64,000 bases of DNA from Myxococcus guangdongensis (GTDB lineage: Bacteria; Myxococcota; Myxococcia; Myxococcales; Myxococcaceae): assembly GCF_024198255.1 (NCBI RefSeq), contig NZ_JAJVKW010000002.1:186001-250000 (forward strand), given 5' to 3'. The notes under the pieces are model-generated. The model ran no database searches. It worked only from the letters and a program-made list of their open reading frames with translations, and was not told the origin of the DNA. Position numbers and translations under genes: made by a program. Within the stretch, counting starts at the first letter, position 1. Every line of letters starts with the position of its first letter. Below, piece by piece: positions 1 to 64,000 of this stretch.

Positions 1-105
1 TGTGATAGTTGCAACACAGGTGGGAAGGTTGAACCCGCCAAGGAGGGCTCGCACTATGGGCGCGACTTGGGATATTCCTGCGCCAGCTTCAGAAGGGACC
101 TCTCC

Positions 106-570
106 ATGAACCGCACCTTCCGTAACATGGTCGCCGGGCTGGCACTGCTGGTGGGGATGTTGTGCGGGATGATGCCTGCGTCCGCTGAAGCCGAGCCCCT
201 CTATTTCGCCGTCGAGGTCTGGCGCGACGGGCGACTGGTGGCCCAGCCCAAGCTGCTCGGAGAGACGGGCCGCACGCTGCGCGCCGAGCGCCGCCGCCCG
301 GGTGCGCCCACGGCGGACTACCGGCTGGTGCTGATGCCGCGCGCCGAGGGCGAGTCCTTCCTCCTCCAGCTGGACCTGCTCCTGCCGGAGGCCAAGGGCC
401 ACTCGGAGCTGGCGCTGCTCCACGGTCAGCAGCGCAAGCTGCAGCTCGGCCGCGTGCCGGGCGAGCTGGAAGTGTCGCTGCTCCTGATGAAGGTGGACTC
501 GCCCGAGTTCCGAGCCCTCATGCAGCTGGGCACCGACGGCGGCAAGAGCGGCACCGCCTGCTCCATCTGA
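106..570 (+). CDS. Secreted protein of unknown function
   Basis: A 154-residue protein that I do not recognise. It starts at the ATG at 106, preceded by an AGAAGGGA ribosome site at 91-98; an upstream TTG at 67 lacks such a site. Residues 1-28 form a signal peptide with a hydrophobic core and an Ala-Ser-Ala-type cleavage region. The mature part is polar and rich in Arg, Leu and Glu, with alternating strands suggestive of a small beta-sandwich, and ends in a Cys-Ser-Ile tail. It lies tail-to-tail with proB, only ten bases away. Export to the periplasm or surface is inferred; the function is unknown. Confidence 0.6.
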   Translation: MNRTFRNMVAGLALLVGMLCGMMPASAEAEPLYFAVEVWRDGRLVAQPKLLGETGRTLRAERRRPGAPTADYRLVLMPRAEGESFLLQLDLLLPEAKGHSELALLHGQQRKLQLGRVPGELEVSLLLMKVDSPEFRALMQLGTDGGKSGTACSI

Positions 571-580
571 TCCACGCCGG

Positions 581-1708
581 CTACAGCACCGCCAGGTCGT
601 CGCGGTGCACGGCCTCATCCAGGTAGCGGTAGCCCAACACGGACTCGATGTCCGACGTGCGCCTTCCAGCGATGCGTCGCAGCTCGTCCGCGCCGTAGGA
701 CGCGAGCCCGCGCGCGAACACCTCGCCGGACGCGTCCGCCAGGTCCACCGGGTCTCCCCGGTCGAAGTCGCCCGTCACCAGCTTCACGCCGCTGGGCAAG
801 AGGCTGCGCTTGCCGTTCACGATGGCCTCGCGCGCGCCGGCGTCCACGGTGAGTGTGCCCAGGGGCCGCAGCGCATGGGCAATCCACGCGGCGCGTGAGC
901 CCCGGCGCGCGCCGGTGGGCTCGAAGAGGGTGCCCACGGGCTCGCCCTCCAGCACGGCGCGCAGGCGGCCGGGCAAGGCGCCCGAGGTGATGACGCCGCG
1001 GATGCCCTGCTCGGCGGCGCTCGCGGCGGCACGGACCTTGGTCGCCATGCCGCCGGTGCCCACCCCGCTGGAGGTGCCCCCCGCGAGCGCGAGGACGTCC
1101 GGGGTGACCTCCTCCACGGTGTCCAACAAGCGCGCGCCCGCGTCGCGGCGGGGGTCCGCGGTGAACAGGCCCTCCACGTCGGAGAGCAGCACCAGCGCGT
1201 CGGCCTCCACCACGCCGGCCACCAGGCCCGCGAGCGTGTCGTTGTCGCCGAACTTCAGCTCGTCCACGGAGACGGTGTCGTTCTCGTTGATGACGGGCAC
1301 CACGGACGCGGCCAACAGGCGCTCCAGGGTGTGCTTCACGTTGAGGTAGCGCCGCCTGTCGCGCATGTCCTCGTGGGTGAGCAGCACCTGCGCCACCGCC
1401 TGCCTCTGGCTTCCGAAGACGTCCTCGTAGGCCTGCATGAGGCGGCTCTGTCCCACCGCGGCGCACGCCTGCTTGCCCGGGATGTCGCGAGGGCGCGAGC
1501 CCAGGCCCAGCCGCTCCATGCCCAGGGCGATGGCGCCGCTGGACACCACCACCAGCTCGCGGCCCTGGGCCGCCCACAACAGGTCCTCCCCCAGCGCCAC
1601 GAAGTGCTCGCGGTTGAAGCGGCCGGTGGCGTGCGTGAGGGCGTTGGTGCCGATCTTCACCACCACGCGCTTCGCGGCGCGCAGGGCGTTACGTCCCGAG
1701 TGATTCAC
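581..1708 (-). CDS. proB: Glutamate 5-kinase with C-terminal PUA domain
   Basis: Phosphorylates glutamate to gamma-glutamyl phosphate, the first step of proline synthesis, in the cytoplasm. The amino-acid-kinase domain spans residues 10-260 with KIGTNAL near the start, SSGAIALG, and the ENDTVS...FGDNDTLA segment typical of ProB. A PUA domain follows at about residues 285-360, giving the usual long ProB form of about 375 residues. The reading frame is open to 1804, but homology begins just before the kinase core, so I take the GTG at 1708 (another GTG lies at 1714). It is divergent from hflX. proA is not adjacent in this window. Confidence 0.93.
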   Translation of the reverse strand: MNHSGRNALRAAKRVVVKIGTNALTHATGRFNREHFVALGEDLLWAAQGRELVVVSSGAIALGMERLGLGSRPRDIPGKQACAAVGQSRLMQAYEDVFGSQRQAVAQVLLTHEDMRDRRRYLNVKHTLERLLAASVVPVINENDTVSVDELKFGDNDTLAGLVAGVVEADALVLLSDVEGLFTADPRRDAGARLLDTVEEVTPDVLALAGGTSSGVGTGGMATKVRAAASAAEQGIRGVITSGALPGRLRAVLEGEPVGTLFEPTGARRGSRAAWIAHALRPLGTLTVDAGAREAIVNGKRSLLPSGVKLVTGDFDRGDPVDLADASGEVFARGLASYGADELRRIAGRRTSDIESVLGYRYLDEAVHRDDLAVL

Positions 1709-1857
1709 GTGCACGAGCGTAGGACGGAAAAGGAAACAGGGCGCAAGGGCCGTGTGTTCACTACGGTTCCGGCAACCCGGGCCGGAGGGGCGTGTCAGCC
1801 ACATCGTTGGGGCGCCGTATAAAGTGCCGGGAAGGACGGGGGCAGCCGGCTTCCGTC

Positions 1858-1871
1858 AGGAGAGCAAGCGT

Positions 1872-1874
<3 letters not shown>
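1858..1874 (+). promoter_or_regulatory. Ribosome site and TTG start of hflX
   Basis: AGGAGAGC at 1858-1865 lies about seven bases before a TTG at 1872. The frame is open upstream to 1752 but that part has no family similarity and no ribosome site, so this site decides the start. Confidence 0.65.
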
Positions 1875-3524
<1,650 letters not shown>

Positions 3525-3576
3525 CGCGGCGTGCGGGTTGCGAGGTGGGCATGGCTCCCCCTAGAGTCGGGGGGCC

Positions 3577-4017
3577 GTGTCCATCTCACTCGCGTCCACT
3601 TTGTCGTCGGTCCTGCTCGCCCAGGCGGTGCCGGACTACACCCGTCCTGTCTCCTCCATGTCTCCGAAGTACTTCGAGATTTTGGAGCAGAACAGCCACA
3701 TCATCTACCCGCTGGTGGCGGTGCTGACGCTGGTGCTCATCGCCGCGGGCATCCTCCAGGCGTGGAGGACGCAGGACCTGGACGGCCTGCAGAAGAGCGA
3801 GTTCAAGAAGGCCATCGTCAACGAGCTGCGCAGCAACATCACGGGCCTGCCCGGTGACGTGCTGGCGAAGGCCGTGGGGCTGGACCGACTGAAGACGCAC
3901 CGCCTGCTCGAGCAGATGCAGCAGGACGGCATGGTGGTGAGCCACACCAACTCGCAGCGCCTCACCGTCTGGCGCATCCGCGGCGCCGCCCCCGAGGCGA
4001 GCGCCCGGCGGTACTGA
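3577..4017 (+). CDS. Small membrane-anchored winged-helix-like protein
   Basis: A 146-residue protein starting at a GTG. Residues 40-60 form one transmembrane helix (SHIIYPLVAVLTLVLIAAGIL). The cytoplasmic part from about residue 72 to 135 has the helix-turn-helix-wing pattern of MarR/Lrp-like DNA-binding domains, including a helix pair over LDRLKTHRLLEQMQQDG and a basic wing ending in TVWRIRG. It lies 52 bases after hflX and may be read with it. The likely role is a membrane-tethered regulator or protein-interaction module; this is inference from fold-like patterns only. Confidence 0.5.
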   Translation: MSISLASTLSSVLLAQAVPDYTRPVSSMSPKYFEILEQNSHIIYPLVAVLTLVLIAAGILQAWRTQDLDGLQKSEFKKAIVNELRSNITGLPGDVLAKAVGLDRLKTHRLLEQMQQDGMVVSHTNSQRLTVWRIRGAAPEASARRY

Positions 4018-4023
4018 GGTCCC

Positions 4024-7000
4024 CTACTCCGCGTCCTCGACCTCCGGCAGGTACCGCCGGAGGAGCGACGCGAGGTGTCCGACTTCGGGAGCGCGCAGGA
4101 TGGAGTAGTGGTCTCCTGCAATCGCGTGCACGGTGAGCGCGCCCGTCGCCACCTGCTCCCAGCCGTGGATGCGGCGAGTGCCCGTGGCCTCGATGGAGAC
4201 GACGGGCCCTGAGTAGGGCTGGGGCACGTAGCGCCACGCGGCCAGCAGGTTCACCTCGAAGACGCGGCGCAGGGCACCGAGTGACGGCGTGATGCCACTC
4301 CCCTGTTCTCGCGAGTGCGTCTCCAGGATGCGCAACAGCGCCTCGGGTGTCTCGCCGCGCTGCGCCGCTTCGCCGTGTCCCATCGCGCGCAGCAGGTCCA
4401 GGTGGAACAGCTCACCGAAGCGCTGTGCCTCGTCCTGCCCTGGCGCGGCACCCTCTGCGTCGTACGGGCGCACGAAGCCATCGATGAGCGCGAGCAACTC
4501 CACCCGCTCTCCTCGCTGCTCGAGCTGGTGCGCCATCTCCCACGCGATGCTGGCGCCCATCGACCAGCCTCCGAGCAGATAGGGCCCACGCGGCTGCACC
4601 TCCCGCATCGCCGCGAGGTAGAGGCTCGCCATCTCGGGGATGCTCTCGCAGGGCTGCGCTTCACCATCGAGCCCACGTGATTCGAGCCCGTGGAACGGCT
4701 GCTCCGGCCCCAGGTGCTTCGCGAGCTCCGCGTAGCTCAGCACCGTGCCGCCCACGGGATGCACGCAGAAGAAGGGACGACGCCCACGTCCCTCGGTCAG
4801 TCGCACCAGCGGCGTCCAGGACGACGACTCACGTCGCAGCACCGAGGCCACGTGCTCCACCGTCGCGCGCTGGAAGAGCGCGGCCACCGGAAGGCTCCTG
4901 CCCACCGCGCCACGGATGCGCGCGAGCAGCCGGATGGCCATCAGTGAGTGTCCCCCCAGCGCGAAGAAGTCCTCCGTCACACCGACGGGGCGGACACCCA
5001 GCACCTCTTCCCACACGCCCACCAGCGTGCGCTCCAAGGCGTCACGAGGCTCCTGGTGCCCTTCGCGCGACACGCGCTGGAACGAGCCCGGAGCGGGCAG
5101 CGCCTTGCGGTCCACCTTGCCCGTGGGCGCCAGGGGAAGGGTGTCCAGGCGCACCAGCACGCTCGGCACCAGGTACTCCGGCAACCGAGCTTCGAGGCGC
5201 TCGCGCAGCACGTCCACGTCGCACGGCGCATCGTGCACCACATAGCCCACCAGTCGCTTCTCGCCGCCCTCCTCCTGCCTCGCCACCACCACCGCGTCTC
5301 TCACGCCCGGCAGCGCCTTCAGCGCCACCTCCACCTCGCCCAGCTCCACACGGAAGCCACGGACCTTCACCTGTCCGTCCACTCGCCCCAGGAACTCCAG
5401 GTTCCCGTCTCCGAGCCACCGCGCCTTGTCGCCCGTGCGATACAGCCGCGCCCCCGGCACTTCGCTCAGTGCATCCGGGATGAAGTGCTCCGCGGTCAGC
5501 TCCGCCCTGCCCCAGTACCCGTGCGCGAGGCTCGCGCCGCCGACGTATACCTCTCCCACCACCCCCACGGGGCTCGGAGCGCCCCGCGCGTCCAGCACGT
5601 ACACCTTCACATTGGAGATGGGTGTGCCCACGGGCGGCAGCGCGGGCCATGTCGACGGCGGTCCTCGCGCCCTCCACGCCGTGACGACGTGCGCTTCGGA
5701 CGGGCCATACTGGTTCTCCAGCACGCAGCCCGGCAGTCGCTCGAAGAAGGACACCAGCGCGGGCGTCACCTGCAACTGCTCCCCCGCCGTCACCACCTCG
5801 CGCAGGGGCGGCAGCTTCGCTTCATGCTGTGCCACCTCGCACAGCGCCTGGAGCGCCACGAAGGGCAGGTACAAGCGCCCCACTTTGTGCGCCCCCATGC
5901 GCCCGAGCAGCGCCACCGGGTCCCTTCGCTCCGCCTCGCCCACCAGCAACACCGTGCCGCCCAGACACCACGTGCCGAACAGCTCCTGGAACGACACATC
6001 GAAGTTCAGCGACGCGAACTGCAACGTCGTCGCGCTTGGGTCCACGGTGCGCGCGAGCAGCCACCGCAGCATGTTCCCGACCGCGCGATGGGACATGAGG
6101 ATGCCCTTGGGGCGCCCCGTGCTCCCCGACGTATAGACGAAGTAGCAAGGCGTCTCGGGGGACAGGGACAGCGCCGGAGCCTGCACGGGCCTCGTCCGGA
6201 TTCGCGCGGCCTCCTCCTCCAGACGCACCCGCCTCGTCCCCGGATGCTCGGGAAGCGCGCGGCCCAGTTCTCCCTGCACCAGCACCACGGGCGCGCCCGT
6301 GTCCTCCAGCATCTGCGCCAGGCGCTGGGCCGGATAGCTCGGGTCCAACGGGAGGAAGGCCGCGCCCGCCTTCAGTGTGGCCAGCACCGCCACCGGCATC
6401 TCCAAATCGCCCCGCTCCAGGCACAGGCCCACCGTGCTCCCCGGTGTCACCCCCAACGCGAGCAGGTGATGCGCGAGCTGGTTCGCGCGCCGCTCCAGCT
6501 CCGCGTACGTCAGCGAGGCCCCACCATCTGTCACCGCCACCGCGTCAGGTGAGCGCGCCACCTGGGCCTCGACCCACGCGTGCATGAGCCCCGCGACAGC
6601 GTCCGGTGTCTCACGACCACTCCACTCCCGAAGCAACTCCCGTCGCTCCGAGTCCGTGAGCAAGGGCGCATCACCGACGCGCACGCTCGGGTCTGCCACC
6701 AGACCCTCCAGCAACGTCACGTAGTGCCCCGCCATCCTCCGCGCCGTCGCCGCGTCGAACAGCGCGGTGTTGTACTCCCAGAAGCCCACCCAGCCCTCGG
6801 GCGTCTCGCGCAGAAAGCAGATGAGGTCGAACTTCGACATGCCGGAGTCGAAGGCCACCTCCTGCTCCACCAGCCCCGGCAGCGACGGCAGCGAGCGCGG
6901 CCCCTGGATGACGAACATCACCTGGAACAGCGGCGAGCGACTCAAGTCACGCGGCGGTCGCAGCGCCTCCACCAGCGACTCGAACGGGACGTCCTGGCGC

Positions 7001-8025
7001 GAATAGGCGCCCAGACACACCTTCCTCACCCGCCCCAACAGCGAGCGGAAGGACTCCTCCGCGTCCACATCGACACGGGGCGCCAGCGTGTTGACGAAGA
7101 ACCCGATGAGGTTCTCCAGCTCGCGCCGATTGCGTCCCGAGATGGGCGTCCCCACCACTACGTCCCGCTGTCCGCTGTAGCGGGACATCAACACCTGGAA
7201 GCACGCGAGAAACAGCATGAACGGTGTCACGCTCTCCGCGCGCCCCAGGGCCTTCACCGCCTGCGAGAGCGACACAGACAGCGGCACCGCCACGGTGGCG
7301 CCCCGGAAGGTCTGCACGGCAGGCCGGGGCCGGTCCAGGGGCAGCTCCAGCGCGGGAGAGGCTCCCGTCAGCAACGCCTTCCACCACGCGAGCTGTTCCT
7401 CCAGCAACTCCCCCTTCAGCCAGTCGCGCTGCCACACCGCGTGGTCCGCGTACTGGATGGGCAGCGCGGGCAATACAGGCGGGCGTCCTTCGGTGTGGGC
7501 CGCATAAAGCTCCCGCAGGTCACGCTCCAACACGCCCAACGACCACCCATCGCAGGAGACGTGGTGCAACATCAGGAGGAACACATGGTCGTCTTCGGCC
7601 ACGCGCAGCAGCCGAGCGCGAAGCATCGGCCCCGTGCCCAGGTCGAACGGGCGCCGCGCCTCCGCCTCCGCTTCGCGGCGTGCCTCGTCCTCGTCGGCGA
7701 CCTGCACCACCCGCAGCGTCACCGCGACCTCGTGCAGGATGTGCTGCACCGGCCGCCCCGCCTCCTCGCCAAAGGTGGTGCGCAAGGACTCGTGTCGTCG
7801 CACCAGGTCCGACAACGCACGCTCGAGCGCCGAGACATCCAGGCGCCCCTGCAGCCTCGCGAAGAACGGCACGTTGTAGGAGAAGCCTCCCGCATCCACC
7901 TGCGAGAGGAACCACAGGCGCTGCTGGGCGAAGGACAGCGGAGGAGCCGTGTCCCTCGACACAGGCACCAGCGGAGGGAGCTGACGCACCTTCCCCACAC
8001 TTCGCTTCACGTCGGACGCGGCCAT
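4024..8025 (-). CDS. NRPS termination module, C-A-PCP-TE
   Basis: Last peptide-extension module of the assembly line: it adds one amino acid and releases the chain. The 1,333 residues read as a condensation domain (about 25-455, active site HHVSCDG near 153), an adenylation domain (about 480-980, A3 motif TSGSTGRPKG near 629), a carrier domain (GGHSL near 1020) and a type I thioesterase (about 1065-1330, nucleophile motif GWSMGAS, catalytic His in GDHYS near 1304). Pocket residues aligned by eye to the GrsA code positions give D-V-Q-Y-V-A-Q-V-V-K, close to published proline codes (DVQxIAHVVK) except for Gln in place of His. The start ATG has a GGAGGTG site. It lies downstream of the large NRPS on the same strand but is separated from it by an opposite-strand PKS, so it needs its own promoter. 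Confidence 0.93.
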   Translation of the reverse strand: MAASDVKRSVGKVRQLPPLVPVSRDTAPPLSFAQQRLWFLSQVDAGGFSYNVPFFARLQGRLDVSALERALSDLVRRHESLRTTFGEEAGRPVQHILHEVAVTLRVVQVADEDEARREAEAEARRPFDLGTGPMLRARLLRVAEDDHVFLLMLHHVSCDGWSLGVLERDLRELYAAHTEGRPPVLPALPIQYADHAVWQRDWLKGELLEEQLAWWKALLTGASPALELPLDRPRPAVQTFRGATVAVPLSVSLSQAVKALGRAESVTPFMLFLACFQVLMSRYSGQRDVVVGTPISGRNRRELENLIGFFVNTLAPRVDVDAEESFRSLLGRVRKVCLGAYSRQDVPFESLVEALRPPRDLSRSPLFQVMFVIQGPRSLPSLPGLVEQEVAFDSGMSKFDLICFLRETPEGWVGFWEYNTALFDAATARRMAGHYVTLLEGLVADPSVRVGDAPLLTDSERRELLREWSGRETPDAVAGLMHAWVEAQVARSPDAVAVTDGGASLTYAELERRANQLAHHLLALGVTPGSTVGLCLERGDLEMPVAVLATLKAGAAFLPLDPSYPAQRLAQMLEDTGAPVVLVQGELGRALPEHPGTRRVRLEEEAARIRTRPVQAPALSLSPETPCYFVYTSGSTGRPKGILMSHRAVGNMLRWLLARTVDPSATTLQFASLNFDVSFQELFGTWCLGGTVLLVGEAERRDPVALLGRMGAHKVGRLYLPFVALQALCEVAQHEAKLPPLREVVTAGEQLQVTPALVSFFERLPGCVLENQYGPSEAHVVTAWRARGPPSTWPALPPVGTPISNVKVYVLDARGAPSPVGVVGEVYVGGASLAHGYWGRAELTAEHFIPDALSEVPGARLYRTGDKARWLGDGNLEFLGRVDGQVKVRGFRVELGEVEVALKALPGVRDAVVVARQEEGGEKRLVGYVVHDAPCDVDVLRERLEARLPEYLVPSVLVRLDTLPLAPTGKVDRKALPAPGSFQRVSREGHQEPRDALERTLVGVWEEVLGVRPVGVTEDFFALGGHSLMAIRLLARIRGAVGRSLPVAALFQRATVEHVASVLRRESSSWTPLVRLTEGRGRRPFFCVHPVGGTVLSYAELAKHLGPEQPFHGLESRGLDGEAQPCESIPEMASLYLAAMREVQPRGPYLLGGWSMGASIAWEMAHQLEQRGERVELLALIDGFVRPYDAEGAAPGQDEAQRFGELFHLDLLRAMGHGEAAQRGETPEALLRILETHSREQGSGITPSLGALRRVFEVNLLAAWRYVPQPYSGPVVSIEATGTRRIHGWEQVATGALTVHAIAGDHYSILRAPEVGHLASLLRRYLPEVEDAE

Positions 8026-8057
8026 GGCTGCACCTCCGTGTCACCCACTTGCTCCAG

Positions 8058-8089
8058 ATTTATCAGGTAACACAGTCATCCGGGCTCAA
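8058..8089 (-). promoter_or_regulatory. Candidate promoter of the terminal NRPS gene
   Basis: In the short divergent gap 8026-8120, the minus strand carries TTGAGC at 8089-8084 and an AT-rich GATAAA-type -10 at about 8064-8059, separated by about 19 bases. The predicted transcript would start about 25 bases before the ATG at 8025. The match is weak; the gap must nevertheless hold promoters for both this gene and the PKS gene. Confidence 0.25.
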
Positions 8090-8120
8090 CTCGTGCAGCC
8101 GGCCATGCTCTATTTCAGGG

Positions 8121-11100
8121 ATGAGTGAGCACGCGTCGGCCATCGCCATCATCGGACTGTCGCTCCGCTTTCCTGGCGCCTCGGACGCAAGACGTTTCTG
8201 GTCCAACCTCATCTCCGGTGTCGACAGCGTCACGGTGCTGGACGCCGAGCAGCGGGCGCAGGCCGGCTACCCCTCCGAGGAGGGCTGGGTCGCGGCGGCG
8301 GGCGTCATCGAGGGCGCGGACCTCTTCGATGCGCGCTTCTTCGGCTACTCGCCGCGCGAGGCCGAGCAACTGGACCCGCAGCAGCGGCTCTTCATGGAGT
8401 GCTGCTGGGGCGCGCTCGAGGCCGCGGGATACACCGCCCGCTCCAAGCCCCTGCACGTGGGCGTCTATGGCGGCGCGTCCCTCAGCAGCTATCTGCTGAC
8501 GAACGTCCTGCCCAACATGGAGCGCCGCTCCAGCGACTGGACGGAGAGCGTCCTCGGCACGCACAGCGACTTCCTGGCGACGCGCGTGGCCTACAAGCTC
8601 AACCTCACCGGCCCCGCGATGACGGTGCAGACGGCGTGCTCCACCTCGCTGACCGCCGTGCACCTCGCGTGTCAGTCGCTGCTCGCGGGGGAGTGCACGC
8701 TGGCGCTCGCGGGTGGCGCGGCCGTGCGCTCGCCCCAATTGAGCGCGTACCCCACGCAGGAGGGTGGCATCTCCTCGCCCGATGGACACTGCCGCGCCTT
8801 CGATGCCCAGGCCGCGGGCACCGTGCCGGGCAACGGCGTGGGCGTGGTGCTGCTCAAGCGGCTGGAGGACGCGCTCGCGGATGGCGACCCCATACGCGCC
8901 GTCATCCTCGGCTCGGCCGCGAACAACGATGGCAGCGGCAAGGCGGGGTTCACCGCGCCCTCCGTCTCCGGACAGGTCACCGCCATCGGTGATGCGCTGG
9001 CGCTCGCGGGCGTGGAGCCGAGTTCCCTCTCCTATATCGAAGCACACGGCACGGGCACACCCCTCGGCGACCCGGTGGAGGTCACCGCCCTCAAGCAGGT
9101 CTTCGAGGGCGTGGCGCCGGGCTCCATCGGCCTGGGCTCGGTGAAGAGCAACCTGGGCCACCTCGACTCGGCGGCCGGCGTGGCGGGACTCATCAAGGCC
9201 GTGCTGGCGCTGGAGCACCGCCAGCTCCCGCCCACCGTCCACTTCCGTCGGCCCAATCCGCTCCTGGGCCTTGACGACAGTCCCTTCTACGTCGTGGCCG
9301 AGCCGCGTCCGTGGAACACCACCGGGCCTCGGCGCGCGGGCGTGAGTTCGTTCGGCATGGGCGGCACCAACGTGCACGTGGTGCTCGAGGAAGCCCCCGT
9401 CCGTCCCGTGTCACCTTCGTCCCGTGAGACGGAGCTGCTGTTGCTCTCCGCCCGCTCCGAGGCCGCGCTGGAGCGGATGAGCACCGAGTTGGCCGAGCAC
9501 CTGGAGCACACCCAGGATTCGCTCGCGGACCTCGCGCACACGCTCCAGGTCGGGCGTCACCGCTTCGAGCACCGGAGCTTCGTCACCGCGAGCAGCGCGA
9601 AGGACGCGGCCCTGCGCCTGCGCGACGAGGGCCAACGTCCACGCACGAGCCACGACACGGTGGAGAAGCGTGGCGCGGTCTTCCTGTTCCCCGGCGCGGG
9701 CTCCCAGCGGGTGAACATGGGCGAGGAGCTGCTCGGCGAGCCCGCCTTCCGACAGTCCATCGACCGCTGCGCCGCGCTGCTCCGAGGACCTCTCGGCGCC
9801 GACGTGCGCGACGTGCTGTTCGCCTCCGCCGAGCGCTACGACACCGCGGTGCGCGAGCTGTCACGTCCCCTCTGGACCCAGGCCGCGCTGTTCACCTGCA
9901 ACTGGGCGCTCGCGCAGCTGTGGCTCTCCCGAGGCGTCCAACCCGAGGCGCTGCTCGGCCACTCCCTCGGCGAATACGTGGCGGCGTGCGTGGCGGGAGT
10001 CTTCACGCTCGAGGAGGCGCTGGAGCTCGTCACCGCGCGCGGAAGAATCATGGAGCAACTCCCACCCGGTGGGATGACGGCGGTCCTCGCGCCCGTGTCC
10101 CAGATAGAGGCGCTGCTGCATCCGCGGCTGTCCGTGGCCGCGTTGAACACGCCCTCCGATTGCGTCATCGCCGGCTCACTGGAGGCGCTCGACGCCCTGG
10201 AGTCGGAGCTCGCCGCGCGAGGCCTCGAGGCCCGGAGGCTCCGGCTCGGACAGGCCGCGCACTCGTTCATGCTGGAGCCGCACCTGGCGGACTTCGCGCG
10301 CGTCGTGTCCCGCATCAAGCCTCGCGCGCCCAAGCTGCCCATCGTGTCCAGCCTCACCGGAGACTGGCTCACCGAGCGCGAGGCCGTCAGCGTCGACTAC
10401 TGGTGCCGACACCTGCGTGAGACGGTGCGCTTCTCGGATGCACTGCACCTGTTGCTCTCGAACAAGGAGCGAGCCTTCATCGAGGTGGGCCCCGGCACGG
10501 CCCTGTCCTCGCTCACCCGACGACACCCGAGCCGCACCCACCAGCCCGTGGTCTCCACGCTGCCGTACACCTCCGAGGAACCGACGCATCCACTCGCGTC
10601 ACTCGGCGAGGCGTGGCTCGCGGGCGTCTCCATCGACTGGGGGCGCTTCCGCGCGGGCGAACAGCGTCGCCGTGTCACCCTCCCCGGCTACAGCTTCGAC
10701 CGCGAGCGATACTGGATCGAGCCCGTCACGGCCGCCCCAACGTCCGTGCGCTCCGCGGAGCCACGTGAAGAACCCAGGCCCGCGCCAACCCGACCCGAGG
10801 GCTCGCGCGCATCGCCTCCCCGCAACGACACGGAGGCCATGCTGCTCGAGTGCTTCCGTCTCACGTTCCACCTCGACGGCATCGGCATCCACGATGACTT
10901 CTTCTCACTCGGCGGCGACTCCCTGCTCGCCCTGCGCCTGAGCGCCCGCATCCACGAGCGCCTCGGTACGAAGCTGTCCCTGAAGGCCGTGCTCGAAGCC
11001 TCCACCGTGGCGCGACTCGCCGAGCGCATCAGTGGTTCTCGCGAGGCCGTGAAGACGAGCCCCGACTGTCTCGTGCAGATTCAGACGGGCACGTCCGCGA

Positions 11101-11849
11101 AGACGCCCGTGTTCTTCGCGCACGCGGCGGGCGGACAGGTGCTCTTCTATCGGGAGCTGGCCCGACGGCTCGCGCCCGACCGGTCCGTGTACGGGTTCTC
11201 CGCCGTGGGCCTCGAGAGTGACGAGCCCTGCCTCACCACCGTCGAGCAGATGGCGGAGCACTACGTCGCCGCGCTCCGAGTCGTCCGCCCCAGAGGCCCC
11301 TACCTGCTCATCGGCGCGTCGCTGGGCGGCACCATCGTCTACGAGATGGCGCGGCGTCTGTCCGCCGAAGGCGAGGCCGTGCCGCTGTGCGCGCTCCTGG
11401 ACACGCCGCCTCCTGCCTTCTTCTCCGCGCAGCTCGCTGACCGGATATCGCTGCTCGCCTTCCGCGCGGGGGAGATGTTCGACCCCGCCGCGAAGTGGCC
11501 CAAGGACCTGTCCGTGGAGGAGCAGTTCCGCATGCTCCAGGAAGAGGCGGAGCACAAAGGCCTCGCGCCGCCCTTCGCCACCGTCGATGACGCGCGTCGG
11601 CAGCTCAACGTGCTGCGAGCGAACTCCCGGGCCCTGAGCCTCTACACGCCACCACGCTGGGAGGGAGGAGAGGTCCAGTACTTCCGCGCCCAGCGTCCGC
11701 CCCCGGGCTTCCCTCCACACCCCGAGCTGGGATGGTTGGACCTGGGCGCGGCGACGCGCGTGGACGTCACTCCCGGAGACCACTACACGATGCTCCAGGC
11801 ACCTCACGTCGAGGTGCTCGGAGCGAAGCTGGCCCGGCTGCTGCCCTAA
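8121..11849 (+). CDS. Single-module type I PKS, KS-AT-ACP-TE
   Basis: A 1,242-residue iterative-looking or terminal polyketide module. The ketosynthase spans about residues 1-425 with TACSTS near 172, HGTGT near 310 and KSNLGH near 343. The acyltransferase spans about 530-830 with GHSLGE near 614; at the extender-selectivity site it has QAAHS where malonyl-specific domains have HAFHS. The carrier domain has GGDSL near 932, and a thioesterase occupies about 980-1242 (GASLGG near 1067, His in GDHYT near 1221). No ketoreductase, dehydratase or enoylreductase is present, so a beta-keto product is expected. It is transcribed against the two NRPS genes and its stop codon overlaps that of the large NRPS. 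It may extend and release an NRPS-made chain, or make a separate acyl unit. Confidence 0.9.
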   Translation: MSEHASAIAIIGLSLRFPGASDARRFWSNLISGVDSVTVLDAEQRAQAGYPSEEGWVAAAGVIEGADLFDARFFGYSPREAEQLDPQQRLFMECCWGALEAAGYTARSKPLHVGVYGGASLSSYLLTNVLPNMERRSSDWTESVLGTHSDFLATRVAYKLNLTGPAMTVQTACSTSLTAVHLACQSLLAGECTLALAGGAAVRSPQLSAYPTQEGGISSPDGHCRAFDAQAAGTVPGNGVGVVLLKRLEDALADGDPIRAVILGSAANNDGSGKAGFTAPSVSGQVTAIGDALALAGVEPSSLSYIEAHGTGTPLGDPVEVTALKQVFEGVAPGSIGLGSVKSNLGHLDSAAGVAGLIKAVLALEHRQLPPTVHFRRPNPLLGLDDSPFYVVAEPRPWNTTGPRRAGVSSFGMGGTNVHVVLEEAPVRPVSPSSRETELLLLSARSEAALERMSTELAEHLEHTQDSLADLAHTLQVGRHRFEHRSFVTASSAKDAALRLRDEGQRPRTSHDTVEKRGAVFLFPGAGSQRVNMGEELLGEPAFRQSIDRCAALLRGPLGADVRDVLFASAERYDTAVRELSRPLWTQAALFTCNWALAQLWLSRGVQPEALLGHSLGEYVAACVAGVFTLEEALELVTARGRIMEQLPPGGMTAVLAPVSQIEALLHPRLSVAALNTPSDCVIAGSLEALDALESELAARGLEARRLRLGQAAHSFMLEPHLADFARVVSRIKPRAPKLPIVSSLTGDWLTEREAVSVDYWCRHLRETVRFSDALHLLLSNKERAFIEVGPGTALSSLTRRHPSRTHQPVVSTLPYTSEEPTHPLASLGEAWLAGVSIDWGRFRAGEQRRRVTLPGYSFDRERYWIEPVTAAPTSVRSAEPREEPRPAPTRPEGSRASPPRNDTEAMLLECFRLTFHLDGIGIHDDFFSLGGDSLLALRLSARIHERLGTKLSLKAVLEASTVARLAERISGSREAVKTSPDCLVQIQTGTSAKTPVFFAHAAGGQVLFYRELARRLAPDRSVYGFSAVGLESDEPCLTTVEQMAEHYVAALRVVRPRGPYLLIGASLGGTIVYEMARRLSAEGEAVPLCALLDTPPPAFFSAQLADRISLLAFRAGEMFDPAAKWPKDLSVEEQFRMLQEEAEHKGLAPPFATVDDARRQLNVLRANSRALSLYTPPRWEGGEVQYFRAQRPPPGFPPHPELGWLDLGAATRVDVTPGDHYTMLQAPHVEVLGAKLARLLP

Positions 11850-14800
11850 TCCGAGCCTGGCCGCTGACGTCGTTGCCGCGCGAGGCGCTGGAGCCCCTCG
11901 CGCCGGTTCTCCGCCGTCGACGAGGTCTTCGGCGTCTCCGACTCCTGCGCGGGGGACAGGTGCTCCGCCAGCGAGCGCACGGAGGGGAACTGGAGCAGGG
12001 ACACCAACGGCACCTTGCGGTTCAGCTCCGCCTCCAGCTTCACCTGGAGCGTCTGCAACAGCAGCGAGTTGCCACCCAGGTCGAAGAAGTTGTCTCCCGC
12101 GCCCACGCGGTCCAACCCCAGCACCTCCGCGATGAGCCGCGCGAGCACCGCCTCCAATCCCTCCCGAGGCGCCACGTAGCCACCACTGAGCTCCGGGCGA
12201 TTCGACTCCGGCGCGGGGAGCGCCTTCCAGTCCGGCTTCCCGTTCGGCGTGAGCGGCAGCTCGTGCAACATCACGAAGGCCGATGGGATGAGCGCCTCCG
12301 GGAGCGTGCGCTTCATCCACGCGCGCAGCACGTCCACCGACAGGGCGACGTCGTCCGCGGGCACCACGTAGGCCACCAGCCGCATGTCCCCCGGCGTGTC
12401 CGCGCGGCCCATGACGACGGAGGACCGCACGCCCGGGCACGTCGCGAGCGCCGCGTTCGCTTCTCCGGGTTCGATGCGCACGCCGCGCACCTTCACCTGC
12501 GCGTCGGCTCGGCGCAGGTACTCGAGCCGCCCGTCCTCCAGCATGCGCACCACGTCGCCCGTGCGATACAGCCGACCGCCGTCCGCGTACGGGTCCGGGA
12601 CGAAGCGCTCGGCCGTCAGCTCGGGGCGGCCCAGGTAACCTCGCGCGAGTCCCATGCCGCCGAGATACAGCTCACCCCAGACACCGGGCGGCACCAGGTG
12701 CCCTGCCTCGTCCATCACCCGCACCACCACGTTGTGCAGCGGTCGGCCAATCGTGAGCCGAGCGCCCGCGTGGCACTCGCCCCAGGTGCCGCACACCGTG
12801 CCCTCCGTGGGGCCATAGCCGTTGACGAAGCGACGTCCCGGACTCCAGCGCGCCACCAACTCCGCGTTGCACGCCTCTCCCGCGGAGAGCAGGACCCGCA
12901 GCGAGGGCAGCTCCGTCACCGGTGACACCGCGAGCACCGAGGGCGGCAGGATGGTCGCCGTGATTCGCTCCCGCGCGAGGAGCTCCGTCAACGGGCTGCC
13001 CGGTGACATCTGCTCGCGACGCGCCAGACACAACGTCGCCCCGTTCAACAGCGTGGGGATGATCTCCGCCACCGAGCCATCGAAGCTCACGGGCGCGAAC
13101 TGCAACACGCGGTCTCCCGGCCCCAACCCTCCGAGCACCGCGGGGAAGGACGCCGCCAGATTGGCCGCGCCGCGATGCTCGAGCAGCGTGCCCTTCGGTC
13201 GGCCCGTGCTGCCGGACGTGTAGATGACGTACGCGAGGTTTCGCGCCGTGACTTCGGGCGCCACCTCGCCCGTGCTCGCGCTGTCCTCGGGCACCACCAC
13301 CTGGTCCAACAACACGGTGGCCCCCGAGTAGTCGAGCCGCGCGGCCTCTTCCGACCGGGACACCAGCAGCCGCACCCCGGAGTCACTCAACAGATACGCG
13401 AGCCGCTCCGTCGGATGGTCGGGGTCCAGCGGCAGGTAGGCGCCTCCCGCCTTGAGGATGGCGAGCATCGCCACCACCCACTCGAAGCCCGGCCGCAGGC
13501 ACAGGCCCACCACCACGTCGGGCCTCACGCCCCGCTGACGCAGCAGCGCCGCCAACGCATGCGAGCGTCGGTCGAGCTCCGCATACGTCATCGGCTGTCC
13601 ATCCATCTCCACCGCGACGCCGTCGGGAGTACGCGCCGCCTGGGCGGAGAAGAGGCGATGCAGGCACTCGCCTTCAGAGGACCCCGCGTGCCCCTGTCGG
13701 GTGAGCAGCTCGCCGTGCGCGGACTCGGAAAGGAGCGGGAGGTCCCACAGGCGCGTCCGAGGCTCCTCCACCGCGCGCTCCATCAGTCGCACCAGATGCT
13801 CTGAGAAGCGGGCCATGGTCGACACGTCGTACAGGTCCGCGCCGAACTCGAGGAGGCCGTCGATTCCATCGGCCGTCTCTCGCAGCCCCAGGGACAGGTC
13901 GACCTTCGCGGCCTTCAACCCCAGGTCCAGGGGACGCTGCGTGAGGCCCTCCAGTGACAGGTCTCCGGACGGCGTGTTCAACAGGTGGAACACCACCTGG
14001 ACCACGGGCGCGCGGCTCATGTCCCGCTTCGGGCTCAGCGCCTCCACCAGCTTCTCGAACGGCGCCTCCTGGTGACTGAACGCGCCGAGCACCGACTCCT
14101 TCACTCGCCCCAGCATCTCCAGGAACGTCAGCGTCCCCGTCGCCTCCGTGCGCAACACCAGCGTGTTCACGAAGAAGCCGATGAGCCCTTCGACCTCCTT
14201 CACCGTGCGCCCCGACACCGGCGAACCCACCACCACGTCCCACTGCCCCGTGTAGCGAGCCAGGAGCACCTGGAACCCCGCCAGCAGCGTCATGAAGAGC
14301 GTCGTGCCCTCTCGCTGGCTCAAGCGCTTCACCTTCTCGCTCAGCTCTCGGGAGAATCGCACTGGGACGCTCGCGCCCCGGTAGCTCTGCACCGGCGGCC
14401 TCGGGCGGTCCGTCGGCACCTCCAGGGACTCGGGCGCGCCCTTCAGTCGCTCCTTCCACCACGACAACTGCGCGTCCAACACCTCGCCCTTCAACCACTC
14501 GCGCTGCCACACCGAATAGTCGGCGTACTGCACCGGCAACTCCGGCAGCGTCACGGCCTCTCCCCTCACGTACGCGCCGTAGAGGGTCTCCAGCTCCTTC
14601 GCGAGCACGCTCATCGACCAGGCGTCTGACACGATGTGATGCACCACCATCACCAGCACGTGTTCCCGCTCGCTCAGCTTCAACAGCGTCACGCGCAACA
14701 GCGGTCCCGTGACGAGGTCGAACGGACGACGGCTGTCTTCCGCGCCGAGGCGCAGGGCCTCCTGCTCGCGCGCCTCCGACGTCAGCCCGCTCAGGTCCAC

Positions 14801-17800
14801 CACCGGCAGCACCAGCGTCGCGGAGGCATGGATGTGCTGCACCGCACCTCGCGTCTCCTGCTGGAAGGTGGTTCGCAGCGACTCGTGACGCTGGATGAGG
14901 GAGTTGAAGGCGCGCTCCAGCGCCGCGACGTCGAGGCCTCCCTCCAAGCGCATCCCGAAGGCGATGTTGTAGAGCGAACCCCCAGGCTCCAAGCGGTCCA
15001 GGAACCACAAGCGCTGCTGCGCGAAGGACTGCGGCATCCCGTCGACACGTGTCACGGGGACGAGCTCCGGCCGCCCCGTCACGCCTCCGCCGCGCACCAG
15101 TGACTCCAGCTTCGCGGCGAGGGCGGACACCGTGGGCGCCTCGAAGAGCAGGCGCACCGGCACATCCCGCCCCAGCACCTTGCGCAAGCGCGAGGCCACC
15201 TGCATCACCAGCAACGAGTGCCCACCGCGCTCGAAGAAGTTGTCCTCGGCGCCGATTCGCCTCACGTCCAACAGGGGCGCCCACGTCTCCGCGACCAGTT
15301 CCTCCATCGTGGTCCTCGGCGCGATGAAGCCCTCCGTCACCTGTCGCGACTCCCGACTCGAAGAGTCCTCGGCCTGGATGAGAGACGCGGGTTGCTTCAC
15401 GGGCACCTCGCGATGTCCTGGCATCGCAAGCTCGCTCAGCTTCGTCTCCGGCACATCGACCGCGGACTCCAGCAGTCGCTGGAAGTGGTCCGCCATGCGC
15501 TCCACCAGCGCACTGTCGAACAGGTCCGTGTTGAAGACCCAGTACCCCGCCAGGCCCTCCGCGTCCTCGCGCATCGCCAGGGAGAGATCGAACTTGGCCA
15601 CCTGCGAACCCAGGTCCAGCGGCCGCAGCGTGAGCCCCGGCAAGGACAGTTCCCCCACTGGCGCCGTCTGGAGCGCGAAGGACACCTGCACCAACGGCGA
15701 GCGGCTCAGGTCACGACTCAGCTGCAACGCGTCCACCAGCTTCTCGAACGGTACTTCCTGGTGACCGAACGCGCCGAGCACCGACTCCTTCACCCGTCCC
15801 AGCATCTCGCGGAACGTGAGCTCCCCCACCGCCTCCGTCCTCACCACCAACGTGTTCACGAAGAAGCCGATGAGCCCTTCGACTTCCTTCACCGTGCGGC
15901 CCGATACCGGCGAGCCCACCACCACGTCCCACTGTCCGCTGTAGCGCGCCAGCAGCACCTGGAAGCCCGCCAGCAGCGTCATGTACAACGTCGTGCCCTC
16001 CTCCTGGCCCAAGCGCTTCAACTTCTCGCTCAAGTGCGAGGAGAGCCGCGCTGGGACGGTGGCGCCTCGGAAGCTCTGCACCGCGGGCCTCGGGCGGTCC
16101 GTCGAGACCTCCAGGTACTCGGGTGCTCCCGTCAGTCGCTCCTTCCACCACGACAACTGCTCTTCCAATACTTCGCCCTTCAGTCGCTCGCGCTGCCAGA
16201 CCGCGTAGTCCGCGTACTGCACCGGCAGCTCTGGCAGCGCCGCTGCGTCCCCGCTCACGTACGCGCTGTAGAGCGCTTCCAGCTCCCGCGTGAGCACGCC
16301 CATCGACCAGCCGTCGGACACGATGTGGTGCACCACCAGCACCAGCACGTGCTCGCGCTCGCTCAGCTTCAGCAGCGTCACTCGCAGCAGCGGCCCCGTG
16401 ACGAGGTCGAACGGACGCTGCTCCTCCTGGGTTCCCAGCCGCAGGGCTTCCCGTGCTCGCTCTTCCGAGGGCAGACCTGTCAGGTCCACCTGGGACACAG
16501 GGACGGAGGCGGCGGAGTGGATGTGCTGCACCGCCCCCTGCTCGCCCTGGCGGATGGTCGTCCGCAGGGACTCGTGCCGTCGGACCAGCTCCTGGAACGA
16601 GCGCTCCAACGCTCCGACATCGAGCGCACCCTCCAACGTCAACGCGAGGGCGATGTTGTAGAGCGGACTGTTCGGCTCCAGCCGGTCCAGGAACCACAGG
16701 CGTTGCTGGGCGAAGGAGAGCGGCGGGGCTTCGTCTCGGGTCGACTGGACGAGCACCGGACTCCGAGGCGTCGTGCCTCCTCGGACCAGCACCTCCAGGC
16801 TCTGCGCGAGCGAGGACACCGTGGGGGACTCGAACAGCATCCGCACCGGGACCTCGAGCCCCAGCGCCTCACGCAGACGGGACGCCGCCTGCATCACCAG
16901 CAACGAGTGTCCGCCCTTCTCGAAGAAGTGGTCCTCGGCGCCGATGCGCCCCACGCCCAACAAGGGCGCCCAGATCTCCGCGACCCGCGTCTCCATCTCC
17001 GTCCTCGGCGCGATGAAGTCCTCCGACTGCGTGCCCTGCGCCTTGCCCCGGGCTGAAATCCGCGCACCTGTGAGCTTCCGCTGCGGCTCGCGATGACCCG
17101 GCATCGGGAGCGCATTCAGCTTCGCCTCGGGCACCTCCGCCGCCACGTCCAGCAAGCGCAGGAGATGCGCCGTCATCCGCTCCACGGTCGCCGTCTTGAA
17201 CAGGTCCGTGTTGAACTCCCAGGCGCCGACCAGTCCCTCCTCGTCCTCTCTCAGCGCCAGGGCGAGGTCGAACTTGGCGGTCCGCGTCCCCAGGTCCAGC
17301 GCGCGCGTCGTGAGCCCCGGCAAGGACAGCGCTCCCGCGGGCGCCGTCTGGAGCGCGAAGGACACCTGCACCAACGGCGAGCGGCTCAGGTCTCGACTCA
17401 ACTGCAACGCGTCCACCAGCTTCTCGAACGGCACCTCTTGATGCGTCAGCGCCCCGAGGACCGCGTCCTTCACCCGTCCCAACATCTCCCGGAACGTCAG
17501 CTCCTCCGCCGCCTCCGTCCTCACCACCAGCGTGTTCACGAAGAAGCCGATGAGTCCTTCGACCTCCTTCACCGTGCGCCCGGACACCGGTGAGCCCACC
17601 ACCACGTCCCACTGTCCGCTGTAGCGCGCCAGCAGCACCTGGAAGCCCGCCAGCAGCGCCATGTACAGCGTCACGCCTTCCTGTCGGCTCAGGCGCTTCA
17701 GCTTCTCGCTCAGCTCGCGAGAGAATCGCACCGGGACGCTCGCGCCTCGGTAGCTCTGCACCTTCGGCCTCGGTCGGTCCGTCGGCACCTCCAGCGCTTC

Positions 17801-20800
17801 CGGTGCTCCGGCCAGCCTCGCCCTCCACCACGACAACTGCTCCTCCAACACCTCGCCCTGCAGCCACTCGCGTTGCCACACCGCGTAGTCCGCGTACTGC
17901 ACCGGCAGCTCCGGCAACGTCGCGGCTTCACCGCTCACGTACGCGCCGTAGAGCGCTTCCAGCTCCTTCGTGAGCACGCCCATCGACCAGCCGTCCGCCA
18001 CGATGTGGTGCACCACCAGCACCAACACGTGCTCGCGCTCGCCCAGCTTCAACAACGTCGCTCGCAGCAGCGGTCCCGTGCCCAGGTCGAACGGACGACG
18101 CCCCTCCTCCAGGGCGAGCCGCACCGCCTCCTGCTCACGGCGCACCACGGACACGCCTCCCAGGTCCACCACCGGCAGCGCCACGGGGCCCGAGGCCTGG
18201 ATGGACTGAACCGCGCCCTGCCCTTCCTGTTGGAAGGTCGTCCGCAGGGATTCGTGACGACGAACCAGCGCTTCGAATGCTCGCGCCAGCGCACTGACAT
18301 CGAGCGCCCCCTCGAGTCGCAGCGCGAGGGGGATGTTGTAGAGAGGGCTGTCGGGCTCCAAGCGGTCCAGGAACCACAAACGCTGCTGCGCGAACGACTG
18401 CGGCAAGGCCCCGCTGCGCGGCACAGGCACCAGCGCGGAACGCTCCGCTCCAGGACCGCCGCGAACCAAGGTCTCCAGGCTCCTCGCGAGCGAAGACACC
18501 GTGGGGTTCTCGAACAGCATCCGCACGGGGACGTCTCGCCCGAGCACGTCTCGCAGCCGCGAAGCCACCTGCATCACCAGCAGCGAGTGACCACCCTGCT
18601 CGAAGAAGTGGGCCTCCGCGCTCACGTGCTTCACGCCCAGCAGCGGCGCCCAGACGCCCGCCACCAGCTCCTCGAAGCCCGTCCGAGACGCGATGAACCC
18701 CTCGGGCACGGAATCACGCGCCACACGCTCGAGCCGACGCGCCTGGATGCGCGCCACATCCACCTTCTTCGGGACCTCACGATGTCCCGACAGGGGCAGC
18801 GTCCCCACGCGCGCCTCGGGGTCCGCCACGGCCGACTCCAGCACCTGCTGGTAGTGCGCGGCCATGCGCTCCACGGTGGAGGCATCGAACAGGTCCGTGT
18901 TCAGCTCCCAGAAGCCCGTGAGGTCCTCCGCGTCCTCACGGACGGAGAGCGCGAAGTCGAACTTCGCCATCCCCGGCTCGTACTTCACCTCCGACGCACT
19001 CAGCCCCGGCAACGCGGGCAGTCGCGCAGGCCCGTTCAGGCCGAAGGCCACCTGGACCAATGGAGCCCGGCTCGTGTCACGCGTCGACTGCAGCGCCTCC
19101 ACCAGCTTCTCGAACGGCACTTCCTGGTGACCGAACGCGCCGAGCACCGACTCCTTCACCCGCCCCAACATCTCGCGGAACGTCAGCTCCCCCGCCGCCT
19201 CCGTCCTCACCACCAGCGTGTTCACGAAGAAGCCGATGAGCCCTTCGACCTCCTTCACCGTGCGGCCCGACACCGGAGAGCCCACCACCACGTCCCACTG
19301 TCCGCTGTAGCGCGCCAGCAGCACCTGGAAGCCCGCCAGCAGCGTCATGTACAGCGTCGCGCCCTCCTGCCGGCTCAGGCGCTTCAGCTTCTCGCTCAGC
19401 GCGGCGGGCAGACCCACCGCCACGGTCGCGCCCCGGTAGCGCTGCACCGCGGGCCTCGGGCGGTCCGTCGGCACCTCCAAGACCTCGGGTGCTCCCGTCA
19501 GCCTCGCCCTCCACCACGACAGCTGCTCCTCCAGCACCTCCCCCTTCAACCCTTCGCGCTGCCAGACCGCGTAGTCCGCGTACTGCACCGGCAGTTCGGG
19601 CAGCGCCGCGGCCTCTCTCCTGACGAACGCGCCATAGAGCGACTCCAGCTCCTTCGCGAGCACGCCCATCGACCAGCCGTCCGCCACGATGTGGTGCACC
19701 ACCAGCACCAGCACGTGCTCACGCTCGCTCGACTTCAACAACGTCACTCTCAGCAGCGACCCCGTGCCCAGGTCGAACGGTTCGCGCGCGAGCTTCTCCA
19801 CCTCGTCACGCAGTGCGCCCTGCATCGCGACCACCGCGAGCCGCACCGCCGCCTCGGAGGCGATGCGCTGCACCGGCTGTCCCTCCACCTCCTCGAACGT
19901 CGTCCTCAGCGACTCGTGTCGACGTACGACCTCCGCGAACGCCCGCTCCAACTGCCCCACGTCCAGCAAGCCACTCAGGCCCACGACGAACGGCAGGTTG
20001 TACGAATAGCCCCCCGCGTCGAGCTTCCCCAGGAACCACAGGCGCTGCTGCGCGAACGACAGCGGCATCCCCGCGAGCCTCGGCACGCGTGACGGCCTGG
20101 AGAGGCTCGCGCCGGAACCTCGCGCCGTGAGTCCCTCCAGTCGCTCCGCCAAGGACTCCACCGTGGATGCCTCGAACAACCACCGCACCGGCACGTCGCG
20201 CCCCAGCGCCTCCCGCAGTCGCGACACCACGCGCGTCGCCAGCAACGAGTGCCCACCCAACGCGAAGAAGTCATCCTTCACGCCCACCCGCGCCACGCCG
20301 AGCAGCGGCGTCCAGATGCGCGCGACCAGCGACTCCATCACCGTCCGAGGACTCTGCACCTCCTCGCCCCCCGGCCCCTCCTGGTCCGGCGACGGCAAGG
20401 CCCTGCGGTCCACCTTCCCGTTCGCCGTCAGCGGCAACGCCTGCAGTCGCACGAAGGCCGAGGGCACCATGAACTCGGGCAGCTTCTGCTTCAGCCAGTC
20501 GCGCACCTTCAGAGTCTCAGGCCCTTGCTGCTCGACGTAGTACGCGACCAGCCGCTTGCCCCCGGCTCCGTCCCGCACCACCACGAGCCCCTCCTTCACA
20601 GAGGGATGTGCGAGCAACGCCGCCTCCACCTCGGCCAGCTCGATGCGGTAGCCCCGCACCTTCACCTGACTGTCGCGTCGCCCCAGGAACTCCAGCACCC
20701 CGTCCGGGCGCCACCGCGCCAGGTCACCCGTGCGATAGAGGCGCTCTCCCGGCGCCGCGCTGAAGGGGTTCGGGATGAAGCGGTCCGCCGTCACATCCGG

Positions 20801-23800
20801 CTGGCGCAGGTAACCACGGGCCAGTCCGTCGCCGCCGATGAACAGCTCTCCCGCCACACCCACGGGCACCGGCTCCATCCCCTCGTCCAGGATGTAGACC
20901 TGCGTGTTGCCGATGGGCCGGCCGATGGGCACCGACGTCCCCACGTCCTCCACCCGCGTCATCCGATGCGTCGACGTGAAGAGCGTGCTCTCCGTGGGCC
21001 CGTAGCAGGCCGTCACCGGGATGCGCAGCTCCTCCAACGAGCGCCTCACGTGCGGCGCGGACACCACGTCGCCACCCGTCAGGAGCTGACGCACCGTCTT
21101 CAGCCCCTCCAACCCCAGCTCCACCATCTGGCTGAACAAACCCGCCGTCAGGTGCAGCAACGTCACCGAGTGTCGACGGAGCACCTCGGACAGGAGGTCC
21201 AGGTCGCTGGGCGAGCGCGGCGGGAAGACCACCAGTCTTCCACCAAGACACAGGGGGCCCCAGACCTCCAACGTCGACGCGTCGAAGGAGATGGGCGCGA
21301 TGAGCAGGAAGGTCTCCTCGGGCCCCAGCTTCGCGTAGGGCGCGCCGTACAAGAGCCGCAGCACACCTCGGTGCTCCACCGCCACGCCCTTGGGGCGCCC
21401 GGTGCTCCCGGACGTGAAGTCCACGTACGCCAGATTGCGTCCCGACACCGGCATGCGCGGCGCCGTCGTCGGCTGTCCGTCGAGCCGCTCCTCCTCCAAC
21501 AGCATCAGCTCGGGACGTCCCTCGCGAGGCAGTTGCTCCAGGAGGACCCGGGTGGTGATGAGCAACCGCGGCGCCGAGTCCTCCAGCATCTGCTCCAGTC
21601 GCTTCGCCGGATAGCTGGAGTCGAGCGGCACGTACGCACCGCCGGCCTTGAGGATGGCCAACAGCGACACGATGAGCTCCACCGAGCGGTCCAGACACAC
21701 CGCCACCAGCACATCCACGCCGACACCGCGCGCGCGCAGTGCCCAGGCGAGCTGGTTGGCGCGTGACTCCAGCTCGCGGTAGGTGAGCCGCTCGTCGCCG
21801 AACTCCAGCGCCACCGCGTCGGGGCGCAGCGCCACCTGCTCCTCGAAGAGGTGGTGGACACAGGCCTCGCGCGGGAAGTCGACCGCCGTCTGGTTCCACT
21901 CCACCAACAGCCGCGCGCGGTCCTCCGCGGGCAGCAGGGACAGCGTCGACAACCGGGCCTGGGGCCGGGCGGACAGGTTCGACAACAGCTCCAGGAAGCA
22001 CGCGGCGAGCCGCTGCACCGTGGACGACTCGAAGAGGTCCGCGTTGTAGATGAGCTGGCCCTCGACGCTCGCGCCGGGGGCGTCCACCAGCAGCAACTCC
22101 AGGTCGAACTTGGCGATGGTGCTCGCGAAGTCCCAGGGGCTCGCGGTGACGCCGGGCAACGACAGCAGCGGCGCGGCGTCCTGCAGCGTGAAGAGCACCT
22201 GGAACAGCGGCGAGCGGCTCAGGTCCCGTTCGGGACGCAGGTGCTCCACCAACCGTTCGAAGGGCACGTCCTGGTGCGCGAGCGCCCCGAGCACCGACTC
22301 CTTCGTCTGACGCAGGAACACCTCGAAGGAGCGCGATGAGTCCGGCTGTGCCCGCAGGGCCAGCGTGTTGACGAAGAAGCCCATCAGCCCCTCCGTCTCC
22401 TTCGCCGTGCGGCCTGACACCGGCGTCCCCACCACCACGTCCCACTGTCCGCTGTAGCGCGCCAGCAACACCTGGAAGCCCGCGAGCAGCGTCATGTACA
22501 GCGTCGCGCCTTCTCGCCGCCCCAGCTGACGCAGGGACTCGCTGAGTTCGGTGGACAAGCGCACCGGCACGCTCGCGCCCCGGTAGCCCTGCACCGGCGG
22601 CCTCGGTCGGTCCGTCGGCAACTCCAACACCGGCGGCGCGCCCTTCAGCACCTCGCCCCACCACGCGAGCTGCGCGGACTCCACCTCGCCCTTCAACCAG
22701 TCCTGCTGCCACACCGAATAGTCCGCGTACTGCACCGGCAACTCGGGCAGTGCGGCCGCGACGTACAGCGACTCCAGCTCCCGCGTGAGCACGCCGAGCG
22801 ACCAGCCATCCGCCACCAGGTGGTGCAGCACCACCACCAGCACCTGCTCGTCCCGGCCCGTCCTCAACAGGGTCGCTCGGAGCAGTGGACCTCGCGTCAC
22901 ATCGAAGGGCGCCTGGACCTCGTGCACCACCTGCTCACGCACCGCTGCTTCCATGTCGGCAGCGTTCTCGACGGACGCCACGCGCAGGGACAGCGCCGCG
23001 TCCGGGGCGATGCGCTGCACGGGCTCTCCGCCCACCTCCACGAAGCTCGTGCGCAGCGCCTCGTGCCTGCGCACCACCTGGACGAGGGCCTGCTCCAACG
23101 CACGCGCGTCCACCGCGCCGTGGAGACGGACGACGAAGGGCAGGTTGTACGAGTGTCCTCCCGCATCCAGCTGTGCGAGGAACCACAGCCGTCGCTGCGC
23201 GAATGACAGCGGCGGGTCCACCGGCCGTCCCGCGCGCGTCAGGGAGGGCAGCCGCGTACGCCCGACCGCCGTGCCCAGTCGCTCGGCCAGCGCCTCCACC
23301 GTGGGCGCCTCGAACAACAATCGCACCGGGACGTCCTGCCCCAGCTCATCCCGGAGACGAGACACCACGCGCGTCGCCAGCAGCGAGTGCCCCCCCAGCG
23401 CGAAGAAGTCGTCTCGCACGCCGACGCGCGGCACTCCCAACACCTCGCGCCACACGTTCGCGAGCGTCTGCTCCATCCCGGTGCGCGGCGCCTCGTAGCG
23501 CGTGCCCGGCTCCTCTCGCGAGGACTCCAGTTGGGGCAGTGCCCGGCGGTTCACCTTCCCGCTCGGCGTCAGCGGCAGGGCCTCCAGCGGCACCAGCACC
23601 GAGGGCACCATGTACTCAGGCAGCCGCTTCGCGAGGCGACGCTTCAGCGCCTCGGCATCCCAGGCGCCCGTCGCGACGACGTAGCCCACCAACTGCTTCC
23701 CACCCCGCTCCGAGACGCGCGCCACCACCGCCGCGTCCTCCACGCCCTCCACTTCCTTCAGGGCGATTTCGACTTCGCCGGGCTCCACGCGGAAGCCACG

Positions 23801-26467
23801 CACCTTCACCTGCTCGTCCAAGCGCCCCTGCAGCTCCAGGTTCCCATCCGCGAGCCACCGTCCCCGGTCCCCCGTGCGGTACAGGCGACTCTCGTCTCGG
23901 TGGCCCTGCACAGCATTGGGGACGAAGCGCTCCGCCGTCAGCTCTGGACGCCCCCAGTAACCGTGCGCGAGGCTCCGCTCTCCCAGATACAGCTCGCCCG
24001 TGACGCCGATGGGGCACGGTGCGCCGAACGCGTCCAGCACGAACACCTTCGCGAGCGTGATGGGCTTGCCCACCGGAGGGAGCGCGGGCCACGTCGACGG
24101 CGGGCCCTCCGCCCTCCAGGCCGTCACCACGTGCGACTCCGTCGGCCCGTACTGGTTCTCCAGTACGCACCCGGGCAACCGCTCGAAGAACGACACCACC
24201 GCGGGCGTCACCTGCAGCGGCTCGCCCGCCGTCACCACCTGCTTCAACGGAGGGAGCGCGGACTCGTGCCGGGCGCGCTCGGCCAGTGACTGGAGCGCGA
24301 CGTACGGCAGGAAGAGCCGCTCCACGCCGTGCTCCCGCATGTGCGCGAGCAGCAGGGCCGGGTCCTGCCGCGTCGTGGCCGAGACGAGCACCAGCGTCCC
24401 GCCCTCACACCACGTGCACAGCATCTCCTGGAACGACACATCGAAGCTCAACGCGCTGAACTGCAACGTCCGCGCGCGCGGCGCCGCCGTGTTCTCGAGC
24501 TGCCAGCGCACCAACGTGTCCAGCGCGCCGTGGGACATCGTCACGCCCTTGGGGCGCCCCGTGCTCCCGGACGTGAAGAGGACGTAACAGGGCGTGGCGG
24601 GAGACAGCACCCACGCGGGCGCCAGCGTGGAAGCCGCTGCGATTCGCCCGGCCTCCTCATCCAATCGCACCCGACGCGACGCGCTCTCCGGCGGAAGCAC
24701 GGCCTCCAGCGAGGAGTGCATCAGCACCACCGGCGCGCCCACGTCCTCGAGCATCCGGGCCAGTCGCTCCCGTGGATAGCTCGCATCCAGGGGCATGCAC
24801 GCCGCGCCCGCCTTCAACGTCGCGAGCACCGCCACGGGCAGGTCCAGGCTGTCCCGCTCCAGACACAGGCCCACCACGTCACCCGGGAGCACGCCCACCG
24901 TCTTCAGGTGGTGCGCGAGCTGATTCGCCCGCGCCTCGAATCGCGCGTACGTCAGCGTTTCGCGTCCATCCGTCACCGCCACCGCGTGCGGCGTGCGCGC
25001 CACCTGGGCTTCCACGCGCCGATGCATCAACCAGGGCGGAGACCTGGACGCCTGCCTCCAGTCCCACTCCTGCACCACCGTCCGTCGCTCCTCGGCATCC
25101 AGGAGCGGAACTGCCCCCACCCGAGCCTCCGGGTCGCCCACCACGCACTGCAGGAAGCGGACGAAGTGTCCCGCGAGCCTGCGCACCGTCGCCTCATCGA
25201 AGAGCGCGGTGCTGTACTCCCACAGGCCCATCCAACCGTCCGGCGTCTCGCGCACGAAGAGCGTGAGGTCGAACTTGGCCACGCCGGGCTCGAAGTCCGC
25301 GTCACGCGACTCCAGCCCCGGCAGTCGCACCAGCGGCGGCGCGCTCTGGAGCACGAGCAACACCTGGAACAGCGGCGAGCGGCTCAGGTCTCGCACCGGC
25401 CGCAGCGCGTCCACCAGTCGCTCGAAGGGTACGTCCTGGTGCTGATACGCCCCCAGGCACGAGCGACGCACCCGCGCGAGCAGCGACTTGAAGGTCTCGC
25501 TCCCGTCCACGTCCGTGCGCAGCGCGAGCGTGTTGGCGAAGAACCCGATGAGCCCCTCCACCTCGCGCCGCGTGCGCCCCGCGATGGGCGTGCCCACCAC
25601 CACGTCCGGCTGACCGCTGTGCCGCGACAGCAATGCCTGCAGGCTCGCGAGCAACCACATGAACGGCGTCACCGACTCCTGCTTGCACCGCTCGTGCAAC
25701 GCCCGCATCAACTCGGAGGGCAGCGGCACGCCCAGCACCGCGCCCCGCGACGACTGCACCGCGGGCCTCGGCCTGTCCGTGGGCAACTCCAGCGCGGGCG
25801 AGGCTCCTGACAGATGCTCCCGCCACCACGCCAGCTGCGTCTCCAACACCTCGCCCGTCAACCACTCCCGCTGCCACACCGCATGGTCCGCGTACTGCAC
25901 CGTCAGCGCTGGCAGCGCGGGCTCGCGGCCCTCGACGAACGCCCCGTACAGCGCGCGAAGCTCCTGCTCCAGCAGCGACAGCGACCACCCGTCGCACGCG
26001 ATGTGGTGCAGGGTCAGCAGCAGAACATGGTCGTCGTCGCCCAGCCGCAGCAGCCGGGCGCGCAGCATCGGCCCGGTGCCCAGGTCGAACGGACGCCTCG
26101 CCTCCTCCTCCGCGTGCCGACGCGCCTCGGCTTCACCCTCCACGCGCTCCACCGCCAGCGTCACCGTCGCCTCGGGCGCGATGTGCTGCACCGGCTCGCC
26201 CGCCACCTCGGAGAAGGTGGTCCGCAGCGCCTCGTGGCGGCGCACCACCTCCGTGAGCGCCCGCTCCAGCGCGGCCACGTCCAGCCGGCCCTTCAGTCGC
26301 GAGAAGAACGGCGCGTTGTAGGCGAAGCCCGAGGGGTCCAGCCGCGAGAGGAACCACATGCGGCGCTGAGCGAAGGAGAGCGGCGGCGCGCCCTCGCGGC
26401 GGACGGGCACCACGGGGGGAGGCCTGCGAGCACGAGGGCTCGCGGGCTTCGACTCATTCGCGGACAT
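11846..26467 (-). CDS. Giant NRPS with six C domains, three A domains and three A-less modules
   Basis: A 4,873-residue peptide synthetase. Module 1 is C-A-PCP: HHIACDG near residue 154, A3 motif near 629, carrier near 1022, pocket residues D-V-Q-F-V-A-Q-V-V-K (proline-like with Gln for His). Module 2 is C-A-PCP: HHLVADG near 1214, A3 near 1683, carrier near 2070, pocket D-A-L-H-L-G-C-L-F-K, unassigned but sharing His with hydroxyphenylglycine codes. Modules 3, 4 and 5 are C-PCP only (C motifs near 2257, 2818 and 3378; carriers near 2630, 3190 and 3750) with linkers of about 40-50 residues where A domains should be. Module 6 is C-A-PCP: motif HHIVSDAWS near 3942, A3 near 4416, carrier near 4800, pocket D-G-A-I-L-A-G-V-C-K, unassigned. 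There is no epimerisation, methylation or thioesterase domain; the chain should pass to the 4024-8025 protein. The ATG at 26467 has a GAGGTG site. Pocket residues were aligned by eye. Confidence 0.94.
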   Translation of the reverse strand: MSANESKPASPRARRPPPVVPVRREGAPPLSFAQRRMWFLSRLDPSGFAYNAPFFSRLKGRLDVAALERALTEVVRRHEALRTTFSEVAGEPVQHIAPEATVTLAVERVEGEAEARRHAEEEARRPFDLGTGPMLRARLLRLGDDDHVLLLTLHHIACDGWSLSLLEQELRALYGAFVEGREPALPALTVQYADHAVWQREWLTGEVLETQLAWWREHLSGASPALELPTDRPRPAVQSSRGAVLGVPLPSELMRALHERCKQESVTPFMWLLASLQALLSRHSGQPDVVVGTPIAGRTRREVEGLIGFFANTLALRTDVDGSETFKSLLARVRRSCLGAYQHQDVPFERLVDALRPVRDLSRSPLFQVLLVLQSAPPLVRLPGLESRDADFEPGVAKFDLTLFVRETPDGWMGLWEYSTALFDEATVRRLAGHFVRFLQCVVGDPEARVGAVPLLDAEERRTVVQEWDWRQASRSPPWLMHRRVEAQVARTPHAVAVTDGRETLTYARFEARANQLAHHLKTVGVLPGDVVGLCLERDSLDLPVAVLATLKAGAACMPLDASYPRERLARMLEDVGAPVVLMHSSLEAVLPPESASRRVRLDEEAGRIAAASTLAPAWVLSPATPCYVLFTSGSTGRPKGVTMSHGALDTLVRWQLENTAAPRARTLQFSALSFDVSFQEMLCTWCEGGTLVLVSATTRQDPALLLAHMREHGVERLFLPYVALQSLAERARHESALPPLKQVVTAGEPLQVTPAVVSFFERLPGCVLENQYGPTESHVVTAWRAEGPPSTWPALPPVGKPITLAKVFVLDAFGAPCPIGVTGELYLGERSLAHGYWGRPELTAERFVPNAVQGHRDESRLYRTGDRGRWLADGNLELQGRLDEQVKVRGFRVEPGEVEIALKEVEGVEDAAVVARVSERGGKQLVGYVVATGAWDAEALKRRLAKRLPEYMVPSVLVPLEALPLTPSGKVNRRALPQLESSREEPGTRYEAPRTGMEQTLANVWREVLGVPRVGVRDDFFALGGHSLLATRVVSRLRDELGQDVPVRLLFEAPTVEALAERLGTAVGRTRLPSLTRAGRPVDPPLSFAQRRLWFLAQLDAGGHSYNLPFVVRLHGAVDARALEQALVQVVRRHEALRTSFVEVGGEPVQRIAPDAALSLRVASVENAADMEAAVREQVVHEVQAPFDVTRGPLLRATLLRTGRDEQVLVVVLHHLVADGWSLGVLTRELESLYVAAALPELPVQYADYSVWQQDWLKGEVESAQLAWWGEVLKGAPPVLELPTDRPRPPVQGYRGASVPVRLSTELSESLRQLGRREGATLYMTLLAGFQVLLARYSGQWDVVVGTPVSGRTAKETEGLMGFFVNTLALRAQPDSSRSFEVFLRQTKESVLGALAHQDVPFERLVEHLRPERDLSRSPLFQVLFTLQDAAPLLSLPGVTASPWDFASTIAKFDLELLLVDAPGASVEGQLIYNADLFESSTVQRLAACFLELLSNLSARPQARLSTLSLLPAEDRARLLVEWNQTAVDFPREACVHHLFEEQVALRPDAVALEFGDERLTYRELESRANQLAWALRARGVGVDVLVAVCLDRSVELIVSLLAILKAGGAYVPLDSSYPAKRLEQMLEDSAPRLLITTRVLLEQLPREGRPELMLLEEERLDGQPTTAPRMPVSGRNLAYVDFTSGSTGRPKGVAVEHRGVLRLLYGAPYAKLGPEETFLLIAPISFDASTLEVWGPLCLGGRLVVFPPRSPSDLDLLSEVLRRHSVTLLHLTAGLFSQMVELGLEGLKTVRQLLTGGDVVSAPHVRRSLEELRIPVTACYGPTESTLFTSTHRMTRVEDVGTSVPIGRPIGNTQVYILDEGMEPVPVGVAGELFIGGDGLARGYLRQPDVTADRFIPNPFSAAPGERLYRTGDLARWRPDGVLEFLGRRDSQVKVRGYRIELAEVEAALLAHPSVKEGLVVVRDGAGGKRLVAYYVEQQGPETLKVRDWLKQKLPEFMVPSAFVRLQALPLTANGKVDRRALPSPDQEGPGGEEVQSPRTVMESLVARIWTPLLGVARVGVKDDFFALGGHSLLATRVVSRLREALGRDVPVRWLFEASTVESLAERLEGLTARGSGASLSRPSRVPRLAGMPLSFAQQRLWFLGKLDAGGYSYNLPFVVGLSGLLDVGQLERAFAEVVRRHESLRTTFEEVEGQPVQRIASEAAVRLAVVAMQGALRDEVEKLAREPFDLGTGSLLRVTLLKSSEREHVLVLVVHHIVADGWSMGVLAKELESLYGAFVRREAAALPELPVQYADYAVWQREGLKGEVLEEQLSWWRARLTGAPEVLEVPTDRPRPAVQRYRGATVAVGLPAALSEKLKRLSRQEGATLYMTLLAGFQVLLARYSGQWDVVVGSPVSGRTVKEVEGLIGFFVNTLVVRTEAAGELTFREMLGRVKESVLGAFGHQEVPFEKLVEALQSTRDTSRAPLVQVAFGLNGPARLPALPGLSASEVKYEPGMAKFDFALSVREDAEDLTGFWELNTDLFDASTVERMAAHYQQVLESAVADPEARVGTLPLSGHREVPKKVDVARIQARRLERVARDSVPEGFIASRTGFEELVAGVWAPLLGVKHVSAEAHFFEQGGHSLLVMQVASRLRDVLGRDVPVRMLFENPTVSSLARSLETLVRGGPGAERSALVPVPRSGALPQSFAQQRLWFLDRLEPDSPLYNIPLALRLEGALDVSALARAFEALVRRHESLRTTFQQEGQGAVQSIQASGPVALPVVDLGGVSVVRREQEAVRLALEEGRRPFDLGTGPLLRATLLKLGEREHVLVLVVHHIVADGWSMGVLTKELEALYGAYVSGEAATLPELPVQYADYAVWQREWLQGEVLEEQLSWWRARLAGAPEALEVPTDRPRPKVQSYRGASVPVRFSRELSEKLKRLSRQEGVTLYMALLAGFQVLLARYSGQWDVVVGSPVSGRTVKEVEGLIGFFVNTLVVRTEAAEELTFREMLGRVKDAVLGALTHQEVPFEKLVDALQLSRDLSRSPLVQVSFALQTAPAGALSLPGLTTRALDLGTRTAKFDLALALREDEEGLVGAWEFNTDLFKTATVERMTAHLLRLLDVAAEVPEAKLNALPMPGHREPQRKLTGARISARGKAQGTQSEDFIAPRTEMETRVAEIWAPLLGVGRIGAEDHFFEKGGHSLLVMQAASRLREALGLEVPVRMLFESPTVSSLAQSLEVLVRGGTTPRSPVLVQSTRDEAPPLSFAQQRLWFLDRLEPNSPLYNIALALTLEGALDVGALERSFQELVRRHESLRTTIRQGEQGAVQHIHSAASVPVSQVDLTGLPSEERAREALRLGTQEEQRPFDLVTGPLLRVTLLKLSEREHVLVLVVHHIVSDGWSMGVLTRELEALYSAYVSGDAAALPELPVQYADYAVWQRERLKGEVLEEQLSWWKERLTGAPEYLEVSTDRPRPAVQSFRGATVPARLSSHLSEKLKRLGQEEGTTLYMTLLAGFQVLLARYSGQWDVVVGSPVSGRTVKEVEGLIGFFVNTLVVRTEAVGELTFREMLGRVKESVLGAFGHQEVPFEKLVDALQLSRDLSRSPLVQVSFALQTAPVGELSLPGLTLRPLDLGSQVAKFDLSLAMREDAEGLAGYWVFNTDLFDSALVERMADHFQRLLESAVDVPETKLSELAMPGHREVPVKQPASLIQAEDSSSRESRQVTEGFIAPRTTMEELVAETWAPLLDVRRIGAEDNFFERGGHSLLVMQVASRLRKVLGRDVPVRLLFEAPTVSALAAKLESLVRGGGVTGRPELVPVTRVDGMPQSFAQQRLWFLDRLEPGGSLYNIAFGMRLEGGLDVAALERAFNSLIQRHESLRTTFQQETRGAVQHIHASATLVLPVVDLSGLTSEAREQEALRLGAEDSRRPFDLVTGPLLRVTLLKLSEREHVLVMVVHHIVSDAWSMSVLAKELETLYGAYVRGEAVTLPELPVQYADYSVWQREWLKGEVLDAQLSWWKERLKGAPESLEVPTDRPRPPVQSYRGASVPVRFSRELSEKVKRLSQREGTTLFMTLLAGFQVLLARYTGQWDVVVGSPVSGRTVKEVEGLIGFFVNTLVLRTEATGTLTFLEMLGRVKESVLGAFSHQEAPFEKLVEALSPKRDMSRAPVVQVVFHLLNTPSGDLSLEGLTQRPLDLGLKAAKVDLSLGLRETADGIDGLLEFGADLYDVSTMARFSEHLVRLMERAVEEPRTRLWDLPLLSESAHGELLTRQGHAGSSEGECLHRLFSAQAARTPDGVAVEMDGQPMTYAELDRRSHALAALLRQRGVRPDVVVGLCLRPGFEWVVAMLAILKAGGAYLPLDPDHPTERLAYLLSDSGVRLLVSRSEEAARLDYSGATVLLDQVVVPEDSASTGEVAPEVTARNLAYVIYTSGSTGRPKGTLLEHRGAANLAASFPAVLGGLGPGDRVLQFAPVSFDGSVAEIIPTLLNGATLCLARREQMSPGSPLTELLARERITATILPPSVLAVSPVTELPSLRVLLSAGEACNAELVARWSPGRRFVNGYGPTEGTVCGTWGECHAGARLTIGRPLHNVVVRVMDEAGHLVPPGVWGELYLGGMGLARGYLGRPELTAERFVPDPYADGGRLYRTGDVVRMLEDGRLEYLRRADAQVKVRGVRIEPGEANAALATCPGVRSSVVMGRADTPGDMRLVAYVVPADDVALSVDVLRAWMKRTLPEALIPSAFVMLHELPLTPNGKPDWKALPAPESNRPELSGGYVAPREGLEAVLARLIAEVLGLDRVGAGDNFFDLGGNSLLLQTLQVKLEAELNRKVPLVSLLQFPSVRSLAEHLSPAQESETPKTSSTAENRREGLQRLARQRRQRPGSD
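15190..20260 (-). repeat. Three tandem C-PCP repeats of about 1.68 kb inside the NRPS gene
   Basis: The C-domain HHxxxDG codons recur at about 19690, 18005 and 16325, and the carrier-domain serines at about 18585, 16905 and 15220, a period near 1.68 kb. Long stretches are almost identical at DNA level between units, for example the segments encoding WDVVVGSPVSGRTVKEVEG and LIGFFVNTLVVRTEA. The C domain of module 6, ending near 13900, belongs to the same family. The arrangement looks like tandem duplication of a C-PCP unit with some homogenisation. Confidence 0.85.
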
Positions 26468-26583
26468 GTCGACACCTCAACTCAAGGAAGCAGATCTCGA
26501 AGACACGAAGCCCCGCGACCCGGACAGGTCGCTGCACTTCGCGAAGGCGTGAGGCGTGTGCCCGGATGAAGCCGGGCGGGACT

Positions 26584-26850
26584 TCAAGCCGCGGGGAAGG
26601 TGCGGCCCTGCTCGCGGAGCTGCTCCTCGCAGACCGCGGTGACGTGCTCCAGCGTATCGAACAGGTCCACCATGGAGAGCTGGACGCCCAGTTCCTCCTC
26701 GATGCGGTTGGCCAGCATCGTCGCCATCAGCGAGTTGCCGCCCACCTCCAGGAAGTGGTCCTGCGGCCTCACCACCTCCGCCCCGAGCAGCTCGCGCCAG
26801 TACGCGGCGAGCTGGCGCTGAAGGGGCGTGGTGCTCGTGTCAGTGCTCAC
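26584..26850 (-). CDS. Discrete carrier protein (PCP/ACP)
   Basis: An 88-residue phosphopantetheine-binding protein with the attachment motif EVGGNSLMA near residue 40 and the usual four-helix pattern. It starts at a GTG preceded by GAGGA. It sits between the AMP ligase (33 bases away) and the giant NRPS (116 bases away) in one operon. The simplest role is to receive an acyl or aminoacyl group from the ligase and present it to the first condensation domain, which has no upstream carrier of its own. It could also hold an amino acid during tailoring. Confidence 0.85.
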   Translation of the reverse strand: MSTDTSTTPLQRQLAAYWRELLGAEVVRPQDHFLEVGGNSLMATMLANRIEEELGVQLSMVDLFDTLEHVTAVCEEQLREQGRTFPAA

Positions 26851-26883
26851 GTGTGCTCCTCATGGTGACGTGGCGAGAGGGTC

Positions 26884-28572
26884 TCAGCCCACCTTGGCGG
26901 TGGGGCCCTGGAGCCGCTCGCGCAGCAGGTACTTTCGAATCTTTCCCGACGGCGTCTTGGGCATCTCCTCCACCACCTCCAGCCGGTCCGGCCAGTACTG
27001 GTTGGACATGCCCAGGCCCTTCAAGTGCGCGCGCAGCTCGTCCAGCGTCGGCGCCTCGTCGCGCGCCACCACCACCGCGCACACCCGCTCCCCGCCGATG
27101 CGGTCGTCGGAGTGCCCGATGACGGCCACCTCCTTCACCTTCGGATGCGAGTACAGCGCCGACTCCACCTCCACCACCGGCACCTTCTGGCCGTAGCGGA
27201 AGATGACGTCCTTGAGCCGCCCGACGATGCGGATGCCCCCACGCCCGTCGTCCCGCGCGAGGTCCCCCGTGTCGAACCAACCCTCCGCGTCCACGCTCGC
27301 GCGGTAGATGTCCTCCCGCTTGAAGTAGCCCAGGCACTGGCTCGCGCCCCGGACGAGCAGCCTTCCGGTGCCCTCCGGGTAGGGCGAGCCGTCCTCGGCC
27401 AGCGCGGGGACGATTCTCACCTCCATCCACTCCACCGGTCGCCCGTCGCTGTGGGACGGCCAGTCCGGCGGGTCGTCCCGTCGCGTAATCGTCACCGCGC
27501 CGTTCTCCGTCATCCCCCACAGCGTGTGCAGTGGCACGCCAAAACTCTCGCGGACCGCGGCGATGAGGTGCGGCGGCACGGGGATGGAGCCGGTGGACAG
27601 CCGACGCAACGAAGATGTTTCACCGCCGCGCTTCTTCTTCGCCGCGATGACGTTCATCACATACGTGGGAATCCCATACATGAACGTGACGCCGTGCTCC
27701 TGGATGCAGCGCAGCGTGAGCTCCGGGTCCCCCACGTCCATGTAGACAGCCGTCGCCCCCAGGTTCACCGCCATCAAGTACAGGTAAGTAAATCCGCTGG
27801 AGGCGGTGAGCAGCGACGGCAGGCACACCACGTCGTCCTCGCCCAGGGCCATGACGTCCGCGATGGCGCGGGTGATGCCGAAGTTGGTGTTGTGCGAGTG
27901 GACGACGCCCTTGGGCTCGCCCGTGGTGCCGGAGGTGTAGAGGACGTTGCAGATGTCGTCGGCGCGCGCGGACCTGACGTCCAGCGTCGCCTGGTCGACC
28001 TCGTCCTCCCAGCGCCGCTCGACGAAGTACGCCTCGAAGGCCAGCTCGCCCTCCTGCGTGGCACCGTCCGCGCCCGCTCCGATGAAGACGCGGTGCTTCA
28101 GCGCCGGCAGCGACGACGCGGCCTCGCGCAGCATGTCCCGGTGCGAGTGCCCGCTCCAGCTCAGCGGTCCGATGTAGACGGAGGATTCCGTCCTGCCGAG
28201 GATGAACTCCACCTCGCGGCGTCGGTAGTCCGGGGGAATCGGCGCGACGACGGCGCCGATGCGCGCGCACGCCAGCGCCAGCGCGGTGAACTGCCACCAG
28301 TTGGGCAGCTGCACCGCCACCAGCTCGCCCCGGGCCACGCCCAGCGACACGAGCGCGCCCGCGAAGCGCTCCGCGTACCGTCCCAGCTGCGCGTAGCTGA
28401 TGCGCGTGACGTCCTTGGCGAAGTAGCGCGCCGCGACGATGGCCGGCTTGTCCGGGTGCTTCTGGATGGCTCGACGCAGGTCGTCCAGCACCGTCTCGTC
28501 ACGCCACCAGCCCCTGCTCCGGTACAGCGCCGACTGCTCCCGCGTGGGGCCGCTTCCGAACCGTGCGTCCAT
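26884..28572 (-). CDS. Acyl-CoA/acyl-carrier AMP ligase
   Basis: A 562-residue adenylate-forming enzyme of the acyl-CoA synthetase class, resembling cyclohexanecarboxylate/benzoate-type CoA ligases more than NRPS A domains. It has the P-loop TSGTTGEPKG, the WGMTENG motif, the hinge GRLKDVIFRYG and the catalytic lysine in PKTPSGKIRK near the C-terminus. The ATG at 28572 follows GGAGG at a proper distance; another in-frame ATG lies at 28581. First gene of the minus-strand operon, before the discrete carrier protein and giant NRPS, so it probably activates the starter acid and loads the carrier. A less likely alternative is that it supplies the A-less modules in trans. Its substrate cannot be read from the sequence. 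Confidence 0.82.
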   Translation of the reverse strand: MDARFGSGPTREQSALYRSRGWWRDETVLDDLRRAIQKHPDKPAIVAARYFAKDVTRISYAQLGRYAERFAGALVSLGVARGELVAVQLPNWWQFTALALACARIGAVVAPIPPDYRRREVEFILGRTESSVYIGPLSWSGHSHRDMLREAASSLPALKHRVFIGAGADGATQEGELAFEAYFVERRWEDEVDQATLDVRSARADDICNVLYTSGTTGEPKGVVHSHNTNFGITRAIADVMALGEDDVVCLPSLLTASSGFTYLYLMAVNLGATAVYMDVGDPELTLRCIQEHGVTFMYGIPTYVMNVIAAKKKRGGETSSLRRLSTGSIPVPPHLIAAVRESFGVPLHTLWGMTENGAVTITRRDDPPDWPSHSDGRPVEWMEVRIVPALAEDGSPYPEGTGRLLVRGASQCLGYFKREDIYRASVDAEGWFDTGDLARDDGRGGIRIVGRLKDVIFRYGQKVPVVEVESALYSHPKVKEVAVIGHSDDRIGGERVCAVVVARDEAPTLDELRAHLKGLGMSNQYWPDRLEVVEEMPKTPSGKIRKYLLRERLQGPTAKVG

Positions 28573-28739
28573 CGTCCACATCCTCCATGGACCGCGTGAC
28601 TTTCCGGACCGCGCGAACCATACCGATTCGCGTGTAAAACCAGCAAGGCTGCGAAAGCTCACATGTCTGCACCCCAAGGACCCTCACTCACATTGACGGG
28701 GCCGCTCTCGGTTTCCTACTTTGGAATGGATCGCCAGGA
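28573..28739. promoter_or_regulatory. Divergent promoter region of the NRPS and transketolase operons
   Basis: This gap separates the ligase-PCP-NRPS operon from the plus-strand operon. On the plus strand TTGACG at 28693-28698 and TACTTT at 28717-28722 are 18 bases apart and would place the transcript start near 28729. On the minus strand TTGCTG and TATGGT, 18 bases apart in the stretch 28605-28650, are a weaker candidate. No regulator gene lies in the cluster, so control by a distant factor is likely. Confidence 0.35.
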
Positions 28740-29603
28740 ATGTGCGCCCCACCGGATGATGACAACGGGCCCGCTTCCACCGGCATGACACCCATGGTCC
28801 AGGTACCCCTCGAGGAGCGCGCCCGTCGCATCCGCCGGACCATTCTCCGGCTCGCCGCCACGCCCGTGGGCTGCCACCTGGGGGGCTCGCTCTCCATGGT
28901 GGAGCTGCTCGTGGTGCTGCTCGGGCGGGTGATGAACGTGCGGCCCCAGGAGCCCCGCTGGGAGGAGCGCGACTCGCTCATCCTCTCCAAGGGCCACGCC
29001 GCCGCCGGGCTCTACGCCGCCCTGGCCGAGTTCGGCTTCATCGATACTGAAGAACTGGTGCAACGCTACAACGCGGAGGGCAGTCCCTATACCGGACACG
29101 TGAGCGCGGCGGTGCCGGGCGTGGAGTTCCCCACGGGGAGCCTGGGGCACGGACTGGGACTGGGAGTGGGGATGGCGCTGGGGCATCGGCTGCGGCAGCG
29201 CGCCAACCGCGTGTTCGTCGTCTGTGGAGACGGGGAGATGGGCGAGGGCTCGAACTGGGAGGCGCTGCAAATCGCGGCGCAGCACGAGCTGTCCGGACTC
29301 ACCGTGTTGGTGGACCGCAACGGCGGACAGAACGACGGGCCCACGGAGAGCATCCTCTCCCAGGGCGCGCTGGTGCAGCGGCTGTCCGCGTTCGGTCTGG
29401 GCACCGTGGAGGTGGACGGGCACGACATGGAGGCGCTGGCGCGGGTGTTGGAGGCGCCCGCCGAGGGGCCTCGCGCGATTGTGGCGAACACGAAGAAGGG
29501 CGCGGGGGTGCCGATGCTGCGCGGCAAGGGGCCGCACTACGCGACGTTCAACCCGGAGCAGCTCAAGCGGGCGCTCGCGTCGCTGGGTGAGGTGACGCCG
29601 TGA
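28740..29603 (+). CDS. Transketolase N-terminal half (ThDP-binding)
   Basis: A 287-residue protein matching the first half of split transketolases. Key features are the GHAAAGLYAAL segment, the thiamine-diphosphate motif GDGEMGEGS followed by NW, and the DRNGGQND segment. With the next gene it would form a heterodimeric transketolase that moves a two-carbon unit to an aldehyde acceptor. It heads an eight-gene operon whose other members are LysXYZK-type enzymes, so the acceptor is probably a carrier-bound glutamate semialdehyde rather than a sugar phosphate (inference). Translation may start at the ATG at 28740 or the one at 28785; neither has a good ribosome site, and homology begins after both. 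Confidence 0.87.
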   Translation: MCAPPDDDNGPASTGMTPMVQVPLEERARRIRRTILRLAATPVGCHLGGSLSMVELLVVLLGRVMNVRPQEPRWEERDSLILSKGHAAAGLYAALAEFGFIDTEELVQRYNAEGSPYTGHVSAAVPGVEFPTGSLGHGLGLGVGMALGHRLRQRANRVFVVCGDGEMGEGSNWEALQIAAQHELSGLTVLVDRNGGQNDGPTESILSQGALVQRLSAFGLGTVEVDGHDMEALARVLEAPAEGPRAIVANTKKGAGVPMLRGKGPHYATFNPEQLKRALASLGEVTP

Positions 29604-30634
29604 CGAGCTCCACCTCCAGCGGCGCGGACCTGCTGACGGCGCCCTCGGACTGGCTCGCGGAGCAGCCGGGCCTGTCGAACCGGCTCGTGTTCCGGCACGC
29701 GCTGGCCAGGCTCGCGGACCAGGATGAGCGCGTGGTGCTGCTGGAGGCGGACCTGGCGGGGGGTGGAGACCCGTACGCCGCGCGCCACCCGGAGCGTTTC
29801 CTCAACCTGGGCATCTGCGAGGCGGCGATGCTGGACATCGCCAGCGGCATGGCGGCCACCGGCCACGTCGTCTTCGCCCACACGTTCGCGCCCTTCGGGG
29901 CGATGCGCGCGTGCGAGCAGGTGCGGTTGGGCCTGGCGTATGCGCGCGCCAACGTGAAGCTGGTGTGCGACTACGGCGGCCTGTCCGGCGCGTTCTTCGG
30001 CCCCACGCACCACGCCATCGAGGACCTGGCCATCCTGCGCGCCATGCCGAACATGACGGTGGTGTCGCCCGCGGACGGGCTGGAGACGATTCAGGCGACG
30101 CGGGCGGTGCTGGAGATGGAGGGCCCGGTGTACCTGCGGCTGGGCCGCAACCGCGTCACGCGGCTGGACGTGGCCCGGCCCGCCTTCGCCCTGGGGCGCG
30201 CCATGTGCCTGCGCGAGGGCAGCGACGTGGGCATCATCGCGCACGGAGAAGTGGGCGTGAGCATGGCGCTGGACGTGGCGGCGCGGCTGGAGACCCAGGG
30301 CATCTCCGCGCGCGTGGTGAACCTGCACACGCTCAAGCCCTTCGACGAGGAGGCGCTCCTGGAGACGGCCGAGCGCACCCGGCTGCTCGTCACCGTGGAG
30401 GAGCACTCCATCCTCGGCGGCCTGGGCGGCGCGGTGTGCGAGAGCGTGGCGAGTCACGGGTTGGGCCGGCGCGTGGTGCGCGCGGGCATCCAGGACCGCT
30501 ACGACTCGGCGGCCGGCACCCACGAGTCGCTGCTGCAGCGCCACGGCCTGGAGGCGGGCGCGCTGGTGGAGACGATTCTCGGCGCCCTGCCCCGCCCCCG
30601 GCTGGCGGCGCTGGCACCCTCCAGGAGGGGATGA
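29600..30634 (+). CDS. Transketolase C-terminal half
   Basis: A 344-residue protein with the pyrimidine-binding and C-terminal domains of transketolase. The stretch NLGICEAAMLDIASGMA holds the Glu that activates thiamine diphosphate, and the GxFFGPTHHAIEDLA region contributes active-site His residues. The GTG start overlaps the stop of the N-terminal half (GTGA), which indicates coupled translation and a one-to-one complex. Split transketolases of this type occur both in sugar metabolism and in antibiotic clusters, including those making DADH-type amino acids. The location here argues for the second use. Confidence 0.87.
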   Translation: MTSSTSSGADLLTAPSDWLAEQPGLSNRLVFRHALARLADQDERVVLLEADLAGGGDPYAARHPERFLNLGICEAAMLDIASGMAATGHVVFAHTFAPFGAMRACEQVRLGLAYARANVKLVCDYGGLSGAFFGPTHHAIEDLAILRAMPNMTVVSPADGLETIQATRAVLEMEGPVYLRLGRNRVTRLDVARPAFALGRAMCLREGSDVGIIAHGEVGVSMALDVAARLETQGISARVVNLHTLKPFDEEALLETAERTRLLVTVEEHSILGGLGGAVCESVASHGLGRRVVRAGIQDRYDSAAGTHESLLQRHGLEAGALVETILGALPRPRLAALAPSRRG

Positions 30635-31482
30635 TGCAAGGCCACGAGGTCCACCTGGTCTACACCCGCCTGCGCACCGAGGAGCGGATGCTCGCGGACG
30701 CGCTGCGCGCGCGGGGCTTCGGGGTGCGGACACACGCGGACTCGCAGCTGGTGCTCCCGCTGAGCCGCGAGCGCTGGCAGGACGGCGGGCCCGTGCTGAT
30801 GCGCAGCATGTCCTTCACCCGGGCGCGCTACCTGGCCTCCATCCTGGAGGTGAAGGGCGCCCGGGTGCTCAACACCGCGCACTGCATCTCGACGTGCGGG
30901 GACAAGGCGCTCACCACGCTCGCGCTCGCCAAGGCGGAGGTGCCCATCCCCTGGGCCTTCGTCGGCTTCGAGGAGGAGGCCTGCGTCGCGCAGATGCAGG
31001 AGCGCGGCTTCCCCGTGGTGACCAAGCCCGTGCTCGGCTCGTGGGGGCGGATGGTGGCGCGCGTGGATGGCGTCCACGCGGCGGAGGGCATGATGTCCAT
31101 GCGCTTCGAGATGGGCGGCGCGCAGGACCACGTGGCGCTGGTGCAGCAGTACATCGACAAGCCGGGGTACGACTTGCGCGTGTACGTCATCGGCAAGGCG
31201 GTGGGCGGCATGCGCCGACGCTCCGAGCACTGGGTGACGAACACCGCCCGGGGCGCGGTGCCGGAGCGCTACGAGGTGCCGGAGTCCCACGCCCGGCTCG
31301 CCGAGCAGGCGGCCCGCGCCGTGGGCGGGGAGATGGTGGCGGTGGACCTGCTGGAGACCCGGGCAGGCGAGGTGATGGTGAACGAAATCAACCACTGCGT
31401 GGAGTTCGCGCGGAGCATCGAGTTCACCGGCATCCCCCTGCCGGAGCTGATGGCGGACTACGTGCGGGAGACGTTGCGATGA
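30631..31482 (+). CDS. LysX/ArgX-type ATP-grasp ligase
   Basis: A 283-residue ATP-grasp enzyme of the RimK/LysX family. The family joins the alpha-amine of glutamate or 2-aminoadipate to the C-terminal gamma-carboxyl of the carrier protein LysW, masking the amine. Visible features are the pre-ATP-grasp domain (residues 1-90), KPVLGSWGRMVARV, the DLRVYVIG strand, and the end signature NEINHCVEFARSIEFTG, which closely matches LysX proteins rather than RimK. The ATG overlaps the previous stop (ATGA) with AGGAGGGG just before. No LysW gene was found nearby, so its partner is missing from the window. Confidence 0.85.
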   Translation: MMQGHEVHLVYTRLRTEERMLADALRARGFGVRTHADSQLVLPLSRERWQDGGPVLMRSMSFTRARYLASILEVKGARVLNTAHCISTCGDKALTTLALAKAEVPIPWAFVGFEEEACVAQMQERGFPVVTKPVLGSWGRMVARVDGVHAAEGMMSMRFEMGGAQDHVALVQQYIDKPGYDLRVYVIGKAVGGMRRRSEHWVTNTARGAVPERYEVPESHARLAEQAARAVGGEMVAVDLLETRAGEVMVNEINHCVEFARSIEFTGIPLPELMADYVRETLR

Positions 31483-32519
31483 CACGCGTCGCGGTGCTGG
31501 GGGCCGGGGGCTACGCGGGCGGCGAGGTGCTGCGGTTGTTGCTCGCCCACCCGGCGGTGGAGGTGGCCCAGGCCACGTCCGAGCAGCACGCCGGCAAGCG
31601 GCTCGACTTCCCCCACCCGCACCTGCGCGGCGCGAGCACGCTGCGCTTCGCGCCACACGACGCGCTGGAGCCGTGCGACGTGCTCGTCTCCTGCATGCCC
31701 TCCGGTGAGCTCATCCGCCGCTGGGCGCAGGTGAGCCCGCTCGCCGCGCGCATCATCGACCTGAGCGCGGACTTCCGGCTCGGGCCCGTCGAACATGCGC
31801 GCTGGTATCCGCGCGCGCCGCGTTCCGCGGAGCTGCCCGAGTTCGTCTACGGCCTGCCGGAGTGGGCGGGCGCGCGCTTGAAGGACGCGCGACTGGTGGC
31901 GGTGCCCGGGTGCATGGCCCACGCGGCGCTGCTCGGGTTGTTGCCCCTGGTGCGCGCGGGGCTGGTGCGCCCTGAGGTCGTGGTGGACGCGAAGACGGGC
32001 TCGTCCGGTGGCGGCGCGACGCCGGACCGCTCCTCGCATCACCCCGAGCGGGCCTCGGCCCTGCGCTGCTATCGGCCCACGGGCCATCGCCACACGGGAG
32101 AAATCGAGGCCGCGACGGAGCGCTTCACCGGCACGCGCGCCACCGTGCACTTCAGCGCGACGGCGGTGCCCAGCGTCCGGGGCATCCTGGCCACGGTGCA
32201 CGCCTTCGCCGCGCGGCCGCTCGAGGACGCCAACGAGCCGCTGCGCGCGCTCGCCTCGACGTACCGTGAGCATCCGTTCGTGAACGTGCTGCGCGCCAAC
32301 GCGAGCGCGTCACCGTTCCCCGAGCCGGGCCCGCTGTCGGGCACGAACCACTGTGACTTGTCGGTGGACGTGGACGCCGAGCGCGGGCGCATCGTGGTGA
32401 ACGCGGCGCTGGACAACCTGGTGAAGGGCGCGGCGGGCACGGCCGTACATGCGCTGAACCTGATGCTGGGCAGACCTGAAACGGAGGGCCTCGGCTTCCG
32501 CGGCCTCCACCCCCTCTGA
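31479..32519 (+). CDS. LysY/ArgC-type semialdehyde dehydrogenase
   Basis: A 346-residue NADPH-dependent reductase converting an acyl phosphate to the semialdehyde. It has the Rossmann start VLGAGGYAGGE, the catalytic cysteine in VPGCMA near residue 145, the SHHPERA and YRPTGHRHTGE motifs, and the end LGFRGLHP, which is characteristic of LysY (LysW-bound substrates) rather than plain ArgC. It is read by an ATGA overlap with the LysX-type gene. The expected substrate is carrier-bound glutamyl gamma-phosphate from the LysZ-type kinase encoded later in the operon. Confidence 0.88.
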   Translation: MTRVAVLGAGGYAGGEVLRLLLAHPAVEVAQATSEQHAGKRLDFPHPHLRGASTLRFAPHDALEPCDVLVSCMPSGELIRRWAQVSPLAARIIDLSADFRLGPVEHARWYPRAPRSAELPEFVYGLPEWAGARLKDARLVAVPGCMAHAALLGLLPLVRAGLVRPEVVVDAKTGSSGGGATPDRSSHHPERASALRCYRPTGHRHTGEIEAATERFTGTRATVHFSATAVPSVRGILATVHAFAARPLEDANEPLRALASTYREHPFVNVLRANASASPFPEPGPLSGTNHCDLSVDVDAERGRIVVNAALDNLVKGAAGTAVHALNLMLGRPETEGLGFRGLHPL

Positions 32520-32564
32520 CGTGAAAGACTCCCCCATGCGCCACCTCCCCCTCGGTGTCCGCCC

Positions 32565-33563
32565 ATGAGCACGCTGACCGTCCTCTACATCACCGGCTGG
32601 TGCCGCAGCGGCAGCACCATCATCGGCAACGTGCTCAACGAGGTGGAGGGCTGCTTCCACACCGGCGAGCTGAGCTTCCTGTGGAAGAACGCCTACGGGA
32701 ACGGCTCCAACACGATGTGCGGCTGCGGCACGCCGCTGGTGCAGTGCGCCCTCTGGGCCAAGGTGCTGGAGCAGGGCGTGGCGCCGGGTGAGTCCCCCCA
32801 GGGCCACGCCGCGCGGGTGGTGCGCCGACAGCTGGACACGGTGCGCACGCGGCACACCTGGCGCGTGCTGCGTCAGCGGATGCCCTCGCCTGAGTTGTAC
32901 GAGCACGCGGAGCTGCTCGCGCGGACGTACCGCACCATCGCGGACGCGACTGGCAGCCACATCATCGTGGACAGCGGGAAGTTCCCCTCCGAGGCGGCGC
33001 TGCTTCCGCACGTGGACGGAATCACGCCGTACTACCTGCACCTGGTGCGAGACCCTCGCGCGGTGGCGCACTCGTGGACGAAGACGAAGCAGTACGTCGT
33101 CCCGATGTCCGCCGCGCGCAGCACCGCGTACTGGCTGGGCTTCAACGTGGCCTCGGAGCTGGTCACCCGGCGTCACCCGGAGCGCTCGCTGTTCCTGCGC
33201 TACGAGGACTTCATCGCGTCGCCGCAGGCCACCCTCGATTCGCTGCTGGAGCTCATCCAGGTGGACCGCTCGGTGAATCCGGTGAAGGGGCGCACGGTGG
33301 TGCTGGGCCGCAACCACACCGTCACCGGCAACCCGGACCGGTTCCTCAGTGGCTCGACGCTGCTGCGGCCCGGCGACGATGCGTGGCGCAAGGAGCTGCC
33401 GGCGAAGGTGAAGACGTTGGTGTCCGCGCTCGCGTGGCCGCTGACGGGGCGCTACCAGTACCGGGGACCGCCGGCCCCCGTGGACGTCGGCTCTGGAGCC
33501 GAGCCCGCCAAGAACACGTCGGACACTGGGAGGGGGAGCCTTGGAACTGGGACTCAGTCATAA
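32565..33563 (+). CDS. PAPS-dependent sulfotransferase
   Basis: A 332-residue cytosolic sulfotransferase. The PAPS 5'-phosphosulfate loop is CRSGSTIIGN at residues 13-22, and the 3'-phosphate motif is LVRDPRAVAHS near 163-173. A Cys-rich insert, CGCGTPLVQC, follows the P-loop. It is embedded between the LysY-type and SDR genes and its end overlaps the SDR start by 23 bases, so it is an integral member of the operon. Two roles are possible: sulfating a hydroxyl on the growing amino acid so an amine can displace it to form a ring, as reported for aziridine formation in azinomycin/ficellomycin-type pathways (recalled, not checked), or sulfating the final peptide. Confidence 0.86.
   Translation: MSTLTVLYITGWCRSGSTIIGNVLNEVEGCFHTGELSFLWKNAYGNGSNTMCGCGTPLVQCALWAKVLEQGVAPGESPQGHAARVVRRQLDTVRTRHTWRVLRQRMPSPELYEHAELLARTYRTIADATGSHIIVDSGKFPSEAALLPHVDGITPYYLHLVRDPRAVAHSWTKTKQYVVPMSAARSTAYWLGFNVASELVTRRHPERSLFLRYEDFIASPQATLDSLLELIQVDRSVNPVKGRTVVLGRNHTVTGNPDRFLSGSTLLRPGDDAWRKELPAKVKTLVSALAWPLTGRYQYRGPPAPVDVGSGAEPAKNTSDTGRGSLGTGTQS
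33528..33543 (+). promoter_or_regulatory. Ribosome site and TTG start of the SDR gene
   Basis: GGGAGGGGG at 33528-33536 precedes a TTG at 33541 inside the end of the sulfotransferase gene. The Rossmann fold begins eight residues later, so this is the natural start. Confidence 0.6.
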
Positions 33564-34323
33564 GGTCGCGCTCATCGCCGGTGGCTCCAGTGGACTGGGG
33601 CTGGCGGTGGCCGAGGAGCTGGTGAAGGAGGGCGCGCATGTCGCCATCGGCGCGCGGGACGCCGAGCGGCTGGCGCGAGCCGAGGCGCACCTGCGCTCGC
33701 TGTCGCGCGGCGGCAAGGTGCTCGCCACGCGCGTGGACCTGAAGGAGCACGGCGCCGCGAAGGCGTGGGTGGAGGACGTGGCCAGCCGGCTGGGCGGTCC
33801 CCACATCGTGGTGACGAACAGCGCGGGGCCTCCGCCGGGGCCGGCGACGAAGTTCGACATCACCGCGTACCAGGAGGCCGTCGACACGGTGATGCTGCCG
33901 GCCATCAACCTGGCCCTGGCCTCGCTGCCGTACATGAAGGCCGCGAAGTGGGGACGGCTCTTGCTCATCACGTCGGAGACGGTGGTGCGGCCGGTGGCGC
34001 GCTTCGCCCTGTCCGCGACGGCGCGGCTGGGCATCGTGGGCTTCGCTTCCGCGCTGGTGCAGGAGCTGGGGGACTGCGGCGTCACCGTCAACGTGCTCGC
34101 GCCGGGCTATACGCGCACGCCGCCCGTGGAGCGCACGGCGGGGACCAACACCTCGGGCGATGTGGAGGCGGGGCTTCGGGCCATGGCCGCGCACATTCCG
34201 CTGCGCCGGGTGGGCGAGCCGGAGGAGTTCGCCGCGGCGGCCGCGTTCCTCGCCAGCGAGCGAGCGTCGTTCATCACGGGCACGGTGCAGCTCATCGACG
34301 GCGGCGCGAGCGTCATCGGATGA
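33541..34323 (+). CDS. SDR-family protein lacking the YxxxK catalytic pair
   Basis: A 260-residue short-chain dehydrogenase/reductase fold. The cofactor loop GGSSGLGL (about residues 14-21) and an NSAGPPPG motif are intact, as is the LLITSET strand with Ser. Where classical members have YSASK, this protein reads LSATA, so both catalytic Tyr and Lys are gone. A known SDR subgroup has LSNxxR at this place together with NAGGPPPG, and this protein belongs to it; its chemistry is not settled. It starts at a TTG and its stop overlaps the next ATG. It could reduce the C6 ketone left by transketolase, catalyse an isomerisation, or act without redox chemistry. Confidence 0.78.
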   Translation: MELGLSHKVALIAGGSSGLGLAVAEELVKEGAHVAIGARDAERLARAEAHLRSLSRGGKVLATRVDLKEHGAAKAWVEDVASRLGGPHIVVTNSAGPPPGPATKFDITAYQEAVDTVMLPAINLALASLPYMKAAKWGRLLLITSETVVRPVARFALSATARLGIVGFASALVQELGDCGVTVNVLAPGYTRTPPVERTAGTNTSGDVEAGLRAMAAHIPLRRVGEPEEFAAAAAFLASERASFITGTVQLIDGGASVIG

Positions 34324-35177
34324 GCACCGTGTCCCAGCCCGCGCCGCTGGTGGTGAAGATTGGCGGCGCCGCGGGCGTGGACCTGGAGAACGTCTGCGCC
34401 GACGTGGCGGAGCTGCGTCAGCGTGGCGAGCGCGTCATCGTGGTGAATGGTGGTTCGGAGGCCGGTGACTCGCTGCTGGCCTCGTTGGGCATGGAGCGCA
34501 CGGAGGCGCTGACGGCCTCCGGCAACGTGGTGCGGCTGACGAACGAGGCCACGCTGCGCGTGCTGACGATGGCGTGGGTGGGGGACGTCAACAAGCGCGC
34601 GGTGCTCGCGCTGCTGTCGCGCAGTGTCCCCGCGATGGGGATGTGCGGCGCGGATGGGCGGGTGCTGGTGGCGCGGCGCAGGCCGCCCTTGAAGCTCCAG
34701 GACGGCACTCGCACGCGCATCGACCGTACGCACCTGGCTGGCGAGATTGTCGAGGTGAACACGCGGCTGCTCGGCGTACTGCTCGACGCGGGCCAGACGC
34801 CGGTCGTGTGTCCTCCGGCGGTGACGGAGGATGGGACGCTGGTGAACGTGGACGCGGACCAGGTGGCCGCCGCCATCGCCTCCGCGCTGGGGGCTCGCGC
34901 GCTGGTGATGCTGTCCAATGTGGCGGGGCTGCTCGAGGACCCAGCGGACCCCACGTCGCTCATCCGTGAAAGTGCGGATGTCGAGCGGGTCATGGGCTTC
35001 GCGCGGGGGCGCATGCGCTACAAGCTGGAGGCCGCGCGGCGTGCGCTCGCGGGAGGCGTGCTGTCCGCGCACGTCACGGCCTCGGCGGCGCCTCGCCCCG
35101 TGCTGTCCGCGCTGGCGGGCGAGGCGGGAACGAAGCTCACTTCTTCGGGTGTGAAGGTGGCTGATGCGGGTGCGTGA
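34320..35177 (+). CDS. LysZ/ArgB-type amino-acid kinase
   Basis: A 285-residue kinase of the N-acetylglutamate kinase family that phosphorylates the gamma-carboxyl of an amine-masked glutamate. The start VVKIGGAAG, the glycine turn VVNGGSEAG and the NVDADQVAAAIASAL segment are present. Sequence pattern and context point to LysZ, which acts on LysW-linked substrates, rather than arginine-pathway ArgB. ATGA overlap with the SDR gene and a 14-base overlap with the next gene show tight coupling. It should act between the LysX-type ligase and LysY-type reductase. Confidence 0.85.
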   Translation: MSTVSQPAPLVVKIGGAAGVDLENVCADVAELRQRGERVIVVNGGSEAGDSLLASLGMERTEALTASGNVVRLTNEATLRVLTMAWVGDVNKRAVLALLSRSVPAMGMCGADGRVLVARRRPPLKLQDGTRTRIDRTHLAGEIVEVNTRLLGVLLDAGQTPVVCPPAVTEDGTLVNVDADQVAAAIASALGARALVMLSNVAGLLEDPADPTSLIRESADVERVMGFARGRMRYKLEAARRALAGGVLSAHVTASAAPRPVLSALAGEAGTKLTSSGVKVADAGA

Positions 35178-36237
35178 GGCGAGCTCGGAGCTGTTGCGGT
35201 GGATGCTGGAGCACTACAGCCCCAGCCACCAGGAGCGCGACTTCTCCCGCGCGCTCGCGGACCGCCTGGAGCGGCGCGGCTGGCGCGCCCATGTCGACGA
35301 GATGGGCAACACCGTGGCCAGCCTCGGTGACGGCGACACCTGCGTCGCGCTGCTGGGCCACATCGACACCGTGCCCGGCGACATCCCCGTGCGCCTCGAA
35401 GGTACACGCCTGTTCGGCCGTGGCGCGGTGGACGCCAAGGGCGCGCTGGCCGCGTTCATCGAAGCCGCGGAGCTGCTCGACGACACCGAGCGCGCCGGCA
35501 AGCGCTTCCTCCTCCTCGGCTGTGTGGAGGAAGAGGTCGCCATCACCCGAGGCGCGCTCCACGCTCGCGAGCACCACCGTCCGGACTTCGTCGTCAACGG
35601 CGAGCCCAGCGGCGCTCACGCCATCACCCTCGGCTACAAGGGCCTCGTCCGGCTGGAGCTCGAGTACCGCGCCGCGCGCAAGCACACCGCCAGCCGCAAC
35701 TATCGCGCCCCCGCCGAGCACCTCGTCGACGCCTGGAACGCCCTGCGCCGCCGCTGCGACGAGCGCAACGCGGGCTGCACCCTCTTCGAGCAGGACCTGC
35801 CCTCGCTCCTGTCCTTCCACACGGGCACCGACCACGACACCGAGTGGGCCACCGCGAACATCAACATCCGCACCGGCCCCACCAGCGACGTGGACGCACT
35901 GCTCGCGTGCCTCACCCGCGTGCCCGACATCTCGGTGAAGACGGTGTCCCGCAAGGGCGCCGTGTCCGCCGAGGGCAATGACCCGCTCACCCGCGCCTTC
36001 AAGCAGTCCATCCGCGAGCGCGGCGCGCGCCCCACCCTTCGCGTGAAGACGGGCACCTCCGACTGGAACACCGTCGCGGACACCTGGGCCGTGCCCACCG
36101 TCGCCTACGGCCCGGGTGACTCGGCGCTGGACCACACGCCCGACGAGCACATCGAACTGGGCGAGTACGAAGAAGGCGTCGCCGTGCTGGCCCGCGTGCT
36201 CGCGCTCCTGCCGAACAAGGCCAGCACCCCGGGCTGA
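35164..36237 (+). CDS. LysK/ArgE-type carrier-releasing peptidase (M20 family)
   Basis: A 357-residue zinc-dependent M20 peptidase. [10 protein letters not shown] holds the first metal His and catalytic Asp, [14 protein letters not shown] the bridging Asp, and EEEVA the general-base and metal-binding Glu residues. It ends with the [18 protein letters not shown] pattern of LysK. In LysW pathways this enzyme cuts the isopeptide bond to release the finished amino acid from the carrier, which would be the last step before NRPS use. It is the last gene of the operon and lies four bases from the convergent MFS gene. Confidence 0.87.
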
Positions 36238-36241
36238 ACCG

Positions 36242-37480
36242 TCAGGTGCTCGCGACGTCCGCCGTGCGAGGGCGCTGCCAACGCAGCCCCACCATCGACA
36301 GGAAGAACAGCGCCGCCGCCGTCGCCGTGACTCCGCGCACGCCCACCCGGTCCGCGAGCGCGCCCTGCGCCCAGACGCCCACCGAGTAGCCCACGTTGAT
36401 GAGCAGCATCGCGAGGCTGCTCACCCGGCCCTGCAGCTCGCGCGGCGTGCGCTCCTGGTTGCGCGTGCTCAGCCCCGTCATCACCACCAGATACACCGCG
36501 CCCAGGAAGAACATCGTCCCCATCGCCACGGGCAGCGTGGGCGACAGCCAGTACGCCATCGTCACCGGCCCCATCAACATCATGGACAGGTCCACCACCC
36601 GGTCCTTGCCCCAACGCACCGCGAAGCCGCCCACCAGCCCCGACGCGACGAGCGCTCCCACGCCCTGCACCGCGATGAGCACCGACGCGGCGGACGCATC
36701 CGCGCCGAACACCTGGAGCGCGAACACCGGCACCAACGCGATGAAGGGCGAGATGAACAACGCGAGCAGGAACAACGCCACCATCGCCAGGCGGATGCCC
36801 GAGTCACCCCGCGCCAGCCGCGCGCCCTCCAGGATGTCGCCCCACAGCCCTCGGGAGGACGCGGGCAGCGAAGCCTTGGGCTCCGCGCGCACCTGCGCCA
36901 CCGCGAACAACACCGCGAAGAACGACAGCGTGTTCGCCACCATCACCCAGGCCACGTTGCCCGCCGCGAGCAACCCCGCCGCCAGCACCGGCCCCACGAT
37001 GCGCCCCAGGTTGAACTGCGCCGACATCAGCGTCATCGCGCTGTGCAGGTCCTCCTTCGCCACCAGCCCCGCCACCAGCGCCGTGTACGCCGGCCCCGAC
37101 AGCACGTGCACGCAGCCGTTGAGGAGGGAGATTGCCGCCACCGCCTGCACGGTGAGGTTCCCCGTGAAGGCCAGCGTCGCCAGCACCGCCGCGAGCAGCG
37201 CCTGGGACGCGGCGCACACCGCGACGTACTTGCGCCGGTCGAACCGGTCCGCCAGCGCGCCGCCCAAGGGCGACAGGATGAGCGAGGGCAGGTACGTCAG
37301 CGCCGCCACCCCGCCCGTCCACTCCGCGCGCCCCGTCACCTTCGTGACGAAGACGCCCAGCGCGAGCACCTCCATCCACGTGCCCACGTTGGAGACGAGC
37401 GCCCCCGACCACACCGCGAGGAACTCCCGGTGACGGAAGGCACGGAAGGACGGCAGGGACGCCAGGCTCGAGATGGACAC
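36242..37480 (-). CDS. MFS transporter (EntS-like)
   Basis: A 412-residue major facilitator with about twelve hydrophobic helices and the loop 2-3 motif GALADRFDRRKYVA. The overall pattern resembles the EntS/MFS-3 group, several of which export siderophores and peptides. I take the GTG at 37480, just before the first conserved helix; the frame is open to 37537. It is tail-to-tail with the LysK-type gene, so it is not in that operon, but its place at the cluster edge fits an exporter or self-protection pump. It may instead be an ordinary chromosomal transporter. Confidence 0.8.
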   Translation of the reverse strand: MSISSLASLPSFRAFRHREFLAVWSGALVSNVGTWMEVLALGVFVTKVTGRAEWTGGVAALTYLPSLILSPLGGALADRFDRRKYVAVCAASQALLAAVLATLAFTGNLTVQAVAAISLLNGCVHVLSGPAYTALVAGLVAKEDLHSAMTLMSAQFNLGRIVGPVLAAGLLAAGNVAWVMVANTLSFFAVLFAVAQVRAEPKASLPASSRGLWGDILEGARLARGDSGIRLAMVALFLLALFISPFIALVPVFALQVFGADASAASVLIAVQGVGALVASGLVGGFAVRWGKDRVVDLSMMLMGPVTMAYWLSPTLPVAMGTMFFLGAVYLVVMTGLSTRNQERTPRELQGRVSSLAMLLINVGYSVGVWAQGALADRVGVRGVTATAAALFFLSMVGLRWQRPRTADVAST

Positions 37481-37550
37481 GCGAGCCCGGTTTCTAACAG
37501 CACCCCGGCGCGCGCCGGAACAGCGCGCGGGGCCCACATGCGGACACGCC

Positions 37551-38552
37551 TCAGACGAGCTCGGACTTGGGCTGACGCGTCATCAGGTCCACCACCGCCA
37601 TCTTGGCGTTCTTGTCCTCGTAGGCAATCAGGTAGACCTGATGGCAGATGGGCAGCTCCACGCCCGTCTTGAGCGACAGGTCACGCGCGCTGCGCGCCGT
37701 CTTCACGCCCTCGGCGACCTCCTTCATCTGCCCGAGGATGTCCGCCAGCTTCTTGCCCTTGCCCAGCTCCATGCCCACGTGCCGGTTGCGGCTGAGCTCG
37801 CCGGTGCACGTGAGGACCAGGTCGCCCATGCCGGACAGGCCCGAGAGCGTCAGGGGGTTGGCGCCCTTGCGCACCGCCAGCCGGGTGATTTCCGCCAGGC
37901 CGCGCGTGATGATGGCCGCGCGCGCGTTGTGGCCCATGCCCAGGCCGTCCGCCATGCCCGCGGCGATGGCGATGACGTTCTTCAGCGCGCCGCCGTACTG
38001 CACGCCCACCACGTCGGTGGAGGTGTAGCTGCGGAAGGTCTCCGTCTGCAGCGCCTTCTGGCAGCGCACCGCCACCTTGTCCCAGTGCGAGGCGATGGTG
38101 ACCACCGTGGGCATGCGCCGCGCCAGCTCCTTGGCGAAGCTGGGGCCGGACAGCACGGCGATGTACGGGTGGAACTCCTCGGGCAGACAGTCCTCGAGCA
38201 GCTCCGTCATCGTCAGGAGCGTCTCGTTCTCGATGCCCTTGGACACGGTGATGATGGGCACGTTGCGCGGCAGGAAGTCCTTGGCGCGCGCGAGCACCTG
38301 GCGCGTGGCGTGGCTGGGCGTGGCGAGCACCACCAACTCCGCGCCGTCGAGCGCATCCTGCAGGTCCAGCGTGGCGCGCACGCGCTCGGAGATGGGGATG
38401 CCAGGCAGGTAGGTGGGGTTCTCGTGCCGCGTGTTGATGGCGTCCACCACCGTCGGCTCACGGCCCCAGAGGCGGACGTCCTCGCAGTTCGCAGCCAGCA
38501 CGTTCGCCAGGGCGGTACCGAAGGAGCCTGAGCCGATGACACTGCCACGCAT
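37551..38552 (-). CDS. gpsA: Glycerol-3-phosphate dehydrogenase [NAD(P)+]
   Basis: A 333-residue enzyme reducing dihydroxyacetone phosphate to sn-glycerol 3-phosphate for phospholipid synthesis. It has the nucleotide loop VIGSGSFGTAL at the N-terminus, the VSKGIE segment, the catalytic region GALKNVIAIAAGMADGLGMG and the NARAAIITRGLAE stretch with the substrate-binding Asn-Arg. Length is normal. It lies upstream of the MFS gene on the same strand and downstream of a probable outer-membrane protein gene. Confidence 0.95.
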   Translation of the reverse strand: MRGSVIGSGSFGTALANVLAANCEDVRLWGREPTVVDAINTRHENPTYLPGIPISERVRATLDLQDALDGAELVVLATPSHATRQVLARAKDFLPRNVPIITVSKGIENETLLTMTELLEDCLPEEFHPYIAVLSGPSFAKELARRMPTVVTIASHWDKVAVRCQKALQTETFRSYTSTDVVGVQYGGALKNVIAIAAGMADGLGMGHNARAAIITRGLAEITRLAVRKGANPLTLSGLSGMGDLVLTCTGELSRNRHVGMELGKGKKLADILGQMKEVAEGVKTARSARDLSLKTGVELPICHQVYLIAYEDKNAKMAVVDLMTRQPKSELV

Positions 38553-38588
38553 GGAAGACCTCGTTCGAGGGGGTGGAGGGCACCGGCG

Positions 38589-39548
38589 CTAGAGGCCGGT
38601 GACGATGCCGATGGAGACGACCGGCATGAAGGTCGCGTCCTCGGAGCGGCCGCGGAAGTCGCCGCCCAGGGAGACAGAGTAGGACGTTTTCTCGCTCAGC
38701 GGCACTTCGGCGCCCAGGCGCACGGGCACGGAGCCGGAGGACACCAGGTCCGGCGGCAGTCCGCCCAGGGGCGTGCGCTGGATGGGCTCGGTGTCCAGGG
38801 CCACGTGATAACGCACGTCGGCGAAGAGGCGCGGGGCGCGGGGGCCTCGCATCTGGAAGGTGCCGACGAGGCCGGGCATGACGTTCCAGTTACGGCGTCC
38901 GCTCAGGTAGCGCGCGCCCCGGTCCTCCATGCTGGCCGAGCGCAGGAAGAACGCGTGGCTGCCCTCCACCACCACGCCCAGGCTCCAGCGCGGGCCACCG
39001 TCCAGCGCCGTCCAGCGCAGCCCCAGGCGCGGCTCGTTCATCATCCCGTAGAGGGTGTCGAAGCCCGCGAGCACGTCGACGCGGGGCAGCACGCCCAGCG
39101 CGGCGCGGGCGGAGACGACGGGGAAGCCGAGTGACAGGCCCACGGCCACGCCACCCGGGCCCACGGAGCGCGCGCCCAGGAGGCTGACGCGGTTGGGGAC
39201 AGGGGGAGGACCGGGTGGGGGCTCGGGGAGGCGCGGGGTCGAGGGGGCGACGGAGACGGGCTCCTCGTCGTCCGGCACGGGGACGAGGGGTGGGACCTCG
39301 GGCAGGCGAGGCAGCGGCGCGGCGTCCGGGCCGGTGGGCGCGGAGGTGGCGCCGGGGAAGCCGGTCCAGGCGGCGTCCGGGGCGTCGTTCCTGGAAGGCG
39401 CGGGCACCTGCTCGGAGGGCTGTGGAGCCGAGGGGTCCCACGGTCGCTTCTCGGGCGGAGGGGTGCGGACCACCGGGACCTGGGCCCAGGAGGTGGCATG
39501 CCCCAGGGTGAGGGCGAGCGGCACCAGGAGGAAGCGGACGGAGGGCAT
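38589..39548 (-). CDS. Secreted, proline-rich, probably outer-membrane beta protein
   Basis: A 319-residue protein starting with a signal peptide (residues 1-22, ending in Ala-Gln). A proline-rich, disordered stretch covers residues 25-120. The C-terminal 190 residues alternate hydrophobic and polar residues in strand-like blocks and end in VSIGIVTGL, which looks like a transmembrane beta-barrel. I do not recognise the family. It shares orientation with gpsA, 36 bases upstream of it. Confidence 0.6.
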   Translation of the reverse strand: MPSVRFLLVPLALTLGHATSWAQVPVVRTPPPEKRPWDPSAPQPSEQVPAPSRNDAPDAAWTGFPGATSAPTGPDAAPLPRLPEVPPLVPVPDDEEPVSVAPSTPRLPEPPPGPPPVPNRVSLLGARSVGPGGVAVGLSLGFPVVSARAALGVLPRVDVLAGFDTLYGMMNEPRLGLRWTALDGGPRWSLGVVVEGSHAFFLRSASMEDRGARYLSGRRNWNVMPGLVGTFQMRGPRAPRLFADVRYHVALDTEPIQRTPLGGLPPDLVSSGSVPVRLGAEVPLSEKTSYSVSLGGDFRGRSEDATFMPVVSIGIVTGL

Positions 39549-39734
39549 GGAGACGGCCGCAAGCTTAGTCCACGGCGCGGGAGGGACACGAGCCGGGTGC
39601 GGGACGGAGCGCGACCCTGGGTATGCCCCGTTGGCTGGTGGGCAGGGGGCGGTGGGAAACGTGTCCTCGGCGGCGCCGCACCGGTCTACCATCCGCGGCG
39701 CGCCGGACGGTGGGCGACCGAGGAGAGCTACGGG

Positions 39735-40316
39735 ATGAGGGCAGGAGGGCGCGTGGCGTTGTGGGTGACACTGGCCATGGGGTTGGCGTGTCGCTCGCGC
39801 GCGACGACGGAGGCGGACGCGGATGCGGGAGCGGGGACGCGGGTGGCGACGGTCAACGCGACGCTGCCCGCGTGCGAGGTGCTGCTGCCCTCGGACGTGC
39901 GCGAGTCCATGCTGCCGGGCTTCACGATGAAGGAGGACCGGGCGTGTCCGACGTGCGGTCCGCTGTGCACGTTCCGCTCGGCGTCGGAGAAGGACGTCAC
40001 GGTGTCGGTGACGTGGGACTGCAAGCCGCACTATTCACAAGCGGACACGCAGGCGCTGTTGCAGCCGACGTTGAACCTGGGCGGCGAGGAGATTCCGGCG
40101 CTCGGCAAGGCGGCGGCGCGCAGGGCTCCGGCGCAGGGGATGTTGCAGGTGATGGCGTGGGATGACGACACGCCGTGCGCGCTCATCGTCACGTGGCTCG
40201 GGGGCTCGCCGGAGCAGGCGCTGGACGTGGCCCGCCTCGCGCTCGGCGCCACGCGTCCGGACTCCTTCCGCGCACCGCCACCACCGGAGCCCGAGCTGGA
40301 CTCCGGGACGAATTGA
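39735..40316 (+). CDS. Lipoprotein of unknown function
   Basis: A 193-residue protein beginning at an ATG with GGAGAG upstream. Its signal peptide ends in the lipobox LACRS, with the acylated Cys near residue 19. The mature part has four further cysteines, two of them in CPTCGPLC, suggesting disulfides. The C-terminus is rich in Pro and Glu. Outer-membrane or periplasmic attachment is inferred. The 186-base gap before it is shared with the minus-strand beta-barrel gene. Confidence 0.6.
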   Translation: MRAGGRVALWVTLAMGLACRSRATTEADADAGAGTRVATVNATLPACEVLLPSDVRESMLPGFTMKEDRACPTCGPLCTFRSASEKDVTVSVTWDCKPHYSQADTQALLQPTLNLGGEEIPALGKAAARRAPAQGMLQVMAWDDDTPCALIVTWLGGSPEQALDVARLALGATRPDSFRAPPPPEPELDSGTN

Positions 40317-40374
40317 TCTGGCAAGAAATCATGGCTTTCCAGTTGGATGCGGCCCTCTCCCTGGAGAAGCCAAG

Positions 40375-40854
40375 ATGCTTCGCCTCATCCTTCGCGGCTG
40401 GCCTGCACTTCTACTGACCCCGACCCTGCTGGCTGGAGGCTGCGCTCATGCCCCGCGGCCCGAGCGTCGCATCTACGTCATTGCTGAAGACTGGTCGGGC
40501 TTTGGTGGCTCTGGTTCACGTGACTGCGATGCCGAACACGTCGCGTGCTTCGACCGATGCTGGAACTCCACTCCACCCCTGAGAAGCATCAAGCCCGGCA
40601 CCGGCAAGCATCATGAGTACTGCACGGAGAAATGCCGCGAGGCCTATATGGACTGTACCCAGGCAGCGGAGCAGTCCGCGAGACGCCCTCAACCGACAAC
40701 ACTTCGGTTCTCCAGCATGGAGAGCGCCATCGACTGGCTCGGCGAACACAAGACCGAGGTGCTCATCGGCACCGTCGTGGTCGTCGCTGGCGTTGCGTTC
40801 ATCATCTCGACGGGAGGCAGTGGCGCGCTGGTCCTCGCGCCGCTCGCGCTCTAA
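40375..40854 (+). CDS. SitA-like lipoprotein without a toxin domain
   Basis: A 159-residue lipoprotein: hydrophobic signal, lipobox LAGGC near residue 23, then a Cys-rich segment (CDAEHVACFDRCW and CTEKCREAYMDC), and a C-terminal hydrophobic stretch after HKTEVLIG. From memory this layout resembles the N-terminal delivery part of myxobacterial SitA-type polymorphic toxins, which are passed between cells by TraAB outer-membrane exchange. It stops right after the hydrophobic part, where toxin members carry their variable C-terminal domain. The family link is tentative. A small gene follows after 24 bases, as an immunity gene would. Confidence 0.45.
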   Translation: MLRLILRGWPALLLTPTLLAGGCAHAPRPERRIYVIAEDWSGFGGSGSRDCDAEHVACFDRCWNSTPPLRSIKPGTGKHHEYCTEKCREAYMDCTQAAEQSARRPQPTTLRFSSMESAIDWLGEHKTEVLIGTVVVVAGVAFIISTGGSGALVLAPLAL

Positions 40855-40878
40855 CCCTAGAAAAGAGCAAGACGCACC

Positions 40879-41256
40879 ATGACGACTCCCAAGAACTTCG
40901 ACATGGAGACGACGCTGCGCCTCCTCGACGAGGCCGGTGGCCATTACGAGCCTGGGTCCAAGGAGGACGAGGCCCTCCAACTGGCTGGCATCGCCCTGCT
41001 CTATCTCAGACACACGCATCAGATGGATGCGTTCCTCCAGTATCGAGCAGAGTTCTCGGACCCGGCCTCCGAGGTTCGCGTCACCCAGGACTTCGCGACA
41101 CGAGCACTGGCGGATGAATGGCTCGCCAGCGGAGCGGGTTCACACGGAGAACTCGTGCGTATCGTGGGACAGGGCTTCCAGGTCGTGGTCCTCCCCACGG
41201 GAAAGCGATTCCTCCGGACACCGCTCCCCGAGGAACTGGGCACGCCCCGCCCCTGA
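40879..41256 (+). CDS. Small soluble protein, possible immunity-like partner
   Basis: A 125-residue acidic cytoplasmic protein with no signal or membrane segment and no family I can name. The ribosome site AAAGAGCAAG precedes the ATG. It starts 24 bases after the SitA-like lipoprotein gene on the same strand, the position where toxin systems have an immunity gene, but nothing in its sequence proves that role. It ends 15 bases before the convergent cytochrome gene. Confidence 0.5.
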   Translation: MTTPKNFDMETTLRLLDEAGGHYEPGSKEDEALQLAGIALLYLRHTHQMDAFLQYRAEFSDPASEVRVTQDFATRALADEWLASGAGSHGELVRIVGQGFQVVVLPTGKRFLRTPLPEELGTPRP

Positions 41257-41271
41257 CGAGCCGCGCACACC

Positions 41272-43266
41272 TCACAGCGTGCGCAGGTACTCCACCAGGT
41301 CGTCGACCTCGGTCTCGGTGAGGTCCGCGGTGGTGCCGTGCTTGTTGGACTCACGTCCCTGCATCAGCCGGCCCTTGAGTGACAGCGCGCTGCCGTCGTG
41401 CAGGTACGGCGCCGTGCGCGCCAGACCCAACAGCGACGGCGTGTTCAACCCGCGCTTGCGCGTGTTGTCGTCGTCGCGCATTGGCCCCGTGGTGATGAAG
41501 GTCCCCACGTCCGCCTGCTTGTTGTTCGTGAAGTGCTCGCCCTCGTGACACGTGTCACACGCGGCCTTCTTGAACACCTGCTCACCCCGCGCCTGCGCCG
41601 CCGTCAGCGCCGAGCCCCGATACGGATTGTCCGGCGTGGGAATCACGTCGATGAACGCGGACAGCTGCGCCACCATCACCCCATCCAGCGACGTGCCGCC
41701 CATCCGCCCTCGCACCGTCGCGTCCAGGAAGTCCCTCATCGAGGGGAACTCTCCGCTCCAGTGGAACGGCCCCGTCTCGGTCACCTTCCGCCCCGCCAGG
41801 CTCGGCGTCTGACGCGGCCCGTCCGGGAAGCCCCACACGTGTCCGTCATCCCGCCCGTCCAGGTGACACGACGCACACGACGCCGCCACCCCCGCACTCG
41901 TCATCCGTGAATCCAACGCCGAGTAGAACAGCTTGCGCCCCGCCGCCTCCTGCGCCGTCAGCACGTCCTCCCCCACCACCGGAATCGGCGCCCCCTGCGT
42001 GCGCACGTTCGCCACGTTCCCCGAGCCGTCGTTCACCAGCGTCGTCACCGTGTGGTCGAACGCGTTGTAGACGTACACCTTGCGCCCGTCCCGCGTCATC
42101 GCGATGCCGCTGGGCCCCGAGCCCACTCGCACCAACTGCCGCACCGTGCTGGCCCGCTCCCCCGTCAAGTCCAGCCCCGTGCGCCGCTGCGTCGGGAGGA
42201 CCGCCACGTTGTCCGTCTCGCGGTTCACCAGGAACAGCCACTGCCCCGACGGGTCCACCACCGCCGCCACCGGCCCCTGGATGGGGTGACTCGACTCCGG
42301 GCTGACGATGGTCGACGGCGGGAAGTCCGGCTCCTCGCTCGGCGGCGGCCGACACCGGTCCAGGTCATCCACCCGGGGCGAGCCGTCCTCCGTGTTGAAC
42401 GTCAACAGGCCCGGCGCCACCACGCCCGCCGTGTTGCACGGCCCACCTCCACCGTAGAGCGAGCCCCCAGGGCCCCGGCCATCACTGGTGAGCGAGTCCT
42501 CGCGCGCCCACAAGGTCGGCGCGAAGGCCCGCGCGCCCTCCGGCGACACCACCACGTCCGCCATGCCCCTCGGACGGAAGAGCGCGTTCGACAAGGGCAT
42601 GGGAAACGGCTCATCCGCCGCCATGCCCTGCTGCGTATTCGCCCGCGTGTACAGGTCCGTGCCCTCACGCTGCATGCGCGGCTGGTGCGCGTCCGACAGG
42701 TCCACCGTCACCAGGTCCGCGTGCCGGAACAGACTGACGAGCGCCCGGCGCCCACCGTCCACCAGCGCGACGCCGCGCGGCTCCTCGCCCACCGGCAACT
42801 CCCAGCGCACCTCCAACGTGCGCGTGTCCACGGCCATCAACGTGCCGTACACCGAGGAGTCCAGCGCCGTGCTGTTCACCACGTAGAGCGTGTCCCCGTT
42901 GGGAGACACCGTCATGCCCATGGGCTCCACGCCCACCGCCACCCGCGCGGCCTCGTTCCAGTCACCCCGACGGATGACGGACACGCTGCGGGCTCCACGG
43001 TTGGAGACGTAGACGGTGTCGTCCGGGCCCACCACCACCCGCTCCGGCCCGGTGCCGACCTTCACCTCGCCCACCTTCTGTCCGCTCGCGGTCTCCACCA
43101 CGGCGAGCACGCCGGTGTCCGCGTCCACCACGTACAGGAAGGCGTCATCCCGGCTGAGCGCCACCGAGCCCGAGGCGTTGGTCCACGCCGCTCCCGTGGA
43201 GCGGTCCTCGCACGCACACAGCCCGAGCGCCGCCGCCAGGACTCCGGCCAGAAGGTGCCGCTTCAT
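41272..43266 (-). CDS. Lipoprotein with beta-propeller and di-heme cytochrome c domains
   Basis: A 664-residue exported protein. The start is the ATG at 43266 with GAGGAGG before it, followed by a signal ending in a Cys (LCACED), likely lipidated. Residues 25-430 form a YVTN-type beta-propeller (repeats such as GPERVVVGPDDTVYVSN and EPMGMTVSPNGDTLYVVN). The C-terminal third resembles di-heme cytochrome c peroxidase/MauG proteins, with heme sites CASCH near residue 460 and CDTCH near 570 and a GLNTPSLLGLARTAPYLHDG segment. It probably handles electrons at the outer membrane or periplasm; the substrate is unknown. Confidence 0.82.
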   Translation of the reverse strand: MKRHLLAGVLAAALGLCACEDRSTGAAWTNASGSVALSRDDAFLYVVDADTGVLAVVETASGQKVGEVKVGTGPERVVVGPDDTVYVSNRGARSVSVIRRGDWNEAARVAVGVEPMGMTVSPNGDTLYVVNSTALDSSVYGTLMAVDTRTLEVRWELPVGEEPRGVALVDGGRRALVSLFRHADLVTVDLSDAHQPRMQREGTDLYTRANTQQGMAADEPFPMPLSNALFRPRGMADVVVSPEGARAFAPTLWAREDSLTSDGRGPGGSLYGGGGPCNTAGVVAPGLLTFNTEDGSPRVDDLDRCRPPPSEEPDFPPSTIVSPESSHPIQGPVAAVVDPSGQWLFLVNRETDNVAVLPTQRRTGLDLTGERASTVRQLVRVGSGPSGIAMTRDGRKVYVYNAFDHTVTTLVNDGSGNVANVRTQGAPIPVVGEDVLTAQEAAGRKLFYSALDSRMTSAGVAASCASCHLDGRDDGHVWGFPDGPRQTPSLAGRKVTETGPFHWSGEFPSMRDFLDATVRGRMGGTSLDGVMVAQLSAFIDVIPTPDNPYRGSALTAAQARGEQVFKKAACDTCHEGEHFTNNKQADVGTFITTGPMRDDDNTRKRGLNTPSLLGLARTAPYLHDGSALSLKGRLMQGRESNKHGTTADLTETEVDDLVEYLRTL

Positions 43267-43526
43267 GAAGCCTCCTCTCGCGTCCCCCGACGGGACCCCC
43301 ATCCACCGTGTCTCATCGTCGGAGATGCCGCGCTGTGTCGAAGGGGGAGGACACGCCCGGCCCTGGTCGCTCGCCTCCCCCGCGAGCCCGCCATGCTTGC
43401 ACCAGACCCCCCGCGAAGTCGATGGCCTCCCGGGGCGGACTCCGGGTGCCGGACAGACGGCCTCGCCGCCCCCCAGGATGAAACGCCACGAGCGTGTGGC
43501 ACCGGGTGGGAGTAAAGGAGTAGGAC

Positions 43527-45059
43527 GTGTCCCGTTCGTCCTCCGTCATCCTGAGCTTCCGGCGCACCTTCGCGCTGCTCATCATCCTGGTGGTGCTGCC
43601 CTCCGCGGGCCTGTCCGGCTTCGGCGTGGTGGCCATCATCAACGAGCGCGCCGCGGTGGAGAAGCGCCTGGAGGCCGCGTGGCGCGGGACGCTGGAGACG
43701 CTCTCCCAGGAGCTGCCCCGTCAGCTCGCCGAGGCCCGGCTCGAGCAGGAGGCCGGCACCCTGCGCCTGGAGGCCGCCGACGGCCGCATCCTCTCCGAGC
43801 CCGACGGCACCTTCCAGTTGGAGGGCGGCCGCGCCATCACCGAGGACCCCCAGCTCGCCGAGGCCCTGGGCACCGTGCTGCCAGAGGTCGGCTCGCTCCC
43901 CGAGGCCCCCACCTTCTTCTCCCTGTCCACCGGTGGACGCTCCGTCGTCGTCGTGGCCGAGCGTGACGGCGCCGTCGTGCGCGGCGTGCGCCTGTCCGTG
44001 CGCGCCCTGGAGACGCTGATGACGGAGCAGGTGGAGCCACGCACCGTGTCCAGCGAGCCGGTGCGCTTCGGCCTCATGCCCGTGCCCCGGGAGTCCCCCA
44101 CCGAGGGTGGCCTCATGGGCAAGCTCGTGTCCGAGGTGGCCCAGGCTCGCGCGAGCGCGCTGGGTCCCCAGGTGCTCGCCGAGCGCGTGCTGTCCCCGCC
44201 CCTCCAGGACTTCCGGCTGGTGGTGCTGCCCACCGGCGAGGACCCCGTGGCCCGCGCCTCCACGCGCAACCGCGCCGTGTACGGCGTGCTCCTGGGGCTC
44301 TTCTACCTGACGCTCACCTTCGGCGTCGCCTACACCGGCCGCGTGCTGTACCGCGAAGCGCGGCTGTCGCGCATGAAGACGGACTTCGTGTCCCTGGTGA
44401 GCCACGAGCTGCGCACGCCGCTCACCTCCATCCGCATGTTCATCGAGACGCTCGCCCTGGGACGCCTCAAGGACCCGGCGCAGATGCAGGAGGTGCTCAC
44501 CCTGCTGACGCGCGAGACGGAGCGGCTGTCCATCTTCATCGAGCGGGTGCTGGACTGGTCGCGCATCGAGGGCGGACGCAAGGTGTACCAGCGCGAGCCC
44601 ATGCCGGTGACGGACGTGGTGGACACCGCCGTGTCCGCCTTCCGCGCCCAGCGGCTGGAGGGCGGCGTGGACCTGAAGGTGGACGTGGCCAATGACTTGC
44701 CGCGCGTGGACGTGGACAAGGAAGCCGTCGCGGGCGCGCTGCTCAACCTGCTGCAGAATGCCTACAAGTACAGCGGGCCGGCGGACCGGCGCATCCAGCT
44801 GAGCGCGCACCGCTCCGGCCGGTGGATTGACCTGGCGGTGGAGGACAACGGCGTGGGAATCGCTCCGAAGGAACGCAAGCGCATCTTCGAGCGCTTCTAC
44901 CGGGTGGACAACCTGCTGACGCGAAAGACGGAGGGCAGCGGGCTGGGGCTGGCCATCGCCCGGCGTATCATCGAGGCGCACGGCGGACGCATCGCCGTGA
45001 AGAGCGAGCTGGGCCGTGGCAGCCGGTTCACCATCCACCTTCCGGTGCAGAAGGCATGA
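43527..45059 (+). CDS. Membrane sensor histidine kinase
   Basis: A 510-residue two-component kinase. Transmembrane helices at about residues 14-36 and 251-275 flank a periplasmic sensor of about 210 residues with no recognised fold. The phosphoacceptor H-box [14 protein letters not shown] places His near 293, followed by the ATPase boxes [20 protein letters not shown] and [12 protein letters not shown]. It starts at a GTG with AAAGGAG before it. ATGA overlap with the response regulator gene shows they are a pair. The signal sensed cannot be deduced. Confidence 0.92.
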
Positions 45060-45748
45060 GCGACACGACGCGGCGCATCCTGGTGGTGGAGGATGACCTG
45101 TCCATCCTCACCGGCCTCTCCATGAACCTGCGCTTCGAGGGCTACGAGGTGCTCCAGGCCCAGGACGGCCGCACCGGCCTGCAGCGCGCGCTGGACGACA
45201 ACCCGGACCTGATGGTGCTGGATTTGATGCTCCCGGAGCTCAACGGCTTCGAGCTGCTCAAGGAGCTGCGCCAGCGCGGCCGCGACACCCCCGTCGTCGT
45301 CCTGTCCGCCAAGGGCATGGAGACCGACAAGATTCTGGGCCTCAACCTGGGCGCGGACGACTACGTGGTGAAGCCCTTCGGCCTCCAGGAGCTGCTGGCG
45401 CGAATCAAGGCCGTGCTGCGCCGGCGCTACCCGACGCTGGGGGCCGCGCCGCCGGTGACGTTCGGCGACGTCAGCGTGGACATGAACGCGCGCACCGTGG
45501 CCCGGAGCGGCGCGGCCGTGGAGCTCACCGCGCAGGAGTTCAAGCTGCTGGCGCACTTCCTGGCGCACCCGGAGCGCACCTTCACCCGCGAGGAGCTCCT
45601 GTCCGGCGCGTGGGGCTACCACTACGAGGGCAGCGCGCGCACGGTGGACAACTTCATGCGCCAGCTGCGCCTGAAGTTCGAGCCGAACCCCGAGGAGCCC
45701 CGCCACTTCGTCACCGTCCGGGGCCTGGGCTACCGCTTCGAGAAGTAG
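45056..45748 (+). CDS. OmpR-type response regulator
   Basis: A 230-residue transcription regulator. The receiver domain has acidic residues EDD at 12-14, the phosphoacceptor Asp56 in VLDLMLP and the conserved Lys in YVVKPFG. A winged-helix DNA-binding domain follows at about 130-228, with [15 protein letters not shown] and the C-terminal [10 protein letters not shown] of the OmpR/PhoB group. It is coupled to the kinase gene by overlapping stop and start codons and is its partner. Confidence 0.94.
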
Positions 45749-45758
45749 CCCTTCGGGC

Positions 45759-46457
45759 TCACGGCCCCGCCACGCCGATGTGGCGCGAGTCCTCCAGGTC
45801 GAAGGGCTTGCCGTCGAAGCGCCCGTAGCGCTCGCGCGGGATGAAGCCCGCGGCGTTGAGGGCCGCGTCCAGCTCCTGGGGCGAGAAGTGCCGCAGCTTG
45901 AGCCGGCGGATGGGGCTGGGCACGCCCGGCTGCTTGCGCTCGCGCAGGTGCAGGGCGAACAGCGGGCGGCGCGGCTCGAGGCCCGCGTTGGGCTCCTCGT
46001 CATCGCGCGGGAGCACCGGCTCGCGCGGCGTGTTGAGCACGTCGTAGACGAAGGTGCCGTCGGGCGTGAGGTGGTGGCGCACCGTCGCGAGGAACGCCTC
46101 CAAATCGTCGTTGCCCGGCATCAACCCCAGGGCGTGCTGGGGGGCGAGGACGAGCGGGAAGCGGTCCGGCATCCGGAGCGCCCTGGGGTCCGCGACGAGG
46201 AAGCGGGCGCGGTTGGAGACCTCCGTGGGCTCCGAGGCGCGGCGCTCCTCGGCGGAGCGGATCATCACCTCGGAGGGGTCCACGCCCACCGCGGTGTAGC
46301 CGTGCTCGGCCAGGGCCCAGACCACCCGGCCGTTGGCGGCGCCCAGGACCAACACTGGCGCGCCGTGCTCGGCCGCCTGCCGCGTGTAGAAGAGGAGGTC
46401 CGGCTCCTGGCCCACCAGGGACAGCGGTGTGCGACCTCGCGCGTCGTTCCCACCCAT
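45759..46457 (-). CDS. SAM-dependent class I methyltransferase
   Basis: A 232-residue soluble methyltransferase. Motif I reads VLVLGAANGRVVWALAEHG, followed by an acidic residue in VGVDPSE that binds the ribose, and motif IV-like APQHALGLMP. The C-terminal half has the FSPQELDAALNAAGF pattern of methyltransferase-25/11 proteins. The substrate is unknown. It is convergent with the response regulator gene, ten bases apart. Confidence 0.83.
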   Translation of the reverse strand: MGGNDARGRTPLSLVGQEPDLLFYTRQAAEHGAPVLVLGAANGRVVWALAEHGYTAVGVDPSEVMIRSAEERRASEPTEVSNRARFLVADPRALRMPDRFPLVLAPQHALGLMPGNDDLEAFLATVRHHLTPDGTFVYDVLNTPREPVLPRDDEEPNAGLEPRRPLFALHLRERKQPGVPSPIRRLKLRHFSPQELDAALNAAGFIPRERYGRFDGKPFDLEDSRHIGVAGP

Positions 46458-46653
46458 GGAGGCAAGCCACTAGCACGTTTGCTGGGGTCTTCGGGACAGC
46501 GACTTGCCCTGGGAGGGCAGCCGATTGCCCATCCGCTGTCCGGGAGCGGACGAAGGGCGGCTTGGAGCGGCGGTAAACCCTGGCATCGGCCTTGCGATGC
46601 AGGTGCCCGGACGACGGTCGCCCATCCGGGGCGGTCCGGGTTTCGCGGGGTGG

Positions 46654-48267
46654 ATGCGGATGACGCGGGGATGGCGCTGGGCGGGTGCGCTCTTCATGGC
46701 GGGCGCGATGTGGACCGTGGCGGGTTGCGACTCCAAGAGCGGCGACGAGTCGCAGCAGGACAACCCAGGCATGGACGACCCGGGCCCACCGCCCGAGCGT
46801 CCGGGCCCCTCGGACGGGACGGACGCGGGCACGCCGGACGGCGGAGGTGGCGAGCCCACCGAGCCCGACGCCGGGACGCCCCCGGAGCCCGACGCGGGCA
46901 CGCCCACCGAGCCGGATGCGGGGACGCCGGATGGCGGTGGCGGTCCGACGACGCCGGACCCGCGCGCGGACGCGGAGATTCCCCCGCTGCCCTCGGCGTC
47001 CGGCTGGCGCTTCTACGGCGCGGACCAGGGCGGCCCGCTCACCGTGTACGGCGTGAGCGCCGACGAGGCGGGCAACATCTGGGTGGCCGGCGGCGAGGAG
47101 GGCCTGTTCCTGCTCAAGCGCGGCGCGGAGCGCTTCGTGCGCTACGGCATGGAGGACGGCCTGCGTCCGTACGGGTACATGGACGACGGCAGCACGCCGC
47201 CGGGCGCCAAGTACCTGAAGGTCATCTCCGTGGCGGGTGGCAAGGCGGGCACCGTCTTCGTCGGCTACGAGGGCATGCCTGGCAAGGGCTCCGAGCACTG
47301 CGAGAACAACTGGGACGGCCCCAGCCCCGACCCCGCGCGCTACAAGAGCGGTGACGCGGACAAGGTGTCGCTCAACGGCGACGGCACGCTGGACGTCATC
47401 CACTACGACATCTTCTCCGGCCCCAACGTGGTGGCCGCGGAGCGCCGCGGGCGCGAGAAGCTCTGCAACATCCTGCGGCTGCGCTACGACAAGCACACCA
47501 ACAGCATCTGGTTCGGCGGCAACCACGGCTTCGCGCGCGGCAACGCGGAGTTCCAGGGCGCGCCCATGTGCAACGGCCAGCTCAACTGCACCGGCGTGTT
47601 CGAGCACGTGCACCCGCACGTCAACGCGCTGGACGCCAACGGCCGGGTGATTCTGCTGACGGACGCGTACTACGGCGTGGCGGTGGACCCGGGCGGCGAC
47701 GTCTGGTTCGGCGGCTCGGACCGCACCACGCGCTTCCGCTACGGCACGCTGGGCGGCAACTTCTGGCGCGCGCAGACGGGCTCGGAGAACGACTCCAGCA
47801 ACAAGCTGGATTTGTGGCCGGACGCCAAGCCCGAGTACTCGAAGCCCGCCGAGCGCGTGCCGGACAACATCTCCGGCGCGGTGGTGGCCAACGACGGCAC
47901 GGTGTGGCTGAGCTCCTTCAGCAACGGCCTGGTGCGCATCGACGCGAACGGCGCGGTGCTGGGGCACCTGAGCAAGGGCTCGGGGCTGGTGGACAAGTAC
48001 CTGTCCGCGCTCGGCAAGGACCCGTCCGACGGCAGCATCTGGACGGGCGCGTCGTGGGGCGGCGGCCTGTCGCGCGTCAAGGGCGGCAACATCACGAACC
48101 ATGGCCTGGACGTGTTCGGTCGCCGCTACGGGATGTCCCGGGTCAGCGACATCCAGGCGGATGCTTCCGGCGGTGGCCGGCGGATGCTGGTGTCCTTCCT
48201 GGGCTACCAGGACACCACCACCCAGAAGTGGGTGGCGGGGGTCATCGGCATCTATGAAGGGAACTGA
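46654..48267 (+). CDS. Lipoprotein with repeat linker and beta-propeller
   Basis: A 537-residue surface lipoprotein. I take the ATG at 46654, giving a clean signal peptide ending in the lipobox VAGC; the frame is open further up. A low-complexity linker (residues about 35-105) has repeats of the type EPDAGTP. The rest has sensor-type propeller blades, seen as NIWVAGG, SIWFGGNHGFARG, DVWFGGSDR and SIWTGASWGGG, as in the periplasmic part of two-component regulator propellers. No kinase or output domain is attached. Its ligand and role are unknown. Confidence 0.7.
   Translation: MRMTRGWRWAGALFMAGAMWTVAGCDSKSGDESQQDNPGMDDPGPPPERPGPSDGTDAGTPDGGGGEPTEPDAGTPPEPDAGTPTEPDAGTPDGGGGPTTPDPRADAEIPPLPSASGWRFYGADQGGPLTVYGVSADEAGNIWVAGGEEGLFLLKRGAERFVRYGMEDGLRPYGYMDDGSTPPGAKYLKVISVAGGKAGTVFVGYEGMPGKGSEHCENNWDGPSPDPARYKSGDADKVSLNGDGTLDVIHYDIFSGPNVVAAERRGREKLCNILRLRYDKHTNSIWFGGNHGFARGNAEFQGAPMCNGQLNCTGVFEHVHPHVNALDANGRVILLTDAYYGVAVDPGGDVWFGGSDRTTRFRYGTLGGNFWRAQTGSENDSSNKLDLWPDAKPEYSKPAERVPDNISGAVVANDGTVWLSSFSNGLVRIDANGAVLGHLSKGSGLVDKYLSALGKDPSDGSIWTGASWGGGLSRVKGGNITNHGLDVFGRRYGMSRVSDIQADASGGGRRMLVSFLGYQDTTTQKWVAGVIGIYEGN
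46820..46950 (+). repeat. Short tandem repeats encoding EPDAGTP-type units
   Basis: At least four imperfect copies of a roughly 21-30-base unit rich in GACGCGGG and ACGCC encode the linker of the lipoprotein. Copy number is likely to vary between strains. Confidence 0.65.
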
Positions 48268-48298
48268 GTCGGGCCCGCGCCTCGTGTCCCGATGAAGG

Positions 48299-48338
48299 CA
48301 CGCGGCGGCCGTCCTCCTCGGGGGCCGGTCGCCGCGTG
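48299..48338. terminator. Bidirectional terminator hairpin
   Basis: CACGCGGCG at 48299-48307 pairs perfectly with CGCCGCGTG at 48330-48338, enclosing further GGCC pairing; GTTAATTT follows. It sits between two convergent genes, the propeller lipoprotein and the amidohydrolase. Confidence 0.6.
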
Positions 48339-48363
48339 GTTAATTTCCGCGGAAGGCCGCGCG

Positions 48364-51054
48364 CTACTTCGCAGGCAGCGCGCGGTGCTTCTCGAAGAGG
48401 GCCTGCTGACGGCTGACCAGCGGCACCTGCCGCCCCGCCAGCCACATGCCCACCGGCCGCGTGGCCGACTCCAGCGGGTCTCCGTTCCACAGCACCACGT
48501 CCGCCGTCGCTCCCGGGGCCAGCCGCCCCACCGGCAGGTTGAGCGCGTCCGCGACGTTCGACGTCATCGCCTTGAGCGCCTCGGTGTGCGGCAGGCCCCA
48601 GGCCACCGCGTTGCCCGCCTCCTGCGCCAGCGTGCGCACCATGCCGGGCTCGCCCAGCACGGAGAACAGCACCTTCACGCCCGCCGCGCCGAGCAGCGCC
48701 GACGCATCCAGCCGGCTGTTCAGCCGGTCGAAGTCCAGGGGCAGGTTCTGCGTGGGCTGCAGAATCACCGGCACCTTCGCGTCCGCCAGCTCCTTCGCCA
48801 CCAGCCACGCCTCGCTGGCTCCGGCGATGACGAGCTTCAGGTTGTACTCGCGCGCGAGCGTCAGCGCGGCCCGGATGTCCGACGCCTTCTGCGCCACCAT
48901 CACCACCGGCAGCGTGCCCGCGAGCACCGGCTGCAGCGCCTCCAAATCCAACCGGCTCGCGCCCACGTCGCGCATGCGCCGCTGCTCGAAGTCACCCTTG
49001 CGCCGGCCGTACTCGCGCGCGTCCGACAGCACCTCGCGCAGCCGCTCCAGCACCAGCGCCCGCGAGCCCGACACCGCGTCCCGCCCGCCGATGCCCAGGC
49101 TGAGGTGCATCGCCAGGGGCGTGCGCCGAATCGCGCCGTCCATCGACACGAGCGCGCTCTGTCCCGAGATGAGCCCGCCATGCTGCACCGTCAGCGCGCT
49201 GGTGACACCGCCCAGCCGCGCCACCGCGAACGCGGCGGAGACCGGGTTGACGTCCTCCGCGGACACCAGCGCCGCGCGCACGTCGCGCTTCGCCGCCTCG
49301 CCGCGCAGCCCGTCGTCCTGCGTCGACACCTCCGCGCCCACCTCCACCAACCCGAGCTGCGTGAGCGGGTCCACCAGCCCCGGCGTCAGCACGCGGCCCT
49401 TGCCCTCCACCGCGCGGCAGTTGGACGGCACCGCGCCGCCCTCGCCCTGCTGTCGCACGCTGGAGACCTTGCCGCCGTCCACCACCACCGTGGCGCCCTT
49501 CACCCAGGCGGTGCCCGTGAAGGCCGTCACGCCCTGGAACACGGTGCAGGACTCGGTGCCCAGCGCCAGGGGCTGCGCGCACTCGCGCGTCTTCGTCACG
49601 TCGCAGCGCTCGGTGAGGCCCAGGTCCGACAGCGACGGCACCGGCGCGGACGCGGCCACCAGCTTCGCCGGGCCCTGTGCCATCTCGCCCACCTCGAAGT
49701 CGCTCGCCTCCACCGCGCCTTCGGCGGCGTCGAACGTCACCACGCCGTCCGCCCACACCCGCTGGGCCCGCGCGTAGACGCTCAGCGGGTGGCCCTTCCA
49801 CAGCACCACGTCCGCCATCTTCCCCGGCTCCAGCGAGCCGGTGACACCCTCCACGCCCATCACCCACGCGGCGTTCAGCGTCACCCAGCGCAGCGCCTCC
49901 TCCTCCGGAATCGGGATGCCCGACTCCCGCGCGCGCCACATCGCCTTGCCCGCCTCCTGGTTCAGCCGCTGGATGCCATAGGCGGAGTCGGAGTGGATGA
50001 CGGCCTTGCCGCCCACCTGCGACACCAGGCCCGCGTTCTCCGGGATGCCGTCCCACGCCTCCAACTTGAAGCCCCACCAGTCCGCCCACGTCGCCACCGC
50101 CACGCCCTTGGCGGCCAGGCTGTCGCGGACCTTGTAGGCCTCCAGCGCGTGATGGAAGGCGCGGATGGTGTAGCCCGCCTCCTGGGCCACCTGGAGCATC
50201 ACCTCCATCTCGTCCGCGCGGTAGCAGTGGTTCTGCACGAGCAGGTTGCCGCGCAGCACCTCCGCGAGCGTCTCCAGCTTCAAGTCGCGCATCGGCTCCG
50301 GCCCCGCCTCGTCCGGGCTCTTCTCCTTCTTCTTCGTCCACTCGTCCCGCTTGGCCATGTAGTCGCGGGCCTGGGCGAAGGCCTGCCGGTAGCCGGCCAC
50401 GTTGGCCATGCGGGTGGCGGGCGCCATGTTGCGCCCCGCGCCGTAGACGCGCCGGGGGTTCTCACCGCACGCCATCTTCAGCGCGTCCTTCGCCCCCGGG
50501 AAGCGGACCTCCGCCGCCGAGCGACCGAAGTGCAGCTTCACCGGGAAGCCCCGGCCGCCAATCAGGTTGGCGCTCCCGGGCAGCACCAACAGGGACGTGA
50601 CACCGCCCGCCGCGGCGCGGCGGAGCCCGGGGTCCTGCGGCCAGAACGAGTGCTCCGCGGAGACCTCCGCCGTCACCGGCGCGGTGGCCTCGTTGCCATC
50701 CGAGTTGGAGAAGGACTCGGGCGACGCATAGACGCCCAGGTGGCTGTGGGCGTCGATGATGCCCGGGGTGACGTAGAGGCCGGTGCCGTCCACCTCCTCG
50801 GCGCCTGGGGGACTCGTGACCTCGGCGTTGCGCCCCACCGCCGTCAGCTTGCCGTCCACCCAGGCCACCGCGCCGTCCTCGATGGCCGGGCCGGAGGCGG
50901 GCAGCACCATGGCGTGGCGCACCACCACCGCGCGCGGCTGTTTCCAGACGCGCGTGGGCCCGGAGGGCGCCTCGGCGGGGGTGGTGGGGGTGGGAGCCCG
51001 CGGCGCGGTGGCGCAGGCGGAGGCCAGCAGCAGGAGCAGGGAGGAGGAGCGCAT
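48364..51054 (-). CDS. Lipoprotein with two tandem amidohydrolase domains
   Basis: An 896-residue exported protein, starting at the ATG at 51054 with GGAGGA-type sequence before it, and a lipobox in LLASACA. It contains two imidazolonepropionase-like amidohydrolase domains. The first (about residues 40-470) has the metal motif DAHSHLG near 102, later His residues in NHCYRAD and FHHALEAY, and Asp in HSDSAYG. The second (about 500-890) reads DPLTQLG where the HxH motif should be and lacks the later His ligands, so it is probably structural. It likely hydrolyses a cyclic amide or peptide-like compound in the periplasm; the substrate is unknown. Confidence 0.82.
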
Positions 51055-51182
51055 GGGGGTGGCCCGTCGTATCACGGCCCCCTGGGGCTCCAACCATGCC
51101 CGGTCGGCTGGAGGGCGGGCTGAACCCCACCCGACAGGAAGTCACCTCGCGACGAGAAGCCGTCTAGAATCCCCGCCCGGTC

Positions 51183-52547
<1,365 letters not shown>

Positions 52548-52551
52548 CGCA

Positions 52552-53379
52552 TCACCGGGCCGGAGCGCACGCGGGGTCGAGCAGCTCCGGCCGGTACTCG
52601 AAGTGCATCGTGTCGTAGTGGTACCAGCGGCCTCCCCAGATGAAGCCCTCCGCCTCGAAGGCGTCCACCAGGGCCTGGGGGATGGCGTTGCGCCAGCGCA
52701 CCGGCTTTCGAGGCCTCTGCCATTCCCAGTAGTGCGAGCGCGCGACGTTCAGGTCGATGGAGACGCCGTACGAGTGGGCGCTGCGCCGGTTCGTGTTCGC
52801 GATGTTGCGCCAGACGAACGTGCCGCCCACGCCCTGGAGATAGGGCTTGAGCGATGCGTCCTTGGCGACGAGTGAGGCCAGCCGGGCGCTGACGCGCTCG
52901 AAGGCGGGCGCGGCCTTCCGGTTCACCTTCAAGGGCTGGCCCAGGAAGTCGATGGGGACGACGTCCACCTGCTCCCGGGCGGCGCCGTAGGTGGCCTCGA
53001 ACAGCGGCTCGAAGCGGATGCGGCCGGGGTCCTCGTCCTCGCCCGTCACCGGGGTGATGGCCCCCTGGCGATAGGGAATGGACAGCGTGTCCTCCAGGTC
53101 CGGGGACTCCAGCTTGCGGGCGAACGACTTCGTCTGTCCGTCGTCGAACAGGAAGGAGCGCCCGTCGGGCAACGAGAAGCCCCAGCCGGAGTCGAGCCGC
53201 GCGGGCGTCAGCACCGGATACCACCGGGCCAGACACGCGAGCGCCGCGGGTGGCGCAGCGGCGTCACGAGGCTGCGTGCGCGTCCCGCCGTCGACGGGCT
53301 CCGCGGCGTGCACCGGCAGGGACAGGAGCCACGCGGCGAAGGCCTGTGGCAACAAGCGCGGGAAAGGCATCCTCCACAT
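52552..53379 (-). CDS. M15-family D-Ala-D-Ala carboxypeptidase-like protein
   Basis: A 275-residue secreted zinc peptidase acting on peptidoglycan stem peptides. A signal peptide (about residues 1-22) ends in VHAAEP. The metal sites of the M15/VanY group are visible: SAHSYGVSIDLN (His and Asp) and WYHYDTMHFEYRPE (Glu and His). I prefer the ATG at 53379, which has GAGGTG upstream; the next ATG at 53370 is an alternative. It is convergent with the FHA activator gene, four bases apart, and divergent from a DUF3332-like lipoprotein gene. Confidence 0.85.
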   Translation of the reverse strand: MWRMPFPRLLPQAFAAWLLSLPVHAAEPVDGGTRTQPRDAAAPPAALACLARWYPVLTPARLDSGWGFSLPDGRSFLFDDGQTKSFARKLESPDLEDTLSIPYRQGAITPVTGEDEDPGRIRFEPLFEATYGAAREQVDVVPIDFLGQPLKVNRKAAPAFERVSARLASLVAKDASLKPYLQGVGGTFVWRNIANTNRRSAHSYGVSIDLNVARSHYWEWQRPRKPVRWRNAIPQALVDAFEAEGFIWGGRWYHYDTMHFEYRPELLDPACAPAR

Positions 53380-53505
53380 CCTCGCACCTCCGAGGGCTGG
53401 GAAGTGCTGTCCATCGGATGAAACCGGGAACGCGGTGTGCCGAGGAAATCCGACGTGGCATGGTGTGTCTGCCTTCGCAGTCCTTCCATCCCCCCAGGAG
53501 GGTTC

Positions 53506-54153
53506 ATGATGAAGCGTCCGTCTCCCTGGCTCGCCGTGCTGTGCGCCGGTTTCATCTCGATGCACGCGACCGGCTGCTTCGGCAGCTTCAAGCTCACGCA
53601 GAAAATCTGGCAGTTCAACAAGAACATCTCGGGCGAGAAGTTCTTGCAGTGGCTGATGTTCCTCGTGCTCGTCATCGTGCCCGTGTACCAACTGGGCACG
53701 CTCATCGACGCGCTCGTCATCAACAGCATCGAGTTCTGGAGCGGCAACAACCCCGTGTCCAGCGTGGACGGCGAGGACGACGGCACCCGCGTGGTGCGCC
53801 TGAGCCCCACGGACGTGCTGCGCATGTCGCGCGACGCCAAGAGCGGCGTGATGAAGCTGGAGCTGGAGCGCGAGGGCCAGGAGCCCGTCATCCGCTACTT
53901 CGAGCCGCTGGAGGACGGCATGGCGGTTCGCGACGACGCGGGCGCGCTGCTCATCCGCGCGGAGGGCGCGGCGGACGGCGCGGTGACGGTGACGGACGCG
54001 GCGGGCAAGACGCTGACGGTGCACGGCGGAGAGGCGCTGGCGCTCGCGCGGCGCATCTACGAGGAGGGCGGCGCCACGGCGCTCGCCCGTCACACCGTGG
54101 ACCAGGCCCGCGTCTCCCAGGGGCTCGCGCTCAACACCTGCGCGGCCCCCTGA
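53506..54153 (+). CDS. DUF3332-like lipoprotein
   Basis: A 215-residue protein with a clear AGGAGGG site and ATG at 53506. The signal peptide ends in the lipobox ATGC, followed by FGSFKLTQKIWQFN, the recognisable start of DUF3332-type proteins. A membrane-spanning segment lies at about residues 47-66 (LMFLVLVIVPVYQLG). The remaining part is polar with strand-like repeats. Its function is unknown. Close homologues in other bacteria are also membrane-associated and of unknown role. Confidence 0.72.
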   Translation: MMKRPSPWLAVLCAGFISMHATGCFGSFKLTQKIWQFNKNISGEKFLQWLMFLVLVIVPVYQLGTLIDALVINSIEFWSGNNPVSSVDGEDDGTRVVRLSPTDVLRMSRDAKSGVMKLELEREGQEPVIRYFEPLEDGMAVRDDAGALLIRAEGAADGAVTVTDAAGKTLTVHGGEALALARRIYEEGGATALARHTVDQARVSQGLALNTCAAP

Positions 54154-54163
54154 CAGCCGACGC

Positions 54164-54195
54164 GAGGCGACGCCCGGACCTCCGAGCGTCGCCTC
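54164..54195. terminator. Bidirectional terminator hairpin
   Basis: GAGGCGACGC at 54164-54173 and GCGTCGCCTC at 54186-54195 form a perfect ten-base-pair stem with a twelve-base loop between two convergent genes. There is no strong T run after it. Confidence 0.6.
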
Positions 54196-54205
54196 TGCTT
54201 CCGTC

Positions 54206-54757
54206 CTACGGAGGCGTGCCCGCGTCGAGCGGCTCGCCCTCTTCCGGCCCGAAGCCCGCGTCGCGCGCCTCGGAGGAGAACGTCCCCTCCAGGCTGCGAC
54301 CGGCGCCGTAGCCGTCACCCTTCTTGAAGGACATGGAGAAGTCCCCGCGCGTCGCCTCGCCGGGGTTGCCTCCCGACTCCAGCTGCAAGTCGCCCTTCTC
54401 CACCGGCGCGAAGACCCGCGCCGGCTCACCCGCGTTGAGGTGCACCACCGTGGCGCGCGCCACGCCCGACGGCGTCGTGCCGGCCAGGTTCACCTTCGCG
54501 CCGGGCCGCAAATCCAACCCCTCCGTGGACACGGTGAGTCGCACCACCAGGTCCACGTCCAGGTCGTTGTTGCGGAAGTAGCTCACCTGCAGCGCCTCCG
54601 CGTTGCGCAGTATCTCCACCCGCGACACCTCGAGCGGGAAGAGCTCCGACACGCTGCCGGACAACGAGTTGTCCGGACGCGCGCACGCGAGCATCCCCGC
54701 GCCCGAGACCAGCCCGGAGAGCGTCAGCGCCGCGAGGGCGCGGACCGCGCTCCTCAT
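54206..54757 (-). CDS. Lipoprotein of unknown function
   Basis: A 183-residue protein with a signal ending in MLACARP (lipidated Cys near residue 25). The mature part looks like a single beta-sandwich, with strand blocks such as VEILRNAEALQVSYF and DVDLVVRLTVS, and an acidic C-terminal tail. I do not recognise the family. Its ATG overlaps the stop of the larger lipoprotein gene upstream, so the two are made together. Confidence 0.6.
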   Translation of the reverse strand: MRSAVRALAALTLSGLVSGAGMLACARPDNSLSGSVSELFPLEVSRVEILRNAEALQVSYFRNNDLDVDLVVRLTVSTEGLDLRPGAKVNLAGTTPSGVARATVVHLNAGEPARVFAPVEKGDLQLESGGNPGEATRGDFSMSFKKGDGYGAGRSLEGTFSSEARDAGFGPEEGEPLDAGTPP

Positions 54758-56124
54758 TGCTCCACCGCCAGACGCAGGACACCCTTCTTGGAAGGCGCCA
54801 TCACCGGCAGCCGGTACAACACCACGCGCTTGCCCGTGGACAGGTAGGCGAGCTTCGGAGACCACGCGCCGTCCTCGTCCACCACCGTCTCACGCCAGAT
54901 GCCGCCGATGCGCGTGCTGATGAGGAGCCGGTCCTCCGTGGGGTTGCAGCCCGTGTCGTTGTTCCCCGACTCGGACGAGCAGAAGTAGTGCGCGATGGAG
55001 GGGTCGTGGTTGATGGGGTCGAACGCGAGCGACGGATACCAGCCACCCGTGCCACGGCCGAACACCGGGTCCGGCGAGGACCACTCGCCCTTCGTGTTGC
55101 AGCTCGTCGCCGTGGGGCTCGGGCAGTCCAGGTACAGCAGCACGTCGCCGCGCGACGAGGAGCCTCGGTTCTGCACCGCGATGCCGAAGACGCGCTGCTC
55201 CGCGTCGTACGCCATGCTCGGGCCCAGCTGCGTGTTGCCGATGCTCTCCGCCGTGGCGACCTCCACCGGAGCACCCCACGCCACCCCGTCCGCCGCGCGC
55301 CGCTGGAACACCACCCCGGCGCCCGTCGCCTGCGCGCCCTCCTTCACGTAGTCGTGCACCACCGCCGGCTGCGCGCCCGCCATGATGAGCCCGATGTGTC
55401 CGCCGTAGCCCGCCTTGGTGTCACCCGACGCCGCCACCATGCGGAACACCCAGCTGGACGGAGGACCGCCGCTCGCCAGCTCCAGGTCCGCCGACTCCCA
55501 GTCCTGTCGCCCGAAGTTGCCGTTGTGACCGTCGCGGTACGCGATGAGCGCCTGGCTGCCCGAGAACACGATGGACGAGTTGAGCCCCACCAGGAAGCCC
55601 ACGTCGCTCAGCGGGTTGTTGATGGCCGCCGCGTTGGAGCGCGTGGCGACGATGCTCTCGGTCCACACGCCCGCCGCCGAGCGGTAGGACACCGCCAGGT
55701 CGCTCTGCAGCCAGAACGTGGAGTTGTCGCGCCCACCGCCCAGATACGACACCGCCGGCTGGCCGTTGGCGCCGAAGGCCACCGACACGCCGTACACCCG
55801 CTGCACGGTGGCGATCTTCTCCACGGGCCCGAGCACGCCCGCGTCGAACTCGCGGTAGCGCAGGTCGTAGTTCGTCTCGCTCCCCGTCACCGTCCCGTTG
55901 TTCACGAAGTACACCATGCCGATGCGGTCGTTCGGCCCCACCGCCATGGCGATGTTGGAGATGGGATTGAACTCGCTCGGGTCCGCGTCCACCTCCAGCT
56001 TGGTGAACGTCTCCGTCGTTCCCCCGCCGCCATCCGGGCGCCCCGCGTCCGGGTTGTCCGGCTTCGAGTCCTTGCCGCAGCCCATCGCCAGCGCCAATCC
56101 CAGTGCCCAGGCATGACGTCTCAT
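54754..56124 (-). CDS. Large lipoprotein, probable beta-propeller
   Basis: A 456-residue surface lipoprotein with GGAG before the ATG at 56124 and the lipobox AMGCGK. A Pro-Asp-Gly linker follows (residues 20-40). The main part has propeller-like blades with patterns such as AMAVGPNDRIGMVYF, SVAFGANGQPAVSYLGG and SLAFDPINHDPSIAHYF. Four Cys residues in the later blades could form disulfides. The downstream small lipoprotein gene overlaps its end. The role is unknown; proteins of this kind are abundant on myxobacterial surfaces. Confidence 0.62.
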   Translation of the reverse strand: MRRHAWALGLALAMGCGKDSKPDNPDAGRPDGGGGTTETFTKLEVDADPSEFNPISNIAMAVGPNDRIGMVYFVNNGTVTGSETNYDLRYREFDAGVLGPVEKIATVQRVYGVSVAFGANGQPAVSYLGGGRDNSTFWLQSDLAVSYRSAAGVWTESIVATRSNAAAINNPLSDVGFLVGLNSSIVFSGSQALIAYRDGHNGNFGRQDWESADLELASGGPPSSWVFRMVAASGDTKAGYGGHIGLIMAGAQPAVVHDYVKEGAQATGAGVVFQRRAADGVAWGAPVEVATAESIGNTQLGPSMAYDAEQRVFGIAVQNRGSSSRGDVLLYLDCPSPTATSCNTKGEWSSPDPVFGRGTGGWYPSLAFDPINHDPSIAHYFCSSESGNNDTGCNPTEDRLLISTRIGGIWRETVVDEDGAWSPKLAYLSTGKRVVLYRLPVMAPSKKGVLRLAVEQ

Positions 56125-56260
56125 CTTGGTCTCCTTGCGTTTCCGGCCGTGCACAACGTTGCGTCGCATCCTAGTTCACCCACGCACCCGAGGGAGCAGA
56201 CGAGCTGCGCGCATCCAGACACGCGCCAAGCACGCCATGCTGGGTTACGCTTCCGCGCCT

Positions 56261-56914
56261 ATGTCCCGTGCGCGTCCTGCTCGTCGGCGCCTGTCCCGGC
56301 GCTCCTTCATCCAGCGGCTGAGCTTCCTCGGCGGAGGCGTGGTGTTGCTCGGGCCCCTGGCGTGCAAGCGCTCCTCCGAGGAGCCCAGGCCCGCGAAGGA
56401 CACCGGCCCGCTGGGCACCACCCCCGGCGGGCGTGAAACCCACACCTTCTCCTCCTTCGAGTTCGCCGTCGTGGCCGCCGCCACCGAGCGCATCCTCCCC
56501 AAGGACGAGGACCCGGGCGCGCTCGACGCGGACGTGCCCGTCTACATCGACCGCATCCTCCAGACACCCGCGATGCAGCCCATGCGCGACGACTTCATGA
56601 CGGGGCTCGCCGCGCTGGAGCACCGCTCGCAGCGCATGTTCCAGAAGGGCTTCGCGTCGCTCACGCCCGCACAGCAGGATGAGCTGCTCACGCTCTTCAA
56701 GGACAGCCCGCCCAGGAGCGGCGAGGCGCACTTCCTGGAGCTGCTCACCGTGCTGACGTTGGAGGGCTTCCTGGGAGACCCGTCCTACGGCGGCAACAAG
56801 GGCAAGGTGGGCTGGCGGCTGATGGGCTTCGACACGGTGGGCACCGTGGCGATGGCGCCCCCCGAGGGCTACGACGGCCCGAAGTGCCTGCGCGAGTGCG
56901 GGGTTCACAAGTGA
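56261..56914 (+). CDS. Tat-exported small subunit (gluconate 2-dehydrogenase subunit 3 type)
   Basis: A 217-residue protein with the twin-arginine signal SRRSFIQRLSFLGGG and a Cys after GPLA that could be lipidated. The mature region has the FSSFEFAVVAAATERILP start and DVPVYIDRIL pattern of gluconate dehydrogenase subunit 3 proteins. This subunit escorts the FAD subunit through the Tat system. The GTGA overlap with the next gene, a GMC oxidoreductase, supports that pairing. An upstream ATG at 56237 is possible. Confidence 0.83.
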   Translation: MSRARPARRRLSRRSFIQRLSFLGGGVVLLGPLACKRSSEEPRPAKDTGPLGTTPGGRETHTFSSFEFAVVAAATERILPKDEDPGALDADVPVYIDRILQTPAMQPMRDDFMTGLAALEHRSQRMFQKGFASLTPAQQDELLTLFKDSPPRSGEAHFLELLTVLTLEGFLGDPSYGGNKGKVGWRLMGFDTVGTVAMAPPEGYDGPKCLRECGVHK

Positions 56915-58581
56915 GCCTGCCCGAGGTGGATGTCTGCATCATCGGCAGCGGCGCGGGCGGTGCCCCCATGGCGCTGGAGCTGGGCCGCGCGGGCTTCAAG
57001 GTGGTGGTGCTGGAGAAGGGGCCGCACTACCGGCCGCAGGACTTCGTCCACGACGAAATCCTCAACAGCCGCCGCAACTTCTTCATGCCGCTGCCCTGGG
57101 AGGAGCCGCACCTGGTGCGCAAGGGCGCGCAGGGCAAGTACGAGCGCAGCACCGCGGCGTGGACCGCCAACTGCGTGGGCGGCGGCACCGTGCACATGAG
57201 CGGCTTCTTCTACCGCCTCAAGCCGATGGACTTCCGGCTGCGCACCACGCTGGGCGCGGTGCCGGGCAGCACGCTCGCGGACTGGCCCATCTCCTACGAG
57301 GAGTTCGCGCCCTTCTACGACAAGGCCGAGGCGGAGCTGGGCGTGTCCGGACAGGCCGTGCCGCACCCCTTCGCCGAACCGCGAAGCGGCCCCTACCCGC
57401 TGCCCCCGCTGGACGTGCACCCGGTGGCGTCGGAGCTCGACAAGGTCTGCCAGGCCATGGGCTGGCACTCGATTCCCACCGCGCGGGGCATCATCAGCCG
57501 CCCGTACAAGGGCCGCGCGCCGTGCGCGTACTGCGCGCTGTGCGGAAGCTACGGCTGTGAGATGGGCGCCAAGAGCGGCACCAACGCGAGCCTCATCCCC
57601 GCCGCCGTCGCCACCGGCAACGTGCAGGTGCGCCCCGGCTGCATGGCGCGCACGGTGGAGGTGGACAAGAAGGGGCGCGCGAAGAGCGTCGTCTACCTGG
57701 ACGCGGACGGCGTGGCCCAGGAGCAGCCCGCCAAGGTCATCGTCGTGTCCGCCACCGCGGTGGAGAGCGCGCGGCTGTTGCTCAACTCCACGTCCAAGCG
57801 CTTCCCCCGGGGCCTGGCCAACGGCAACGGGCTGGTGGGCAAGAACCTCATCTTCAGCTCGTTCGGCGAGTCGCAGGCGACGTTCCGCCTGTCGAAGCAG
57901 GCGGACAAGCGCCCGTGGTTGAAAGACCCCGGGCCCTTCGTCAACCGCAGCATCCAGGACTTCTACCTGATGCCCGACGCGCGCTTCGGCTTCCGCAAGG
58001 GCGGCACGCTGGGCTTCATGTGGACGCACCCCAATCCCATCCACGCGGCGTCGGGGCTGGCGGGCAGCGGCGCGTCCGCGGTCTTCGGCAAGGAGCTCAA
58101 GGACCGCATGCGCGCGTACCGCGACTCGCGCATCCTCCTGTTCGAGGTCTACGCCGAATACCTCCCCACGCAGGGCAGCTACGTGAGCGTGGAGGGCGAC
58201 GTGAAGGACAAGTACGGCATCCCCGTGGCCACCATCACCGTGGAGCGTCACCCCATGGACCTGGCGGCGACGCGCTTCCTCGTCGAGCGCGGCGAGGAGG
58301 TGCTGCTGCGGATGGAGCCGGACTCGCTCGAGCGCAAGAGCGTCTCCGGGGAGACCACCATCCTCCAGCACGGCACCTGCCGCTTCGGTGATGACCCGGC
58401 CCAGTCCGTGCTCGACCGCCACTGCCGCGCGCACGAGGTGGACAACCTCTACGTCGTGGACGGCAGCTTCATGCCCACCGGCGGCAGCGTGCCCTCCACG
58501 CTGACCATCGCCGCCAACAGCTTCCGGGTGGCCAGTCACCTGGTGCGCACGCTGAAACAAGGCGTCTCCTCGGGCGGCTAG
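56911..58581 (+). CDS. GMC-family FAD oxidoreductase
   Basis: A 556-residue flavoprotein. The FAD loop DVCIIGSGAGGAPMALELG lies at the N-terminus, with GHG-like substrate and Cys-rich segments in the middle (CAYCALCGSYGCEMG) and the C-terminal GMC motif HGTCRFGDDP plus GGSVPSTLTIAANS. It resembles the large subunit of membrane-bound gluconate/alcohol dehydrogenases and cholesterol oxidase-like proteins. It has no signal of its own, so it is probably carried across the inner membrane with its Tat-exported partner. The substrate is unknown. A cytochrome subunit is not adjacent. Confidence 0.87.
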   Translation: MSLPEVDVCIIGSGAGGAPMALELGRAGFKVVVLEKGPHYRPQDFVHDEILNSRRNFFMPLPWEEPHLVRKGAQGKYERSTAAWTANCVGGGTVHMSGFFYRLKPMDFRLRTTLGAVPGSTLADWPISYEEFAPFYDKAEAELGVSGQAVPHPFAEPRSGPYPLPPLDVHPVASELDKVCQAMGWHSIPTARGIISRPYKGRAPCAYCALCGSYGCEMGAKSGTNASLIPAAVATGNVQVRPGCMARTVEVDKKGRAKSVVYLDADGVAQEQPAKVIVVSATAVESARLLLNSTSKRFPRGLANGNGLVGKNLIFSSFGESQATFRLSKQADKRPWLKDPGPFVNRSIQDFYLMPDARFGFRKGGTLGFMWTHPNPIHAASGLAGSGASAVFGKELKDRMRAYRDSRILLFEVYAEYLPTQGSYVSVEGDVKDKYGIPVATITVERHPMDLAATRFLVERGEEVLLRMEPDSLERKSVSGETTILQHGTCRFGDDPAQSVLDRHCRAHEVDNLYVVDGSFMPTGGSVPSTLTIAANSFRVASHLVRTLKQGVSSGG

Positions 58582-59087
58582 CGATTGCGCAGGGGCGTCA
58601 CGTCCACCTTCACGGCGTAGCGCGCCTGCATGTCGGACTCGAACTCGATGAGGTGGTCTCCCACGCCGGTGAGCTCCGCCTCGCGCGTGAAGACGCTGAA
58701 CTTCTCCATCGAGTCGAGCACCGCGCGCCCGTCCGCCGCGGAGCGGATGCGCGCCCGGCAGCCCTCCTCGTGGAAGATGACCACCGTCTCCTCGCCCGCC
58801 GCGGTGACCTCATCCAGGTAGAAGCTCACCTTGATGTGAGACGCCTCCGGCACCTGCACGATGAACTGACTGCGGCCGGGGAAGCGACCCTCCGAATAGC
58901 CTTCCTCTCCCAGGATGCAGCCGGCGACGCGGCCACACACGGGCCACGACTCATCACACACATCCTTCACACGCGGACCGATGAAGTCGTCGCGAGTGTC
59001 TCCGCATCCCACCGCCAGCAACGTGAGCAGGAATGCACCGACGCTCTGGGCCTTACGACAGAACACTGTTACAACATTCATCATCAT
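58578..59087 (-). CDS. Lipoprotein of unknown function
   Basis: A 169-residue lipoprotein whose signal ends in the lipobox LAVGCGD. Three Met codons in a row (59087, 59084, 59081) leave the exact start open. The mature part has six Cys and strand-rich sequence resembling a small pre-peptidase-like beta domain that ends in DMQARYAVKVDVTP. Its stop overlaps that of the convergent GMC gene by four bases. Confidence 0.6.
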   Translation of the reverse strand: MMMNVVTVFCRKAQSVGAFLLTLLAVGCGDTRDDFIGPRVKDVCDESWPVCGRVAGCILGEEGYSEGRFPGRSQFIVQVPEASHIKVSFYLDEVTAAGEETVVIFHEEGCRARIRSAADGRAVLDSMEKFSVFTREAELTGVGDHLIEFESDMQARYAVKVDVTPLRNR

Positions 59088-59114
59088 CGACCCTCTAGCG
59101 AGGAGTGAACGTCC

Positions 59115-59561
59115 ATGCGACTGCACACCCCGTGGCTCCCCATTCTCTTCTTCTCACTCGCCGCCTGCGGCGAAGGTGCCGAGGAGCTCCCCAAGGCCCC
59201 GCAGCTCATCTCCGACCGCGACGAGATGGCTTTCGACCAGGAGTTCCGCTCCGGAACCTACGTCGGAACCACGGGGTTCAACTCCGTCCAGGTGAAGAAC
59301 ATGGGCGAGGATACGCTGGATGTCTCCAGCATCGCCCTCTCCGGCCCGAATGTCTTCACCCTGAAGCTCTCCAAGGATGGACAGGACCTCAATCCCCAGG
59401 AGGCCTTCCAGGTGAAGTCCAAGGAGCGCTTCTTCGTCGAGGTGACGTTCCGCCCCCGCGAGGCCCAGCAGTATCAGGGCGCGCTCATCATCAAGTCGAA
59501 CGCGGCGAACCTCCCCGAGAAGAGCATCACGCTCAACGGGCTGGGCATCGCGCCTCCCTGA
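59115..59561 (+). CDS. Lipoprotein with one Ig-like (HYDIN/ASPM-type) domain
   Basis: A 148-residue lipoprotein with lipobox SLAACG and GCGAGGAG before the start. The mature part is one immunoglobulin-like domain, with VGTTGFNSVQVKNMGEDTL and VEVTFRPREAQQYQGALIIKS, typical of the repeat found in HYDIN/ASPM proteins and in choice-of-anchor proteins of myxobacteria. It is probably exposed on the cell surface as a binding or scaffold module. It lies 27 bases after the divergent lipoprotein gene at 58578-59087. Confidence 0.7.
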   Translation: MRLHTPWLPILFFSLAACGEGAEELPKAPQLISDRDEMAFDQEFRSGTYVGTTGFNSVQVKNMGEDTLDVSSIALSGPNVFTLKLSKDGQDLNPQEAFQVKSKERFFVEVTFRPREAQQYQGALIIKSNAANLPEKSITLNGLGIAPP

Positions 59562-59865
59562 GACACGTTGACGGGCGGCCCTGGCCGCCCCCTCCCCCCT
59601 GGCGCCGTGCCCCCGCCTGCCCGCCAGGGTTTGCACCGCGAGGCCCTGCCCCGAGCTTCGCGCGCCCGCACCGGTTGCAATGACTTGCATGCCGCCCGCC
59701 CCGTCTCCCCGGGGCCGGACGCGCGAGTCATCCCGGACGCCCTCTTCATGGCCAGACATGGCGTGCCAGCATGGGGAGACACCCCGCCTGGGCGGGAGTC
59801 GCGCCCGCCGGACGCGAGGGCCTCCGAGCGCCCACCCGGAGGTGGGCCCCCGCCCCTCACGACGC
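59562..59865. other. Intergenic stretch without a gene
   Basis: About 300 bases between convergent genes. Short open frames cross it, but none has a ribosome site or recognisable product. It contains a hairpin (59573-59590) and otherwise GC-rich sequence in which I see nothing else. Confidence 0.6.
59573..59590. terminator. Terminator-like hairpin
   Basis: GGGCGGCC and GGCCGCCC form a stem just after the end of the Ig-like lipoprotein gene. A C-rich rather than T-rich tract follows, so efficiency is uncertain. Confidence 0.4.
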
Positions 59866-62292
59866 TCAGGGCTGGCGCGTGAAGACACAGCCACCGCTCG
59901 GCGGAGCCACGCCGCCATCCGGGTCCGTGCCCGCGTCCGCGGGCCCCGGGCACTGCGTGGAGACACCGCCGTCCCGCGTATAGGATTGCGGGTAGTCGGC
60001 GTAGCCGGTGCGCAGCGTGTAGTTCACCTGCTCGTAGGAGTTGCGCTCGGCGGCGGACACGTCCACGCGCATCTTCCCGCCGCGCACGAAGCGCCCCTCC
60101 AAGCAGCCGCAGGCATACGGCGCCAGCGTGACGACGGTGGAGTTGGGCCGCTCCTCCAGCGTGTACAGCGGCTGCAAGCTGTTGACAGTCGCGCTCGCCG
60201 GCGTGTGCCAGGCCCGCAGCGCATCCGAGCGGTAGCCCAGCGTGAGCCCCTGGTTGCGGCTGCCCGCGCGCACCACCGCGCAGTTCTCGATGCCCGCGTC
60301 CGGCGTCGCCGGGGCGTCGCCGTCACAGAAGGTCAAATCCAACGCGAGCCCGTGCGGCGTGCCACCGTCCGCCGACTTCGCCACCTCCCACTGCACCAGC
60401 CACGCGCGGTCCTCCGGCGAGGGCACGGTGGGGAGCGTGAACAGGTACGAGTCCACGTCGGACGGCACCGCGTCGTAGTCCATGGGGCCGCGCACGCCGC
60501 GGCCATTCACCCGGTCATCACCGCTGCGCAGCCGGCCATAGCCGTGGGACAGCCTGCCGCTGACGGTGTACTCGGCGGTGTCCGGCGGCGCGGGGAACGC
60601 GCTGGTGGAGGCCATGGCCTTGGTCACCACCTGCTCGACGCCGCCCGAGTACCGGCCCTGCTCATCCGCGTCCTCCTCGCGCCACGTCACCACCAGGTCG
60701 TAGTCCTTGTCGTCCGCCCAGCCCACGCCGTTGTCCTGGACGTTGAAGAGGTATCGCTTCTCCCCGGTGAACGCCGGCACCGGGATGACGCCCCGGAAGT
60801 TGCTCAGGTTCACGAAGCGCGGGTTCTCCGACACCTCCTCGCGCAGCGAGTGCAGGCACATGGGCGCCGGCAAGTCCGTGCGCCGGCAGTAGTCCTGCAC
60901 CAGCGGGGCGATGTCCGGGTTCTCCCCGTAGCCCTTCGGGCACTCGGCGTTGTCGGAGAGGCACGCGGTGCGCCACGCCTCGATGTTGGCGCCCTTGGAC
61001 ACCAGCGTGAAGACGAGCACCTGACGGTCCGGGATGTCCGGCAGCGGCGGGAAGCGGCCACCCTCGCTCTTGGCGACCAGGTGGTAGTGCAGCCGCGTGG
61101 GCACGGCGGAGGCGGGCAGCTTCACCTCGTACCAGTCCTCATCGCCGATGTAGCCCAGGCGCCCCGTGAAGGTCGTCGTCGCGCCCGCGGGAATCGTCGT
61201 GGCCAGGTCCTGCGCCGGAGCGGTCAGCCCACGCGCCAGCGCGTCCGCCACCTTGTCGTTGCCCACGACGACGCCGTCCACCACCCGCGTGTCCTGCGGG
61301 TCGGCCTCATCCAGCACCCGGATGTCCACCTGATAGGCCTGCTGGATGTCCCCCGCCGCGGTGTCCCGGTCGCTGATACCCCGGTAGCCGCGCACCACGA
61401 GCATCCACTTGCCGCCGTGGTTCGCCGCCTTCACCTTGCGCGCCGTGGCCAGCACGCCGGGCCGCACGCCGGGCCGCACCTGGTCCTCGTCCTCCTTCTC
61501 CTCCTTGGTGAGGAAGCCGGGACGCAGGAGCTGGTACGACAGCCGCCAGTTGGGCACGGCGCCCTGGTCCGGCGCGGTGAGGCCCACGTAGAGCACCTTT
61601 CCCTGCGGCACGTCGAAGGTGAAGCGGTCCACGTCGTTGTCCGTGGCCAGGTAGCCGGTGGCCGTGCCCGTGAGCGCCCCGCCCTGCGCGGCCAGCGCCA
61701 CCGGCGTGGCGGCCGCCATGGCGTCGTTGGGCTCGTTGGTGTCCGGGTTCTCGGTGATGCGCGCCGTCAGCCGGTAGGGGCTGCGCGCATCGAACTTGGG
61801 CTGCGAGACGACGTCCGGCGAGTCCTGCACCAGCACCAGCAGCGTCTTGCCCGCCAGGTCCGCGCGCAGGGGCAGCACCATGTCCACCGGCTTGGGCGCG
61901 CCCTGACCGTGCTTGTCGTCCTTCTTCGCGAGCGCCGCCTCCTTGCCGTCCGGCAGCGTCTCCAGCACGGTGAGCGACAGCTGCACCGCGGTGCTGGAGG
62001 CCACGTAGACGCCATTGAGGTTGAGCAGCGTGCGCGCGGTGGTGTTGGCGGGCAGGACGATGCGGTACCAGTCCTGGTCGCCCTCGCGCTGCGCGCCCTC
62101 CTTGGCCAGGAAGCGCTCGAGCGTCTCGCCCGGCTTGAGCTCGCACTCGTCCAGCGTCAGCGCCTCCTCGCGGCTGTTGCAGACATCCACCACCGCCACG
62201 GTGCCGGCGTCCTCCTTGTCATCCCCCTTGGAGGAGCAGGCGGCGGCGAGGGCGAGCAGCGCGAGGGACAGCAGTCGGGCTTGGGTCTTCAT
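59866..62292 (-). CDS. Large surface lipoprotein, pre-peptidase-like domains
   Basis: An 808-residue lipoprotein with lipobox LAAACSS and an acidic start. It holds several repeats of the bacterial pre-peptidase C-terminal-like beta-sandwich, seen as GDQDWYRIVLP, DNDVDRFTFDVPQGKVLYVGL and GDEDWYEVKLP. Cysteine pairs occur in the middle and at the C-terminus. No enzyme motif was found. It starts 14 bases after the VWA-domain gene on the same strand, so both are probably co-expressed and may work together on the surface. Confidence 0.7.
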   Translation of the reverse strand: MKTQARLLSLALLALAAACSSKGDDKEDAGTVAVVDVCNSREEALTLDECELKPGETLERFLAKEGAQREGDQDWYRIVLPANTTARTLLNLNGVYVASSTAVQLSLTVLETLPDGKEAALAKKDDKHGQGAPKPVDMVLPLRADLAGKTLLVLVQDSPDVVSQPKFDARSPYRLTARITENPDTNEPNDAMAAATPVALAAQGGALTGTATGYLATDNDVDRFTFDVPQGKVLYVGLTAPDQGAVPNWRLSYQLLRPGFLTKEEKEDEDQVRPGVRPGVLATARKVKAANHGGKWMLVVRGYRGISDRDTAAGDIQQAYQVDIRVLDEADPQDTRVVDGVVVGNDKVADALARGLTAPAQDLATTIPAGATTTFTGRLGYIGDEDWYEVKLPASAVPTRLHYHLVAKSEGGRFPPLPDIPDRQVLVFTLVSKGANIEAWRTACLSDNAECPKGYGENPDIAPLVQDYCRRTDLPAPMCLHSLREEVSENPRFVNLSNFRGVIPVPAFTGEKRYLFNVQDNGVGWADDKDYDLVVTWREEDADEQGRYSGGVEQVVTKAMASTSAFPAPPDTAEYTVSGRLSHGYGRLRSGDDRVNGRGVRGPMDYDAVPSDVDSYLFTLPTVPSPEDRAWLVQWEVAKSADGGTPHGLALDLTFCDGDAPATPDAGIENCAVVRAGSRNQGLTLGYRSDALRAWHTPASATVNSLQPLYTLEERPNSTVVTLAPYACGCLEGRFVRGGKMRVDVSAAERNSYEQVNYTLRTGYADYPQSYTRDGGVSTQCPGPADAGTDPDGGVAPPSGGCVFTRQP

Positions 62293-62306
62293 GGCAGCGT
62301 CGTTTC

Positions 62307-64000
62307 TCACGGCGTCGGGAGGGTGACGTCGGGACGGCCGGGGCAGCCGTCGACGAAGTCCTCGGGATTCACGCGGATGATTCCGTCGGCGGGGGATTTG
62401 ATTCCGCCCACCGGGTAGCGCACGTGGTTCACCCGGAAGGTGCGCACCTGCGTGCGCGCCGTCGGGTCGTCGGCGGGCACCATGGCCACCGACAAGGCGA
62501 TGTCGTTGTAGCCGGCGCCCCGCACCACCACGCCCGCGTCGTCCGCAGAGGCGATGGTGGGCGCGAGCAGGATGTTGTCCACGCGCAGCGTGTAGCACTG
62601 CCGGCCCAGCTCGTCCGGCGGACCGTCCGCCTCGAAGGAGTATCGGTAGCCCTGCGCCGCCAGGTTCGCGGTGTCCACCACCAGCGGGCGGGTGTGCAGG
62701 CGCAGCTCGGCGCGGCTCGACAGGCCGTCGTTGTCCGGGTCCTCGTCCAAATCATCGCTGGCGCCCTGGGTGCCGCCGCGCCACTCGATGCCGTCGGGCA
62801 CGCCGTCGCGGTCGCTGTCGGCCAGCGTCGCGTTGGTGCCGATGAACTGCTCATCGCAGTCGAGCAGGCCGTCACAGTCCGAGTCCGACGCGCGCAACAG
62901 CGGCGGGCAGCCCTTGTCCAGCCCGCCACCATCGGCGTCGGCCACCTGCGTGGGGTCGAAGTCCACGCCGCGCTCGCGGAAGTACACCTCCACGCCGTCG
63001 CTGAAGCCGTCGCCGTCGGTGTCCACGAGGTTGGGGTCCGTGCCCAGCTCCAGCTCGCGCGCGTCCGTCAGCCCGTCGCCGTCCGTGTCCGCCTCGCCGA
63101 TGGGGCTGCCGGGCGGCGCCGAGAAGTTCGTCGCGATGACCTCCTTCACGATGAACGTCCGGCGCACCTGCCCGAAGCTGAAGTCCAGGAAGTTGATGGG
63201 CTCGTTGTTGCGGAAGTCGCGGAAGTTGCCGCCGCCCAGCGCCGCCATCTTCTCCAGCCGGTCCGAGTTCTGGTTGATGATGAGCAGCGGGCAGCCGCCG
63301 TCCCCCGACAAGTCACACACCGACGACACCGGCTGCGTGGGGTTGAAGACGTGCACGGTGTTGACGCGCACGTCCTCCACCAAATCCCGCAGCTGGCGGA
63401 TGCGCACCACCGCGTCACCCTGCAGCAGCTCGTCGTCCTGGTCCGTGGTGGGCCGACCATCGGACAGGAAGAGGACCGAGTAGCGCGCCTGGGCCAGCGC
63501 CTGCGCCCCGCCCGGCTCCAGCCGGCTGCGCGCGATGTCCGTGTTGATGAGCGAGTAGATGTCCGACAGCGGCTTGACGAAGTCCGTCGAGTCGCGGTTC
63601 GGGGAGTTGTCCGGGTTGCGGAAGGTGAGCAACTGCTCGGTGAGCTGGCGCATCCGCGCGTCGTCGAAGCTGGCCACCTGCACGAAGCCGTCCTGCGGCG
63701 GACTGCCGGGCGTCTGGGTGAGGAACGCCGTGGTGCTGCCGGCGAAGAGCACCACCGCCAGGTGGACCTCGGGGTCCCTGGGCAGGTTTTCAATCAGCTC
63801 CACCAGCGCGGTGGCGCGGGTGCCGTCCGGGTCGCTGACGCGCATGGACTGCGAGGCGTCCATGGCGACCACCAGCTTGATGGGGCGCACCACCTCGTTG
63901 GAGCCCGTGGTGCAGAAGCGGCCCTGGATGGACACCGCGCGGTCCACGGGGACGTCCACGTCGCGGCGCGGGTCGTAGAGATACGAATCGGTGCAGGCCA
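62307..64000 (-). CDS. VWA-domain surface protein with calcium-type repeats (5' end outside window)
   Basis: Only the C-terminal 565 or so residues are in the window; the frame stays open to the edge, so the start lies outside. A von Willebrand A domain has the metal-site motif DASQS and later TDFVKP and LFLSDGRPT. It is followed by thrombospondin type-3-like Asp-rich repeats (DTDGDGLTDARE, DTDGDGFSDGVE, DSDRDGVPDGIE), which bind calcium, then a beta domain. Such proteins are usually secreted or outer-membrane anchored adhesins or sensors. The next gene downstream is a large lipoprotein. Confidence 0.78.
   Translation of the reverse strand, partial: ACTDSYLYDPRRDVDVPVDRAVSIQGRFCTTGSNEVVRPIKLVVAMDASQSMRVSDPDGTRATALVELIENLPRDPEVHLAVVLFAGSTTAFLTQTPGSPPQDGFVQVASFDDARMRQLTEQLLTFRNPDNSPNRDSTDFVKPLSDIYSLINTDIARSRLEPGGAQALAQARYSVLFLSDGRPTTDQDDELLQGDAVVRIRQLRDLVEDVRVNTVHVFNPTQPVSSVCDLSGDGGCPLLIINQNSDRLEKMAALGGGNFRDFRNNEPINFLDFSFGQVRRTFIVKEVIATNFSAPPGSPIGEADTDGDGLTDARELELGTDPNLVDTDGDGFSDGVEVYFRERGVDFDPTQVADADGGGLDKGCPPLLRASDSDCDGLLDCDEQFIGTNATLADSDRDGVPDGIEWRGGTQGASDDLDEDPDNDGLSSRAELRLHTRPLVVDTANLAAQGYRYSFEADGPPDELGRQCYTLRVDNILLAPTIASADDAGVVVRGAGYNDIALSVAMVPADDPTARTQVRTFRVNHVRYPVGGIKSPADGIIRVNPEDFVDGCPGRPDVTLPTP

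Follow-up and report, generated by a model that had tools for sequence, protein, structure and literature searches.

An eight-gene operon and its cluster

Profile searches (Pfam, NCBIfam) confirmed an eight-gene operon on the + strand at positions 28740–36237 of the window, that is, of the whole 64,000-nucleotide stretch of Myxococcus guangdongensis DNA analyzed. It opens with a transketolase split into an N-terminal half (28740–29603; PF00456 Transketolase_N, E 2e-29) and a C-terminal half (29600–30634; PF02779 Transket_pyr, 2e-35; PF02780 Transketolase_C, 2.6e-27), followed by a LysX-type ATP-grasp ligase (30634, or 30631, to 31482; TIGR02144 LysX_arch, 1e-73), a LysY/ArgC-type semialdehyde dehydrogenase (31479–32519; TIGR01850, 1.4e-95, over cut-off), a sulfotransferase (32565–33563; PF13469 Sulfotransfer_3, 2.7e-10), an SDR (33541–34323; Pfam), a LysZ-type amino-acid kinase (34320–35177; NF010659, [LysW]-aminoadipate kinase, 2.6e-67, over cut-off), and a LysK-type M20 hydrolase (35164–36237; NF003367, [LysW]-lysine hydrolase, 6.5e-107). 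The LysX-type protein scored below its family cut-off (247.9 vs 275.6 bits) and the LysK-type protein slightly below (357.9 vs 363); the top solved structures for the former were 3vpd (1.1e-56) and 1uc8 (“lysine biosynthesis enzyme”). Six of the seven junctions overlap, the exception being a 45-nt gap between LysY and the sulfotransferase (32519–32565, + strand). An earlier note on this DNA had described eight mostly overlapping genes of these families as a LysW-type operon. Genes, families, and overlaps were borne out, and LysX, LysZ, LysY, and LysK homologues are indeed encoded together, as in LysW (AmCP)-dependent pathways, but the position of the carrier had been missed: LysW is absent from the whole window and is encoded far from it, paired with a capsid-like gene.

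The nearest solved structures to the sulfotransferase, both weak, are 4gox (PKS sulfotransferase; E 7.6e-5) and 4gbm (CurM; 1.2e-4). The SDR carries Ser and Arg in place of the usual catalytic Tyr and Lys, as do all 27 homologues seen; because the canonical pair is missing, plain reduction by this enzyme is unsure.

The whole cluster spans 4018–36239 (genes on both strands), its limits set by an empty site in a relative: blastn of the flanks placed window positions 38–4018 and 36239–40269 ∼36 bp apart in genome G113, and the stretch missing from G096 corresponds to 4017–37550. An MFS transporter at the cluster edge (36242–37537, − strand; PF05977, 7.9e-50) is probably a neighbor gene, since it is kept in the cluster-less G113, though missing in G096. 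The NRPS genes lie on the strand opposite to the operon and comprise a C-A-PCP-TE module (4024–8025, − strand; Pfam) with the proline-like A-domain code DVQYVAQVV, and a longer NRPS (11846–26467, − strand; Pfam, motif script) with six C, three A, and six PCP domains, in which the codes are DVQFVAQVV, DALHLGCLF, and DGAILAGVC and three inner modules lack an A domain. A KS-AT-ACP-TE PKS module (8064–11849, + strand; Pfam; start codon not fixed), a free-standing PP-binding carrier protein (26584–26850, − strand; PF00550, 1.3e-14), and an AMP-dependent acyl ligase divergent from the operon (26884–28677, − strand; PF00501, 2.5e-75; its start may lie downstream) complete the cluster, which contains no methyltransferase by Pfam. 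Proline-like codes DVQ[FY]VAQVV occur both in the window NRPS and in the remote NRPS described below, all codes having been extracted by a motif script rather than by reference-domain alignment; DVQFVAQVVK and DVQYVAHVVK are given as Pro codes in PMC9113097. These A domains may simply load proline.

Distribution and the remote carrier–capsid locus

Across 145 genomes of the order, a LysX search at E 1e-40 found the gene in 32, and in all of these the two halves of the transketolase, LysY, and the ligase adjoin it (the ligase is present at 32 of 32 loci); it did not find the gene in the other 113. All eight operon genes occur in the same order in 27 of these 32, and in the other five the contig breaks off within the operon; gene set and order are conserved to a degree that argues against a chance assembly. 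Of the 27 loci whose flanks are long enough, 26 have a linked NRPS (25 of 26 relatives plus the window; five loci ending at contig edges were left out), in agreement with the NRPS association proposed earlier. An operon conserved without any NRPS, which the earlier note had named as evidence against its reading, was seen at a single one of the 27 loci, that of G070, which retains no more than the ligase and a carrier domain.

The core enzymes are homologous to those of LysW-dependent lysine synthesis, as a primary lysine or arginine pathway would predict, yet we consider such a role extremely improbable. Besides the 113 genomes in which LysX was not found, two relatives (G113, G096) have an empty site, argC (over cut-off, contig C1) and lysA (C8) are present separately in the genome, and LysX forms its own long branch outside the supported Chloroflexota and Phycisphaerales clades. 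The operon is thus neither conserved among relatives nor the sole route in its genome, and its sporadic LysX, the separate argC and lysA, and the long LysX branch place it in secondary rather than primary metabolism, as had been claimed, the LysX phylogeny proposed as a check included.

LysW occurs in exactly the same 32 of 145 genomes as LysX, and all but one of the 32 (31) also have a capsid-like gene; in the sole exception, G121, the operon lies on a 5.7-kb contig ending in LysY. This co-occurrence is in part shared ancestry. The order in 24 of the 32 is the divergent ligase, then both transketolase halves, LysW, LysX, LysY, the capsid-like gene, sulfotransferase, SDR, LysZ, and LysK (five of these 24 unsplit loci are cut by contig ends), and an NRPS adjoins the operon in 18 of the 19 unsplit genomes with enough flank. 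lysW, which directly precedes the LysX gene in these 24 relatives, is missing there in the window, and the 45-nt gap after LysY marks the place of the capsid-like gene in 23 of the 24, the contig of the 24th stopping ahead of that position.

In the clade to which the window belongs, eight of the 32 genomes, both genes lie away from the operon, at a distant NRPS; the distance by coordinates is 4.7–5.6 Mb in its three one-contig genomes. The only LysW of the window's genome is at C19:178905–179063, on a different contig (TIGR01206, 58.1 bits, over the cut-off of 53.2). Its tail is EEDWGE, so the EDWGE-ended carrier of a LysW (AmCP)-dependent pathway is present in the genome, though outside the window; all 32 LysW share the C-terminus EAPEVEEDWGE. 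It adjoins a second NRPS, and the capsid-like gene is directly downstream. The methyltransferase adjoining the pair is also present in genomes without LysX.

Homology of the capsid-like protein to HK97 was seen only by profile search (profile from 23 of 31 sequences; 1ohg, HK97 gp5, E 1.3e-16; 9lbm, 1.4e-17), since four sequences had no PHROGs match below E 0.08 and the one run against Pfam had no match; an AlphaFold model from three sequences (mean pLDDT 37) was discarded. Lying within a biosynthetic cluster, beside an NRPS and LysW, this HK97-fold homologue is a candidate Family 3 “natural product” encapsulin, likened by description to published members. Sulfotransferase, SDR, NRPS, and AmCP stand together in one cluster in the unsplit genomes, as in Family 3, and are split over two loci in the window's clade.

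The absence of LysW and the capsid-like gene from the operon in 8 of 8 genomes of this clade would also fit an operon left as a relic after LysW loss, the remote pair serving the second NRPS only. We regard this as very unlikely: all eight enzymes are intact, pN/pS of 0.16–0.39 in two genome pairs of the window's clade indicates purifying selection, and G113 lacks both unlinked loci together, each at a clean empty site. The genome moreover holds a single LysW and a single close LysX (the next relative is 28% identical), so each would be useless without the other. In G110 the remote NRPS is down to a single module, which has no proline-like code, but both LysW and the gene for the shell are still there, and feeding of the remote NRPS is therefore not general.

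A C-terminal G(T/S)GT motif of the sulfotransferase was considered as an encapsulin targeting peptide and rejected. Of 30 sulfotransferases, 21 have it, and in 20 of these the gene extends 23 nt into the SDR gene (the computed gap of 103 nt in G099, where the motif is present, is probably an alignment-start artefact). The other nine lack it; all are Corallococcus-type, six with a gap of 208–1668 nt to the SDR and three with a contig ending before it. Because its presence follows the overlap, the simplest view is that the motif comes about as a by-product of the two reading frames overlapping.

Ancestry of the carrier–capsid pair

The capsid-like tree unites the window's clade with an Archangium-type clade (support 100/98), and an AU test rejects its grouping with the sister clade (p 0.003); the eight concatenated enzymes give the reverse grouping (AU p 1.7e-7; quick tree of 27 of the 32 genomes). 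The NRPS–methyltransferase junction lacks the pair in all four sister-clade genomes, where the flanking matches are 5, 15, and twice ∼1300 bp apart, and the pair at the remote NRPS was either inserted there by the window's clade or lost by its sister. To account for the Archangium-type shell ancestry, the remote NRPS was also considered as what is left of a second, once complete AmCP cluster; this was set aside because the sister clade has the same cyclodeaminase–NRPS–methyltransferase locus without the pair.

The clade thus offers a natural separation experiment, in which LysW and the shell gene shifted together, the eight enzymes stayed, and the shell gene is of different ancestry. Since the two moved without the enzymes, the partner of the shell would seem to be the carrier, not a single enzyme. 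We tentatively suggest that LysW and the capsid-like shell may be one exchangeable unit, and that the resident unit may have been replaced, a single operon and a trans unit then serving two assembly lines. On the same tentative footing, the replacing unit, of other ancestry, might have lodged at the distant NRPS in the Myxococcus clade, and a virus-derived compartment could be charged with AmCP, the C7 amino acid being built inside or upon it. Such split loci, with carrier and shell unlinked from the enzymes, could make the role of these capsid-like shells testable. They also imply that genome mining by cluster overlooks half of a pathway like this one if its carrier and shell lie megabases away, and they give a sequence-based route toward more pipecolate-type building blocks.

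Proposed pathway and known systems

The window cluster is probably a split Family 3 encapsulin/AmCP NRPS cluster with a chloromyxamide-like route to a C7 amino acid, carrier and shell acting in trans; its chemistry, shell assembly, and product are what we infer. Following general knowledge of LysW chemistry, LysX would join the amino group of glutamate to the C-terminal Glu of the trans-made LysW, LysZ and LysY would convert the side chain to a semialdehyde, and the transketolase would extend it by a two-carbon ketol unit. The resulting C7 amino acid, still bound to LysW, would carry oxygen at C5, C6, and C7. The SDR and sulfotransferase would process this intermediate, sulfate being a leaving group and not a final decoration. 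LysK would free the amine for ring closure on C6, so that the amino acid probably closes to a substituted pipecolate, here a 6-substituted 5-oxy-pipecolate, for loading by proline-like A domains of the adjacent and/or remote NRPS. The shell would hold the reactive LysW-bound intermediates and go with the carrier, not the enzymes.

The distant sulfotransferase relatives 4gox and 4gbm belong to pathways in which sulfate acts as a leaving group, which argues against a variant with the same enzymes in which a hydroxyl formed by the SDR receives sulfate from the sulfotransferase and keeps it in the product. That variant is proposed for Family 3 clusters in PMC8346489 and suits the neighboring, mostly overlapping sulfotransferase and SDR genes. 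We find it rather unlikely, as chloromyxamide, the one studied product of such a cluster, is described in that paper as chlorinated and methoxypipecolate-containing, with no sulfate named. For the proposed route, sulfation before ring closure with loss of sulfate has precedent in the azinomycin class (PMC9570651). The clade A cluster of G044 encodes an APS kinase, a CysN-like protein, and a PAPS_reduct protein (Pfam), and G111 has an APS kinase and a CysN-like protein (identified by eye), which we read as putative PAPS supply.

The DADH-type clusters of Streptomyces (vazabitide, azinomycin, ficellomycin) likewise use a glutamate-semialdehyde route and a split transketolase. In a straight route of that type, a C7 ketone would be transaminated and lead to an azabicycle. 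The core enzymes are the same, the Streptomyces plasmid clusters have LysW, LysX, ArgC, kinase, and transketolase in common, a joint myxobacterial and Streptomyces LysX clade is not rejected (AU 0.54), and Pfam finds both the split transketolase and a sulfotransferase, as for a sulfation step, in the window. A DegT aminotransferase is, however, annotated in three of three annotated Streptomyces LysW clusters, and GNAT and BtrH-N in two of three, whereas the 13 window cluster genes include none of these by Pfam, and hence no aminotransferase for the C6 amine; an SDR and sulfotransferase stand there instead, no sulfotransferase being annotated in the three Streptomyces comparator stretches, and the family here has a capsid-like gene. 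The vazabitide/azinomycin analogy drawn earlier therefore appears too simple, and a straight DADH-type route unlikely, even though an aminotransferase from another genomic locus could still fill the role. The Thermus-type LysW lysine pathway has LysX, LysZ, LysY, and LysK homologues and a LysW with an EDWGE tail; by comparison, the system here is sporadic and cluster-borne, with a long LysX branch and an additional transketolase, sulfotransferase, and SDR.

Closest is the Family 3 encapsulin group, mainly of Streptomyces and Myxococcus, in which AmCP, sulfotransferase, SDR, and NRPS are common (PMC8346489), so that an HK97-like shell gene, sulfotransferase, SDR, NRPS, and LysW-like AmCP are shared with the family here. 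One such cluster, from Myxococcus sp. MCy10608, makes chloromyxamides with 6-chloromethyl-5-methoxypipecolic acid (PMC8346489), so the earlier remark that a described myxobacterial example was not known does not hold. Compared by description, that cluster is also myxobacterial with a Family 3 encapsulin, and its pipecolate has seven backbone carbons (counted from the name), in a carbon and heteroatom pattern that fits glutamate plus a two-carbon unit; the window cluster differs in having encapsulin and LysW in trans. PMC8346489 states the role of the encapsulin in its one studied cluster to be unknown and suggests encapsulated enzymes as cargo. Its survey took 20 ORFs on either side of the capsid gene, a view that in the window's clade would take in the remote NRPS and LysW only and miss the enzyme operon. 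In the literature searched, which covered few subscription journals, no paper was found to describe LysW and encapsulin encoded in trans. The kind of cluster is already known, from Family 3 encapsulin clusters and chloromyxamide, and the split arrangement would be the new part.

The operon and the cluster around it

Gene calls and profile searches confirmed the eight genes described in the earlier note at window 28740–36237 on the plus strand (split transketolase, LysX-, LysY-, LysZ- and LysK-type enzymes, sulfotransferase, and SDR), with positions and families as claimed there, and start/stop overlaps occur at six of the seven junctions. The operon is thus real, but its reading as a LysW-type operon holds only in part: the LysX to LysK enzymes are there, whereas the LysW carrier itself has no copy in the window in a whole-genome search with a LysW model. 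LysW-type pathways require LysW.

The cluster is wider than the operon. Pfam places a free carrier protein and an acyl ligase at 26584–28677, an NRPS of 4873 residues at 11846–26467, a PKS module at about 8064–11849, and an NRPS module with thioesterase at 4024–8025. Its limits follow from an empty site in G113, a genome of the same order in which the flanks (window 38–4018 and 36239–40269) lie about 36 bp apart; the stretch missing from a second genome, G096, corresponds to window 4017 to 37550 and includes the MFS gene. The left flank (window 581–3524) encodes a kinase-PUA protein, which reads as the glutamate 5-kinase ProB, and an HflX-type GTPase, both retained at the empty sites. The large NRPS contains six C, three A, and six PCP domains (Pfam), its three inner modules being C-PCP pairs that lack an A domain. 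This pattern recurs in G099, and C domains are fewer in G101 and G109; A-less modules thus differ in number across the lineage.

Co-occurrence of the enzymes, LysW, and a capsid-like gene

The single LysW gene of the genome lies on another contig (C19), immediately 3' of an NRPS with thioesterase and immediately 5' of a gene for a 287-residue protein. Single-sequence searches of Pfam and PHROGs returned nothing significant for this protein; a profile of 23 homologues matches HK97 gp5 (1ohg, E 1.3e-16) and other major capsid proteins.

We searched 145 genomes of the order for LysX, LysW, and the capsid-like gene. LysX was present in 32 genomes and LysW in the identical 32 (31 above the curated cut-off), 31 of which also carry the capsid-like gene; in the one exception, G121, the contig stops inside LysY. 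LysW lies between transketolase and LysX in 24 genomes, with the capsid-like gene directly after LysY in 23 of them. Throughout the window's clade (eight genomes), both genes are out of the operon and stand together elsewhere. Broken assembly does not explain this split, since it is also seen in the clade's three one-contig assemblies, where coordinates place operon and pair 4.7–5.6 Mb from each other.

Since a genome has either one LysW and one close LysX or neither, the simplest reading is a single pathway. Common ancestry lowers the weight of the 32-genome count, and G113, where both are missing, contributes no more than one additional event: this genome, whose matching flanks are 89–97% identical to G101, lacks both the window cluster and the remote block (cyclodeaminase, NRPS, LysW, and capsid-like gene), two unlinked blocks. 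At its remote site (L250), the block of about 14 kb is cleanly absent, with 66 bp between the flanks. NRPS linkage was counted over 27 loci with enough flank, five others ending at contig edges; in one of the 27, that of G070, the operon is kept with no NRPS within about 25 kb upstream, which counts against the NRPS link.

Ancestry and setting of the remote pair

A quick-search tree of the eight concatenated enzymes from 27 of the 32 genomes placed the window clade as sister to the G108/G109/G104/G095 clade, and the enzyme data rejected its grouping with the Archangium-type clade (p 1.7e-7). The capsid-like tree (31 genomes) joined precisely these two, with support 100/98, and its data rejected the enzyme-tree arrangement (p 0.003). 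Both trees indicate that the capsid-like gene and the operon enzymes differ in ancestry. Mean identities from the window clade mostly agree, at 76% to the Archangium type vs 70% to the sister clade for the capsid-like protein, 75% vs 80% for LysX, and a nearly even 74% vs 75% for the C half of the transketolase. LysW, too short for a tree, was judged by mean identity (64% Archangium type vs 58% sister clade, but 67% Corallococcus type). Both loci appear to be still in use in the window's clade, with within-clade pN/pS of 0.16–0.39 for the eight enzymes and 0.15–0.22 for LysW and the capsid-like gene (two genome pairs). In the LysX tree, with its long branches, a grouping of the myxobacterial branch with Streptomyces was neither established nor rejected (AU 0.54).

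All eight clade genomes share one remote neighbourhood: an upstream NRPS is followed by LysW, the capsid-like gene, and, in convergent orientation, a methyltransferase gene. Where complete, the NRPS has three modules and a thioesterase; an ornithine-cyclodeaminase-type gene lies 5' of it, and an MFS-like gene separates it from LysW in three genomes. Assembly splits this NRPS over contigs C17 and C19 in the window's genome, and of the cyclodeaminase gene of G102 only a partial copy was seen, at the end of a different contig. An enolase gene flanks the remote NRPS locus, and just 5' of it (L176, 198–4768) lie two further genes, one of SbcC/Walker-B type and one for JetD (Wadjet-like).

The sister clade (G108, G109, G104, and G095) has the same cyclodeaminase–NRPS–methyltransferase locus without the pair, with NRPS and methyltransferase matches spaced by 15 bp in G108, 5 bp in G104, and about 1.3 kb in G109 and G095; so either the window's clade gained the pair by insertion or the sister clade lost it. 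The methyltransferase may be a bystander, as it occurs in 27 of the 145 genomes, including G113 and G096, both without LysX. Whether the pair serves the remote NRPS or the window operon is addressed by G110, which has no cyclodeaminase gene at the remote locus and a remote NRPS reduced to one module. That the pair persists although the proline-like modules are lost is more in keeping with its serving the window operon and argues against the remote NRPS being generally needed. The remaining module (L178/L179) has the code DALWLGGTF and a thioesterase, LysW and the capsid-like gene being intact; repeat collapse in the assembly is possible.

Predicted chemistry and the nearest known clusters

The LysX to LysK enzymes would act by LysW pathway logic, and the split transketolase would add two carbons, as passages of PMC9570651 state for azinomycin; they also describe, for the azinomycin class, sulfation followed by displacement of the sulfate by a neighbouring amine. 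A DegT-type aminotransferase is encoded in all three annotated Streptomyces plasmid clusters used as comparators, and GNAT and BtrH-N genes in two; that these clusters make the azinomycin/vazabitide-type DADH is a presumption. None of the 13 window-cluster genes scanned with Pfam was identified as an aminotransferase, GNAT, or BtrH-N gene. With no amine at C6, closure to a pipecolate would be the natural end, the alpha-amine closing on C6 to give a ring substituted at C5 and C7.

A domains with the codes DVQFVAQVV and DVQYVAQVV occur in the NRPSs adjacent to the operon, and A domains with DVQ[FY]VAQVV in the remote NRPS; codes of this type are listed as proline in PMC9113097 (DVQFVAQVVK, DVQYVAHVVK), and the domains may load proline itself. 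In the SDR (window 33541–34323), the expected Tyr and Lys are replaced by Ser and Arg, as in all 27 homologues seen, and the solved structures that match it best, 2z1n and 1o5i, align likewise at these positions. The C-terminal GTGT motif of the sulfotransferase is encoded in the overlap with the SDR start (window 33541–33563) and is missing from 9 of 30 homologues, which lack that overlap. At the Corallococcus-type loci L175 and L199–L203 (six genomes), sulfotransferase–SDR spacing is wider by 0.2–1.7 kb.

No sulfate-activation genes were seen in the window cluster. By Pfam, G044 (clade A) encodes an APS kinase, a CysN-like GTPase, and a probable CysD with a PAPS_reduct domain; the first two were also recognised, by eye, in G111. 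Sulfate activation therefore matters in these genomes. In G044 these genes lie near the NRPS of the LysW operon (L194, 6900–11802), together with a Zn-dehydrogenase and a WelO5-like oxygenase, presumably a hydroxylase rather than a halogenase given the H-x-D in its sequence.

By published description, the window's system most closely resembles Family 3 encapsulin clusters. PMC8346489 reports 132 'Family 3' encapsulins encoded within natural product clusters, for the most part from Streptomyces and Myxococcus; genes common in these clusters encode sulfotransferases, SDRs, PKSs, NRPSs, and LysW-like carriers, and one studied cluster yields chloromyxamide, which contains 6-chloromethyl-5-methoxypipecolic acid. 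This building block has the same C5/C7 substitution pattern as the pipecolate proposed for the window cluster; the lack of a methyltransferase in this cluster counts against the match. The kind is thus already known, and the literature searched contained no description of an operon split from a distant LysW and capsid-like gene; the interest of the system lies in this split, in which the LysW carrier and the putative capsid-like shell appear to move as a unit.
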